Below are positions 1-64,000 of a stretch of 64,000 nt of DNA, piece by piece. Under the pieces are notes generated by a model. It searched no databases, was not told the DNA's origin, and saw nothing but the letters and a program-made list of their open reading frames with translations. Source of the DNA: Diplolepis rosae (lineage: Eukaryota; Arthropoda; Insecta; Hymenoptera; Diplolepididae); the NCBI GenBank assembly GCA_030998225.1, contig JAPYXD010000382.1:1860001-1924000 (forward strand), read 5' to 3'. A program made the position numbers and the translations under genes. Every line of letters begins with the position of its first letter. Positions within the stretch are counted from its first letter, which is position 1.

Positions 1-282
1 TCTTTCTAACTCCGCGAGTTTTAATTTTAAATGTGGATACATGTAGCTCTGTTCGGAACCATAAACATGAACGTTAAACAAATAAAGCCACAACAATCGT
101 TTGTAAAACTGTTCATTGACCGGAATTTTGGGTAACGGAAGATTTTGAGCATAATAAAATTCGCAGCGCAGCAGTCATTCCTCGAACATCAGCTTATCTG
201 TTAAAATTCGATATTCTTCCACCTCTTGTTTGTGCATCGCGATTTCAAGAGATTCCACATTTTGCAAATCACTTTCTTAACA
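1..282. other. No gene recognised at window start
   Basis: No coding similarity or repeat structure is visible before the Gypsy pol fragment. The reading frame of that fragment is open from about 226, but recognisable RT residues begin only near the YLDD motif. Confidence 0.5.
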
Positions 283-1199
283 TGTATTACATTCGTCTTC
301 GCGTACCTGGACGACGTAATAGTCGCCACAGAGATCGTTCAGGATCACCTGTACTGGCTTGAAAAGACCATCAATCGGCTAATGGAAGCAAGACTCACGT
401 TAAGTCCAGACAAGTGTCTTTTTTGCCGTTTGGAGGTCAAGTACCTCGGGTTCAAAATTAACCAGGACGACCTCGTGGTCGATGACAATAAGATGAGGGC
501 GATTTTGGAATATCCATGCCAGCGAAACCTTAGGCAATTGCGGCGGTTCATTGGGGCGACTTCGTGGTATCGGCGTTTTATTAAAGACTACGCGAAAATG
601 TGCGAACCACTCACGCGCCTTACTAAGAAAGTTTAGCCGTACCATTGGAGCGATGAGCAGGAAGGGGCGTTCGTGGCCCTCAAAAACGCTTTGTTATCTT
701 CACCTGTGTTAGCGTATCCCAATTTCGAATTGCTATTCTGCGTGCAGACAGATGCCAGCGAATCCTTTATTAGAGGATTTAATCGAGGACTTGAATGCTT
801 GGTTTGTGGTACCGAAGAACCACCGCTCACAGATATTAATTGAATCGCATGAAGCCCCGGAGGCCGGCCATTTAGGCACAGTTAAGACATATCATCGGAC
901 CGCAATCCAATATTACTGGCAGGGGATGTATAAGGACATCGCCGCATTCATTCGCAAATGTGTGGCGTGTCAACTGAATAAACCTGAACAAGCCCAATCG
1001 AGGGGTAAAATGACGCAGCGCATAGTCCAAAAACCCTAGTCGGTCGTAACCACCGACATCATGGGTCCGTTCCCTAGAATTAAACGGGGATTTAAATACC
1101 TTGTGCTCTTTCAGGACCTATTCACAAAGTGGATCGAGTTTGAACCCCTGAGAGCGGCCAACGCCAAGAAAATAATGGACTCGTTCACAGGTAGATTTT
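283..1199 (+). pseudogene. Gypsy-type LTR retrotransposon pol fragment
   Basis: The translation starts at the reverse transcriptase active site (YLDDVIV). It continues through the RT thumb and connection (KYLGFKI, RRFIGATSWYRRFI) and reaches a stop at 634-636. RNase H survives only as its first residues (VQTDAS) and is then deleted. The frame resumes at an integrase zinc finger (HEAPEAGHLG, then CVACQ). A stop near 1037 precedes the start of the integrase core (TTDIMGPFP). Homology ends near 1199. No gag, no LTR and no upstream RT are present, so this is a decayed internal fragment. Assignment to the Ty3/Gypsy class rests on the domain order RT, RNase H, integrase. Confidence 0.85.
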
Positions 1200-1857
1200 G
1201 ACCTTTTTCTCTGTGTTTTAGTTAATGGTAATGAAATAAAAAGAAACTGTGAATTCGGGTGGTGTGCGAAGGTAACACCTCGCCACGAGAATTCCGAGGC
1301 GGCAGACTCTGGGTCAGCCACAATAGTAACGTAAAGTAAATTTAGTGTCAGCGTATATAATTGGTTTGTACCCGCAAGGTTGTTTAAGGGCACGGTTCCT
1401 AGCACCCACAATCTCAGAAATGATTATATCGAACTAATAAGTGCCCGTGGTCGCGAGCAGTGACGCTGCTCCTTACCCCGCGCTCTCCGCGGCATTTAGT
1501 GATACCTCTAGCTTCGGTTACGAAGGTACAGAGCGACCCGTCAAGAACGGACCGGTCAACTCATAACAATCGTCCTTGATTAAAATTTTGGCTATTTTAG
1601 TAAAATAACCTGGCGCTCAACTCTGTTCATATTAGTCGAAATTAATGTCGTATTCGGGAGATTGTATATGGTCGACTTAGTTTGCCAGGGGGGAAGTAAA
1701 TTACCCGAACCTTGTGATACGCAGATTGTCAATAAATATTGTGAAATCCGATAAGTGATTCGGAAAAGTAGTTAATTCTTATTTTAAAAAAAATGACCTA
1801 ACTCAAACTAACCTCCTCGAATCTATCATTAAAATAAAACCAAGGTTACAATATATA
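1200..1857. other. No feature recognised
   Basis: Sequence between the Gypsy fragment and the mariner left end. I see no ORF with recognisable domains, no inverted repeat and no LTR boundary. Confidence 0.4.
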
Positions 1858-1939
1858 TTGGATCTATAAATTAATTCGTGCGGTTTTTTTCAAAATTTGA
1901 ACGTTTATTCAAGAAAAACATGTACAATAGTATTATTCA

Positions 1940-2104
1940 AAGTATTGCCCATCTGAAACTGGCTTTTTCCCATCACTCTGGAAATTTGTGGATTCCATCC
2001 CAAAAGAACTGCGCCGGTTTGGCGGCCAAGAATGAATCCAGCCAATTTTTGATACCCTGATCTGATGTGAACCGTATTCCAGTGAGGGCTTTCTGCATCG
2101 ACGG
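1940..2104 (-). pseudogene. Mariner transposase, C-terminal part
   Basis: Read on the minus strand, this stretch encodes the mariner C-terminus (MQKALTGIRFTSDQG, then FFWDGIHKFPE). A stop replaces the expected Arg before WEK, and a frameshift follows. It joins directly to the upstream half at 4403 once the insertion and one copy of the ACGG duplication are removed, which shows that the two pieces were one gene. Confidence 0.88.
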
Positions 2105-4402
2105 TGAAACATTTCGACCTTTACGATCTTTAATTTATCAATTTTTTAAACATTTATCAAGTTATTTTTGTCCGATTTGGTCAAAAGTTTCGCTTTTAGA
2201 TTCTGATTTTAAATTTCAAATCTGCAATTTCTAATTATATCAATTTCCTGGATTTTGGAAAGGCAACTTTGCCCTATTTTAGGTCAAAATTGTTCTTTCA
2301 AAATCTGCGTGTGGGTCACACGAAGGGTGAAAATTTCGCGAGCTTTTATTCTTTATTTTAAGAGTGAGAACAGCAAAGAAACTCTCGATTTTCAGTTTTT
2401 CCGAATGAGCAAAATAAAATGGAGGAATCGTCGGATATATTGCCCGTGATATTGGATTTTTGAGAATCTAAAAACCATAAAAAAAACTTCAAGTAGTAAG
2501 CACCAAGATTTCGCGCAGTTGCGCCTTCAAACACACGGTTTAATTTTTGGGTTTTCCCTAGATCTGAAAATAACATTATGGTTGACTTCCAGGCTCATTG
2601 CAACTTCAATTTAGTATACTTTACATTCATGTTTTCCACCCTGCGAAACTCCAAAAGACTCTGGCTTACACTTACAGGTATTGTCATCATGTGCACAGGA
2701 AGATGCGTTCAACTTCTTAATTTTCAAAGAACAACAAAAAAAAATATCCTCCCGCAAAATACCCGTAATACCGGCGGATTCATGTTCCAATTCTCCGAAA
2801 GTAAGGAAGAACGTTTCACTAGTAATCTTAAAAGGAGAGCAACGTTCCCAATTTCTCACTCTGAGGTGAGTCAACGGGTACTAGTTGCTCAAGAATTGGA
2901 GGACGAATCCGTTTAAATCCGAATAAAATTTATCCCCTGGTAACCCGCCGATGTCGGAAATAACTACCGAGAAAAACCCAGACTAAATTTTAAAACAAAA
3001 CGCGCCTGAGACAAATAAAATAAAAAAAAAACCAAATATAAAAACCAGAGCCTGTAAATCACTATCTGGAAAAGGGGACGGGGAAACATACACAATCAGA
3101 TTCTCTAATAGTCAGGTGCGGTGATGCTAAAATGCACGTCACCTGACTATGAGCTCTGACCTGAGATATCGGCCAGAAAAAGAAATCGCCGCGACGAGCG
3201 ATAAGTCCTCACCTATTGCAGGTGCGGAACCGGACTAATTTTTTAGGATTGGCAATCAAGCACGTCGCCTCGGATTTCCACCTTTCAATCAATTCCCCCC
3301 TTAATTAACATGCGCGCGCCTGAATCAACGACCGCGATCAAATCCAATTAAATCAATAAATTAAGAATTTCTTACACGGTCTTTTCCCCCTTTTCGCGAC
3401 CGTTTTGAGGTTGGAAATCGGTATCACCAGGAAGATAACATTCTCGTGATCATAACGATGTCTTTCAGATTTCAACAAGTCGCATATTTCGTCCCATGGG
3501 AGTGCTCAAAAATTGATATGCGTTGATAAGAGAAAGCATGCCACGCGACGACGAGGAGAGAGCCTTTCCCCCATCTCACCTCCCGCTTGGCGCGTGCTAT
3601 TTGCGTAGGCGCGGGTTCCCATTGGACAACTGTGTGTGAAGGTTTGAACGTTGTGAGAAGTTTGAAAATCTTCTAAGGAAGATTGAAGAGATTATTATTA
3701 CATACTGATAAATCTCAAAAATAAAAACGAGCATTTAAATAAAAGAAATGATCAGATGATCACGCATTGTTCATTTGCTAATTTGGCATTTTGCTGATGA
3801 TTTACCAGTCAACATTATTTTCAGATAATCAATGCTAAGCTTTTGTCATGTTCTGTTCAAATTATAACTATACTCGTTTAATGTATTTAATATTAACCAA
3901 ATTTACCACATGACAATAATTATCTTTATTTATAATATTTGATTATTTATAATGTTTCATAAAGTAATGATAATTATGTTTATTTATAATTGTCGTATTT
4001 GTATAATTATTTACTTCTATTTATTATCAATAATTAACCAACCTATAAAAACTAACAATAAAAAAAAATAAAAGAAATGTGAGCGAGGGACGCCCATCCA
4101 GCGATCATGCATTATGCTGCTTGACCTGGGTGATTGGTCGTGTGGCAGCAACCACAGGTTAGTGTGGTGCTCGCTGGGAGTAGAAACGAAAATGTCTGTG
4201 AAAACCAGACTACCTCGTTCTCGCCGCGTTCATTTCCGGTTTGGAAGTAAATCATTAATTGCTGCTCGAATACTGGATCATACCTCGCAATTCTTTTGTG
4301 CGAGTCTCGTGGGAATCTACTTGTTCCTAAAGTGGCCTTAGTTTCGCGGATTTTACCCCCGTTTCGTCGCAAAAGGCGGATACTTGAGGCTGGGCCGTCT
4401 CA
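2105..4402 (-). mobile_element. LTR-like insertion (element X) inside mariner
   Basis: On the minus strand this 2,298-bp insert starts TGAGACGGC and ends ATGTTTCA, so it has TG...CA ends with a short inverted match (TGAGAC/GTTTCA). It is flanked by a perfect 4-bp duplication (acgg at 2101-2104 and 4403-4406). Without it the mariner reading frame is restored. It has no coding capacity that I recognise. Its outer parts match 42,773-42,994 and 44,960-45,585 on the plus strand. The middle, about 2,260-3,860, has no match there. The simplest reading is a solo LTR of a Gypsy-class element. Confidence 0.8.
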
Positions 4403-5258
4403 ACGGGAACAAATGGTAGTCACAAGGGGCAAGGACTGGGCTATAAGGCAGGCGGGGTAGAACTTCGCACCCATTGTTTTCCGAATAGTTCTTAACCGGA
4501 ATAGCAACATGGGGCTGAGCATTGTCATGATGGAAAATTATTGCCTCGTGTCTGGTCGCATATTCCGGGTGTTTTCGGCTATTGCTCTCTTCAAATGAAT
4601 TAATTTTCTCCATTGATGCTTTCACCCGGTTTTAGCAGCTCATAATACAGCACACCCTTCTGATCCCACCAAATACAAAGCATAACCTTCACGCCATGGA
4701 TATTCGGCTTTGCCGTTGATTTGGCTGGTTGGCCGGGTTTCACATATGATTTTTTGCGCTTGGGGTTGTCGTAATGGATCCATTTTTCATCACCAGTAAC
4801 AATCCGATGCAAAAATGACTCCTTTTTGTGGCGTCCCAGCAGAATTTGGGACATGCAAAACCACTTTTCAACGTCTCTCGGCTTGAGTTCATGTGGAACC
4901 CAATTTACTTGCTTTTGAATGTATCCGGCTGGTTTTGAACGTTTTGAAATGGCTGCTTGAGTGACTTCTAAATATTCTGCGACATCTTCTTGTGTTTGGC
5001 AACAATCTTCATCGAGTAATGCTTCCAGTTCTTCATCTTCAAACTTTTTTGGCTGCCTAGGAAGTTCTTCGTCTTCCAAGCCAAAATCACCACTTTTAAA
5101 TGGTGCAAATCACTTTTGGCACGTTCGCTCAGCTAGAGCATGTTCACCATAAAGTTCCACCAAAATACGATGACTTTCGGTAGCGCAGTTTTCTTCATAT
5201 TAAAGTGATGAAGAAAAACTTCCCGCAAAAACACTTTTTCAGGCACAAAGTTCGACAT
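4403..5258 (-). pseudogene. Mariner transposase, N-terminal and catalytic part (broken)
   Basis: The start ATG at 5258 opens a sequence beginning MSNFVPEKV, typical of mariner transposases. It carries a frameshift near 5170 and a stop codon where a Trp is expected after TCQK. The helix-turn-helix region, the linker and the first catalytic Asp ([12 protein letters not shown]) lie at 5079-4600. After another frameshift come the second Asp (FHHDNAQPH) and the third (PVLAPCDYHLF) at 4625-4405. The family catalyses cut-and-paste transposition with a DD34D triad, all three of which are visible. The frameshifts and stop make this copy inactive. The C-terminal part continues beyond the nested insertion at 2104-1940. 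Confidence 0.9.
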
Positions 5259-5670
5259 ACTCGTATTTGAGTGTAAAAAATTATTGTTGTTTACGCTTCA
5301 AATGAATGACATATACTGAAAAAGACGCACAATGACAGTAGCTTTTTAACGCATGTTCTGAATATTGGAACGATGGAATAACAATCAATTCACGCCATCT
5401 CTTAAAAAACCGCACAAATTAAGTTATAGATCCAATACATACCATATATATATATTTTATACCCGCTACATGTGCCTTTTTTAAATTATTAGGATCTACT
5501 TTATTAATTTTTTAAATAATACATTGTTTTTAAATGAATAAAATTGGTTATAACAAGGATCAGATAAGATTCGAGTTATGCACAATTCATTTGTTCTCTA
5601 GACTGGACAAATTAGGCTCAAGCTCAGATCCTTAGACAATCTTTGCAAATAAAAATATTCTGTTCCTTAA

Positions 5671-6385
5671 GGGGGTCTTCTACCTCGTGGCCTCGTTTTT
5701 GATACTGTTTTTTGAGAATGAATTGTAGGGAAACCAATAATGAAATCGAGGTGCGGTTTTTTGCATTTAACTTAATTATTTATATACTTTCAACAAAAAT
5801 TTTACTGAAATTTTACTGCCTCCAATTTGACCGCGATTTGACCTTAAAATTTCCCTTACGAAAAATGTATACCAAAACGGTTTACACGATTTAGCTCATG
5901 AAAGTCGTCTGAAACAAAAAAAACAAAATGATTTAGTTTTTTTATGCCTTTGGCTATTGTTTGATACAAGGAATTTGCAAAATTTGGAAATTTGCGGAAA
6001 TAGTGAACAAACAAGAAAAAAAAAGTTTCTATGTTTTCAAGGTCAAAAACAGCTGTAAAAATTCTTGAAGTGGAAAAAATCCAAAAAGCTCGTGTCAGAC
6101 GATAGCGACATGTTTTTCACAAATTTTGATATATGACTTTAGTTAGTTGACTAATTACTTTTCGAGATATCATGTCAACCAGTTGCAAAAACGCAAATTA
6201 TGGGAAGTCGCATTTAAAGATATTCATGCATGAATCGTGGAGCGGAGCTATATTTGACGGCTCTGGAAACGCCGAAATAATAAGATTTCGGTTATAACCA
6301 TTTAAGATTATATTTCTAGCACCTTCTAGGCCACAAAAATGCAAAAAAAATCAATTTTTTTGAACCAACAAGGTGGAAGACCCCC
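5671..6385. mobile_element. TTAA-flanked MITE (piggyBac type)
   Basis: The inverted ends GGGGGTCTTCTACCT and AGGTGGAAGACCCCC are each bordered by TTAA (5667-5670, 6386-6389), the piggyBac target duplication. The 715-bp interior is AT-rich with no transposase. Confidence 0.8.
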
Positions 6386-6389
6386 TTAA

Positions 6390-7132
6390 CAGAGTTAAAA
6401 TTGAAGTTACATATAAACAATACAATCACAAGCATTGCGTACTTTGCCTTACCCAAATGATCGTAATCAATGGTGACCATTCAACGTACCCAAAAAGGAC
6501 TTATACTCTCGTGTGCTGTTCTTTATGTTTGTTTTAAACTTAAATGAAAACTTTATCAACAAATTTGAACAATTGTTTAAATAAGATAAGTTAGTTAATC
6601 ACTTAGGTAAGCCTCAAGGTCAGATCCCTGCGTGATTTTTCAAAACTTATCTTATTTGATACAATTTGTAAAAATTATAAAATTTTAAAAAAATGATTTG
6701 ATTATTAAATCGATTGCCTGCGTAAATTCTAGGTAGAAAAACTTTTGAACTTTAAATTGATTTAAGTCAAAATAATGATGTTTTACCTTTTCTATATTTT
6801 TTAAACCCTTCACTTGCACAATCTTACTACAAAGAATACATGCAAGGTTTATTCGGGGTAACTCGATGATGTTATTGACGATGGCAGAGCTTGTGATCAC
6901 ACGAAGTATACCAACGCTTGAAATAAAATAATTTATTCTAAGATTTAACTCCGAATATTTAAATTTTGACTAGTAGAAATGCCTTATCTAATTATTTCTA
7001 CTACACTTGTAATTTTGTAATTTTGAAAATTCCTAAAATTTGAAGCTTTTATTTGTGTACAATTTTTATTCGAAATAATTGCACATATAATTTTGATTGG
7101 CTTCAATTAAATAATTTTAAAATTATTATCAA
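6390..7132. other. AT-rich sequence, nothing recognised
   Basis: Intergenic AT-rich DNA between the TTAA MITE and the truncated LTR. There are only short chance ORFs and no domains. Confidence 0.4.
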
Positions 7133-8311
7133 TACACGAGAAATGAATCAAACATGCACTTGTTAACAAGATAGGTTAGTTCGTCCCGATTTCAGAAATG
7201 AATCACTATTAACCGACACGACTAAATACGACGATGCACGTAATCCAAAGGAACTATCTAGCACTACGGTTTCCGGACTTGCACCACTTAAGGACCAAGG
7301 ATTTTATTTACCAAGTACCGAATGTTGAGTTGCTCATAGAAATCCAATGAGACTTACGTTTATCGAAGGGTCTGCTCACGACGTTGAATTACCGGTCCAG
7401 ACCTAACAACCGTACAACTGTTCGGAACTTAATGGCAAACCTCTAGAGGTGAATCTGGGGTATATATACTATTGATGCTTCTATTAGTGGGAGCAGATCA
7501 ACGTAAATCGGTGGCACGGCACGTTCGAATCGCAAATCGGTGGCAAGGCACGTTCGAATCGCAAATCGGTGGCAAGGCACGTACGAATTGCGAATCGGTG
7601 GCCAGGCACGATCTCTGCAAGGGCCATTTCTTCTATTGCCCAATTTTATATCTAGTTTCCAAATAAATGCATTTTTAATTACTCTTTTCTGCATTTATTT
7701 TTTTACAATTTGTGTTACTTATTTTATGAAGTATGATCATTAATTAATTGCCAATGATCAGTCAATCAATTTCTTATCTATGATCCATATTCAATGATCG
7801 ATTCTTATTCATTGATCGTGATCGACTCATCGGCAATCAATACATAATGGCGATAATATTGATCAATACTATTTTACTACCCGAGATATTGATAATAGTT
7901 ATGGTGTAATGTTGATACATAATTAATATTAACATAATAATGATTATAATATTTAGTCATTATAATTAGTGAGGCCGTGCCGATAACTTCTCATTCTCTC
8001 ATCAGGTTATTAGCACTGCGTTACTACTTTATCGGCACGCGGTGTGAGTTACTGACTCATTACCACGGGTGTAATTACCATATAGACAGAGCGCTGTTCT
8101 TCTCTATCTCTTATTGCCATATGTCAACCTGATTCGTCGACGTGAGGTATACATAGGTTTACCTCATGCGCACAGCTACCCGGTCCATATGATAATTTAT
8201 CATAGGAACACTATTATATTTGAATGGTGTCTTCCTCGCTATCCTTGGAGTTTGGCGTGTTGCCCTTGCACAGGGGCAATATAAAATTTTAAAAGTTACT
8301 GGGATGTAACA
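7133..8311 (-). mobile_element. Truncated copy of the ERV-flanking LTR (element M)
   Basis: On the minus strand this begins TGTTACATCCCAG at 8311 and follows the plus-strand LTR at 42,995 for about 1,180 bp. It includes four 29-bp repeats (units at 7507, 7536, 7565, 7594) and the TATATATA box. It stops after the motif CATTTCTCGTGTA, which corresponds to about 44,182 in the long copy, so the 3' third with the hairpin array is missing. Its 5' end abuts the left arm of the large inverted repeat. Confidence 0.85.
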
Positions 8312-11245
8312 TCATTCCAAATATTTTTTCTTCCATAAATTTTTGTGTCAGAACTCTAGTTTTTTTTTATAATCGAAGAAACCCGTATTTTTTGAAGGTA
8401 CGAAATCCATCGATTTTTATAATTGTCACGTCCTGTGACCTTTTTCTTATTAATGTATTACATGTTAATATTGATATTATGTAAAACTTGAATGTGACGT
8501 TAACCAGTGATGGATGTAACTGAATTGTTTCAGAAAAATGTGAATCAACTGAAAAGCATCTACAGAGAGGAAAAATCAAAATACTGTAGGAGAAAACGAA
8601 GAATGTAAACACAGAAGATAGTATTCAGAATCGCCAAGTAGGAAATCAATATCTCCACCCTCACCGCAACTGGAGATACACAACAGAGGATGCACCGCGG
8701 GATGTCATCGCACCCCAATTTTTACGAGGGTCATTCAGAAGCAACAAGTAGACTTCAGAAATGCGGGAAGTATTGATCCGAAGTATACAACCGATTGTCA
8801 CAAAATTCCGACGCAGGCTCAATAAAGGATAGAAACCTAGACGCAGACTCCAAGGGTGATCCCTACTATTTAACACTGCGTGGGAGACACCATACAAATA
8901 AGACTATAAAAATGCTATAAAAAGGGCCGTAAAGGAAAATTGAATTTGGGGACCAACAAAATTAGGCAACAGAATTGGTAATAAACCGAAATGGAAATTC
9001 TCATACACACTGAAGCCAATTCAATAAATCCTGTCATATACACGGATTGACAGCACGTCTACTAAAAAAAAAGCAAGTAAACTGACAAGAATTGAAATTT
9101 ATTGAAATTAGAAAATATCGAAGGGGTCGAGTTCGAGAAAAACAAAATCGTAAAATAGGGTGAAATGACCAACCCCCCAGGATATTTAAGCAGGCCGATT
9201 CCAAGAAGTCGCTCTCTTCTCTCTTTTCCGCTCTATTAACCTTGAAGAAGTTCCAGATACCGAGTCTGTTCGTGTTTGAGATTGTTCTCTGTTCCCTGTT
9301 CGAGTACGCGAGTTCACCAGTTGCAGCAAAGGATTATCAGTGGCTCCAGCCTTCAGTTTCAGTCGATTCCAGAGTAACAAGATCAGTCACATTCTTGTTA
9401 GGGATTTCCACTTTTGTAATAATTAATAAAGAACCATTCCATTAATATTTCATTTCTATTTCACCCCTTTCCTTATTATTGGTTATCCTCGACCCTGATT
9501 CAGTTTAGAAATCTGAACGATTTCTTTACTGATCAAAAACGGGGAAAGTCAAATATAAATTAATAATAGGTATGTGACTGGGACGTTACATAATCAACTC
9601 GCTGTTTTTCATCCAAATTTGTCCGGAATAGTCTACAATTTTATCAACAGAGTCAAAAACCCTAGAGCTTCACATGGTTATGTGAAACATAAGAAAATTC
9701 TTAATTTGTTAATAACTTTTATAATAAGAGTTGCGGCTGGCAAAATTCACATTTTTCATCTTCAAAGAAAAAAAGTATGCAAGGAAGTTTAAAGTTGAGA
9801 GAAATTTCAGCGAGAAAGTTGTTCAGCAGGCTTTCAGGCAGTTTTTAAATATATTATGAGATTTTCTAATCCAAAACGGCGGTCAGGATGGGATTTTCTT
9901 TAACTTCGTTCAAGCGCACCGATACCGTCAAGAGACATCATTTTTGCCAATTCGTTTTCTTTATTTATGTCTATTCTGTAAACATTATTTAGAAATACTC
10001 TTGACGAATGGAAAGAAATTATATATATACACTTTATATTGGCAATAATATAACAAAGTGTGGTCATTTATTGTTAAATATGCATTTAAATAATCGTTGT
10101 TACAGGTTGGTAGTTACATATTGAACATTAGCTCAAAATTTTTCGACTTTTTTAGGACTAATAAATTTTGTGAGATAAATACCCGAAATGTTCGTGAAAA
10201 TGGAAGACAAGCAACCTATTATTAAAAACATTTCATTTGACATATTAAAATTATATGAATCAAATATAATATAATTGTGATGTTGATAATGTTATTCAAT
10301 TGTTATTCGAATATTAATACTTTTTCGCAGGATCAATAATAATTTGTACCAAGTGTACCTTGTTTTTGGCTTTCTTCCGGATATTCCGGTCCTCTTTTTG
10401 GGATTCTTTGATCTTTTCCTACTAACTTGAGGATTTGTTTCTTGGGGAATTTTTACGGACACAGTAATAAATATTTCGGGTATTCATCTTACAAAATGTA
10501 TTAGTCCTAAAAAAGTCGACAAATTTTGGGCTAATGTTCAATATGTAACTACCAAACCTGTGATAACGATTATTTTGACGTAAATTTAACGATAAATGAT
10601 CACACTTTGTTATATTATTGCCAATATAAAGTGTATATATAATTTCTTCCCATTCGTCTAGAGTGTTTCTAAATAATTTTTACAGAATAGACATAAATAA
10701 AGAAAACGAATTGGCAAAAATGATGTTGCGACTCTGTCGAATCGCGTGCTCTCGGCATAGGTGCATCTCTTTTTCTCCGCGTTCGATCGATTTATCTCTT
10801 GACGGTATCAGTGCGCTTGAACAAAGTTAGAGAAATTCACATTCTGACCGCCGTTTGGATTAGAAAATCTCAAAATATATTTAAAAACAGCCTGAAAGCC
10901 TGCTGAACAACTTTCTCGCTGAAATTTCTCTCAACTCTAAACTTCCTTGCATACTTTTTTTCTTTGAAGATGAAAAATGTGAATTTTGCCAGCCGCAACT
11001 TATTATAAAAATTATTAACAAATTAAGAATTTTCTTATGTTGCACATAACTATGTGAAGCTCTAGGGTTTTTGACTCTGTTGATAAAATTGTAGACTATT
11101 CCGGACAAATTTGGACGAAAAACTGCGAGTTGATTATAAAAAATCGATGGATTTCGTACCTTCAGAAAATACGGTTTTCTCCGATTATAAAAAAAACTAG
11201 AGTTCTGGCACGAAAATTTATCGCAGAAAAAATATGTGAAATGAC
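8312..11245. repeat. Large inverted-repeat (foldback) element with insertions
   Basis: The right arm (10,473 to about 11,245) is the reverse complement of a left arm in two pieces, 8312-8423 and 9595-10,190. Both arms share a stretch whose translation reads LAVFxPNLSGIVYNFINRV and tracts around GACCGCC. The central spacer, 10,191-10,472, is unique. The left arm is split by the LTR at 8424-9590. The right arm also carries about 75 bp near 10,735-10,805 that the left arm lacks. No transposase is visible in the element. Confidence 0.8.
8424..9590 (+). mobile_element. Solo LTR in the left arm of the inverted repeat
   Basis: This 1,167-bp insert begins TGTCACGTCC and ends GGGACGTTACA, so it has TG...CA ends with inverted termini. 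It is flanked by a 4-bp duplication taat (8420-8423, 9591-9594). Excision joins the two halves of the left arm exactly as the right arm predicts. A TATTTAA box lies at 9183-9189 and an AATAAA signal at 9425-9430, a plausible U3/R layout. There is no internal coding region, so it is a solo LTR. Confidence 0.85.
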
Positions 11246-11329
11246 ATTTAACACGTACTACACGTTTTTTAAAGCATTTTTCCAAATTTTTTATTTAAAT
11301 GAAATAAAAGTTCGCGCATTGCGGTATCC

Positions 11330-11740
11330 TCTCTTTTGCCAGTTATGGAATCCGAAGCCTCAATTGTTAGTGCGTCATTGTCGGCGATCACATCATTGGT
11401 TCATACTTTTTTGAAGGTCGCTTGACTGGGCAAGTATACGCAAATTTTCTGCAAAACGTACTGCCTCAATTAATGGAAGGCCTGCCCTTGCATGTTCGTA
11501 TAAAAATGTGGATGCAACATGACGGTGCACGACCCCATTGTGCTCTGTGTTCAAGACAAGTGATGAATCAGATTTTTTACGAAAAGCGGATAGGACGAGG
11601 CGGCCCTGTATCTTGGCGACCTCGTTCGCCAGATCTAACATCACCAGATTACTTTTTATGGGGTTTTGTCACAGAACGCGTAATGGTGGTAGCATCTATC
11701 ACGCCTGACGACATGAAAGAAAGAATAGGCTGAGCATGTA
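11330..11740 (+). pseudogene. Tc1/mariner-superfamily DDE transposase fragment
   Basis: The readable part is 11,422-11,733. It contains the second catalytic Asp in WMQHDGARPH and the third in RSPDLTSPDYFLWG, with an intervening IGRGGP motif common in insect IS630-Tc1-mariner transposases. The DNA-binding domain and the first Asp are missing and the frame is broken upstream near 11,418. It is a truncated, inactive remnant. I cannot define its terminal repeats. Confidence 0.75.
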
Positions 11741-11749
11741 CCGAAATTA

Positions 11750-13330
11750 CACCACAAAAGGTTGGCTGAAGTTTGACGGTCTTTTCATCAGCGAATTAAC
11801 AAGTGCTAACAAGTCGATGGCCATCACTTCGAGTATCTTTTGTAGGTAGACCCAAACCAAGGTTAGTGGATACTTTGAAAGTAATTATTCCGATATGTTT
11901 CGATTTTTCGACTATTTTCATACTTTCGGTCACTAGAATGACCTTGTGTTGTAGGTCGCTGAATTCGTCTTAAAATCGGTAATAATGCCATCGAAAAAAA
12001 TACATGGTTCTATTTAAAAAAGTGGAGTTGACCTTGACCTAGCTTCAGCGCCTCCACCGATAAAAAATAGGGTGGTCGAGTATGACGGCTTTCTCAAACA
12101 CTGAAACTTTTGTCTAAAACATTTTTAGATATGATCAATAGTTTGAGTACTATTGCTCTATAACACTTTATGTGCCTCACTCTGTATATAACATATGTAA
12201 TCAGCGATGTAATACTTCCAACTTGTCTCATGTTTTGTTATTATACATTTATGTAGCATACTGTTATAATTTTTGTATTTTTTTATAACAAAACATTTAA
12301 AATGTTAATTCTGATAACTATGTTTTAACGAATTTTTTGACAAAATATAATTTTTAAATTAAATATAAAAAATATGTTCTTGATCAAGTAAGTACCTCGA
12401 ATTAAATTTATTCTTCCATCGAAGTTTCGATCGCGGATCGTTAACTCCCCGCGTTTGAATTAAGGGAGGCGGTATCACACCCAGCGACTCTACCGCCTCA
12501 AGTAACAAACAGATTAAGAAACCAATGAAGGGATCAAGACAGCATTACCGCGTGCGTGATTTTATCGACGTAAGTTATAGCGAGATCTACTGACCAACAG
12601 AATGATCAATATGGAATTACCATTTGACTAACCAAAAGAGAAGGTGAATAAAGCCCTACAGTACCAATGCATTAATTACACACATAAGAGTCACATGTAA
12701 TTTGTACACGGAAAATATAAGTACTAGGAAATTGACTTGACAGTCCTCGACTTTTGGACAGTACAAATTTTTCCGAAGATCCTATATACTTTTTATGAAA
12801 AAGCTTAGAACTTCATCGAAAAATGAAAGAATGTCCAAGATTAAATCAAGCCTTATAAAAAATTGTTCGCGAAACAAGGCGCAGCAATTTCTTACACGGC
12901 CCTGCATTTTCTAAGGATAAAATGTACCCAACATTTTTTAAGAAATATCGCAAGTGCTTCAGTAGCCGTGCGGTTTAATTTATAAGGTTAGACTGCGTTA
13001 TAAATTTAGGTTAGATAAAAGTTAAGGTTCGAGTCCTGTCAGCGTAAGAATAATTTCAACAGCGGGTAATATATTATGTTCAGCGATGTGTAATGATAGT
13101 GTATGGTATGTATGATTAAAGTATTAAAAAAATTGGTAACTTGCGAAAATCGTTTTTTTTCTTACAGCCTTTGATAGTCTATAAAAATTTCACTGACTGG
13201 CTTTGAAGTTTTCATGCACGAGTGCATAGAAATTATACATTTTGCGTACTGAGAATTTTCACGTACTTTCTATTGAATACTTTTGGAATGTTCTATATTT
13301 TTTCTAGAACTATTGATTTAATTGTACACG
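11750..13330. other. AT-rich sequence; possible tRNA-like remnant near 13.0 kb
   Basis: No coding region is recognised. A B-box-like GGTTCGAGTCC near 13,024-13,034 and an A-box-like TAGCCGTGCGG near 12,966 hint at a tRNA-derived SINE relic. The flanks do not fold into a convincing cloverleaf. Confidence 0.3.
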
Positions 13331-14525
13331 AACGGTACTTCTAGATTTAAGTAATTTAACTCCGCCATTGCCGGTCCCAAGCCCGGATGAGAAAGGAGGA
13401 GGGGGCACACAGATAGCAACATGACACAACACATCTACAGCGATACTGAACACAACACACCCAACATCCGAGAGAGTGTTTTGGATGGAGGGAGGTAGTG
13501 TCTCGCCCAGATGAATGATCGAGGCCATGCACGGAGCAGACGCGTCCTGCAGCTCACCAACGGTGGCGACCGAAAGGTCTCTACCAGCAGCAGGGATGTC
13601 GCCGTCAGGCTGGCCGTCAAGGGGGCCCTATAGACAGGCTTTTCCCTAGCGGTGGGCCTGCCGGGCGCACGTGCTGCGGGAGGTTCCTCCGCAAAACCTT
13701 CAGGCGCATGAGGACGCGGTGTGGAGCAAAGGCATCAGGGAGCCTTAAACAGGTTCCTCGATGCCGCATGATTGAACCCGGAGTGAATGCGGGAGGGCCC
13801 CTTAATCGGGGTATCGCCCCAAATGCGCATGCGGCGGTCACGCTGAACTTCCCACATGCCCTCTCCCGATCACATCACAACCACAAGCATGATACTGACA
13901 TCCACACATACCAGAATAAATGGATTGCAGAGTGAATGGGCTGCGGCGGGGCCTGGTGGATATTCCCGATAGACTAGCCAAGGGAGGAGTAGTAGCCTCC
14001 CGACCAGGGTAGGACGCGATGTCAGTACCCTACCTCTGTGGAAGTAATATGGGTAAATGTAAGTCCCTCCGGTTTTCGGCCGCGAAGGGCAAAGATCCCG
14101 TGAAATCACATATTAAACTGGGAAAACCGCTCACGTTTCTACTGTCTGGAGCCAATTTCGGGGTTGAAATCATGGACGTCCGGGCGCAGGAATGAAGGAT
14201 TACCTGGTCAGTATTTCCTTATATCCGACGCTGCGTAGGATAAATCGCACACCGTCTAGCTTGAAGTCCGGGTTAGGTGTCGAGGTGGACCCGGCGCCGC
14301 TTGGTCGAAAGGGGTAACGTTAAACTTTTAGCTTCATTATGGCGCTGGCCTATACCGTAATCTTTTTCTAGCTTCATCTAAATATGCCGATAGGACCGAC
14401 CATCCGATAAGCAGCTTCTCGGTTTCGGCGCACATAACTAGGGATCTATGCAGGCGAGGATAGTAGCTCTACTGCGGTAGGGCTCCCATGATGGGCGAAC
14501 CGTCTTAAGCCACGACGGAATTGAT

Positions 14526-15115
14526 ATGATTTCATTAAATAAGAAAGAAGATGAAGAGGAAAAGGCGCCAGATGCGCACTCACACACTCCTCCAGGGGCT
14601 GAGGGATGGAAAGACGTCCTCCAGCTTCTGAAGGAGCAAAGCGTAAAGATGGAGAAGTTGTCCAGGGCTCTCAGCGTTATCCAGCAGGGTATGCTGAAAA
14701 ACAACCCTGGCCATGTTAAGGATAGTGCTAGCGAGGCTACGGAGCATTCCGCTCAACATCCACAAGTGCATACTAGAAAGCGGGGTGGGAATCCAGAAAA
14801 GGGTGGAATGCCACCCCGCTTCGAAAAGGATGGGTATCTTTCGGAGACCGCGTTCCGCGTCTCTGGGAGATACCCCGAAGAAGCTGACAAAGGGGGAGAA
14901 GAGGCTTACCCATGCGGGTAAACTGCCGCATCCGGAAGCATGTCGAGGTCGCCCGGTGCTTCAGGTGCCAGGGTTATGGCCATGTGTCGCGCGGCTGCAC
15001 GCTACCAGGCAGGAAGGACGCCTGCTGGAGGTGTAGCGGCGCATAGCACGTGGCCAAGGAGTGCAAGACTCCGCCTAGGTGGCCCATGCTTCTGGGAGCG
15101 GCTGTTGTCCAATAT
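14526..15115 (+). pseudogene. LINE ORF1 (gag-like, CCHC knuckles), broken
   Basis: The frame opens at 14,526 with a charged, probably coiled N-terminus (KKEDEEEKAPDAH). It stops at 14,919-14,921 after a frameshift. In another frame, 14,930-15,075, there are two retroviral-type knuckles: CFRCQGYGHVSRGC, which fits C-x2-C-x4-H-x4-C, and CWRCSGA followed by a stop and then HVAKEC. The product of intact relatives binds the element RNA and acts as a chaperone. This copy could not make it. Confidence 0.8.
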
Positions 15116-15149
15116 TTAGAGCGGAGCTCCGGAGGTTGAGCGGTGGAAA

Positions 15150-17216
15150 GTGAAATTTCTACAGCTGAACCTCGGGAGAGGGAAGGAAACCCAGAACCTT
15201 CTGATACAGATTGCCAAGGAGAGGGAGGTTGATGTGTTGCTCATTAGTGAGCAACACAAATGGTCCGAAAACTCTGCTTGGTACCAGGATCCATCACGGA
15301 GGGCTGGGATCCTTGTTTGTAGCCCTGATTTGAGCATCGGGGATTTCCTGGAGACCGACGCGGGGTTCGTTTGGGTGGAGGTGGCAGGTGTGCGTGTGTA
15401 CAGCTGCTACTTCTCTCCCAGCGATCCTCTCGAGATCTTCGAGACCCAGATCCTCCTTCTTGAGGAAAGCTCAGAGAGGCTAGTGGGCGGTCCCTTATCG
15501 CCGGAGACTTTAATAGTAAGTCACCCGAGTGGGGCGAAGCCCGTCTGGACAGGAGGGGGATCTTGATCGGCGAGATGGCCGCTAGGAATGACCTGATTGT
15601 ATTAAACCAGGGCAAGGATTTTACGTTCAGACGAGGAGCGGGGGGGTCGATTATCGACCTTACGTTTGCCGCGCCCCGTCTTGCCTCAAGGATAGTCGAC
15701 TGGTGCGTCCTCCAGGTAATAACCTTGAGTGACCACCAGTGCATTGAGTTTAGCATTCGGGAACGGAGTCACCCAGTGAATTCGGGAAGGGGCGGCAAAG
15801 GAAGAAGCCCCTCCTGGAACACAAGACGACTCAGCAAAGACAAGCTACAAAAATATCTTAAGGAAAGTACATCGTGCAAAGCTTGTTTCCGCATACAGAG
15901 CCGTTCCAAAGACAGGACCGAAGCTCCTGCGTGGTCCGGCACGAAGAACTCTTCAATCTCGAAGAACTAAACAGAGCGGTTGGAAGACTCAAGGCAAACA
16001 CAGTGCCGGGGAACGACGGGTTGCCGAACGAGATCCTCAAAGAGGTGATCGGGGCATACCCGGACATGCTCCTATAAGTTTTCAACTCCTGTCTTCGGGA
16101 GGGGAAATTCTTCGCAGACTGGAAGGAGCAGAGGTTGGTCCTGCTGAGGAAGGGCAACAAACCTCTAGGGGATGCTTCATCGCATAGACTTCCTGCTGGA
16201 TCGAGCATCATCGGCTTCGCGGATGACGCACTTGTCGTGTGCGCTGCTGACAACGTCGGAATTCTGGAACTGAAGATTAATGATACTCTGTGGCGGGCAA
16301 AGCGTTGGTGAGATAGCAGAGGCCTGAAAATGGCCCCTGAAAAGACCGAGGCTTTGTTGGTCACGGACAGGAGATCCTTCCAATATCCGAAGATCGTTCT
16401 CGGGGAACATGAAATCGAGTGGAAAAAGAGCATTAAGTACCTGGGAGTGCAGTTGGATCGAAGGCTTAGCTTCGGCGAACACCTGCAGATGGCGACTGCC
16501 AAAGCCATCCAATGTGGGGCCGCCCTGACACGGCTCATGGCCAACTTTGGTGGACCCAGTGAAGCTAAGAAAAGGCTGGTGGCGAGCGTGGTAAACTCGA
16601 AGCTGCTTTATGCAGCTCCGATCGGAACAAGTGCTCTTAACAACTATGCTATCCTGAAGAAGCTGTTCTCGGCACAGAGAGGTGTGGTGATGAGACTTCT
16701 CTCAGCATACCGAACTGTGTCCCGCCAATTGACTTATTGGCGGAGGAAAGGAAAGAGACCTTTCAGCTCCGTAAGGAGCTCACCTGCTTAACCAACCTGC
16801 AGGAAATCGCTCGGGCGAAGGAGGCCATCCGCAAGGATGGAAGGCGCAGACTTGTCGAGAAATGGCAGACGAGATGGCATGGTGACCAATCCAAGGGATG
16901 GACACACCGTATAATCCCGGAGCTCACCACCTGGCTGGATAGAAAGCACGGTCAAGTCTGCTTTTACCTGGCACAAGCGCTTTCAGGACATGGCTGCTTT
17001 AATGCGTACCTGAAGCGCTTCAAGAAAGGACACGACGATTCGTGTAGCTACTGCGGATTCTCTGTGGAAAATGCAGAGCACACACTCTTTGTCTGTGCCA
17101 GGTGGGGCGAGGAAAGGGAGGCCGTCGGTCGGGCAGTGGGCGCACAGCTCACCCTTGACACGATCTCTAGTGTGAACGGATATGGATGCTTATCGAGTCA
17201 TTTGTCACCCTGGTGA
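15150..17216 (+). pseudogene. LINE ORF2: endonuclease, RT and zinc finger, broken
   Basis: The endonuclease starts MKFLQLNLGRGKE at 15,150 and shows LLISEQHKWSE and a C-terminal ITLSDHQCIEFSI, but it is frameshifted near 15,480. RT pieces follow: KANTVPGNDGLPNEILKEV near 16,000, then a jump from KPLGDASSH to a palm motif GFADDALVV near 16,210. The middle RT motifs are therefore deleted. Further stops lie near 16,076 and 16,310. The tail (16,737-17,216) carries CSYCGFSVENAEHTLFVC, the C-terminal CCHC finger of the group. Intact relatives nick target DNA and prime reverse transcription there; this copy cannot. Confidence 0.85.
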
Positions 17217-17410
17217 TGAAGACGAGGGAGCTCGATGGGCGTGCAGAGCGCGGCAACAACGGGGGCCAGTAGAAATCGCATCGGGGCCTGCACCCGCGGT
17301 CTTGCGTCTTCGGCGGTCTTGGCTGTCCGCGTCGTTCAGGGGAGGAATCGCTTTATTCTTCCCCTGGCCGGCGCGGCTAGTCCGTGTAATAACATGTAAC
17401 TCATCCTAGT

Positions 17411-18508
17411 ATGTAGCTCGTCATAGTTGACCTTTCAAAGTCCTATAAAAAGCGAAACGTTTTCAACAAATAATAAGGTCGTTCATATATGTATTTGAAT
17501 TTCAAACAAGTAAAATATTAGGAGACATCGGAAGTAGTTGAAGGTTTAAGTATTGAATGTGACACAAAGATTTTCGACTAAGTTGAAGACGTTTTTCAAA
17601 TTAAGAAAAATGATATCATTTTACAGGTTTGACGTAGAAAAATAATATTGAATTGCGCAGAATGCTAATGTTAATTCGAAAAAGTCAGAACCGCGATGTA
17701 ACCCAAGCTCTTGTGGTGTTTTTACTGATATTAAGATCAGGAAATTCTAACAAAATGGTTGCTGTAATTTTGTAATTAGAACAAGAGCATCTCATTTCAG
17801 ATACTTTTGCATGAATCAGAACAACCAGATGAGTACTAGACATGGCAGGACCATTTTATATAAACCAAAATGATGCTGAAGGTATAAAAAATCTTCCTTA
17901 ATCGCGCTTGTCAAGATGCAAAAGACGCGATGAAGTTAACGGCTTCAGTGTACTGGTGTTTTTGTTGAAGGGTCGGCGAAATCTGTTGACAAAAATAAAG
18001 AACCAAGGCAGTCTCGTTCTATCACAAAAATTCACTAAGCAGTAGAATGTGTCCATGGAATAGAATGTAAAGACATGTTAATCAATTAAATTACTTTTAC
18101 AAATTTACGATTACAATTTTCAGTAATATTATATTGCAAACTTCAATATAGCTTTATATGTAATATTGATTTACAAATCCTACGAAAAATAAGATACAAT
18201 TTATTAGGAAATATTATGGAAATTAAGCAGAATCGTCATCACTAACATTGCTTCAATCGTCAGAGTCATTCAATTTGTTATCTCATGCAGAATCATCAAA
18301 ACATAATTATAGGTCTACAGCTTCAGTTGGAAAACTTTTGCCCTTTTTAGGTTGAATCTTACCCATGATAGAAATGAATGGGGCAGAAGTGATGAAAAGG
18401 CGATGAAATACATACATGATCAAAAACTAAAATTTTCTATAGTATATGTAAAGCTAAAAATATATCTGCATCTGAACTTCTTTCGAAAAAGTGAATTTTT
18501 TTTATATA
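17411..18508. other. No feature recognised
   Basis: AT-rich sequence between the LINE 3' end and a transposase remnant. There is no domain-bearing ORF and no repeat boundary that I can support. Confidence 0.4.
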
Positions 18509-19260
18509 CAGGGTGGGCCATATGAAATTTTAAATTTAAAAAGTCAATAAAAAAACGGCTTGATATTTTTCAAAGGTCTAACGTTTATTTGAAAGGTTCT
18601 TTTATGAAATTTATTTGTGGAAAACAATTTCGGACAAATGACCACCACGGCTGAGTTTACAGTAGCTTATCCGATCCACCCAATTTTGGAGTACTTTCTC
18701 GATGGTTTCAGGCCTTATGGCAGTAACAGCAGCTTGAATCTCGTACATTAGATCTTGAATTGTTTCTGGATGGTTGGCGTAACATTTACCTTTAACAGCT
18801 CCCCACAGAAAATAGTCCAACGGAGTTAAATCGCAGCTTCTGGGATGCCAATTCACATCACCTCTTTTGATGATTATGCGATTTTCGAAGATAGGGCGTA
18901 AAAGATTGAGTGTAGCGTTTGCTGTATGGCACGTAGTTCCGTCCTGCTGGAACCAAATGTTGTCCACGTCTTCTTCTTCAATTTGATTGAAGAAAAATTT
19001 GGATAACATTGCGCTATATCGCTCACCATTGATGGTTACGGCGGTTCCTTCTTCATTTTCGAAGAAAAATGGGCCGATGATTCCACCAGACCAAAATCCG
19101 CACCATACAGTGACTCGTGCTGGGTGCATTGGCTTCTCGACGATTACCTGCGGTTTTTCTGTGCCCCAAATGCGACATTCCGATTGCAATTGAAGATATA
19201 AATGTCTGGTAAGTGAATTATTAGACTGAAATGTCACATAATACTTACTACAGTGTAATA
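18509..19260 (-). mobile_element. Tc1/mariner-superfamily element remnant
   Basis: One terminus is visible, CAGGGTGGGCCATATG next to a TA at 18,507-18,508. It is followed by the C-terminal half of a transposase on the minus strand. The opposite terminus is not found, so the element is truncated near 19,240-19,260. Confidence 0.7.
18611..19237 (-). pseudogene. Transposase, catalytic C-terminal half
   Basis: 208 residues are open. VTVWCGFWSGGIIGPFFF leads into the catalytic core. The second Asp sits in IWFQQDGTTCH and the third acidic region in RSCDLTPLDYFLWG. A C-terminal segment (IRPETIEKVLQNWVDRI) is typical of insect members. The DNA-binding domain and the segment with the first catalytic Asp are absent, so the protein is inactive. 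The family is Tc1/mariner by motif; I do not assign a subfamily. Confidence 0.8.
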
Positions 19261-19530
19261 CTTACTAAGACGTTCCACCACTTCTTATTTTTTTTCAAAT
19301 ATGTTCTCTCGTTCGATTCGACATCCTCTACCTATTCTTTGGTGCGCATAGCATTTTTTCTAATTTCCTTTTTTAATGTAAATCAATTATAATAGCACCG
19401 CCTAACTTTTCAGCCCATTTTTCCTTTAAGGTTTTATGTTGGGTACTTAATTCCAGGTGAAAGTTATTAAAGAGACGTTTATGTAAGACGCCTCATATAT
19501 TCTTTCAAACGTTTTTTGATATGGAAACTA

Positions 19531-20647
19531 ACAAGGGGAGTGCGTCAATCTTCCCTGAGCTTTCTGTACGAAACTTGCAGTTCGATATAAATGAGTAATA
19601 ATGTCGGAGTGACAGGACCCACTACCTCAGTTATTTCGAGTAATTGAGTTTTGAAAATTAAGGTTTTTGTACGCGCCGAGTAAGTAAAGGCCGGTAAGTC
19701 CTTCAGCACAGTAAAGCGATGGCGTAATGGTTATGGCTATCGGCTGGCAGGCTCGCGGCGCGGGTTCAGTTCTTTTTGCCGGTGATTTTTTTTTAATTTT
19801 TATACATTGTTAATTATATACAATGTAATTAGTATAAGTTTTGATCATTTGTAATGAATTTAATTTAAATAACAAATACTAAAAATTATAAATAATAATT
19901 AATGCTGTCAATATATTTTGCATAATTTATATTAATATTAATTATTTGAAAGGTACATTTATTTTACACATTCTTTATGCAATAATAAACATTCATTTAC
20001 ATATTCAGGAAATATTACTTCAAAGAATATTCTATCAAGCATTTAAAAGGAATTTGAGGCTTCACTGTTATGACCTAATAAACATTTATTGTTAGTTCTT
20101 TGAATAATTGTACGATATCAATTGTTTGAAAAGATTTTTACAAGTTTTCTGTATCACTTCCCTTACAACCATGAGGGTGATACTTATCATAAAAGCAAGT
20201 AAAACGTACATTTTATCGACACCAGGAACATTCAATAAACGCTACATTGCTACATGAACAATTTTCCTTCAATAAAGCAAGTGGAAAGCAAAGTTCGTTA
20301 AAATTTAAATTCATTACAAAAGATCACCACTTATACTGATTACATTGTAAATAATTAACAATGTATAAAAATTAAAAAAATATATCACCGGCAAAAAGAA
20401 TTGAACCCGCGCCGCGAGCATGCCAGCCGATAGCCATCACCACTACGCCACCGCTTTACTGACTGAAGGACTCACCGGCCTTTACTCACTCGGCGCGTGC
20501 GAAAACCTCATTTTTCAATATTCAATTTCTCGAAATAACTAAGGTAGTGCACCCTGTCATTCCGGCATTATTACTCATTCATATCGAACTTTCGGTACTG
20601 CAAGTTTCGTGCAGAAAGCTCAGGGATGATTGACGCACTCCCCTTGT
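19531..20647. mobile_element. Long inverted-repeat element with tRNA-like boxes in both arms
   Basis: The ends ACAAGGGGAGTGCGTCAATC (19,532) and its reverse complement (to 20,647) bound arms of about 320 bp around an AT-rich core of about 475 bp. Each arm holds a pol III-like A box (TGGCGTAATGG in the left arm) and a B box (GGTTCAGTTC, or GGTTCAATTC in the right arm) about 40 bp apart. The arms face each other. No transposase is present. It may be a MITE that captured a tRNA-like sequence, or two SINEs in inverted orientation. Confidence 0.75.
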
Positions 20648-20941
20648 AAGTAGAACGTGTCTATTTTGATCTAAGCTGATCGGTTACGACCTCCTGTTAC
20701 GCTCAAACTTTTGAAATGTGCGGGGGCATTTAACCTTGAACTCAAGTCGAATGGGTAAGTTCAGGAAAAGAATCTTTCAGATTTTTGATATCGATAGTAT
20801 TGCTTATGGTTCAGAATAATTATGATTTACAGAGCTAAATTCTGGTTTTGATTGCTTACTTATCTTCGGCACTTTGTTTTGGGCGAATCAGTATTGGAAG
20901 AATATTGATCTCATGAATAAAAGTGGCTTACGACTTTTATA

Positions 20942-21506
20942 CACGGAGAGAAATAACTGGTGCCATGCACATGGAACTCACAAAGTGTTAAACACATGTC
21001 GAATAACGATTGTGAAAAACGCAAATTCAAGTGTTTGACACTAGACAACATTCATGCTCTTCCTATTAAATTTTCCTGCGTGTAGCACTAGCGATTTGGA
21101 GCTCGAACACAAGAACGCTGAGTATATGATGCATGGCTTTCTTCATGTTGCAAATGCTTGAGCTTCACGTGCGTTTCCAAGGCGTATGTTTTATACTAGA
21201 ATTTCTTAATGTAACAAGCCTGAGGAGTTCAATACTTGAGTTTCACGTGCGCCGCATGTGAAACACAAGCGTTTGGCACCTTTGGCTCATCTAGTATCTA
21301 CTACAAGTTGCATGAGTAGTAAATGTTGTAATGTCACATACTTTATATGTGAATACAGAGTATTTTGTCTTTGTAGATAACTGTGCGCAGCTCGCATGAA
21401 TTTTGAGCATTTATTACTCGAGTTTCTAAGTTCAACTATGTGAACAGCCACAATTGCCAAAAACTGGTCTCTTTCGAGTGCATAGTACCAGTTATTTCTC
21501 TCCGTG
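20942..21506. mobile_element. TA-flanked MITE with CACGGAGAG ends
   Basis: The terminal inverted repeat begins CACGGAGAGAAATAACTGGT, with the complement at the right end. TA lies directly outside both ends (20,940-20,941, 21,507-21,508). The element is 565 bp with no transposase. Confidence 0.8.
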
Positions 21507-21594
21507 TAGGCATGAATAAGGTGCAAAATTGGCATAAGTGTTATAGTAATTAACAATGAGACGAAGCCCTTAACCTACAATATCATTTACGTAC

Positions 21595-21855
21595 CTGTGT
21601 GTGTTCTCATATGTCTTTTTAAGAGTGATGGGCGGTCAAAAGCCTTTCTACAAATTTCGCAGGGCAGTAAGACTCTTTCACCTCTTTTAATATTTTTTGA
21701 AATGGTATAATCCAGGTTAGCTCTTACCACTGAAACGATTGACGATGATGACTTTTCTGATGTGGACTCATATTCATCAACCTCATAATAATAATTTTGA
21801 TACAGAAGTGAAGAATGTTGGGAGAGCAATGCCATCGAAAGATCCAAAGGTGATT
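21595..21855 (-). CDS. Probable host exon: C2H2 zinc-finger protein with PLDLS motif
   Basis: The minus-strand exon is bounded by a good acceptor (pyrimidine tract then TTCAG, exon from 21,855) and a donor GTACGT at 21,594. It is 261 bp and enters and leaves in phase 1. Residues run from SPLDLSMALL, where PLDLS fits the binding motif for the corepressor CtBP. An acidic Ser-rich stretch follows, then one C2H2 finger (CEICRKAF...LKRHMRTH). It ends at the HTG linker, exactly where the next finger would continue in the following exon. This looks like an intact piece of a transcription factor gene whose other exons lie outside the window or unrecognised. I cannot name the orthologue. Confidence 0.65.
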
Positions 21856-22329
21856 CTGAATACAAAAAAAGGTAGGGTTTTCTCATTTTGAATGTTATTA
21901 TGCGGATTACTTTTTTCAAAAAGTATACCATTTTATTACTTCGTTCAGAAAATGGTAATAAACTACTATAAACGAAAATATTTAGAATTGGCAATTTGTG
22001 ACAGTGTTCGCAGTACGTGTACGCAAACGGCCCCCATCACTGACCCATGTGGATCCTCACACAACCAAACGCGGCTTATCGGTGTGTGCCCACTTTCTAG
22101 CTTCTTCCTCTTTTTCGAGAATTATGTTTCTCTCCCCTACATGTAAGAGACGCGAAACAGACGATAAATTCCAAATGACAAAGTATTTAGTTAAAGATAT
22201 TAGCTTTCTTTTTTCGATATTTTGATACAAATTTATCTAAAATGAATATCTCAAAGATTTTTTTAAAGTTTCAGATGATTTAGACACTTGAGAAATCATT
22301 TTTTAGTAAAATGTATGGTTTAATTAGTG
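21856..22329. other. Probable intron upstream of the zinc-finger exon
   Basis: The flank adjoins the splice acceptor of the C2H2 exon. Nothing else is recognised; the short plus-strand ORFs here look like chance. Confidence 0.35.
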
Positions 22330-23000
22330 TAAAGCCTCAAAACAAAATATCGATTCATGTATTTTCAAGCCTTGTAAATAAATTATTTGAAATTAAAAAA
22401 TTATGTGGAGAATATTTCATATCAAGATAAGATAAATCATGAGATTCAAATTTAAAAAATAAAAGGTTCAGATAAAATACTTTGGAAAGTTTTCATGAAT
22501 ATAAATATACTTCTTGAGATTACTCTGGCACGTAGTAAAATTGAGGAATATTTCTTTGGGATAAAATACTTTGAACATTTCTTAAAAATAATGTGTAACA
22601 TCGTTCACATGACTACTTGAATATACAAGTGTGAACAAAAGGTTTCTATTATTAAAAAAATAACTAAATAATATCTAATTTTGCACATAAAATTACACAT
22701 TGCGATTCCTTTGTTATGAAGTAAAATTGACAAATTTTATAATAATAAAATACTAAGAAAAAACTTTGTTGAATACTTAGTAACTTTTACATGGCAATTC
22801 CAATATTTAAGCGTGATTAAAGGTTTGATTTAAAAAAAATTAATAAATGTATTTTATTATTATATTTGCCAATTTTGCTACATACCAAAGAATTCTCAAT
22901 GTGTGATTTCGTATACAAAACAAGATATAATTTATTTCATTTTTAAGTAATCAAACCTTTTATTCACATTGATTTGTTGAAATTGTCATAAAAGTTGTCA
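22330..23000. repeat. Diverged tandem array, left part
   Basis: Degenerate units of roughly 200 bp share phrases such as GTGATTTCGTATAC and AATCAAACCTT. The same phrases recur at 27,200-27,690, on the other side of the Gypsy element, so the element seems to sit inside one array. Confidence 0.55.
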
Positions 23001-23144
23001 AGTATAATAAAAGGGTTGGGCACGACTGTCCATCGTTGCCATGGCGACCTACAAGCGGTGTTTGATAGCTTCCGCCAGTCGAAGATTTGGCGCTGCTGCC
23101 AGTTGTAAGTCTGTCGTTGTCATGATAAGACGTGTTTGGCTGTG

Positions 23145-24020
23145 TCAGCGTGGTGTCGTAGTTGTCGTGCCTGCCACCAGCCGGCAGTTTGGCGCTGCTG
23201 CCAGTCGGAGGTATGCTGTTGTTGTGATAGGATATGTTTGGCTGCTGATGTGCCCTGTCGTTCCCTCGCTGACTTGGTCGTGTGTCATTACCGTGTTCGG
23301 TTTCTCCGGTGTTTCTCCATGGATTTTAAGCTGTCTACCGTCACAGAGTATCCAGTAAACGTCACCTGCTATTTTTGAGACGATCGTGTGTACTCCGGAC
23401 CTTCGGTAAGTGGAAACTTTATTTAGTTTCTTTTCAGCGTTGGATAGTGGGTGCGTGAGAGCATAAACCTGATCTCCAGGTTGGTATACGTGTGCCCGGT
23501 TTGCACCAGCATAGCGTTGTTGGTACTTTTCTTGGTGTTGACGTGCTTGTTCGTCTCTAGTGTTTAGGTCTGTCCTCTCTTGTGGCTCATTGTCGTCGAA
23601 TCTCCATTCGCCGGGGCGTTGGATAGTCTGCCCGAATAACAGGTGGCTTGGGGTTTGTCCCGTGGCGGCGTTTCTCCGTTGGTGCAAGTTGAGAAGTATC
23701 TCCGGATGGTAAGTCTCCCAACGGTTGTGATTACCTTGGTCGATTCTTAGCCGTATGCCTTTTTTTAATTCCTGATTTCTGCTTTCAGTGGGGTTGGCCC
23801 TAGGGTGGTAAAGTGGAGTGGTCCACAGGTCGCAGTCCCATTTTTGGCAGGCATCAATCCACTTTTGGCTGGTACATTGCTTGCCGTTGTCGCTTAAGAT
23901 CTGTCGAGGGTATCCCCATCTTGGAAAAATTTCTCTCTCGAGGGTGGCTATGAGTACTGACGTTTTTGATGATGCGATAGGGAAGGCTTCCACCCATCGA
24001 GAAAAAAGGTCGGTAATCAC
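23145..24020 (-). CDS. Gypsy integrase core and C-terminus
   Basis: 291 residues, in frame with the preceding ORF and separated from it by one stop codon. The second catalytic Asp is in QILSDNGKQCTS and the Glu in RANPTESRNQEL. The C-terminal part (YQPGDQVYALTHPLS, then a basic tail) fits the integrase DNA-binding domain. Integrase joins the element DNA ends to the chromosome. The stop at 24,021-24,023 would detach this core from the zinc finger. Confidence 0.85.
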   Translation of the reverse strand: MITDLFSRWVEAFPIASSKTSVLIATLEREIFPRWGYPRQILSDNGKQCTSQKWIDACQKWDCDLWTTPLYHPRANPTESRNQELKKGIRLRIDQGNHNRWETYHPEILLNLHQRRNAATGQTPSHLLFGQTIQRPGEWRFDDNEPQERTDLNTRDEQARQHQEKYQQRYAGANRAHVYQPGDQVYALTHPLSNAEKKLNKVSTYRRSGVHTIVSKIAGDVYWILCDGRQLKIHGETPEKPNTVMTHDQVSEGTTGHISSQTYPITTTAYLRLAAAPNCRLVAGTTTTTPR

Positions 24021-25223
24021 TTAGATGAATTTTTTTCCAGTGCCGGTCCTTGGGTAAGGTCCCATCAGGTCCAGCGCGATGATCTCATAGGGTGCGTTTG
24101 CTCGTCGAGGTCGTAGGCAGTCCTTTGCGCTGGCTCGTACTGCTTTGGTGCAGATACAGAGATGACAGCTCCCTATGTATTTTCTGGTATCTTGGCGCAT
24201 TCCTCGCCAGTAGTAGTGAGCCTGGATATCCAACAGGGTTACGTCCATTCCAGGGTGGCCGGCTAGAGTGGAATCGTGGTGTTCAAAGAGAACAGGTTCT
24301 AACATATCACGGGGCACGCGTAGAGACCAAGAATTGTTGACTAGGTAGCGTTTCCAGAATCCTCTGTGGTACAGACTGTGTTCTTGAACGTATTTTTCCT
24401 GGATCGGCGTTCTCGTTGGTTGGTTGTTTAGTTCGGTCCATCGTTCAACATCACGGGACACCACTGGGTCGTTTTGTTGCGCCTCGCACACACGGTTGAA
24501 TACTGGTGACACCCCGGTTACATTGATCTTGGGTCGATGTTCTCCGTTGGTTGACAGGGGTGAATTTTGTGTAGGTGGAAGCATCCTTTCCAGGTCGGGC
24601 TCTCCAGCAGTTGGTGCACTTGGGTCGGGGTGGCGAGAGAGTGCATCTGCCAGTTCGTTGTTTTTTCCAGGGCAGTGCTCGATCGTGAATGACAGTTCGT
24701 CAAGTAGGCAAGCCCACCTTGCCAGTTTTGAGCGGCTATCCTTTATTCTTCTCAGCCAGGTTAGCGCCGTGCTGTCTGTCCTGAGGATGAAGTGCCTGTC
24801 TTCTAGGTAAGGGCGGTATCGTTTGATCGCCCAGATCACTGTCAAGCACTCCTGTTCATTGCAATGGTACCTCGATTCTGCAAGAGTGAACTTGGCGCTT
24901 GAATAGGATATGATGCGTCTTTGGTTTCCAGCACTTTCCTGCATTAGGATTGCGCCCATTCCCCGGGCGCTGGCGTCTGTTTGCCAGATGAAGGGGAGCG
25001 CTGAGTCGGGCCGATCAAGTGTCAAAGGTTGGCCCATTAGTTTTTTTATCTTCTCGAACGCTGCTTGTGCCGATTGATTCCACTGGTACTTATTCTTTGT
25101 ATCCAGGAGATCGGTCAGTTCTGCTGCAGTTTTTGCAAAGTGGGGTACATATTCACGTAGCCAGCCACACGTACCTAGAAATTGGCGTAATTCTTTCCGG
25201 TTCTTCGGAGGGTTGGCCTCCAA
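24021..25223 (-). CDS. Gypsy RNase H and integrase N-terminus
   Basis: 400 residues. RT connection (RQFLGTCGWLREYVPHF) and RNase H follow: WQTDASARGMGAIL holds an acidic catalytic residue, then RTDSTALTWL and ELADALSRHP. The integrase zinc finger comes next (HHDSTLAGHPGMD, CHLCICTKA), and then the start of the core with its first Asp (ALDLMGPYP). The frame ends at a single stop after GKKFI and resumes in the same frame at 24,020. The retroviral-type RNase H removes template RNA and the finger helps the integrase multimerise. Confidence 0.85.
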   Translation of the reverse strand: MEANPPKNRKELRQFLGTCGWLREYVPHFAKTAAELTDLLDTKNKYQWNQSAQAAFEKIKKLMGQPLTLDRPDSALPFIWQTDASARGMGAILMQESAGNQRRIISYSSAKFTLAESRYHCNEQECLTVIWAIKRYRPYLEDRHFILRTDSTALTWLRRIKDSRSKLARWACLLDELSFTIEHCPGKNNELADALSRHPDPSAPTAGEPDLERMLPPTQNSPLSTNGEHRPKINVTGVSPVFNRVCEAQQNDPVVSRDVERWTELNNQPTRTPIQEKYVQEHSLYHRGFWKRYLVNNSWSLRVPRDMLEPVLFEHHDSTLAGHPGMDVTLLDIQAHYYWRGMRQDTRKYIGSCHLCICTKAVRASAKDCLRPRRANAPYEIIALDLMGPYPRTGTGKKFI

Positions 25224-25279
25224 GATGGCGCGAACGTGTTCAGGCTGTGGTTGGTTGCCTTTGGTAGTTACTACGTGGC

Positions 25280-26080
25280 CTAGATAGTCCAGCTTCTTCT
25301 GGCCGAAGTAAAATTTCTTAGGGTTGCAGGTAAGGCCGTAAACACCAGTTTGTCTAGTACTAGGCCGAGCTGCACTAGGTGCTCCTCTTCGGTGTTTGAA
25401 TATATAATTATATCGTCGAGGTAGCCAATTGCAAATTTCCGCCAGTAGTTACCTAATACTTCTCGCAATAGGTTCTGAAAAGTGCAAGGTGCATTTTTAA
25501 GGCCGAGAGGCATTACCTTAAATTGGTACTACCCTCCATCAGGAGTTGAGAAGGCTGCGTATTTACGAGAATCGGTATGTAGGGGAATCTGCCAGTATCC
25601 GCTTTTTAGGTCAATCGTCGAGAAGACCTTGGCTTGCCCTATCTCTTTCAGAGTCTCATGGATCGCAGGTAACGGTTGTGCCGCGTCGATAGTCAGGTCG
25701 TTTAACCTCCGGTAATCCACGCAGAATCATTTAGTTCCGTCTTTCTTCGTCTGGATCAAGGGTGTTGAGCTGTAAGGCGATGACGTGGGCTCGATGAAGT
25801 CGTCCACAAGCATCTCTGGAACTTCCTTGTCAATCACTGCTCGGTGGGCGTTAGAATATCCTCTAATTGGGATTCTGAAGGGTTGATTGTTTCGAAGATG
25901 AATCTCGTGTTGTACAGCGAGTGCTCTATTTAATTTTCCTCCTTGGAAAAATATTTTTGAATGCCACTCGATGAGTTCCCAGAATTTTTTCGCGTTGGCG
26001 TCGTCAAACTCATGGTTGATAACCCCCTTTAAAGCGATAGGTGGTGCCATGTTGGTTGGTCGTGTGTGCCAGGAATTCAC
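25280..26080 (-). pseudogene. Gypsy reverse transcriptase, frameshifted
   Basis: Three overlapping frames together cover the RT. 26,080-25,727 has the fingers up to SSPYSSTPLIQTKKDGTK. 25,720-25,529 has MDYRRLNDLTIDAAQPLP and FSTIDLKSGYWQIPL. 25,513-25,280 has MPLGLKNAPCTFQ and the active site GYLDDIIIY. Stops or frameshifts separate the pieces, at about 25,724 and 25,520. The enzyme would copy element RNA into DNA, but this copy is inactive. Confidence 0.85.
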
Positions 26081-26096
26081 CAGGATATGATTTACC

Positions 26097-26567
26097 CTAT
26101 ATCGTGATGTCCAGGCTCACGGTCCCGTACAGTTTCATGATGGCTTCGATATCGTCAGCCTCGACCTGGTTGGCTCGGTTGACCAGGACTGTGAAGGCAG
26201 ATCGTATCACTCGCCTGATACTCGGTTTGATTGTTTCGAGCATCAGTGAGACTAGTTCTTCCTCGGTATCGCCAGGTCTGAGCCGGTTCGCGAGCAAGTA
26301 CTTTTTTTGAAGGAATATTCTTACGGGTTCTCTCTCCTGGTGTTTCGTCGAGTAAAGTTGAGTCCGTAGGCGTAAGATTGTGCTGGTACCAGCAAACTTG
26401 TTTGTGAATAGCTCACAGAATTCTTCCCAGGGTAGATTGAAGGATTTGTAGGCACTCCACCATTTGGCAGCTGTATCCTGGAGTGCTTTACCCGTAGTTC
26501 GAGTCCACTGAGAGAGAGACTGGATTGCAGCGGGCAGAATCAAACTCGGCAGTTGTAGGTTGAACAT
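26097..26567 (-). CDS. Gag-like capsid ORF
   Basis: 156 residues starting at the ATG at 26,567. The segment WWSAYKSFNLPWEEFCELF and the later YLLANRLRPGDTEEELV fit the retrotransposon gag capsid domain. The protein ends with YGTVSLDITI without a CCHC knuckle, so nucleocapsid is missing. In intact relatives Gag assembles the particle that packages element RNA. The RT ORF follows within about 20 bp. Confidence 0.7.
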   Translation of the reverse strand: MFNLQLPSLILPAAIQSLSQWTRTTGKALQDTAAKWWSAYKSFNLPWEEFCELFTNKFAGTSTILRLRTQLYSTKHQEREPVRIFLQKKYLLANRLRPGDTEEELVSLMLETIKPSIRRVIRSAFTVLVNRANQVEADDIEAIMKLYGTVSLDITI

Positions 26568-26663
26568 TTTTTTCTTTGATTTGAAGAGCGTCTTTAGTTA
26601 CGTAGGTCAGGAACTCCCGACCAAAGTGAACTGTCAATCTAGCGTCTCGAGGCCCTTTTTATA

Positions 26664-27199
26664 GGGATGAGAGATGAGGAGAAATGTCGCGGTGGAAGGA
26701 GGGAAGGTTTTTTTAGTATAGTTTTTGAGTATCGAGTCTCCTTCCCTTTTGCGATTTTTCCAGCTCCTTGGAGTGAGGAAGTATTGCTATCTTCCTGTAT
26801 CCAATGGCTAGCATCGCTGCGTCCTTTTCGCCCTGTTTGTAGTGATCGATCGAGAAGGGATAGATGCTGAGGGAGTCTACTTGCCTCCCCCACTTTTCCT
26901 CCCTTTCCCGGCTTTCACTTTTCCTGTCGTAGGAGTGAAGTCCGTTTCGTGACAAGGGGGCAGCGGGGAGAGGGAAGATGCTTGTGGATCGGTCAAAACG
27001 CATGGGTGAGATAAGGAAAGGGTTTTTCCGATGCCTAAATGGCAGGACGGAAAAGGACGCATGACCATACCGTTCTAACGGTACTGCTTTTGCGGGACCT
27101 CGAGTTGCTTTTAACTGAATTCTACTTCCGACAAGTATCTTACTGTTAAAAAAATTGAGTGTTTTTCTAGCGTTACGTTATACGGCTTAAGGCGCGTAT
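26664..27199. other. Flank of the Gypsy element
   Basis: Possibly upstream regulatory DNA or LTR relic of the minus-strand element. No repeat partner is found near 23 kb and no gene is seen. Confidence 0.3.
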
Positions 27200-27690
27200 A
27201 TCAGAATTTTCATAAATTTTATTTTATACTAGAGAAATGAAATGTGTATTTTCAATACAAAATTAAATATTGTTTCTTATTTTTTCAATAATCAAACCTT
27301 CTATTCACAATTATGTATTGAAAAAGAGGCTCTTAAAAAGTGTAACGTATTTTAAAAGCTTTTTCAAAGTATTTTATTATCATAATATCTGTCAATTTAG
27401 CTTCATACTAAAGAAATCTCAAGGTGTAATTTCGTATGCAACATTAGATAAAGTTAATATATATTTTAAAATAACCAAACTTCTTATGTATACTTTTATA
27501 TTGAAGTTGTCATGCAAAGGATTTTAAGTATTCTGAAAACTTTTCCAAAGTATTTCAACCCAAGGATATATTATTCAATTTTACATCATGTTAGGGAAAT
27601 CTCATGATGTTATTTCTTATGCAAATTTCGACATGATTTATTTTTTTTATAATGAAACCGTTCATTTATACAGGCATGGAAATTATTTTA
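27200..27690. repeat. Diverged tandem array, right part
   Basis: Units share AATCAAACCTT, GTAATTTCGTATGC and CAAAGTATTT phrases with 22,330-23,000. See the left part. Confidence 0.5.
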
Positions 27691-29034
27691 TAATTGTACA
27701 TCGGTAATTAAATTTTCACCATTCCCTGCGAAAAAAATTGATCTTGTTAGATATGGTCAGATCAAATTCCCAGATCTAACCATTTTTTTCGGAATATGTT
27801 AAGTGGGAAGGCGTTAGGAATGCTTTAAGTTATGTAGATAATATAGGTAGGTTAGAGGGTTCGAATACAAAAGTGAATACGAAATTTTTAATTCAAGCGT
27901 GCGATTACATACCTGCGTATAAATGTGAGTTTATGTATACAGATAAACGCGAATAATTATAACTACGATTTTTCAATGCAAGTGGCCTGTAACATAAACG
28001 CATAGAGTATCCAAATTCAGGAAATTCCTAATGTATTATTTTATTAACATTAATATTACCATTAATATTAATATTGCTTTTATATAATGTTAATTCATTT
28101 GTTAAGTATTAAGACCTTTAATATTGTTGCGAATAACTATAACTATAGTTTCATGCGAGTGACCTGTCACATGATCGCAAAGATTGTAATTTTAATACCT
28201 AAAATAATGTTCAAATGAATGTACGTCCAGGAAAGTGTTAGAAATATTTTCGCTGGAAAGAAGAAGAAAGAGGAGAGAGCAGGAGAGAAGAAGAGAGAGC
28301 ATGAGAGAGAGGAAGAGGGAGAGATATCCAGCGCGCGTACACTCATGCACTGTATGTCACTATAGTTTTCTGCCGTTTGTCAATTCCTTTCTTCGTTCGC
28401 CCATGCACATTCCCCATATACCCGTCTCTTTTGGAAACCTTTGATGTGTTCTGCTGTGCATCGCGAGGCTAGGATACATTCCATTTTCACACTTCCTTCT
28501 CGTGTGCCTATCCTTGCTTAGATGCTCTAGCCAGCTGATCTCCCACAACAAAAGCCACGTGCTTTTTGTAATTAAAACCTAAAGACTTCTGAATATTTAA
28601 AATAATTATGTTAAGGCTATATAATTCATATAATGATTATAAGCCTAGACTAATTAAATATATATTTGTAACTGAATTATTATTTATAACTGAATCAGCA
28701 TGATAAAAAGTCCATCTAAATTCCTGAAACCTCCCTACCATTATTTCCTTGTCCAATCATAGATTCCTTAATCATCGAAAAACCCTACCATGTTCACATC
28801 GCGATGAATCACTAAAGCAAATCAACGCCATGCCAAATTCGCAGTTACTCAGAGCAGGTCGACCTCTAATGTATTGGGTGTCCCCGTGGGATAGTTCATG
28901 TGCGGTGGTGTACGCGGCGCTAGTTGTCGCAAGCGGGCGGAGTGCGGCAAAGGGAACGGCTTCGTATGAGTTCCGCCATTGTTGTATACAAGTATCAACA
29001 ATTCGTACGCGATCGCGCTTTATAATCATTTAAA
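27691..29034. other. Non-coding; purine-rich microsatellite at 28,255-28,325
   Basis: Mostly AT-rich without recognisable genes. 28,255-28,325 is an imperfect GA/AAG tract. The short Glu/Arg-rich ORF over it is a by-product of the tract. A phrase at 28,895-28,935 (GTACGCGGCGCTAGTTG) recurs, slightly changed, at 31,407-31,430 beyond the THAP gene. Confidence 0.45.
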
Positions 29035-31185
29035 ATGAATTCGAAGTACGAAATTCAGTGTGCTGTGAGTGGGTGTACCTCCAAAAGGGGTCGGAAGAAC
29101 AATGTGCCAATTCATCGGTTTCCGAAGAAAGAAAATGCCGGACAACGATGGATAGAAGCATGCTCAAATCCCTGCTTGTCGAGGTTAGAATATCTCGAAG
29201 TACTAGAAAGACAATTTTTTATTTGTCATCGACATTTTTCCGACGTTACATTTACCGTCGTGTAGTGATGTGTCGAGTGGAAGTGATGTGAACATTAAAC
29301 CGGCGAGTGTTTCTTCCCCATCATACTTCGAAATTTTTATTCCCGAAGTAGAAAAACCTACAGAAGGCACACGAGACTTTGAAGAAAGTAGCGTGTAGTT
29401 TGCACACGTAAGTAACAATATTTTTAATTTCATACGATATTGTATATAATTTCAAACTTTTCGACTCTGATCAGAGTCCTGATTAGTGATATTTATTTCT
29501 AAAATTTTAAGTGCAATAAATAAAATATTACATATATGAGCCCTATTTCGAAGTATAAACTTTGAAAATGTGAAGAAATGTAAAAATCGTGAGAAAATTT
29601 ACATAAAATAGTACAAGAAACTTCGATGAAGTATCTAAAACTTCCTTAGGAATGACAATAAAATTCTAGCACGTAATTTTGAGATACCAAACTAAAAAAG
29701 TAGTATATACACTACCGGTCAAAATTATTTATTCACCTGCTGTGTTAGCTATTCTTAAAGTGTCATAATTTTTATAATTATTTAAATTTTGCATCTAGTG
29801 AGCCCAAATTGAAGGCAAAATGATAATTTTATAAGAATATATTGCAAAAAACGTCTAATTTCGATCTTTTTGAATAAATATTAATAACACTGAAATTAAT
29901 TAAGACTTTTAAACGTTTCGGGTCTCATTTTGAAGGTTACTCTTCATAGTATTTTGTTGACTTATCAAGATATTTTTAGAATTTTTCTTTTGTATTCTAC
30001 CCTGGGGTCAAACATAGTACAAACATGTCGAAAAGTTTCAAATGAAGACAGTAATCTATAAATTTTATTAAAATATGATACACATTGGTTTTTAAAAATT
30101 GCTTGTAAGTAGCTACACATTTTTAAAATTTTATGACCTTTTTATATCATTTTTGACGCCGGGTAGAATCCAGGAAAAAAAATCTGAAAATATCTTGATT
30201 ATTCAGCAAAATACTATGAAAACCTACCATTTAAATGAGACAAAAAACTTTTAAAAATCTTAATTAATTTCAGAGTTGTTAATATTTTTCAGAATGATTG
30301 AAATTACAAGTTTTTTTGAAATATTTTTTTATAAAATTAACATTTTGTTATTTTTTCTGATTTTTCTAAATCATTTCAGTCGATTATGTCGATAATTAGA
30401 AGAGTGTATCTTTGTACGTGACAACGGAACTCTACTATATCGAACTTATCAACCTATGATTCAGAATTAATCCAACGTTATTTAAAACTAGATGGTATTT
30501 TCCAATATAAATTGAAGAAATTTTTCTGTGAAAAAAAAAAATTCTTCAATTTTGTTATTTTGTTTATTTTATTATTTTTTATTTTGTTTTATTTGTTATT
30601 TGCAAAATTGTATTAACTTTTATTTTATGATAGGGAAAAAAATTTCAACTTGTTATTTTAAAAATTAAGACACTTTAGGAATAGCTGAAACAACAAGTGA
30701 ACAAATAATTTCGACCGGCAGTGTACTTCTGTCTAAATGTTACTGAAGATATAGATGCAAGTACATATATAGTATAAAAGTACAAAGGATTATTTATGAA
30801 AAAATAGCTGAGAATTGCCAATACCAATTCCACAATGTCAGAAATTCCCACCACAATTTCGCGAAACATGTGACTGGAGTTTTATTTTATAAAATTTATT
30901 TTTATTTATTTTATGAAATACCTACGAAATAAATTTCAAATATTCATAGAAATTAAATGCTTTTAATCTATATTCCAGAAAAAAGAATCAGAAGATATCC
31001 CAGAAGCAGGAACCAGCAAGGATGTACTTGCAGAAGACTTTCACACAACACCGAAGAGAGCTATCTCGACCCCACAAAGTGTTCGATTATCTTGTAGTAT
31101 AAAAATCAACGCAAAATGTACTGAGAAACTATATTTTCTGAAAATAAAAATACAAATTACAGATATTTTTGATTTTTATTTATGA
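29035..31185 (+). pseudogene. THAP-domain gene remnant, two exons
   Basis: Exon 1 (29,035-29,407) starts ATG and encodes a THAP-type C2CH zinc finger: CAVSGC, then HRFPKKENAGQRW, then ICHRHF. THAP domains bind DNA in transcription factors and in P-element-like transposases. The frame shifts near 29,250, and TAG in the new frame stands just before the donor GTAAGT at 29,408. Exon 2 (30,979-31,185) follows a TATTCCAG-like acceptor and its open frame matches the donor phase (0). The intron holds a Tc1-like MITE. The agreement of phase supports a real gene that has decayed, or an error-bearing allele. A THAP transposase relic is the alternative. Confidence 0.6.
29710..30723. mobile_element. Tc1-type MITE in the THAP intron
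   Basis: The ends CACTACCGGTCAAAATTATT and AATAATTTCGACCGGCAGTG are inverted repeats. TA borders both sides (29,708-29,709, 30,724-30,725). CACT...CCGGTC termini are usual for Tc1-like elements. The 1,014-bp interior is AT-rich and partly palindromic. No transposase. Confidence 0.8.
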
Positions 31186-32298
31186 CGACAAAACCATGAT
31201 TTAAGGCAAATTTGTGAAAATGTAATTAAAGAGTGAGTTGATATCAACATAACTTCTCACTCTTGAATTAAATTTTCACAATTTTGCGCTAAATCTTCCA
31301 TTTCCTTTCAATTTTATTTGAATATATTCTCTGTAACACATTTAAAGAACCTACGTATGCATTTATATGCACATACACGTGCACGCATAATGGTAGTTCA
31401 TGCGCAGTGCTGTACGCGGCGCGAGTTGCTAACGGTCCACCACCTTTCCATTAGGTTTGCACGGCCTGCAGTTACTCGAGCAACCTGGTACTAACCAGAA
31501 CTACTCGGACAGTAGCGAATGTAGTTTTTCTACTTTGCCCGTCCGCGGTTCAGAACATGTACGTCCTATCACCTGGATAGTTGACTTAGATTCGTAAAAA
31601 GGCCTAGCCAGGGCCACAAATTGGGGATTGTACTTGGTCGGACGTACATACTTCTAAAATCTTTCCTCCGACGAAAGCCGTTCACGGGGTTGTCGCGCTA
31701 AAAAATTATACAAGTAAAATTTTTACCACTACGCTTCGCGCTGAAATAATATTTTGAGTGCGTCTGTGGTCGGTTAGCCGCGAGAGTTAACTGTGCGTGT
31801 ACAGCCTAGCGTTGAAAACCTAGCTAGTTACATACTAACTAGCTAAGGAAATCTACATCTCATCGAATCTCAAAACGACGAGGAGTTATTTCCTTATAAC
31901 CAGAAATAGGTTTATTGTGAGACAGAAGTGGCGAAGGACAGGCAATTTAAAAGTACTGCTTCCCTTCTAGTATAAAGCTATCCATTTCTTTGTCACCTTA
32001 AAGCTATAAGGTTGAAGTAAAGAAAAAGGGTGTGTGCGCGAGTGAGTCGCGTAAGGACAAGAGTGGTTCCTTTTTGGAACCACGGAAACATTAAATCGAA
32101 TTTGGCCCGGATCTCCAGGACTTCAGCAGCCAGAACGTATTCTCCTTCTTTGCTTTTGCTCCCAGGACATCCGGTAGGATTAAGAAACTAGAAAAAACCC
32201 AAGAAGGCGGTAACGTATACTTTGTACCGTTCTAATTTACTTTTTTCCGTTTTAACTCATGTAAAACTGTTCACATTGGTTTGGTTGTTTTATTTTCC
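31186..32298. other. No gene recognised
   Basis: Moderately GC-rich stretch (31,390-32,240) with no domain-bearing ORF. It could be UTR or promoter DNA of an unseen gene, but I cannot show this. Confidence 0.35.
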
Positions 32299-32302
32299 TT
32301 AA

Positions 32303-32523
32303 CCCTTGCTTACCACTCTGGGTCCAAAGGACCCAGGACCTTTTTGCGCCTGAATTTTAAATACCTAAATGAAATAGAAACGGGTCTGTAGCAACATTTG
32401 TCGACAGCTGAAGAGTTTAACTACCCTTCAGGTCATTTAGCATGACGCTAGAGCCATTCGTCTACTTTTGGCAACTGTCCAAAAATAGGCCTGGGTCTTT
32501 TGGACCCATGTGTGGTAAGTACG
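32303..32523. mobile_element. Short inverted-repeat MITE
   Basis: Left CTTACCACTCTGGGTCC and right GGACCCATGTGTGGTAAG are inverted, and each also contains the small palindrome GGGTCC...GGACCC. TTAA precedes the left end (32,299-32,302). The right side reads TTCG, so the target duplication has decayed. Probably piggyBac-type. Confidence 0.6.
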
Positions 32524-33355
32524 TTCGAAAGCGATTTTTTGGACAGAATTTTTTTTTTAGTGTATATTGGCTTTACATTGAAGAATAAAGCGTATAAAGT
32601 ACGTTCAATAACGTCTAATTTTTTTTATAACAATTTACAACTTTTCAATAACGATAATTGTTAAATGGAGTGATGATAAATTTTCGACGATGAAATAAAA
32701 AAATTAATTCTCTCTTTTCATGTATATGAATTTTAGCAGCTTCATTCAAACTTATTTGAAGCACCTTTCCCCTTTGCTTTCGTTCAAAATTAAAAGTGAT
32801 AAGCGTAGGCACGTAGAATACTCTCTCAGTCCGAGAGTAGAAGACCAACGACCCCACATAATAATAAACGAATTTAGCTAATATTTATTCTAACTAAATT
32901 CGAGAGTTTGGATGACCTTCGCGTATTCATTATACTAATGAATAAAATATATTAAGGGCAATTCTTTTTTTACTTTTTATTCATTTTATTCAAATTAATA
33001 ATAGCCGTACATAACAAACTGTTGGTGGAAGCGGTGGGATATCTGTCTTTCGCGCTATACTCCACCGGCTACGTTTACTAGTAACTCTCTGTTAGAAGCA
33101 AACTTTTACTTTTCCAATTTTTCTTATAATTTCACTATTTATCTCAGTTTCAAGAAAAAGAAAAAAATTACAATTTTTCCGAAATTTTAAATATAATTAG
33201 CTCTGCCATTTTCTTCCTTTTTTTTGGAACTTCAAAACTTTTCTTGAAATTTAATTTTGACATGATTTCATATATATTAATGTAATGTTATGATATAATA
33301 CATATATTATATTATTGATTATTGATAGAAATATAAAAAACCACTACCCTCAATC
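32524..33355. other. AT-rich sequence, nothing recognised
   Basis: No coding or repeat structure that I can support. Confidence 0.4.
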
Positions 33356-34765
33356 AAATCCTGATAAAATCCTTAAATTGAGCTGAATAGGTGAACCACA
33401 GCGATAATCCCGCAGGGGGTGCCAATTTCGACAGTTTCAATTCTATTCCCGCGATGGTCCGCCGAAGGGATTGAAACTTCTCAATTTGAATAATCCTTTT
33501 TCTCCAAAAATAAATAAAATTGAGTTTTGAGAATTCGCTTTTGTACTATTTAGCAGAAAGTTAATTCTGAAATTCAAGCTCTTGTGCTCTTCAGCAGAGA
33601 GACTGAATTTTAAACTTCAATCTGTATTCCAACTTTTCTTTTATTAAGAATTTACACTTATGATCTTTAGTAGAGTGCCAATTCTAGAATTAAGTCTTTT
33701 ATACTCTTCAGCAGAAAGAATTAATTCGAAAACAAAAATTATTTCATTTTCCTAAATTTGTGTTCTCTAAGATTCCCCTTTATGCTTTTCAGCAGAAGGT
33801 TAATTCTAAAATTTAAGCTTTTATGCTTATTAGCAAAAAGACTAAATTTTGAACATCAATTTGATTCCAAATGACTTTTCCAAATTATTTTTCGTATGAT
33901 ATACAAGACATATATTATTGATTATTGATTATTGTTATTTATTAATTTATTTATATTGATTATATATAATTGTAGATGTTATTATTATATGTAATTATAT
34001 TGTATTGATTTAGTCTAATAATTATTAATTATCAATTGTTTAACATTATTGACATTGTATCAATATAATGTATGTTGTAATATAATATGATAATTCTATT
34101 TTTTTTATGCCTGGTGATTCTAGAATAAAATAAAAGTTAACAAGTCACTCAAGGGTTGGACCTTGAGGCTAACTTGTGTGAATAATATTTAACCTTATTT
34201 TATTCGAAATCTTTCATACTATTTGTGCATATCAGCCATCATTCGATTTTTCTTACATAATTCATACTTCCTTTTAAAATAAAATAAAAGCAATCAAGTC
34301 ACTCAAGGGTTTGACCTTGAGGCTAACTTGTGTGACTTAACATCGGCATTATTTTATTTGCAATTTCTACCCTTCTGGTTATAGTACCTTATCCTAGAAT
34401 AAAATAAAAGCAATCAAGTCACTCAAGGGTTTGACCTTGAGGCTAACTTGTGTGACTTAACATCGGCATTATTTTATTCACTATTTTATTTACAATTTCT
34501 ACCTAAACTCCAATCCTGATAAGATCCTTAAGTTGAGCGAAATAGGTGAACCACCGCGATAATCCCGCAGGGGGTGCCAATTTTGACAGTTTTAATTCTA
34601 TGCCCGCGATAGTCCGCCGAAGGGATTGAAACTTCTCAATTTAAATAATCCATGGTAGTGTTTTGTACAAAATAGGTGAACCACCGCGATAATCCCGCAG
34701 GGGGTGCCAATTTTGACAATCTCAATTCTATTCCCGCAATAGTCCGCCGAAGGGATTGAAATCAC
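33356..34765. repeat. Three dispersed copies of a ~100-140-bp repeat
   Basis: Copies at about 33,359-33,500, 34,514-34,653 and 34,668-34,764 share AATAGGTGAACCAC, ATAATCCCGCAGGGGGTGCC and GTCCGCCGAAGGGATTGAAA. The first two are 140 bp and nearly colinear; the third lacks the beginning. Between the first and second lie AGCAGAAAGTTAATTC-type imperfect repeats (33,530-33,850) and part of a hairpin array. The whole may be a decayed LTR related to the ERV leader. Confidence 0.7.
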
Positions 34766-35025
34766 ACAAAACACTCTAGCAACTCCGTCCCATACTGAAT
34801 TGGCTGGGCTAGCAAGGAGTTGGTGCCTGAAGCTAGCTTAGTTAATCTGAAGAAAAATTACTTGTGTCTAATTCGAATCTCCTGTGATACTTATTACGGA
34901 ACAATTAATTTATTTAATTCACGTGAATCTTTCTAAAAAGTCACTTTCAAAACTCTCTGATTCACTTAAATAAATAAAATGAAATTATCAAATTACTCAG
35001 GAATTTGACCTTGAGGCTAGCCTGA
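34145..35025 (+). repeat. Hairpin array with constant 19-nt loop, locus 1
   Basis: Four hairpins at 34,145-34,181, 34,296-34,338, 34,416-34,458 and 34,997-35,025. Each has a 19-nt loop of the form GGTTTGACCTTGAGGCTAA. The fourth loop starts AATTTG. Stems are TCACTCAAG, AAGTCACTCAAG (twice) and TCAGG, paired with their near-complements. The second and third sit in an 80-bp direct repeat; the fourth does not. The same loop family occurs at 46,044-46,561. Confidence 0.8.
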
Positions 35026-35218
35026 AACAATGAACACCTAAACGAATTGATCTGTGCCCAGAATCCGAATTTTAGATGATAGGATTCTGCACCCCTGGGA
35101 GCGTGTTGACTTGTGTCAATTCTTCTGACTTTCGGTCAGACCTTATGCTCAAGAGAAAAATGCTGTAACAAATTCCGGGGGTGGTGACCCACCTCACGAG
35201 AATATGCCTTAAATTTAA

Positions 35219-35507
35219 CCCTTTCGTTACGGCAGCCCGCTCCACAGAGCTGACGCCACGGAACGGGGCACCGTGTCGCGAAGTGTGCACATTGCACGCT
35301 GGTAAACTGGTTTTCGACGTACTTTTTTGAGTTTTACATAACGACATATTTGGAGACTTTAAAATTATTATAAATAATAATACAATTTAATTTAAAAAAT
35401 TTATATCGTACACACAGGTCATCGCGTGGATGCCGTCTATATCCGGCGCTCGTACACACAGGTCATCGAATGGATGCCGGTTATATCCGGCGCTCGTAGC
35501 GAAAGGG
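35219..35507. mobile_element. TTAA-flanked piggyBac-type MITE
   Basis: CCCTTTCGTTACGG at the left and CGTAGCGAAAGGG at the right are inverted. TTAA borders both (35,215-35,218, 35,508-35,511). A 43-bp segment containing CACAGGTCATCG and TATATCCGGCGCTCGTA is tandemly doubled at 35,410-35,497. Confidence 0.85.
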
Positions 35508-35511
35508 TTAA

Positions 35512-35876
35512 TATAAAAAAAAAGAAAAATTATAAACAAATTTCATCACAAATATGACCTTAGCAAATACCGACGTAAACATTTTTGTATATATGTATGT
35601 AATGTATAAACCTATGTACAATACCTAATATTTAACAGTAAGAGTTGTGCAGGGTTGCGTCCGTCATTACAGGCAAACTTATGCAAAAACTCAAAATAGA
35701 TCTCGATGCAGCAAACGGAGATAATTCCTTGTTGTTCATTACCTATTATTAGATAATTTTGCTATATAAGACGTAACTGTACGCACGTAATTGTAACGAT
35801 AATTATTTCAAATTAATTAATTGAGTCCTTTTTTTCCCACAGAAAGATTTCAAATTCTTTAAAATTCGAATTAATA

Positions 35877-35908
<32 letters not shown>

Positions 35909-37380
35909 AACACACATCGAAATAATGCATAATATAACGCAATATGGGCGTGATATATAACGTTAATAATATAATCACAATGATATTAATGGTGATATTA
36001 ATATCAGTATAATAATGTATTAGGTATTTCCTTCCCGAACCAACCATTTGCTAAAAGTTCCTTGACCCGAGAAAAGATAAGCTGCATCAGCGACCTTGTC
36101 AAGGTGCTCGGTTACGGGCGCTTCAAGTGGCATGTGAATTTATGTGGAAATTTATATTATAATTTTGGAAAAATTTGGCCGCCTTAACACGCTTGTAACA
36201 AACTACCCCCGGAATTTGTTGTTTTCGTCCCCGACAAACTGGAGATTCGGGAATGAAATTCCAAATTCACATTGTATTTTGTCTGCTATTTGATGCGTCA
36301 GGATTTTCCTATAATGGCGTGCCCCTGCCTATTTAGAATCTGACTCCAGGTTTAACAAAAATTTTGAAGCTTCCTAGGAGGCGGGTGCTGTATAAATTTC
36401 TAAGTTTGACAATAAGAGAAGGAGATGGGAATAGAACACCTAAGTTATCATATTCCTAGTTTCTGGAACAGAAAATCATGTAATTACTGCTGAAAGGAAA
36501 ATATAATTTAGTAATTTAACGATCCGCCTCCGATTTCAGCTGGAATAGTATTAAGAGACAACCCTTTTTGTGCTATAAATTTATTCAATACGTGTAAAAA
36601 TTGAAAATATAATTTTTGAAATGATGCTATCAAAATAATTTTTAAAACTTTGTTGAATTCTAAATTTCACAATGAAATTTATAGTACGAATTTTTCTCAT
36701 GCAGACATATTTTGAAAGTGAAAAACAATTGTTCATTTCATAGGATAAATACACGCAAAACTATTTTGCATGTGTTTATAGCTTAACTAACCATTGCAAA
36801 TAGAATCATAAGATGGTGTTTTAGGATTGAATATACAATATAAATATCCTACAATATTTACTTACAATCATATTACGTACAAAGATATACGAAAAATATG
36901 AATATTTTGGTTTGTATAGTATTTTAAAAATTCATTTGACAACACAAAAAGGAATGTTCCTATTTAAATTTATCAATTATATCAGCATGAATTCTCATAT
37001 AAGCCTTGATAAAAATAATTCTTTTATGATAAGGTTAAATTTTTCTTAATAATTAATTATTTTATAATTTCGAGAATTATGTAAGCAGAATTGAACCCTA
37101 ATAAAAATGAGGACATTTAAATAGCTGTAATAAAAATAATTTCTATTTTCCAATAAATTTTGAAAACATTATTATAGAAAAAAAGGAAATAAATTATTAT
37201 TATAAATTATTATTATTGTACATCTATTCCTGCTGTTTGAAAGCTGTTTAATAGTGAATGCATATTATTCCTTTTTACTATTTGAGGAAACTATGGTTAT
37301 ATGGTAGTAGATGACACCCTGGTATCATGAGGTGGGGTATTTTAAAAAACTTTTAAGGGATAAGAAAAATAGCCGGAAAA
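35512..37380. other. AT-rich sequence with TA microsatellite
   Basis: A (TA)n run lies at about 35,880-35,907. ACCCCCGGAATTTGTT at 36,205-36,220 is the exact inverse of 35,167-35,182. No gene is recognised. Confidence 0.45.
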
Positions 37381-37399
37381 TCCTAAAGAGGCTAAAGTC

Positions 37400-37480
37400 T
37401 CGATGATTTTAGTAGAGCAAATAGATCTCATATGTCACAAAGCAAGGTGATAGGGTTCGAACCTGGCTTGTAATCCTGCC
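37400..37480 (+). other. Possible tRNA-like relic
   Basis: A B-box-like GGGTTCGAACCTGG lies at 37,453-37,466, with TAGAGCA about 40 bp upstream. A full cloverleaf is not convincing, so I do not call a tRNA gene. Confidence 0.25.
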
Positions 37481-37815
37481 TGATGTCCCTCGTTTTTAAT
37501 TTTGAGGTTTTGTGCAATATTTTGTGTGGCAGCGGTTATTATTTTAACTCGCTTAGGAAGAATATTTCTGTGTGATTCTGTGGCCTAGATAGATAAGGGG
37601 CTTCGCGGTCAGCATATCCTTGCGGGCAATCGGTGGTGCCCTGTTACGCAGAGATGTTTCTCAGAGATGCTGACATCGCGGATTTCATCCTTTATCACAC
37701 AAGTGCAGGGGGGGTATCCCATGCATCTTTATATGCACCTTCGTTAGTGCTCATTAGTTCATCGCGTGTGCAGTAAGCAAAAGTGAGTGAGCAAGCAAAG
37801 GATTTTATAGAGAAG

Positions 37816-40067
37816 ATGGATCTTCTGGACCAGGATGGTCTGTCGCACCGCTTCCGGCTCTTGCTGCGCCTCTCCAGAGAGCGAAGCGCTTTTGCGGAAA
37901 GGCACGATGCTGCCCGCTTAGAAGCGTCGCGTCGTGGCGTGGGTATGGGTGTCCCACTAGACGCTCTAGCTGCTTGCCTGGAGATTCAGCAGGCGGCCGA
38001 CGTGGCGGCAGCCCGCGGAGAGCCAGGGTGAGTAAGAATTTATATATTTTGTGTTTCTAAGTTTATTTATAAATTACATTGTTTTTATGAAGAGAAAACC
38101 GGCACAACCCGGACAAACAGGATTTTATCTATCTCTTCAAAATACTTGAAGAAACGACTTATATTCTGATTTACAAAAATCCATTGAAAAAGGTATCAAA
38201 TTAACAAGAGAATTTTTAAAAAAACAATAGAGTGTTATTAGTTCCCAAAGTAGACAAAGGCAATATTACAGTTATTTTAAACAAACAAAATTATTTAGAT
38301 AAAATGCAAAATTTACTAGATGATTTTTTTACTTATGAAAATTGACTTAGATCCTTTACAGAAATCACAAAAAATCATTTTCAAAAATTAGATGAATGAA
38401 GAAAATTGAATCTTCTTAGGGATAAAATCGAAAGAAAAAATCTCATTACAATTAACACTAATTTGGCTGGAATGTATGGCTTGCCGAAGGTTCATAAAGA
38501 TAATTGTCCTTTAAGACCTGTTGTTTCCTATATTAACTCTTCTTTTTACTTCATGGCAAAAATTTTTTTACAACATTTTAAAGTCTGTTCCAAAACCTTT
38601 TTCGAATATAAAAAAAATCCTTTGAATTTATCAACAAAATTAAAAATTTGAAAATTCTCAATAACTACATTATGATATCTTTGGACGTAATTTCTCTTTT
38701 TACCAATATTCCTTTAGACTTGGTTCTTATTAGTATTGAAAAACGATGGTATTGCATTTCTAAATTCACAAAACTTTCATTGGAACAATTTAAATTAGGT
38801 ATAAAAATACTAATGGAACATACCTTTTTTTTTTTTTTAACAATTGTTTTTACAGACAACCTTCGGCACCCCAATGGGTTCTGCTATTTATCCGCCTCTT
38901 GCGGATTTTGTTATGCAAGACTTGGAAACAGATATTTTCAAGAGAATAGAATTTGACATTTCTTTTTATTTCCGCTATGTAGATGATACTTTTTTATTGA
39001 TTCCTGAGGACAAGATTCACTATATTTTAACAATGTTTAACTCTTATCACAAAAGATTACAATTTACTTATGAACTTGAAAATAATAATTTTTTAAATTT
39101 TTTGAATATTTCAGTTATCAAAAATAGTGATGATAGTATTTCGACTAACTGGTTTTGAAAAGAAACATTTTCTGGTAGATTTCTTAATTATTTTTCTCTA
39201 CATCCATTACATCAAAAAATTGGAATCGTAAAAAAACTTAGTGGATTCTGCTATTTTACTCAGTGATAATAAATTTCATTATGACAATCTAAATACAGTT
39301 TCCAAATTACTATTTCTCAACAATTTTTCTATCCAATTTATCGATAAACATATAAAAAAAAGACTCAAAGAAATTCATTTAAAATTAAATAATAATATAA
39401 AAAACTTGAAAAATTCTCTTGAAAACTCATCCAATAACAGAGCTCCAATTGTTTCAATTCCATACTATGGGAATTTATCAGAAGTTGTAAAACGCCTATT
39501 ACAAAAATATGAGGTAAAAGTTGCTTTCAGGATTAATTCCAAATTTGACAGTTTCATAACATTGGGAAAAGATCCTTATGAAATAGAAGAACAAAGTAAT
39601 TTAGTTTACAAGATTTCGTGTAATTGTGGAAAGTATTACATTGGTCAAACAAAACGCCCTTCCAGGATCAGATTAAACGAAAATTTTAAAAATTTCAATC
39701 TCAACGAAAAGTTTCACAATGTAATTAGTAAACACCGTAAGAATCATGAAAATAATCAGGATAATCATAGTTTTCTTTGGAATGATGTTAAAATTTTACA
39801 TGAAAAAAGAGATAGGTATGAAAGAGTTTTTCTGAAATGGTCTTTATAAAAAAAAGAAAATGATAATAAATAGTATCCCTTTTTCCTTGTAGGTATATTC
39901 TTTGCTTCGGTCGGTGGGAGGAGGCGCCGGTTCGTGGGTTTGAGGATTTGTGGCCCGTGGACGAGGTTTCTTTGGCCCAGGCCAGACGGTCGTGTCCCTG
40001 TTGCAGATGGCATCAGGAGTACGTCTGGGAAGAGCGCGTGCAGCGATATCTTGCTCGTGGCTACTAG
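37816..40067 (+). CDS. Two-exon gene of unknown function, Penelope-like element in intron
   Basis: Exon 1 is 37,816-38,027, ATG to donor GTGAGT. Exon 2 is 39,893-40,067, after a TTTTCCTTGTAG acceptor. The junction is phase 2 and makes a Gly; the joined frame stops at TAG 40,065-40,067, for 128 residues. A TTTATATG box lies about 90 bp upstream. Exon 1 encodes a charged helical stretch (FRLLLRLSRERSAFAER). Exon 2 has RRSCPCCRWHQEYVW, with a closely spaced Cys/His group that could bind metal. A further donor (GTGAGT at 40,074) and an acceptor near 41,510 suggest a 3' untranslated exon. The 1.87-kb intron is filled by a Penelope-like retroelement. I do not recognise the protein. Confidence 0.55.
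38100..39850 (+). mobile_element. Penelope-like retroelement with GIY-YIG endonuclease, broken
   Basis: Several frames together give a Penelope-type RT: LPKVHKDNCPLRPVVSYINS at 38,480, SLDVISLFTNIPLD at 38,680, GTPMGSAIYPPLADF at 38,866 and FRYVDDTFLLI at 38,975. Then comes a GIY-YIG endonuclease: YKISCNCGKYYIGQTKRPSR at 39,607-39,670. Stops at 38,649-38,651 and 39,156-39,158 and frameshifts break it. The order RT then GIY-YIG is diagnostic of Penelope-like elements, which prime reverse transcription at nicked DNA. No terminal repeats were found. Confidence 0.88.
39241..39849 (+). CDS. Penelope-like element: C-terminal RT region and GIY-YIG nuclease
   Basis: 202 residues form the longest open piece. 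The N-terminal half corresponds to the thumb and linker of Penelope RT (NKFHYDNLNTVSKLLFLNNF). The nuclease module has the GIY-like YKISC and YIG (KYYIGQTKR), an Arg two positions later, and a downstream HSFLWNDVKIL. It lacks a start shared with the RT because of the upstream breaks, so it is the tail of a decayed polyprotein. Confidence 0.8.
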   Translation: MDSAILLSDNKFHYDNLNTVSKLLFLNNFSIQFIDKHIKKRLKEIHLKLNNNIKNLKNSLENSSNNRAPIVSIPYYGNLSEVVKRLLQKYEVKVAFRINSKFDSFITLGKDPYEIEEQSNLVYKISCNCGKYYIGQTKRPSRIRLNENFKNFNLNEKFHNVISKHRKNHENNQDNHSFLWNDVKILHEKRDRYERVFLKWSL

Positions 40068-40074
40068 GCCCCGG

Positions 40075-41510
40075 TGAGTAGTCTCCTGATTTTTCGGGAT
40101 TGTCTCGTGATATCTCTCCTTGTCTATATAGTCAATGTCTCTTTCGTGGGTAATGACATAATTACATTATGAGAATAATATGTGATGGAAGTTGACAAAC
40201 TCAACTTCTCTTCATTACGCGGCAAGATCTCTAAGTGCTTAAAACTAACTCTCTCTAATTTTATATTCACTCAAATTTTGCAAGATGTTACTTAAAGATA
40301 CGTCATTAACAATTTAGAACTTCTATTTATTTACTAAAACTTAATTCTGACCTTGTCTTCACTTTCAGCTGAAGGCATAAGGTCAACAGAAAAATTAACA
40401 ACATTTATATTCAAACTCAAATCTCTACTCTAGGCTACTTTGACTCTATAATTTTAACATGATAAATCTAGAATTCACACTTTAAATTCCTATTCTAACT
40501 CAAATCTCTATTAGACACAGAAATCTAACTTCACTTTATACTCTAATGTTATATTTCACTGGCTAGAATTCCCGACAGCTAACTTATAACATGGCCGCCC
40601 TCAGCGTGTTTTTAATTTTGTCGAGAGAGAGGACGTGACCGGGCGCCTACCTGGGATCCAGACACTCCGCTGAGAGTTCGATTGTTTACTCTGGCTTGGC
40701 TGATTTTGTTTTTACTGGCTACACGGCACCAACTCCTCTCCTTCCTCACAAAAAGGCACTCAAATCATTACACAATTTAATTGCAGTTGACAGCTTGCTG
40801 CCCGAACGAGTTCTGCTGTTCCTTCTTCTCCCACAACTTGTTCTTTCCGCCGACAGGTGGCGTCCATGTCGCTGCAGACGAGCACTTTTTCCGGGAGGTA
40901 GCGTACCCACGCGGCCACTCTGGGAACTAGCCTAGCAGCTGTCAGTGTTGACAATATGTCTGCCGCTAAGTCCCACTTCGATTGACTTGTTATTGTCGAT
41001 CGATATTTCGTTTACTTGATATCGCGTACTCCACTCTGTGTCGTGTGGTTGTGACTCTCGATTTCGTGCCAGCAGTGACGTAGTGGTGAATAAGTGTATA
41101 TATATATAGTTCTTGATATGTAGTGATAGGTATGCCTTGTTTACATAACCTCCTTAGAGAGACCAGCTGTCATCGAGGGAATTCTCCTTGTCGTCCGGAG
41201 CCAGGGCAAACGTCGAATCGCCGTCCTCAACCCTTTTGATGCTGCGGACATCTAGTGAAACTACTATAAGGTCTGTACAATTTACTCCTTGCTTCTAATA
41301 CTCTTACCTAATATTTTCTACTTCTATCCTATTAACTATTTTATAGACTATCTAGACTCTCTACTATTCTAATCTATATTGAGTACATTTATCAGTACAT
41401 TTATATATAGTATCTAAAGGTAAATAAATATTATATAGTCAATAGTCGGTGAGTCCCTTCCGGCCAGCATGCTGTTCATTTTTATTTAATTATTGTTTGT
41501 TTCTTTACAG
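40075..41510. other. Possible 3' intron of the small gene; otherwise unannotated
   Basis: It lies between a donor GTGAGT at 40,074 and an acceptor TTTCTTTACAG ending about 41,510. Short ORFs here (for example around 40,700) carry no recognisable domain. Confidence 0.3.
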
Positions 41511-42772
41511 GATCAGGAGGGAGCTGGGATCACGGCGTGATCGTCACGTCACAACCTGTTTAAACTTTCTAGAATCATGTCCGTGTTTGTTTACATTGAG
41601 AAAAAAAAATATCGGTAAATTTTCCTACTATGTATGAGGTAATTTTTCCTAAATCTTTAGGAAGCATAGATTCTCCTACAGAAAGTGGAAATATTTCACA
41701 GTTTTTAGGCAAATTGACCGAATTCTCGGACATATTTCCGAACTGTTAGGAAATATATCCAAAAGGTGAGAACACTTCACAAATCTTCTAAGTTGTAGGA
41801 AATTTTTCCCATGAAAAGCGGAAATTATTCCACAAAAACGGAAATATGTTCACCCCCCCTTTTTTTTTATCTTTTTCCACTTGATTTTATGAAATTTATC
41901 CACTTTCCCTAATAAACTGGATATATCTCCGACCAAACAGTAGGAATTATTCCCAGTATTATATCGAGAATATTTCCGACTATATCTTTGGAAAAATTGA
42001 CGACCCATTTGTATTTTAAGCTGTCCGACTATTTTCGTAGAAATTTTATGCAGTGTCCAATATACATACATGTTAGTTAATTATCTTATCTATAAATATA
42101 ACCTTCTTTTATATTTTCATAAATAATTAAGTGCACACTGAGAAAAGAAAAAGAAATCTTTTGAAAATCTGTTTGTCAATATCTGCAGAGCGCTTTGAAC
42201 AAGTAGACTCAGCGTCGTGTAGCAGATCTCACAATTTAGTTCGTCCTTCACTCTGTATTTTAATTTAATTTAAAAAATTGATCAATTTTGTAACATTGTC
42301 TCTTCATCACATTTCACCCTCATAATCTATCCTCTTCCTTGGGTCAATTCATTTCTAGGTATAAAAGTGTTAATGCATAGAGAAAAAGAATATTTGAATC
42401 AAAGAATATTTCTTGGATTCAAATTAAATGTATTTCTAGTACTGTTAAATATTCATTAGATTGATGAACATGTTATTAACATTGTGTAGCACTTATTTAA
42501 TAAGAGAAGTGAATTCTTTGATGTAAAATGACGTGATGCATGTTCAAAGAAACAATGAATTAGTTCAAAAAAAAAAACTTTGCATTGGTTCAAGTAAATT
42601 CCAATATATGATTCCTTGTTTGTAACGAGCGTATTGCGAATGAAGATGAATATTTCCTTGAAATGAGGCCATAATTTTTGGTAGGATTAAATAATTATTG
42701 CTCAAAAGATGTGATTCACTGTTTAAAATGGTCAAGTAGAAAGTGCATTGAGTAATGATGGATGCAAGAAAC
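41511..42772. other. AT-rich sequence with imperfect GGAAATATTTCC-like repeats
   Basis: 41,600-42,010 is rich in GGAAAT and TTTCC words in both orientations. No gene is recognised. Confidence 0.35.
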
Positions 42773-42994
42773 TGAGACGGCACAGCCGCGGATCTCCGCC
42801 CTTTTGCCACGAAATGGGATTGAAATCTGGAGAAATAGAATCGCGATGAGAACCAACAGATTCACACAAGACTCACACAAAAAAATTGCGAGGTTTCGTT
42901 GAGTTTTCGCTTCATAATTAGTGATTTACTTCCAAACCGGAAGTGAGTGTGGCGGGAACGAGGTGGTCTGGTTTTCATGGACATTTCGTTCTTG
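42773..42994 (+). repeat. Left part of element X, interrupted by the LTR
   Basis: It starts TGAGACGGCACAGCC and matches the insertion in mariner (4402 downward). At 42,994 the match stops at the LTR and resumes at 44,960. In the mariner copy the two parts are contiguous, so that copy is an empty site for the LTR. Confidence 0.8.
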
Positions 42995-43707
42995 TGTTAC
43001 ATCCCAGTAACTTTTAAAATTTTATATTGCCCCTGTGCAAGGGCAATGCGCCAAACACCGAGGATAACGAGGAAGACATCATTCAAGTATAAGAGTGTTC
43101 CTATGATAAATTATCATATGGACCGGGTAGCTGTGCGCATGGGGTAAACATATGTATACCTCACGTCGACGAATCGGTTTGACATATGGTAATAAGAGAT
43201 GAAGAAGAACAGCGCCCTGTCTATATGGTAATTGCACCCGTGGTAATGAGTCAGTAACTCGCACCGCGAGCCGATAAAGTAGTAACGCCGTGCTAATAAC
43301 CTAATGAGAGAATGAGAAGTTATCGGCACAGCCTCACTAATTATAATGACTAAATATTATAATCATTATTATATTAATATTAATTATGTATCAACATTAC
43401 ATCAGTACTATTATTAATACCTCAGGTAGTAAAATAGTATTGATCAATATTATCGCCATTATGTATTGATTGCCGATGAGTCGATCACGATCAATGAATA
43501 AAAATCGATCATTGATTATGGATCATAGATAAGAAATCGATTGACTGATCATTGGCAACCAATTAATGATCATACTTCATAAAATAAGTAACACAAATTG
43601 TAAACAAATAAATGCAGAAATGAGTAATTATAAATGCATTTATTTGGAAACTAGATATAAAATTGGGCAATAGAAGAGATGAACTCATGAACCCTTGCAG
43701 AGATCGT

Positions 43708-43813
43708 GCCTGGCCACCGATTCGCAGTTCGTACGTGCCTTGCCACCGATTTGCGATTCGAACGTGCCGTGCCACCGATTTACGATTCGAACGTGCCGTG
43801 CCACCGATTTACG
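43708..43813 (+). promoter_or_regulatory. 29-bp tandem repeats in U3, upstream of the TATA box
   Basis: The word GCCACCGATT recurs at 43,713, 43,742, 43,771 and 43,800, period 29, ending about 35 bp before TATATATA. The same array is at 61,640-61,740 and, inverted, at 7,507-7,602. Tandem repeats just upstream of a promoter in an LTR are typical of enhancer or protein-binding arrays; that function is inferred. Confidence 0.7.
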
Positions 43814-44345
43814 TTGATCTGCTCCCACTAATAGAAGCATCAATAGTATATATACCCCAGATTCACCTCTGGAGGTTTGTCATTAAGTTCCGAACAGTTG
43901 TACGGTTGTTAGGTCCGGACCGGTAATTCAACATCGTGAGCAGACCCTTCGATAAACGTAAGTCTCAGTGGATTTCTATGAGCAACTCAACATTCGGTAC
44001 TTGGTAAATAAAATCCTTAGTCCTTAAGTGGTGCAAGTCCGGAAACCGTAGTGCTAGATAGTTCCTTTGGATTACGTGTATCGTCGTATTTAGTCGTGTC
44101 GGTTAATAGTGATTCATTTCTGAAATCGGGACGAACTAACCTATCTTGTTAACAAGTGCATGTTTGATTCATTTCTCGTGTACTTAACAAGATACGTAAG
44201 CGGATAATTGATCACATCAGTCGCTGGTGGACTTGCATCCCTTACACCAACTATCCTGCAAGGATTTGTGCGCGTTGACTTGCAACAATAGGAGTAATAA
44301 ACGACAATTCTCTCTTTTGCCCTCTAATTTAAGAGGTAGACAAGT

Positions 44346-44690
44346 AAGTTATACATATAAATAAGCATCTCAAAACTTATTATATTATCTATAACACTGA
44401 ATGTGGTGCGTGAGTTGTATACCTAGGCATCTCAAAACCTAGTATATTAGCGTAACACGTACACAATCAACTCCGGAAGTGACATATATATAGGCATCTC
44501 AAAACCTGTATATTTGGCTCATAACCGTACAAAACTTATAACACTGAATGTGGTGCGTGAGTTGTATACCTAGGCATCTCAAAACCTAGTATATTAGCGT
44601 AACACGTACACAATCAACTGCGAAAGTGACATATATATAGGCATCTCAAAACCTGTATATTTGGCTCGTAAACGCATAAAACTCATAAAA
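44346..44690 (+). repeat. 147-bp tandem repeat with constant-loop hairpins, copy 1
   Basis: The unit starts ATAACACTGAATG at 44,391 and again at 44,538. Each unit has two hairpins whose loop is CATCTCAAAA; an extra one precedes the array. Loops start at 44,366, 44,428, 44,495, 44,575 and 44,642. Stems differ: ATAAG/CTTAT, CTAGG/CCTAG, and TATAGG/CCTGTA with one mismatch. Copy 2 of the LTR has a third unit. Confidence 0.85.
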
Positions 44691-44959
44691 TTGCCTTCTC
44701 ATCCGAGAAGTAGTATAGTTTACCACCTAAGTAACAAACTGTGCAACATTCTATTTATTTATAATAAATTGTCATTTATTTACAAATTCAGTGTTTTATT
44801 ATCATTGTGAACAACTCAGGGCCCATAGACCTGACAAGTGACAACGTACCCACAAACAAAAATAAATTATCAGGCCTTACCAACCTGATATAATCAGCCT
44901 ACCGCCTCCCTTATATCCAATTATCCAACCTACCCTCGCCTTTTGCTCGGGACGTAACA

Positions 44960-45585
44960 CTTGTTCTCAGCGAGCGCCACACTAACCTGTGGTTACTCCC
45001 ACCCGACCGATCATTCAGGTTAAGCAGCCCGAGGAATGGTCGCGGGATGAACGGGCATCCCGCGGTCATAGTTTAAAAATTTTTTTTTTTTTTTTGTTAC
45101 TATTTATCATGAATTTATTTAATTTGGGGCATGTAAGGGGATCATTATAGCCAATAGTTAGATGAACAATTAAATCAATATAAATTCAATAAATGATTAA
45201 ATGAATGTTAAATAGTGTGAATAAAATTAATTATTATTGTATGATCATAAATGTTATGAACATTTAACATTATAAATAAATATAATGACTACAAATAAAT
45301 ATAATTATTGTCACACCGTCAATACTATGAATATTAAATACGATAAACGAAGATAACTATCGTTACATAGTCAATATAATAAGTATCGAATACTATAAGC
45401 AAGTATTATTATAAATGTTAAAAATTACAAATAGTAATAAATTAGCATAGGTTTAATTAAAAATTGCAGATTTAAAATTTAAACTCTAACTTAAAGATCG
45501 AAACTTTTGGCTCAATTAGGCGAAAATTCGGTTTAAAAATATTTAAATATCAATAAGATAAAAGTTCAAGAGTCGAAATGTATCA
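44960..45585 (+). repeat. Right part of element X, after the LTR
   Basis: It follows CTTGTTCTCAGCGAGCGCC and matches the mariner-borne copy on its minus strand down to AGTCGAAATG. It lacks about 1.4 kb of the middle of that copy. The same sequence follows LTR copy 2 at 63,034-63,659. Confidence 0.75.
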
Positions 45586-46914
45586 GATATGTAAAAAAAA
45601 AATCTTGTGTAGAAACATTTAAAAGGGAATACTTTTATTCTCTGCGTTGTAAATTTTCAAAATATAAATTGTAGGATTGTAAATTTGAAATGTTTATAGT
45701 ACCCAAAAAATTATGCAAAATCTAAATCTTGTGTAGATATTCTTTTTTTTGTATTGAGTTTTAATTACTTTATATTGATAATGTAGGCGGATATTTCCTA
45801 GGAGAACCCTAATAAAGATTTTAATTCTGCATTTCTCTCAACTAAAGAAATAAATATTTATGTAAACACGGTATTTTATTCGAATAAAGAAACTCTTTAA
45901 ATCGACTGAATATCTTCCTAAATTAATTAATGAATGCATCAATCAAATTGCGTCTCAGCCATTACCTGAATAAACTTGTAGTATTAAAGCATCGAATATT
46001 TAAATTCAAAATTTTATAAGTACACAAATTTCTGAAAGTACTAAAATTACACAAGGTGTTGTGCTTGAGTCAGGCTTGTTTAATTTCGTACTACTGAAAT
46101 TTTCAATTTGTTAACTAAGTTTGAATTTAAGTTTAAAACAAAACAAGAACAGCACACGAGAGTATAAGTCCTTTTTAGATTCGCTGAGCGGTCACCGTCG
46201 ATGACGATCGACTGGGTAAGGCAAAGTTCGAAGTGTCTGCATTGTAATTGTTTATAACTTTCATTTTAACTTTGTTAACTAACAGAATATTTTTGATTGC
46301 AAAGATTGTCCAAGAGTCTGTGCTTGAGTCTAGCTTGTCCAATCTTGTATCTCTAAAATTCTGTGACATTAAACAATTTTTTTTTGTTTATTAACAATAA
46401 ACATTTTCTGTGATTTTAAAGATTAATTAAGGGTTTGTGCTTGAGTCTGGCTTAATTAATTTTGTATCACCGAAAACGCAAGTTGTTAATACACATAATC
46501 TAATTATAAATTCAATAATTGCAATTACTTGCTCAGGAATTCGCGGTCGCGGCTGGCCTGACCCGCCTTATATCACTGAAAACATATAATCCAAGGTTAA
46601 ACGCTGCAGCGACTGCGCGCGCCACAGCAAGAATTTGCAGTACAGTAATAGCTAGAACAAATCATTGACAGTAACAGTTCAAAATTAGTATTACTGCATT
46701 CATTTAAAAATAAACAATTAAAAACAAACAAATAAACAAATTCAGCAATAAATTAAATTTCCTAAATTAACAATTAAAAATAAAATTCAAAGTAACCACG
46801 ATATTATAATATGTAATAATAATTGAACTATAATACTTTTTTTAATATAAATAAAACACTTTGAACAGATTCTCACACACACACGATAAAAGAATCCATT
46901 TGAACACTATAACA
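45586..46914 (+). other. Leader or LTR-like region before the primer binding site
   Basis: 45,586-45,927 recurs at 63,660-64,000, where the window ends. It contains a hairpin array (46,044-46,561) and ends CACTATAACA at 46,914, 17 bp before a primer-binding-site candidate. TAACA at the end mirrors the TGTTA at the LTR start (42,995). So the real 5' LTR may run from 42,995 to 46,914 (3.9 kb), with 44,959 a nested boundary. Confidence 0.5.
46044..46561 (+). repeat. Hairpin array with constant 19-nt loop, locus 2
   Basis: Hairpins at 46,044-46,086, 46,302-46,346, 46,422-46,460 and 46,533-46,561. Loops are all 19 nt and mostly of the form NNNNTGTGCTTGAGTCNGG. Stems are AAATTACACAAG, AAGATTGTCCAAG, ATTAATTAAG (10 perfect pairs) and TCAGG. 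The last stem equals that of the last hairpin at locus 1. Stem sequences differ while pairing is kept. Confidence 0.85.
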
Positions 46915-46931
46915 GTTGATTTGGTTTGGTT

Positions 46932-46949
46932 TGGTGGCAGGCGACCATA
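46932..46949 (+). promoter_or_regulatory. Primer binding site candidate
   Basis: TGGTGGCAGGCGACCATA begins with TGG and could pair with a tRNA 3' end reading CTGCCACCA. It lies where the internal region of an LTR element should begin. The tRNA is not identified. Confidence 0.45.
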
Positions 46950-47151
46950 CGGTCAAGACAACCAAGGAAAAAGAAATTAAGGTCTACAAAATAGTTTATC
47001 ATAATTCTAAAAAATCAAAATATTCTCAATTTTGCTCACAAAAGGACAAAATTCAGGGACAATAATATAAAATATTATTATTCAGAATAAACTGAAAAAT
47101 TAAGATCGGTAAATTATAATAAAAAAAAAATAATAAAAATATAAAAATTGT

Positions 47152-47499
47152 ATGGCACATAAAGACTCCCATATAGTGTTTAAGCACGATTCAAACACTA
47201 TAATTTCAGTCTATTCCGAATTACTAAAAAACAAAGTAGGCGACTTTTTATACGACCCAAATTTAACTATTAATCTAATTCATAAGGAGAAATTAGCCAC
47301 CTATAATAACATTAACCATCTCAAAATTTACGTTATTCAAAACGCCACCCTTACAACAAGTGGTGTAGTAAAAATTCCCATATTGAAGCAAGAAATTGAG
47401 TTTAACATTATAAATCCAGAAATAGGTGCAGGCATATCCGGAGTAATTGGAAAATCGTTTCCAACTCTTTTCAAAATAAATATTCCGGATAAAGTCTAA
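47152..47499 (+). CDS. Small ORF resembling a retroviral-type protease, active site altered
   Basis: 115 residues. The segment VGDFLYDPNLTINLI lines up with the FxxDTGAxxSLI region of Gypsy-class aspartic proteases, but DTG/DSG is replaced by DPN. The rest also fits: a middle YVIQNATLTTSGVVKIPIL and a C-terminal GISGVIGKSF, where relatives have DGILGxDF. It lies upstream of gag, an unusual place. The missing catalytic Gly predicts no activity. It may be a duplicated relic or a repurposed domain. The gag-pol ORF downstream has only the second half of a protease. Confidence 0.55.
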   Translation: MAHKDSHIVFKHDSNTIISVYSELLKNKVGDFLYDPNLTINLIHKEKLATYNNINHLKIYVIQNATLTTSGVVKIPILKQEIEFNIINPEIGAGISGVIGKSFPTLFKINIPDKV

Positions 47500-47856
47500 A
47501 CATTTCTTACGAAAATTAAAATACTGGAAACAAAATTAATTATAATAATAATAACAATAAACATTTTATATAAGCCAACTTAAATCTGGTTTTGAACATA
47601 AATTTTGACATTACACTGGCAAAGTAATTATTGAATTTTTTTATCAAAAAAAAAATTAATAATTAATAAGAATTTATTTAATTGAATTGATTAATATTTG
47701 AAAAGGTCAGTTTTTCATCATTAATCAAAATTAAGGATCAGGTGCTAAAATTAATATAATTTTACATATAAGGAGCATTCGAAACTCCCGGTTTCTGGAC
47801 AGACTAAATTATACGGAATTTTATTCAACCTTTCGAATTACAAAAATTAAACCAAC

Positions 47857-49854
47857 ATGCCTCACGAGAAAAATAGCACCACTCATGACAAAACGCAAGG
47901 TGGAGAGTTCACAGGAAACATTTCACGAACCCTTAGTGACGCCATGGTCACTTCAATGGCGGAATGTTTTGCTATACAGCAGGGAGTGATGAATATACCC
48001 ATTTTTAACGGAAAAAATATGCCAGTTAGGCACTTTATTCAAGATGTATTAAATGGAGAATCCAGCGTACCTGCAAATTGCGACAGGCAGTACATAATGG
48101 CGGTACTAGCGCGATTAAAGGGTGCTGCAAGAGATAGCACGCACGGAAAAACATTTTCCACAATAACCGACTTAATACAACATCTTAAACAGCGCTTTGC
48201 CCCCCACAAGACTTACTCGTGGTATTTGCATGAAATATCCACAATTAGGAGGTCTCGCAGCGAAAGTGTAAGCGAGTTTTACGACAGAATCACCCTACTT
48301 AAATCCGGAGCTCAAGCGGCGTTAGAAGACAAATATCAAAACGCGGAGCAGATGTTACTACCCTTAAACGATTGCGCCTTAGAAGCTTTTATCCGAGGAC
48401 TACCCGATGTAATATCAGGAATGGTGGAATCACGGAATCCATCGTCATTGGAAGCAGCATTAAAATACGCACTCGAGTATGAGGCTCGACATCAATTAAA
48501 CCCCCATATTCCTATAAACAATATTGCGGAAAATAGATATTCCACCCCTTATACAGGATCAAGGGATAGGAGCCCAAGCCCTCATGTTAGGTTTGCATCA
48601 TCATGGGATAGGAATAGAGCAGTGGAACCCAGACAAGGACCAACAGGGATAATAAGGACACCTACATCACCAATAGTGCCTAATTACCCGAATAATTACG
48701 CACCCCCATTTCAATACCCACCTTATATACCCTATCAACCTTATCCGTACTATCCAGGTTCGCTAACATCAAACAACCCTTACCCTAATCACAATTACCC
48801 ATATAAAGGAACTAATACACCCCCGAGAGCACAATCACCAGCTCCAGCTAATAAAAATGATTTAAACTTCGATTCCGCTCGTCGAACAGACGCGACGACG
48901 AGCGTGGAGAAAACCGAGCGTCAGAATGCTTTAGATGAGGACCTACTGGTCAATGAGAATGAAGCAATAGAAATCACAGGAATTACACAAAGTAGGATTT
49001 CAACTATAGGAACAGTAAACATCGAATTAATGAAATCCAAAATCACTTTTCATGTAGTACATTCTGACTTACCAATAAGCACGGATGGAATACTAGGTCG
49101 AGAATATCTTCGACAAGAGAAGGTAGAAATATCCTTTTGGCATAACACCATTGTGACGCACTCCAACCCCACAAAACCTATACCGTTCATAGACAATGAA
49201 TCTAGAGTAGCGTTAGAAAATACCACAGATTACAAAGGGCCTCTACTAGGACCAATCAAGGTAAGAGCCAGGACTCGACGAGCTATTCCAATAGCAGTAA
49301 TAAATTTCGAAATAAAAGAAGGGTACTTACCCTTAATAAAAACTACAGAGGGCGTGCTAGTAGGCGAAGCAGCCGTAACCAACGTGAATGGGATTTGTCA
49401 TGTATTCGCCATTAATACAACAGATAATGACCTCGAAATAGAATTACCCCCACAAGAAATCATCCCCTTTGAATATTACAAACTTCCAGGAGAAGATTTC
49501 GACGAATATTCGGCAGACGAAGATTATTCACCCCCAGTAAATAAAGCTGAAGAAGTAATAAAACACCTTCGACTGGACCATTTGAATACCGAGGAAAAGG
49601 AGCATGTACTGGAGATAATTAGGGAATTTCCTGATAATTTCTACCTGCCAGGAGAACCTCTAACCTCCACTCATTTAGTGCAGCACAAGATTCACACTTT
49701 AGACGACGCGCCTATTAACACCAGGCCATACCGATTTTCACCCTCTCAAAAGGAAGAAGTTGAGAGAGTAATACAAAAAATGAAGATAGAAGGAGCAATT
49801 AAAAACTCAAAATCTCCTTATAACTCACCCCTACTGATTAACCTAAGAAAATAG
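47857..49854 (+). CDS. ERV gag, partial protease and RT N-terminus
   Basis: 665 residues. Positions 1-220 are capsid-like (AVLARLKGAARDST, YDRITLLKSGAQAA, ALEYEARHQL). Residues 240-330 are Pro/Tyr-rich. No CCHC knuckle is present. Residues 370-440 match the second half of an aspartic protease (ITGITQSRISTIG, STDGILGREYL), but no DTG or DSG precedes it. Residues 565-660 begin the RT (LVQHKIHTLDDAPI, YRFSPSQKEEVE). The frame ends at TAG 49,852-49,854, and the RT continues one frame over, so there is a one-base lesion near 49,842. The element belongs to the env-bearing Gypsy (errantivirus-like) group by order. Confidence 0.8.
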   Translation: MPHEKNSTTHDKTQGGEFTGNISRTLSDAMVTSMAECFAIQQGVMNIPIFNGKNMPVRHFIQDVLNGESSVPANCDRQYIMAVLARLKGAARDSTHGKTFSTITDLIQHLKQRFAPHKTYSWYLHEISTIRRSRSESVSEFYDRITLLKSGAQAALEDKYQNAEQMLLPLNDCALEAFIRGLPDVISGMVESRNPSSLEAALKYALEYEARHQLNPHIPINNIAENRYSTPYTGSRDRSPSPHVRFASSWDRNRAVEPRQGPTGIIRTPTSPIVPNYPNNYAPPFQYPPYIPYQPYPYYPGSLTSNNPYPNHNYPYKGTNTPPRAQSPAPANKNDLNFDSARRTDATTSVEKTERQNALDEDLLVNENEAIEITGITQSRISTIGTVNIELMKSKITFHVVHSDLPISTDGILGREYLRQEKVEISFWHNTIVTHSNPTKPIPFIDNESRVALENTTDYKGPLLGPIKVRARTRRAIPIAVINFEIKEGYLPLIKTTEGVLVGEAAVTNVNGICHVFAINTTDNDLEIELPPQEIIPFEYYKLPGEDFDEYSADEDYSPPVNKAEEVIKHLRLDHLNTEEKEHVLEIIREFPDNFYLPGEPLTSTHLVQHKIHTLDDAPINTRPYRFSPSQKEEVERVIQKMKIEGAIKNSKSPYNSPLLINLRK

Positions 49855-49934
49855 ACGCCACAGGAAAGAAGAAATGGAGAATAGTAATAGACTTTCGGCT
49901 TTTAAATGAAAAAACAATTGGGGATGCATACCCA

Positions 49935-51404
49935 TTGCCAAATATTGCAGATATTTTAGATCACTTAGGTACTGCACAATATTTCTCTATTTTTGATCTA
50001 GCCAGTGGTTTCCATCAAATAGAACTAGACCCGAATGATAGACAAAAAACAGCGTTTTCATCATTGAATGGACACTATGAGTACGTCAGAATGCCCATGG
50101 GATTGAAAAATTCACCGGCTACATTCCAGCGCCTAATGGACCAAGTTCTATTAGGGCTACAGGGGACCGAATTATTTGTCTATCTCGACGACATAGTAAT
50201 ATACGCTAAAGACTTAGAAGATCATGGAAAAAAGGTAAGACGCCTTCTCAAACAACTGAAAGAAGCCAACCTGTCACTACAACCGGAAAAGTGCGAATTT
50301 CTTTTCAAAGAAATAGCATATTTAGGGCATATAATTACAGACAAAGGAGTAAAGCCAGATCCTAAAAAGATCGAGGCTGTTCAAAATTTTCCCAGACCAA
50401 GAACACCAAAAAACATAAAACAATTCCTAGGACTAGCCGGATATTACAGAAGATTCATCAAGGACTTCTCCGCAAGAGCGAAGCCTCTATCAAATTTATT
50501 AAAAAAGGAAGCAGTATTTAAATGGGGACCAGTGGAAGAGAAGAGCTTCAGGGATCTACGACAAGCTCTGTGCGAAAGCCCCATATTGCAATACCCTGAT
50601 TTTGAAAAACCCTTTACAGTAACTACTGACGCTTCAGACTATGCAATAGGAGCCGTTCTGAGCCAAGAAAAGGACGGAATGGATCTCCCTGTGGCATATA
50701 TGTCGAGAGTGCTAGTTGGACCCGAATTAAATTACTCTACAACGGAGAAGGAATGCCTTGCAGTTCTCTACGCGGTACAACAATTCCGACCCTATATTTA
50801 TGGAAGAAAATTTACCCTCATGAGCGACCATGAGCCCCTCAGGTGGATAGATTCTGTAAAAGATCCAGGCCAAAGACTAATTCGTTGGAGACTAAAATTA
50901 AGAGACTATGAATATGAGTTTAAATACAAACCAGGTAAATTAAATACTAACGCGGATGCCCTATCAAGAAATCCAATCGTAGAAAACTCTGACGAAAAAG
51001 AAGAAGAAGAAAAACAGCCTTCCATTTTACTGACAATGTTGACTAGACAAGCTAATAAACGAGAGGAAAACAGCGCGAAGCCTAGTTCAAAAACTTTAGA
51101 ACCAGAAGCCAAAAATAAACCCGCAATTCAGACAAGAAAAGGATTCACTTCGAGAATTTTACCCTCTAAACCCTCTACTTCAAGACCTCAAAAACCGACC
51201 CTCGCTAGGTCAAAGTCTAGTGCATCAACATCAGCTGATTTGGACCAGAGCACCATTAGCAAACGGTTGATTCGACGGCGGGTAGAGACTCAACGAGTTC
51301 AGGATCGACCAGATTATAGAGAGGATAGCAGTTCGGAAGAAACAGAAAGGGATCCAGAACCACCCCCAATCCTCAGAAAAAGAAAAGTGTGCTACCAAGC
51401 TTGA
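49935..51404 (+). CDS. ERV reverse transcriptase and RNase H
   Basis: 489 residues; the true frame is open slightly upstream of this Met. RT motifs: FSIFDLASGFHQIEL, MPMGLKNSPATFQ and the active site VYLDDIVIY near residue 85. The connection GLAGYYRRFI follows, then RNase H with TTDASDYAIGAVL, MSDHEPLRWI and NADALSRNP. After RNase H comes a tail of about 130 residues rich in Lys, Ser and Arg with no known fold. The ORF ends at 51,404; pol continues in another frame from 51,389, so a second frameshift lies near 51,390. RT and RNase H convert genomic RNA to DNA in the particle. Confidence 0.88.
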   Translation: MPNIADILDHLGTAQYFSIFDLASGFHQIELDPNDRQKTAFSSLNGHYEYVRMPMGLKNSPATFQRLMDQVLLGLQGTELFVYLDDIVIYAKDLEDHGKKVRRLLKQLKEANLSLQPEKCEFLFKEIAYLGHIITDKGVKPDPKKIEAVQNFPRPRTPKNIKQFLGLAGYYRRFIKDFSARAKPLSNLLKKEAVFKWGPVEEKSFRDLRQALCESPILQYPDFEKPFTVTTDASDYAIGAVLSQEKDGMDLPVAYMSRVLVGPELNYSTTEKECLAVLYAVQQFRPYIYGRKFTLMSDHEPLRWIDSVKDPGQRLIRWRLKLRDYEYEFKYKPGKLNTNADALSRNPIVENSDEKEEEEKQPSILLTMLTRQANKREENSAKPSSKTLEPEAKNKPAIQTRKGFTSRILPSKPSTSRPQKPTLARSKSSASTSADLDQSTISKRLIRRRVETQRVQDRPDYREDSSSEETERDPEPPPILRKRKVCYQA

Positions 51405-53377
51405 ATTTACCACCTGCAGCATACCCATCGCCAACAATACCTAAGAGTGCACCGGCAAAAGCACCAGAGTGCTCGGCTGAATTCTTCCCAGAAGATCAGG
51501 AAGAATTAACCCCTATGACAGAAAAACAAGAAACAGGACCCATTAAAATGGTGAGTCCGCCACCCAGCGACAGTGAAGACAGTACAACAGAAGAAGAACA
51601 AGAAAGAGACCAGATGGAACAAGAAAAGGCTAATTCAACTAAGGAAAATATAGAAAAATCATTTTCACGATTTGAACAATCCTTAAAGGCCCATGAAGAC
51701 TGGCTGGAGAGGACAGAAGTGGATGAAGAAGCCCCGCTTCTTGAAATCACAGCAGTTTCGGAAGGAGAAAATAATCAAGAGCTCCTTGATGCCATTGAAG
51801 AAATGGAACCTGAAAGCGAGACCGAATTCACGAACAGAATAGAATCAGCTATAAAAATAGCTGAAGAATTATTAAAAGAAACACAGAAAAAAGGAAAGGT
51901 GATAAATTCCGAAAAGTACATACTATGGATACTAATAGTTTGCCGTCTGACCGTGCAGGTCAGACTAAGTAGCTGTCGAGAGAATCTTACTTATTTGAAA
52001 AGTAATTACGTGCATTTTCTCTCGGCTGACTGTGAGTTTGTCACCCCCGTAAGCCGACTACTAGTGGACTTGGGAGTAGTAGATCCTCAGGACCTGAAAA
52101 ATAGGAAACCTAAAATAGGAGAAGTGCTTATCACACCTCATAGACGCTTTAACATATATTCACTCATAATTAAACAAAACCATTTTGATGAGATAAACGA
52201 AGAATACGTTAAAGTAGCCGTACACAATTTGAGAATAGCCCTAGAAAAGGAAAATATTTCGGAATTTCGCATTTCAAAACATGGAGACATTAGTGACACA
52301 TTACCAATAGGAAAATTGCGCGAAATTCTAACTCAAGAATTCGCTAATTCAAAAATGGAAATAACAATATGTTATGGCAACGTAAATATACCCCCAGAGG
52401 AGACACGTACCCAAATTATCTCCGAAAATCATGAGAGTAAAATTGGAGGTCACAAAGGGATAAACAAAACATATCGAAGAATTAGAGAAAGGTACATGTG
52501 GCCAGGACTTAAAGAGCAAGTTACTGAATTCGTCAGAAAATGTGACTTCTGCCAGAGACAAAAAATTGTACGGGCAAAAATTCACGAACCCATGCTAATC
52601 ACCGATACACCCCTCGACACCTTCGACAAAGTTTCCCTAGACACAGTAGGAAAATTGCCTACCACCCCTGATGGTAATAAACATATTCTCAGCATGCAGG
52701 ACAATTTATCTAAATATTGCATAGCCGTCCCCATACCCGATATTTCAGCAACCACTATCGCTCATGCAATAGCAAAACACTTATTTTCACAATATGGAGC
52801 CCCGAGGGCTATACTTACAGACAGGGGAGGAAGCTTCATCAATAAATTGCTCAGAAAATTATCCAAAATTTTCGGAGTAAAGCAAGTCACCACCTCAGGG
52901 TATAGACCGCAATCAAACGGATCCCTGGAAAGGAGCCATGCCGTATTGATGGATTACATAAGGTCATACGCGGAAACCTACGACGATTGGGACCAACTCC
53001 TACCCTTCGCGATGTTCGCGTACAACACCTCAATACACGAAGCCACAAAATTTACACCCTTTGAAGTAGTGTTTGGTAAGATTGCACGCACCCCCAGTTC
53101 ATTTCCAAACCCAGAAAAATTAGAAACCTACGGAACCTATCTGCAGGAACTAATATTAAGACTATCGGAAATTAAATTAATGGCAGCGGAAAATTTGGTT
53201 GCCGCGAAGGAACATTCAAAAGAAAATTATGATCAAAAAGTAAAACCATTTTTAGGGAATGTAGGAGATCAAGTATACGTCCAAAGGGAAGTTAAAACAC
53301 ACGGAAAATTGGTAGTCCAGTTTTATTTATTATATTATAGTAATATAATAAATACCACGGACCCTACACCCTTGTAA
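51389..53377 (+). CDS. ERV pol C-terminus: macrodomain-like segment and integrase
   Basis: 662 residues. Residues 1-170 are acidic and probably disordered. Residues 198-331 resemble a TARG1-type macrodomain: NYVHFLSADC, then KIGEVLITP, FNIYSLIIKQNHF, and the closing MEITICYGN. The usual catalytic GCGLD loop is replaced by SKHGD. The integrase zinc finger is at 347-395 (NHESKIGGHKG, CDFCQRQK). The core has Asp in SLDTVGKLP and LTDRGGSF, and Glu in SLERSHAV. The end is disturbed by a palindromic insert at 53,324-53,354; after it the integrase tail continues in another frame to about 53,469. Confidence 0.8.
   Translation: MLPSLNLPPAAYPSPTIPKSAPAKAPECSAEFFPEDQEELTPMTEKQETGPIKMVSPPPSDSEDSTTEEEQERDQMEQEKANSTKENIEKSFSRFEQSLKAHEDWLERTEVDEEAPLLEITAVSEGENNQELLDAIEEMEPESETEFTNRIESAIKIAEELLKETQKKGKVINSEKYILWILIVCRLTVQVRLSSCRENLTYLKSNYVHFLSADCEFVTPVSRLLVDLGVVDPQDLKNRKPKIGEVLITPHRRFNIYSLIIKQNHFDEINEEYVKVAVHNLRIALEKENISEFRISKHGDISDTLPIGKLREILTQEFANSKMEITICYGNVNIPPEETRTQIISENHESKIGGHKGINKTYRRIRERYMWPGLKEQVTEFVRKCDFCQRQKIVRAKIHEPMLITDTPLDTFDKVSLDTVGKLPTTPDGNKHILSMQDNLSKYCIAVPIPDISATTIAHAIAKHLFSQYGAPRAILTDRGGSFINKLLRKLSKIFGVKQVTTSGYRPQSNGSLERSHAVLMDYIRSYAETYDDWDQLLPFAMFAYNTSIHEATKFTPFEVVFGKIARTPSSFPNPEKLETYGTYLQELILRLSEIKLMAAENLVAAKEHSKENYDQKVKPFLGNVGDQVYVQREVKTHGKLVVQFYLLYYSNIINTTDPTPL
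53324..53354. repeat. Perfect palindrome inserted in the integrase tail
   Basis: Two 14-bp arms, TATTTATTATATTA and its complement, flank TAG. It shifts the frame of the pol C-terminus. It may be a very small insertion or an excision footprint. Confidence 0.75.
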
Positions 53378-53512
53378 AAATATTAGACAAGAACAACGCC
53401 ATCTTGGAAAAACCCGACGGAAAACTATTCCAAAAACATTTTAACAAACTTAAGTTAGTGAATGACTAAAAATTAAAAAATATTAACCGCAATTTTCTTT
53501 TACAGGAAAATC

Positions 53513-54115
53513 ATGTCCAGCATTAACATGCGACCACCACAAGGAAAAATATACCCCGCTACCCTCCATCCAAAAGGGGAGATTAATAACTTACGGTTTG
53601 CTAAGGGACAGTTGGAGGAGCTGGCGGCAGAGTACGGCTTTACAAAACCAAAGTATACGTTAGAGGAAACCGCGGGAACCGACAACGCAAAAATTTTCAT
53701 CATTAAATGCGAAGTAGAAGACCGTAGACGCGAGAATAAATTCAGTACCGTAAGAAACGGGGAAAGAAAAATACGTAGCGCAGAACATAAGGCCGCGAGA
53801 AAAATGTTAACGGCCCTTGAAAAAATGTATTTTTTTAGCGAGGAAAAAAATGATTGTAATATTACGGACGAAGAGTACGTTATTTGTATGGACAACCCCG
53901 CGACGTTATTAATTAAATTATACAAATGGGAAGCTTGTTGCGAATACTGTTATTTGAGGGGCCATACTATGGCAAATTGTAAAAAGCAAATTAAACGAAA
54001 TAAGCGGCTTCCCGACGATCAAGAACCAAACGAAGAAGACTTCTGGGGTCCTCCACAAGGGGATGAAAATACAAATCTTATATATTATAGGATTAACAAA
54101 GTTGTAATTATATAG
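53513..54115 (+). CDS. dsRNA-binding domain plus CCHC zinc-knuckle protein
   Basis: 200 residues between pol and env. A splice acceptor (TTTTCTTTTACAG, ending 53,506) stands just before the ATG, so it is probably made from a spliced subgenomic mRNA as Env is in related viruses. Residues 33-106 fit a dsRNA-binding fold: helix LEELAAEYGF, strands PKYTLEETAG and KIFIIKCEVED, a turn, and helix SAEHKAARKMLTAL, close to the AEHxAA form of plant DRB proteins. Residues 143-156 (CEYCYLRGHTMANC) are an exact C-x2-C-x4-H-x4-C knuckle. Gag of this element lacks a knuckle. The protein likely binds RNA. Silencing suppression is a reasonable guess, not shown. The ORF is intact. Confidence 0.72.
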   Translation: MSSINMRPPQGKIYPATLHPKGEINNLRFAKGQLEELAAEYGFTKPKYTLEETAGTDNAKIFIIKCEVEDRRRENKFSTVRNGERKIRSAEHKAARKMLTALEKMYFFSEEKNDCNITDEEYVICMDNPATLLIKLYKWEACCEYCYLRGHTMANCKKQIKRNKRLPDDQEPNEEDFWGPPQGDENTNLIYYRINKVVII

Positions 54116-54587
54116 CATTACTCATGACGCATATTAAATATCACCACTAGAATTATAGATATATTCGCAATTATACATAATAACTAGATTAGGCGCACAC
54201 TATTATACCCATATATATAAAGCTTGCAAAATAAATTAGAAAAACTTAAACGTAGGATGTTTAATCAATGATTCAAACCCCAAACCACCTATAATACTTA
54301 TAATATTTATGCAATTGATTTGCAGTTTCAAAACCTATTCAACTATTTTCATATTCACATATATAATTATATCACTGTTATATTTAATAATTTTTTTGAT
54401 AAAAATTCAATAATCTGATTTCATTAAAATAAGGGAATAAAGAAATCAAGAGAGAGGATATGGAGGTTGCCTTATTCCTTCTTCCCTTATCAACACAACA
54501 ATGTAACAAAAGATAACATCCCTGATAGAACTCTAATAAAATTTTAACAAAAACCTTACTTTTATAGACAAATAGACAAACAACAGG
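54116..54587 (+). other. AT-rich leader before env
   Basis: Between the dsRNA-binding ORF and env. A pyrimidine-rich TTACTTTTATAG ends about 21 bp before the env ATG and could be its splice acceptor. Nothing else is recognised. Confidence 0.4.
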
Positions 54588-55556
54588 ATGTTTACCCAGA
54601 TCCTAGGCCAAGCAACAATGATCTGTACAGGAGTACTACTCAGCATGACAGGCTCGTCAGGAAACCCACGGAATTACGAAGTACAACCTTTTGATAACAA
54701 CCCAGGCTTATTCTACGAAAAACTGGAAACTATCCGCACTACTCAGAACCATTGGAGGTTCGTTATATTCATGGACCCCCAAAAACTACAGGAACATCTT
54801 CAATTCGACAAAATGAAGTCAGAAGTTCAGAAAATTTACAAGACGTGCCCAAATCGATTGAAAAGTACTAATTGCAAAGATATGATAAAATTGGATCGCC
54901 TCAATGAAAAGCTACACCAACTCGAAGTTATAAATGAGGATTTAAGTGAAATACTAATGGAACTACAACAGAACATACCCCATGAAATAATTCCACCAAG
55001 GACCATGCATAGACGAAGAGCACCTCTTCTTGGATTCATAGGCAGCATTCTAGGACCAGTAATAGGAGTCATGACTTCCGACGACGCAGAGGAATACAAC
55101 GAAGCAATAAATGATATTTATGAAAAGCAAAATAACATCAGTAAAATAATTGGAAAACAAACCCACATAATAAAAGCAGAAGTGAATAATATTCATCAGG
55201 ATCTAAACAAGAAAACTAAGCAAATTCAAATTATTCAAAAAGAATTAAATGAAACTATCAACAAAATAGAATCAAAAGGACAATACTGGAATGATTACAT
55301 GTATTATGAAAAAATGATACCATGGTCAACACATTTGGAACTAAAATTGGAAAATTTATATGAAATAATAAAACAATTCATTAAAATAACAGAATACGCA
55401 CGAGAAGGCAAATTACACCCTTCAACAATTTCCAAAGCCCAACTACAAGAAGTAATCACTGAAATACACACTAAAATGGAAGATTACGAATTTCCGATTC
55501 CTACTTCACACGTTAGAGTGGAATTACTTTCACAAAATTGGCAAGACAGACCTTAA
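54588..55556 (+). CDS. ERV envelope fusion protein, N-terminal part
   Basis: 322 residues. The first 25 could be a signal peptide. A basic stretch HRRR at 141-144, just before APLLGFIGSILGPVIG, resembles the proteolytic site and fusion peptide of errantivirus Env and baculovirus F proteins. A long helical, coiled-coil-prone region follows (residues 170-240). The known role in relatives is membrane fusion for cell-to-cell spread. The frame stops at 55,554-55,556 while homologous-looking sequence continues one frame over, so a frameshift lies near 55,530-55,560 and this copy is broken. Confidence 0.75.
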   Translation: MFTQILGQATMICTGVLLSMTGSSGNPRNYEVQPFDNNPGLFYEKLETIRTTQNHWRFVIFMDPQKLQEHLQFDKMKSEVQKIYKTCPNRLKSTNCKDMIKLDRLNEKLHQLEVINEDLSEILMELQQNIPHEIIPPRTMHRRRAPLLGFIGSILGPVIGVMTSDDAEEYNEAINDIYEKQNNISKIIGKQTHIIKAEVNNIHQDLNKKTKQIQIIQKELNETINKIESKGQYWNDYMYYEKMIPWSTHLELKLENLYEIIKQFIKITEYAREGKLHPSTISKAQLQEVITEIHTKMEDYEFPIPTSHVRVELLSQNWQDRP

Positions 55557-55596
55557 AATTAAATCTGGAAAATTACTAATATCAGTAGACATCCCA

Positions 55597-56574
55597 TTGC
55601 TAGATAGAAAAGCACTACAATTATATAAAATTTACCCATTTCCTGAGTACCAGAACATTTCAGGAAATTATATTAGAGCCATCTACATTTTACCAAGAAA
55701 ACAATATATTGCCCTGACAGAAGACGAAAGAAAATTCTTTTTGGCAGATAAAGAGTACTATGACACCTGTCAAAGAACAATCTACCACACGATTTGCGAA
55801 AACACCCAACCAATGCACGAAACAGTCACATCTACGTCCTGCGAATGTCAAATGCTTACACGCCCTTCAATGCAAATTTTAAAGCAATGTGATATAAAAA
55901 TAAACACAAAAAATTCAGTTTTTTGGAAGCATATTCCATCCTTAAACGCATGGATATTTTCAACTAAAAAACCAGAGCCAATCAGCATCACCTGTAAAAA
56001 GGGAAAAACAGAAAAAGGACATATTACAAATTCAGGAATATTAAGATTAAGTGCAGGGTGTATTGCCAGAACGGAACAGACAACTTTAATTGGAACTCAA
56101 ATAAATGTAAACTCAGAAGAATTTATCTACAACCCAGGATTTTCATTGAACATATCAGAAATTTCCCCAATAATCTATAAAACGATGCATATTCCTACGA
56201 TAACATCATTGTTTTGGGAAACAGAAAAGGATAATAAATTAAAAAATCTGCATACGGAAGAATCACTCTCTACCATAGAAGAACAACTTCTCAACATGGG
56301 AAACAATCATTATAGACATAAACTAACCCAAAAATATTGGTTAGGAGGGTCCAGCATCCTAACCTTATTAATAATAACAACAGTAATATACCTCACACAA
56401 GGAATAATCCGTAAAAACTGTAAAACGTGTAATCATACAAATTTAAACATAAAAGAAAACCAAGAGGAAGTAGAACTACAACCCCTTTCGGTAGACAACC
56501 AAACAAACACAGAAGAAATTCACCCCCTTCCAAGAGTATTAACAATCCCAACAACAAATATTAGAATTGCATAA
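55597..56574 (+). CDS. ERV envelope, C-terminal part
   Basis: 325 residues in the next frame. A Cys-rich ectodomain has CQRTIYHTICENTQP and TSCECQMLTRP. Near the C-terminus, SSILTLLIITTVIYLTQGI is a clear membrane span, followed by a cytoplasmic tail with CKTCNH. Together with the preceding ORF it forms one env gene broken by a frameshift. No further stop interrupts this part. The ORF ends about 35 bp before a purine tract. Confidence 0.75.
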   Translation: MLDRKALQLYKIYPFPEYQNISGNYIRAIYILPRKQYIALTEDERKFFLADKEYYDTCQRTIYHTICENTQPMHETVTSTSCECQMLTRPSMQILKQCDIKINTKNSVFWKHIPSLNAWIFSTKKPEPISITCKKGKTEKGHITNSGILRLSAGCIARTEQTTLIGTQINVNSEEFIYNPGFSLNISEISPIIYKTMHIPTITSLFWETEKDNKLKNLHTEESLSTIEEQLLNMGNNHYRHKLTQKYWLGGSSILTLLIITTVIYLTQGIIRKNCKTCNHTNLNIKENQEEVELQPLSVDNQTNTEEIHPLPRVLTIPTTNIRIA

Positions 56575-56608
56575 ACAAATACAAGTCGTTGAGGACAACG
56601 ACACTTTT

Positions 56609-56620
56609 AAGGAGGGAGGA
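56609..56620 (+). promoter_or_regulatory. Polypurine tract 1, after env
   Basis: AAGGAGGGAGGA followed by C, preceded by GAGGACAACGA. This is the usual form of a plus-strand priming site in Gypsy elements. The sequence after it (AAGTACCCAAG) does not match any LTR start in the window. Confidence 0.65.
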
Positions 56621-56621
56621 C

Positions 56622-58690
56622 AAGTACCCAAGTAAGCAAAATTTTTGCCAAAAATCACACTGAATTACGATACATCATTACCGTTACCACCAGGAATATA
56701 CAATAAATAATCACGATACATAATGGCAGCTATAATAAATTAACAATCAAAGCAACAGAGGAAGAGAATAAGGATCATAGAAAGTACGAGGAGTTTAGCC
56801 ATATCAAGCTAACAAACCACTCCCACTTGAGAAAGAAATTAATCACACCCACCGAGAGCAACCATAATGAATTATAATCCAATCACGTAAAGAAATTCAA
56901 TGTGACACCTTACTGGGCGCAGCGTATCACTAGCAGTCGAGACTCCCGACAACATGGCCAGAGCGTAACTTGAACCGCCCAGCGATAAGAAGACTCGCGA
57001 CCGCCTGCAATGAATCATATATACTAAGCAGTTCTCCTGTATCTATATGAATGCCTATTACAAGTTCTTTATTAGACTTGCCAAAAACCCACAAGGCAGC
57101 GGGCCTTATACCAATGGATGCACCGACAAGATGGTTATCATTATCAAAAACTCCATGGCAGCACCGCAACATTAATTGAATAATATCCGCGAAGAATAAA
57201 AGATGTGCAATGCTATATATCCATAAACCTTTAATCATGTAAATCAATCAGAATTGAGCCACATGACTAAGGGTTTCTCCGAACTATAAGGGCACATATC
57301 TCCGTTGTTAACGCAATACTAGAAATAACCACATAGATATTTCAAGTAATTGATTGACTAAGTAGTCAATGGGATAAGGCCATAATTTTGTAAAGAAATA
57401 ATTACGAGCACATCGATTAATAAAGCCATTCTTGGTAAAACCGGGTAACGCAAAACCTAACCATGAATCTTCTATTACAAATTACCCGATTTGGCCAATA
57501 AATAAGCTCGTGCCAGCCAAATTAACCTAGAAATAAGCAATAGATGGATTTAATAAAATAACTATAAAAGGACTTCCCAGAATTCGGATTATAATCAGAT
57601 TATAAACTAAGAACTAGGGTAGAACTTTTTAAAAATTTTATATTTAGTAAATTGAAGAAAGAGTTTTAATCACGCTGAACTAAGTTAATGTTTTGAGGCA
57701 ACTAAAGTTTTACATGAAATCTTTGAATAATAATTTTATGACAAGTGTTATAAAAACTGCTTACAGCTTCATAAAATTAAGAAAAGTTCAGAAAATGCAG
57801 TGCATTTTGGCAATTTTAGGATACTCATACCAAAATTCATCCTAAGGATCGTCAAGTTTTACGTTAACCTTCACAAAATGAAAATTTGAAGGTTTCTAAC
57901 AGAATCCGACTATCATAATTAAGAGATAATGTCTATAAAGTCATGTATATGTGTATGTTGTGTGAATTATGTGTGAATTACACATATATGCATGCATATA
58001 TGCCTATATACATGTATGATGTCATGAAGGTATGACAGGGCATGGCTATTTAAACCACTACCATAAAAGCATCAATAAAACGTAGCAACATGAGTGCTCC
58101 TCAAGCAGTATGCTGCCCTGCTAAATCTTCATTAAGCTCGGAATTGAATTCGGGTGGTCCTGTGGCTAAAACGATGAAATTCCCCGCGTAACCTAAAAAT
58201 ACTTCATCAAAAAGCTATACACCTTCAATTATGTACACCGATCGGATTTGGTCTACATAATTTAGGGTCCCTGCATACATGCATGCACACGTACGTACGT
58301 ATGTGTGTACGCAGGTGTGTAGATGGGGTCAGCAATCATGGATAGACGAGCCCATAATTAAAAATACGGTAATTATAACCTAAAACTAATAATCAATAAT
58401 ATAAGTAATTCTAAGATTATAGTTAGGTGCTATCGCGCCACCTTTGGTACAGATTTCCAGGCGATAGCAATCAACAATACTACCAAAGGGGTCGCAGTAC
58501 AAATATAGGAAAAATATATATATTAAATATATTAAGTTCATTTTAAATTAATTAAATTCTAAAGCTACGGGAATCAGAGAAATAAAACATGAAAATCAGA
58601 GAGACAAGCAGAGGGCAACATATAGGAAACAAAAATTTTGAACGTACCTCGTCTGCCAGTCTCTCAAGCTATTATATACGTTTAAAAATT
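56622..58690. other. Non-coding part of the antisense module
   Basis: Between polypurine tract 1 and the antisense gene. A CATATATACTAAGCAGTTC promoter-like word lies near 57,015-57,035. Palindromic TA/TG words occur at 57,950-58,020 and 58,270-58,320. No plus-strand gene is recognised. Either the body of a 3' LTR or captured flanking DNA. Confidence 0.35.
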
Positions 58691-58696
58691 TTTATT
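58691..58696 (-). terminator. Poly(A) signal candidate of the antisense gene
   Basis: AATAAA on the minus strand, 170 bp beyond the stop codon of the spliced antisense gene. Confidence 0.4.
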
Positions 58697-58865
58697 CGCA
58701 AATAAATGAAGGACAACTTATGTATAAAAGTATATAAAAATAATAATATAATAATATATAAATATATAATATATAATAAAAGTATATATAAAGATAAGTA
58801 ATCACAGCTAACTTAAAGGTATGAAAGCATCAATATGAAGACAGGAATTTACAATAACGATAATA

Positions 58866-60309
58866 TTAGTGGTAGCTGGGAGGCAGCACCGGATCCTCCG
58901 TTGGCACCAGGACTTCCTCAGGCCTCGGGTCTGAAACAAGAATTAATAAATAAGAAACAGGAAATCGAAGACAAGAAACAGAAAGGAAGAAGGGAATTTT
59001 AAATGGAACAAGATTGGAAACGAAATCTACAACTTACACCACGGAGCATCATAGTATGTCCCGCATCGGCACGGGAGGACATGGAAGGAGCCACGCAGGT
59101 AGCGCCCGCAGTGACAGAAATCCCCCATGTACCAGGCACCACTGAAACATTCAAAAACAAAGAGGAAATAATAAATAAAATATGCCAAATCAAGGTAATT
59201 CCAATGAGCACACGACGACTTACCCAAGGCAAACAGAAGGCACCAGGGATGAGTGTATACACTCCTGCATGCCAGGCGTGCCTACATGCGCTTCCGTAAG
59301 CGCCAGCAGCTCCAGTGCTCGGCGGCGTGCCACCTCCTGCGCTCGTCTAGCAGCCTGGATGGCTAGAGAGCGCCAGCACCTTCTAATTATTCTATTTCGG
59401 CACCCACCTCGGTTCTCCCGGGCCACCCGACTCCAGTTTTGTTGGAGCTGCCCCTGCTGAACAATCTCCGTCGCCAGGAGCAGCACCCGAGCCAGGAATA
59501 AGCCCGGGGAGCACCGCAGAAAGTTCCGTGGCCGCCCCTGCACGCCTGAAACAAAAAGAAAAAGGATAATTAAAGATTAACGATTGAAGAATGACGTAGT
59601 AGCTCTAAGGCACCACCCTATTCCACGCACCCAAGCCAACCCCACCACTAAACCTCGACATTTTAGGGCGTCCTTACACCCTAAGATGCGGTGTTTTAGC
59701 TCCAGGGAGGCTACGCGTAGCAGAACACCGGGACTCCGCGAATCGAGAACCCTGACAACGGCAAAGGAGTCGTGGGAGACTGAGGAATCAATCAACTCCT
59801 GACAGGCCAGGGTCATTGATTCGATAGCCCGGCTGGGACGAACGCCGCGCACTGATACATAAAAAACCCCCAGTCGATCTTCAATCTCCGAAATGCGCAC
59901 TTGCAAGCTGTCACGTCGCGGCGCAAACAGGGCAGGGTCCCCGGACGAAGAAGATGAACTGGAGACACTCGGCTGTAATAAAGAGAGGTCGAAATCCGCA
60001 ACCGAGTCAATTAAGGAACGATCAATAAGAAGACCGGAGGCTTGAGGGCTAGAGTAATCGGGTGCCCCGAACCACTCAGCTAGTAGAGAGTCCAGGAAGT
60101 CCCCGGCGCCTGACATCTTGACCCGAACCAAGACACTTCACGAATGCGGCACTACCCGAACCAATTATGCAAATTAAAAATGGGCACTTACCAGCTCCTT
60201 CAGGCACCGACGTAGCCCCCCTCACTAAGGAGAGAGGGTAGCCCTGATCTTGGCAGTGCTCTTCGTAAGAGATGGTCCCTGAGCTTGACGATGACCCATC
60301 TTCTGCCAT
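58866..60309 (-). CDS. Antisense five-exon gene of unknown function inside the ERV
   Basis: Minus-strand exons: 60,309-60,192, 60,109-59,678, 59,545-59,224, 59,141-59,038 and 58,930-58,866. Donors are GTAAGT, GTAAGG, GTAAGT and GTAAGT. Acceptors are CAG, three of them after strong pyrimidine tracts. All four junction phases agree and total length is 1,041 bp, 346 residues plus stop. The ATG has a good context (GCAGCCATGGC), and a further acceptor at 60,322 suggests a noncoding first exon. The product has Ser-rich N-terminal parts, an Arg-rich helix (RNRIIRRCWRSLAIQAARR), a Cys group (CHCGRYLRG, LPCRCG) and a C-terminal PPSY, which fits the PPxY motif bound by WW-domain ubiquitin ligases. I recognise no family. 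Intact introns are explained by the antisense orientation, since they are not spliced from the ERV transcript. Confidence 0.7.
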
Positions 60310-60502
60310 GGCTGCCGTAGACTGAGGAGAAAATCATCCCCACGACCCAGCATGCAACGAGATGACATCATGCCAACCATGCAAAAAACCCCACCAAGGC
60401 AGAACTCCTAGGGCACACGTGCACTACCACCCAGAACAAGATCCAAAATTCGTCATGTCAACTTCTACATAAAATTGACTCATGGCAACTACAGCATAGC
60501 AT

Positions 60503-60650
60503 CACTATCCAACATCTTCGAAAAATGACATCATCCTGCATCAGCTGAATCCTCAGATAACACCATTCTCAGGATACACTATCCAACATCTTCGAAAAAT
60601 GACATCATCCTGCATCAGCTGAATCCTCAGATAACACCATTCTCAGGATA
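60503..60650. repeat. 74-bp tandem duplication upstream of the antisense gene
   Basis: CACTATCCAACATCTTCG begins at 60,503 and again at 60,577, with two nearly identical units. It lies 200-340 bp upstream of the antisense ATG, in its likely promoter region. Confidence 0.85.
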
Positions 60651-60908
60651 CAAGTAGCCTAGTAGAAAAGAACAAAATACCAGAAACGCCCTGTCAAATT
60701 AATAACAAAAACTACTTCAGTCCCTGCAGTCATCAACATGCAGCTGCAAAATAACATCACTATCTACCAGGAACTATTTACTTACCAAAGAGATTCCGGA
60801 AGTGCAATCCACACCACAAATTATGGGGCCCACAACTTAATATAGAACGCCCACTACACTTTTTTTACGGAAGACACTTATTATTTCATCGAGGACGATG
60901 ATTATTCT

Positions 60909-60920
60909 AAGGAGGGAGGA
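60909..60920 (+). promoter_or_regulatory. Polypurine tract 2, directly before the LTR
   Basis: AAGGAGGGAGGA then C, then TGTTACATCCC of the LTR at 60,922. It is preceded by GAGGACGATGA, as at tract 1. Position next to an LTR start is the expected place of a functional polypurine tract. Confidence 0.8.
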
Positions 60921-60921
60921 C

Positions 60922-63033
60922 TGTTACATCCCAGTAACTTTTAAAATTTTATATTGCCCCTGTGCAAGGGCAATGCGCCAAACACCGAGGATAACGAGGA
61001 AGACATCATTCAAGTATAAGAGTGTTCCTATGATAAATTATCATATGGACCGGGTAGCTGTGCGCATGGGGTAAACATATGTATACCTCACGTCGACGAA
61101 TCGGTTTGACATATGGTAATAAGAGATGAAGAAGAACAGCGCCCTGTCTATATGGTAATTGCACCCGTGGTAATGAGTCAGTAACTCGCACCGCGAGCCG
61201 ATAAAGTAGTAACGCCGTGCTAATAACCTAATGAGAGAATGAGAAGTTATCGGCACAGCCTCACTAATTATAATGACTAAATATTATAATCATTATTATA
61301 TTAATATTAATTATGTATCAACATTACATCAGTACTATTATTAATACCTCAGGTAGTAAAATAGTATTGATCAATATTATCGCCATTATGTATTGATTGC
61401 CGATGAGTCGATCACGATCAATGAATAAAAATCGATCATTGATTATGGATCATAGATAAGAAATCGATTGACTGATCATTGGCAACCAATTAATGATCAT
61501 ACTTCATAAAATAAGTAACACAAATTGTAAACAAATAAATGCAGAAATGAGTAATTATAAATGCATTTATTTGGAAACTAGATATAAAATTGGGCAATAG
61601 AAGAGATGAACTCATGAACCCTTGCAGAGATCGTGCCTGGCCACCGATTCGCAGTTCGTACGTGCCTTGCCACCGATTTGCGATTCGAACGTGCCGTGCC
61701 ACCGATTTACGATTCGAACGTGCCGTGCCACCGATTTACGTTGATCTGCTCCCACTAATAGAAGCATCAATAGTATATATACCCCAGATTCACCTCTGGA
61801 GGTTTGTCATTAAGTTCCGAACAGTTGTACGGTTGTTAGGTCCGGACCGGTAATTCAACATCGTGAGCAGACCCTTCGATAAACGTAAGTCTCAGTGGAT
61901 TTCTATGAGCAACTCAACATTCGGTACTTGGTAAATAAAATCCTTGGTCCTTAAGTGGTGCAAGTCCGGAAACCGTAGTGCTAGATAGTTCCTTTGGATT
62001 ACGTGTATCGTCGTATTTAGTCGTGTCGGTTAATAGTGATTCATTTCTGAAATCGGGACGAACTAACCTATCTTGTTAACAAGTGCATGTTTGATTCATT
62101 TCTCGTGTACTTAACAAGATACGTAAGCGGATAATTGATCACATCAGTCGCTGGTGGACTTGCATCCCTTACACCAACTATCCTGCAAGGATTTGTGCGC
62201 GTTGACTTGCAACAATAGGAGTAATAAACGACAATTCTCTCTTTTGCCCTCTAATTTAAGAGGTAGACAAGTAAGTTATACATATAAATAAGCATCTCAA
62301 AACTTATTATATTATCTATAACACTGAATGTGGTGCGTGAGTTGTATACCTAGGCATCTCAAAACCTAGTATATTAGCGTAACACGTACACAATCAACTC
62401 CGGAAGTGACATATATATAGGCATCTCAAAACCTGTATATTTGGCTCATAACCGTACAAAACTTATAACACTGAATGTGGTGCGTGAGTTGTATACCTAG
62501 GCATCTCAAAACCTAGTATATTAGCGTAACACGTACACAATCAACTCCGGAAGTGACATATATATAGGCATCTCAAAACCTGTATATTTGGCTCATAACC
62601 GTACAAAACTTATAACACTGAATGTGGTGCGTGAGTTGTATACCTAGGCATCTCAAAACCTAGTATATTAGCGTAACACGTACACAATCAACTGCGAAAG
62701 TGACATATATATAGGCATCTCAAAACCTGTATATTTGGCTCGTAAACGCATAAAACTCATAAAATTGCCTTCTCATCCGAGAAGTAGTATAGTTTACCAC
62801 CTAAGTAACAAACTGTGCAACATTCTATTTATTTATAATAAATTGTCATTTATTTACAAATTCAGTGTTTTATTATCATTGTGAACAACTCAGGGCCCAT
62901 AGACCTGACAAGTGACAACGTACCCACAAACAAAAATAAATTATCAGGCCTTACCAACCTGATATAATCAGCCTACCGCCTCCCTTATATCCAATTATCC
63001 AACCTACCCTCGCCTTTTGCTCGGGACGTAACA
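60922..63033 (+). mobile_element. Long LTR-like unit (element M), copy 2
   Basis: Same as 42,995-44,959 with near-identity. TATATATA at 61,774-61,781, AATAAA near 61,934, 29-bp repeats at 61,640-61,740, and three instead of two 147-bp hairpin units (starts 62,318, 62,465 and 62,612). It is followed by CTTGTTCTCAGCG, exactly as copy 1 is. It lies directly after a polypurine tract, so its start is the 3' LTR start of the retrovirus. Confidence 0.88.
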
Positions 63034-64000
63034 CTTGTTCTCAGCGAGCGCCACACTAACCTGTGGTTACTCCCACCCGACCGATCACTCAGGTTTAGCA
63101 GCCCGAGGAATGGTCGCGGGATGAACGGGCATCCCGCGGTCATAGTTTAAAAATTTTTTTTTTTTTTTTGTTACTATTTATCATGAATTTATTTATTTAG
63201 GTGCATGTAAGGGGATCATTATAGCCAATAATTAGATGAACAATTAAATCAATATAAATTCAATAAATGATTAAATGAATGTTAAATTGTGTGAATAAAA
63301 TTAATTATTATTGTATGATCATAAATGTTATGAACATTTAACATTATAAATAAATATAATGACTACAAATAAATATAATTATTGTCACACCGTCAATACT
63401 ATGAATATTAAATACGATAAACGAAGATAACTATCGTTACATAGTCAATATAATAAGTATCGAATACTATAAGCAAGTATTATTATAAATGTTAAAAATT
63501 ACAAATAGTAATAAATTAGCATAGGTTTAATTAAGAATTGCAGATTTAAAATTTAAACTCTAACTTAAAGATCGAAACTTTTGGCTCAATTAGGCGAAAA
63601 TTCGGTTTAAAAATATTTAAATATCAATAAGATAAAAGTTCAAGAGTCGAAATGTATCAGATATGTAAAAAAAAATCTTGTGTAGAAACATTTAAAAGGG
63701 AATACTTTTATTCTCTGCGTTGTAAATTTTCAAAATATAAATTGTAGGATTGTAAATTTGAAATGTTTATTGTACCCAAAAAATTATGCAAAATCTAAAT
63801 CTTGTGTAGATATTCTTTTTTTTGTATTGAGTTTTAATTACTTTATATTGATAATGTAGGCGGATATTTCCTAGGAGAACCCTAATAAAGATTTTAATTC
63901 TGCATTTCTCTCAACTAAAGAAATAAATATTTATGTAAACACGGTATTTTATTCGAATAAAGAAACTCTTTAAATCGACAGAATATCTTCCTAAATTAAT
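63034..64000 (+). repeat. Second copy of the sequence after the LTR
   Basis: Matches 44,960-45,927 with a handful of differences and runs off the window end. It includes the right part of element X (to 63,659) and then the beginning of the leader-like region. The duplication is therefore longer than the 2-kb unit with TG...CA ends. Confidence 0.88.

What the first reader, a model, noticed from the sequence alone, without database searches (positions are those of the whole stretch)
58866..60321. Antisense, intron-containing gene embedded between env and the 3' LTR
Five minus-strand exons have consensus splice sites and matching phases at all four introns, giving 346 codons; chance agreement is very unlikely. 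It is opposite to the retrovirus. Introns in this orientation survive retrotransposition, so a retroelement can carry such a gene indefinitely. The product has an Arg-rich helix, Cys pairs and a C-terminal PPSY late-domain-like motif. Antisense genes near the 3' end are known from some plant Gypsy elements (for example Grande) and from HTLV; I know of none like this in insects.
Basis: partly seen in the sequence, partly recalled or inferred. Interest (0 to 1): 0.87.

Follow-up and report, generated by a model that had tools for sequence, protein, structure and literature searches.

The report
Spliced antisense gene inside gypsy-type provirus
A gypsy-type endogenous retrovirus appears to carry, on its opposite strand between the envelope gene and the right-hand repeat, a gene with introns that related copies partly preserve; antisense genes are known from HTLV and plant elements, but this one matches no known family and has not yet been seen as RNA.

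Summary
It lies inside an LTR element of more than 20 kb: LTR copies start at 42995 and 60922 (99.3-99.5% identical), with Ty3/gypsy pol and a baculovirus-F-type env. The best model has four coding exons on the minus strand (60309-60192, 59545-59224, 59141-59038, 58930-58866), encoding 202 aa. That stretch is an ORF with its own ATG inside a 646-base intron.

Thirteen database ORFs, all anonymous 'ena' contigs, match parts of the gene (P0013 weakly). Splice sites of the four-exon model are compatible in 20 of 21 relative-by-site checks. In relatives read out of frame, changes fall on the predicted third rather than second codon position, 32 to 9 (p=0.0004), supporting coding in exons 3 and 4. 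Exon 1 shows no more constraint than its flanks.

The product has a predicted Arg-rich helical hairpin, two CxCG pairs, a PPSY end and no Pfam match. A spliced regulatory protein, HBZ-like in layout, is the most likely reading. No RNA evidence was available; the host genome search did not complete (15 attempts).

The parts
42995..45927 (+). 5' LTR, part verified as repeat of 60922-64000 (its true end lies further right, perhaps near 46.9 kb, where TATAACA mirrors the TGTTA start; not proven)
   Evidence: 99.3-99.5% identity between copies; start TGTTAC
47851..53377 (+). gag-pol: gag/protease ORF, RT/RNase H ORF, integrase ORF; frame changes near 49.85 and 51.35 kb in this copy (mutation or programmed not distinguished)
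   Evidence: Pfam RVT_1 4e-36, RT_RNaseH 3e-38, Integrase_H2C2 4e-21, rve 2e-9
53477..54115 (+). small sense ORF with a double-stranded RNA binding domain and a CCHC knuckle (knuckle read by eye)
   Evidence: Pfam dsrm 1.4e-6, above cut-off
54576..56574 (+). env, baculovirus F type, in two overlapping ORFs; frame change near 55.5 kb in this copy
   Evidence: Pfam Baculo_F 1e-20 and 9e-25
56586..56621 (+). inner copy of the end-of-env/polypurine-tract segment, left edge of the 4.3-kb cassette
   Evidence: 36-base repeat, 78% identical to 60886-60921
60886..60921 (+). outer copy of that segment, polypurine tract directly before the 3' LTR
60310..60953 (-). upstream region of the antisense gene; possible 5'-UTR intron from donor 60786 to acceptor 60321; TATA-like site at 60953 just inside the LTR; 74-base tandem duplication at 60503-60650
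   Evidence: acceptor 60321 compatible in 2 of 3 relatives; promoter not tested
60192..60309 (-). antisense exon 1 (ATG at 60309), donor CTG|GTAAGT
   Evidence: relatives P0002, P0003, P0007, P0010, P0012, 136/185 identical residues; donor GT compatible 4 of 4
59580..60116 (-).
   Evidence: open over the aligned parts of P0001, P0002, P0003; splice sites that would make it an exon not conserved or weak
59224..59545 (-). antisense exon 3 (second coding exon of the four-exon model): Arg-rich, predicted helical hairpin
   Evidence: relatives P0004-P0009 in frame, 376/518 identical residues; sites compatible 4/4 and 6/6; model mean pLDDT 65
59038..59141 (-). antisense exon 4: two CxCG pairs, possible zinc site
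   Evidence: P0010 and P0011 in frame 29/34 each; in P0009 the 3 visible changes are at third codon positions
58866..58930 (-). antisense exon 5 with stop, ends PPSYH
   Evidence: P0010 in frame 17/20, ends RPSYH
58691..58696 (-). AATAAA polyadenylation signal candidate for the antisense gene
60922..64000 (+). 3' LTR, cut off by the window end

Best explanation
The provirus carries a 4.3-kb cassette between env and its 3' LTR that holds an antisense transcription unit. An antisense RNA, started upstream of 60309 (in the cassette or in the 3' LTR), is spliced from four coding exons into a basic 202-aa protein with an Arg-rich helical hairpin, a CxCG...CxCG zinc-type site and a PxY tail. The protein most likely binds nucleic acid and regulates the element's own expression, as antisense proteins of deltaretroviruses do. 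Because the introns are antisense to the genomic RNA, they are not spliced out of it and are copied back at each reverse transcription. ORF2 in the first intron is probably a second product from unspliced or differently started RNA. Shown: location, ORFs, splice-site sequences, relatives. Inferred: transcription, splicing, mobility with the element, function.
For: All four coding exons join in phase, with GTAAGT donors and TTTCAG acceptors at the three introns. Relatives cover every exon in the predicted frame, though no one relative covers all. Sites of this model are compatible in 20 of 21 relative-by-site checks on 12 of the 13 relatives, against 0 of 3 for acceptor 60079 and 0 of 1 for donor 59678 of the five-exon model. 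In P0003, P0011 and P0009, read out of the predicted frame, visible changes hit predicted position 3 in 32 and position 2 in 9 cases, p=0.0004, where nearly equal numbers were visible. In P0010, exons 4 and 5 are 29/34 and 17/20 identical, its intron readings 3/6, 4/7 and 6/16. Exons are 57-65% G+C, introns 3 and 4 31-32%. The unit lies inside the LTRs between two polypurine-tract copies.
Against: No RNA data. No relative is a full-length intact gene: P0003, P0007, P0009 and P0010 carry deletions or frame changes (read by eye), and P0010 lost the exon 4 acceptor. Exon 1 is no more conserved (136/185) than the neighbouring 5' region (67/82) or intron 1 (63/85), and in P0009 the short intron readings (5/5, 9/10) are as conserved as exon 4 (31/34, out of frame). 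At a stricter acceptor setting the real sequence gives no chain. Third positions show no excess at the start of ORF2 (10.0 at position 1 to 11.3 at position 3, P0003), and at its tail position 1 changes more than position 3 (20 to 9, P0004 and P0006). That other copies of the element carry the gene in the same place was not seen: the database contigs came without context and the host genome search did not complete. Function rests on composition and a modest model; no family, PDB or fold match.
Confidence: 0.62

Rival explanations
1. A host (or DNA-virus) gene family that this element captured by chance: the gene is real and multi-exon but is a passenger, with no role in the element.
For: G+C at third positions is 65% against 31-41% in the element's own ORFs; the cassette is bracketed by a duplicated 36-base end-of-env/PPT segment, as expected of an acquisition; several relatives are broken copies.
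Against: The duplicated segments are only 78% identical, so the acquisition looks old, while codon bias persists between relatives; 13 different relatives, some broken, look more like a repeat family than one host gene (inference).
Confidence: 0.2
2. The reader's five-exon gene (344 aa) with exon 2 spliced in between exons 1 and 3.
For: Phases can be made to match and ORF2 is open over the aligned parts of three relatives; donor 59654 keeps a possible GT in 3 of 3.
Against: Acceptor 60079 incompatible in 3 of 3 relatives, donor 59678 in 1 of 1, donor 59654 scores -0.5.
Confidence: 0.08
3. A formerly coding antisense gene, now a non-coding antisense RNA or dead sequence in this lineage; its effect, if any, would be through antisense RNA or small RNAs.
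For: Broken relatives, constraint not visible in exon 1, this copy's gag-pol and env have frame changes.
Against: The antisense exons have no stop or frame break in this copy, whose LTRs differ by only 0.5-0.7%.
Confidence: 0.1

Closest known systems
HBZ / APH antisense genes of HTLV (Deltaretrovirus)
   Same: Antisense, near the 3' end, spliced; proteins of regulatory type (passages of PMC10186651, 12 of 31 places shown)
   Different: Host element is Ty3/gypsy with F-type env, not Retroviridae; three coding introns predicted; no bZIP match in Pfam; transcription from the 3' LTR not tested
Antisense ORFs of plant Ty3/gypsy elements (Grande gene23, RIRE2, Retand TRP28)
   Same: [quoted passage not shown] proposed nucleic-acid-binding regulatory role (passages of PMC7264820 and PMC11963269)
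   Different: No TRP28 match; here split by predicted introns, beside an F-type env; the word intron does not occur in the main text of either paper
Insect errantiviruses (gypsy, ZAM, 17.6; names from the papers)
   Same: gag-pol plus F-type env
   Different: LTRs of at least 2.9 kb, a dsRNA-binding ORF between pol and env, and an antisense cassette; the passages shown from PMC12992720 (12 of 13 places) and PMC13172572 (12 of 28) use 'antisense' for piRNAs and insertions and name no such gene

Membership tests
Errantivirus-type Ty3/gypsy element (Metaviridae) | RT-RNase H before integrase in pol | tested here: met
   Pfam RVT_1, RT_RNaseH, then Integrase_H2C2 and rve
Errantivirus-type Ty3/gypsy element (Metaviridae) | F-type env after pol | tested here: met
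   Baculo_F on both halves
Errantivirus-type Ty3/gypsy element (Metaviridae) | RT falls in the errantivirus clade | not tested
   no tree built
HBZ/APH antisense genes | antisense position between env and 3' LTR | tested here: met
HBZ/APH antisense genes | spliced antisense RNA started in the 3' LTR | not testable with these tools
   no RNA data; splice sites only
HBZ/APH antisense genes | bZIP domain (HBZ) | tested here: not met
   Pfam, E up to 10: no family for the 202-aa protein or ORF2
Plant antisense ORFs with TRP28 (Retand group) | Transposase_28 domain PF04195 | tested here: not met
   no Pfam match for the 202-aa protein or ORF2
Protein-coding gene under selection | changes concentrated at third codon positions | tested here: met
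   32 against 9 in exons 3 and 4 from three relatives; not testable for exons 1 and 5; not met for the start and tail of ORF2
Protein-coding gene under selection | exon 1 more conserved than its flanks | tested here: not met
   136/185 against 67/82 (5' region) and 63/85 (intron 1)
Zinc-binding C-terminal domain | conserved CxCG pairs in a known fold | tested here: inconclusive
   both pairs kept in P0010 and P0011; no Pfam match; exon 4 not modelled

The most novel reading that the evidence does not exclude
A complex gypsy-type retrovirus of invertebrates with an antisense regulatory unit that yields two proteins by alternative splicing: a 202-aa Arg-rich/zinc-type protein and the intron-encoded ORF2, whose acidic-hydrophobic N-terminus looks by eye like an activation domain (my impression, no call). 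Together with a sense dsRNA-binding ORF, this would be an invertebrate counterpart of the accessory genes of complex retroviruses, with introns kept by antisense orientation.
Probability: 0.3. Interest if true: 0.88.

Novelty: new variant of a known kind. Interest (0 to 1): 0.62.

Why it matters
If transcribed, it would show that Ty3/gypsy retroviruses independently evolved an antisense accessory gene, with several introns kept across reverse transcription because they face the other way. It would give a testable system for antisense control of proviral expression outside vertebrate retroviruses, and a clean marker for how retroelements acquire intron-bearing genes.

Tried and rejected
Five-exon model: rejected on relatives' splice sites. 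A degenerate old LTR behind the inner polypurine tract: a gapped local alignment runs from the tract about 25 bases into an LTR-start-like stretch, but beyond that no match better than E 0.05 to the LTR was found; not pursued. Nested DNA transposon: no inverted repeats of 14 bases or more pairing the cassette edges. Known family: Pfam gave no family for the gene's own pieces (one sub-threshold LuxQ match, E 0.29, for P0004); PDB sequences gave nothing below E 0.2; fold searches nothing at E 0.001 or less. P0007 as a spliced cDNA joining exon 1 to exon 3: looked at and dropped; by eye its joint is not at the GTAAGT donor and its start resembles a sequencing-adapter translation. ORF2 structure: mean pLDDT 37.6, not used. 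Viral and prokaryote contigs: no confirmed relative.

Rows dropped: P0013 (E 0.1) is left out of the splice and identity tables, whose segments were listed by hand. From the position-2 to position-3 sum I left out a P0009 match in a second frame that overlaps its in-frame match (8.0 to 13.0) and the P0013 rows (21.7 to 19.3 in exon 3, 16.5 to 14.5 in exon 4), as unreliable alignments; the P0013 rows show no bias. The first protein search scored only the 7997 candidates sharing most words. One search had a wrong frame label for exons 3 and 5 and was rerun.

Full report
Setting. Two copies of a long direct repeat begin at 42995 and 60922, both with TGTTAC, and are 99.3-99.5% identical as far as the window goes. 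They are LTRs of at least 2.9 kb. [quoted passage not shown] Gag-pol and env each show frame changes in this copy. The RT-before-integrase order and the F-type env fit an errantivirus-like Ty3/gypsy element; no tree was built.

Cassette. A 36-base segment ending in the polypurine tract AAGGAGGGAGGAC occurs twice, just after env (56586-56621) and just before the 3' LTR (60886-60921), 78% identical and 4300 bases apart. The antisense gene lies between them. The simplest reading is an old acquisition that left two tracts; this is inference. There is no sense ORF of 100 codons or more in the cassette.

Gene model. On the minus strand the sites are donors 60192 (10.5), 59224 (8.7) and 59038 (5.9) and acceptors 59545, 59141 and 58930, each ending TTTCAG. 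Exons 60309-60192, 59545-59224, 59141-59038 and 58930-58866 join in phase into 202 aa, with AATAAA at 58696. Exons are 57-65% G+C, introns 3 and 4 are 31-32%, and the 3' flank is 24%; the first intron of this model is not G+C-poor where it holds ORF2 (54%).

Chance. In 2000 dinucleotide shuffles, 45 gave a chain of at least four exons and 202 codons (donor at least 5.5, 9 pyrimidines); 0 reached 346 codons. At donor 5.9 the longest real chain (219 codons) shares exons 1, 3 and 4 with mine and takes another last exon. With 10 pyrimidines required, the real sequence gave no chain and 4 of 2000 shuffles gave 202 codons or more (all). So the claim that chance agreement is very unlikely is too strong on the sequence alone.

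Relatives. Three protein searches returned 13 different proteins, all marked 'ena', unnamed, without context. Their longest contigs are 537 to 7002 bases. P0002, P0003, P0007, P0010 and P0012 cover exon 1; P0001, P0002 and P0003 cover ORF2; P0004-P0009 cover all or part of exon 3 in frame; P0010 and P0011 cover exon 4 in frame; P0010 covers exon 5. P0013 is weak (E 0.1) and was left out of the tables.

Splice sites in relatives. Back-translation limits which bases a relative can have (12 of 13 relatives). Compatible with the window's GT or AG: donor 60192 in 4 of 4 (P0003 cannot have G at +5), acceptor 59545 in 4 of 4, donor 59224 in 6 of 6, acceptor 59141 in 2 of 3 (P0010 not), donor 59038 in 3 of 3, acceptor 58930 in 1 of 1; 20 of 21 in all. 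For the five-exon model: acceptor 60079 in 0 of 3, donor 59678 in 0 of 1, donor 59654 in 3 of 3 for GT alone. Compatible means not excluded; the DNA itself was not seen, and many of these checks leave several bases open.

Selection. P0003 and P0011 (exon 3) and P0009 (exon 4) are read out of the predicted frame, so changes at predicted positions 2 and 3 are about equally visible (171 to 184, 83 to 84 and 145 to 146 possible changes). Observed: 7:23, 2:6 and 0:3, together 9:32, p=0.0004. This is what selection in the predicted frame would give. Against it: residue identity in exon 1 (136/185) does not exceed that of the 5' region (67/82) or intron 1 (63/85) when those are read as protein, and P0009's short intron readings (5/5, 9/10) are as conserved as its exon 4 (31/34). 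In P0010, exons 4 and 5 (29/34, 17/20) exceed its intron readings (3/6, 4/7, 6/16); in P0011 exon 4 (29/34) exceeds intron 4 (3/10) but not intron 3 (5/6).

ORF2. It has its own ATG at 60116 and is open in relatives: in-frame identity 38/64 at its start and 229/297 in its body. The codon-position test does not support its ends: P0003 at the start gives positions 1 and 3 about equal (10.0 to 11.3), and P0004 and P0006 at the tail give 20 to 9 in favour of position 1. The body could not be tested that way. In P0002 exon 1, intron 1 and ORF2 form one open frame, so an unspliced product with exon 1's N-terminus is possible there; in the window the frame differs. The structure model is too poor to use.

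Product. The exon 3 part has a pI of 11.6. With five sequences it models as two long helices (residues 24-54 and 59-98 of the ORF piece), mean pLDDT 65.4, with a ten-residue block at 90 in the second helix, and pTM only 0.36. No fold match with E of 0.001 or less was found, and no Pfam family for the 202-aa protein. Exon 4 has two CxCG pairs, both kept in P0010 and P0011. The end is PPSYH here and RPSYH in P0010, so the late-domain idea is weak. A likeness to Rev-type Arg-rich hairpins is recalled, not tested.

Known relatives of the arrangement. Passages of PMC10186651 (12 of 31 places shown) describe HBZ and APH-2/3/4, spliced antisense genes driven from the 3' LTR. [quoted passage not shown] The passages shown from PMC12992720 (12 of 13 places) and PMC13172572 (12 of 28) on insect ERVs use antisense for piRNAs, insertions and viral strands. 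Passages of PMC5408684 describe extra ORF3s in rotifer elements. My nine answered paper searches gave capped listings of titles and abstract beginnings, one of them empty, in which I saw no antisense multi-exon gene of an invertebrate LTR element; the library lacks most subscription papers.

Verdict. A real, once-selected antisense gene with introns is likely (about 0.85); the four-exon form is likely given that (about 0.8); that it travels with the element and acts for it is inferred (together 0.62). The decisive data, RNA reads and other copies in the host genome, could not be had: the genome search was unanswered 15 times.

Noticed in passing
53477-54115 +: Sense ORF between pol and env with a dsRNA-binding domain (Pfam dsrm 1.4e-6) and a CCHC-like knuckle (by eye); a possible RNA-silencing-related accessory gene in a gypsy-type retrovirus. 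No relative confirmed in viral contigs.
   Followed up: partly
56586-56621 and 60886-60921: Two diverged copies of the end-of-env/polypurine-tract segment exactly 4300 bases apart; the inner one could serve as a second plus-strand primer.
   Followed up: partly
56930-57247 -: A second antisense ORF of 105 codons in the same cassette, protein-like by eye, no Pfam match.
   Followed up: no
44390-44688 and 62317-62767: 147-base tandem repeats within the LTRs, two copies in the left and three in the right LTR.
   Followed up: no
7133-8311 -: Fragment 94-98% identical to the first 1.2 kb of the LTR, inverted; weaker matches (about 75%) at 4045-4179 to the LTR and at 4185-4375 to the flank just left of the LTR.
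   Followed up: no
60503-60650: Perfect 74-base tandem duplication upstream of the antisense gene; by eye relative P0012 seems to have one copy (unchecked).
   Followed up: no
P0007 and P0009: Relatives with internal deletions joining exon 1 to exon 3 and exon 3 to intron 3, by eye; deletion derivatives or chimeric reads.
   Followed up: partly
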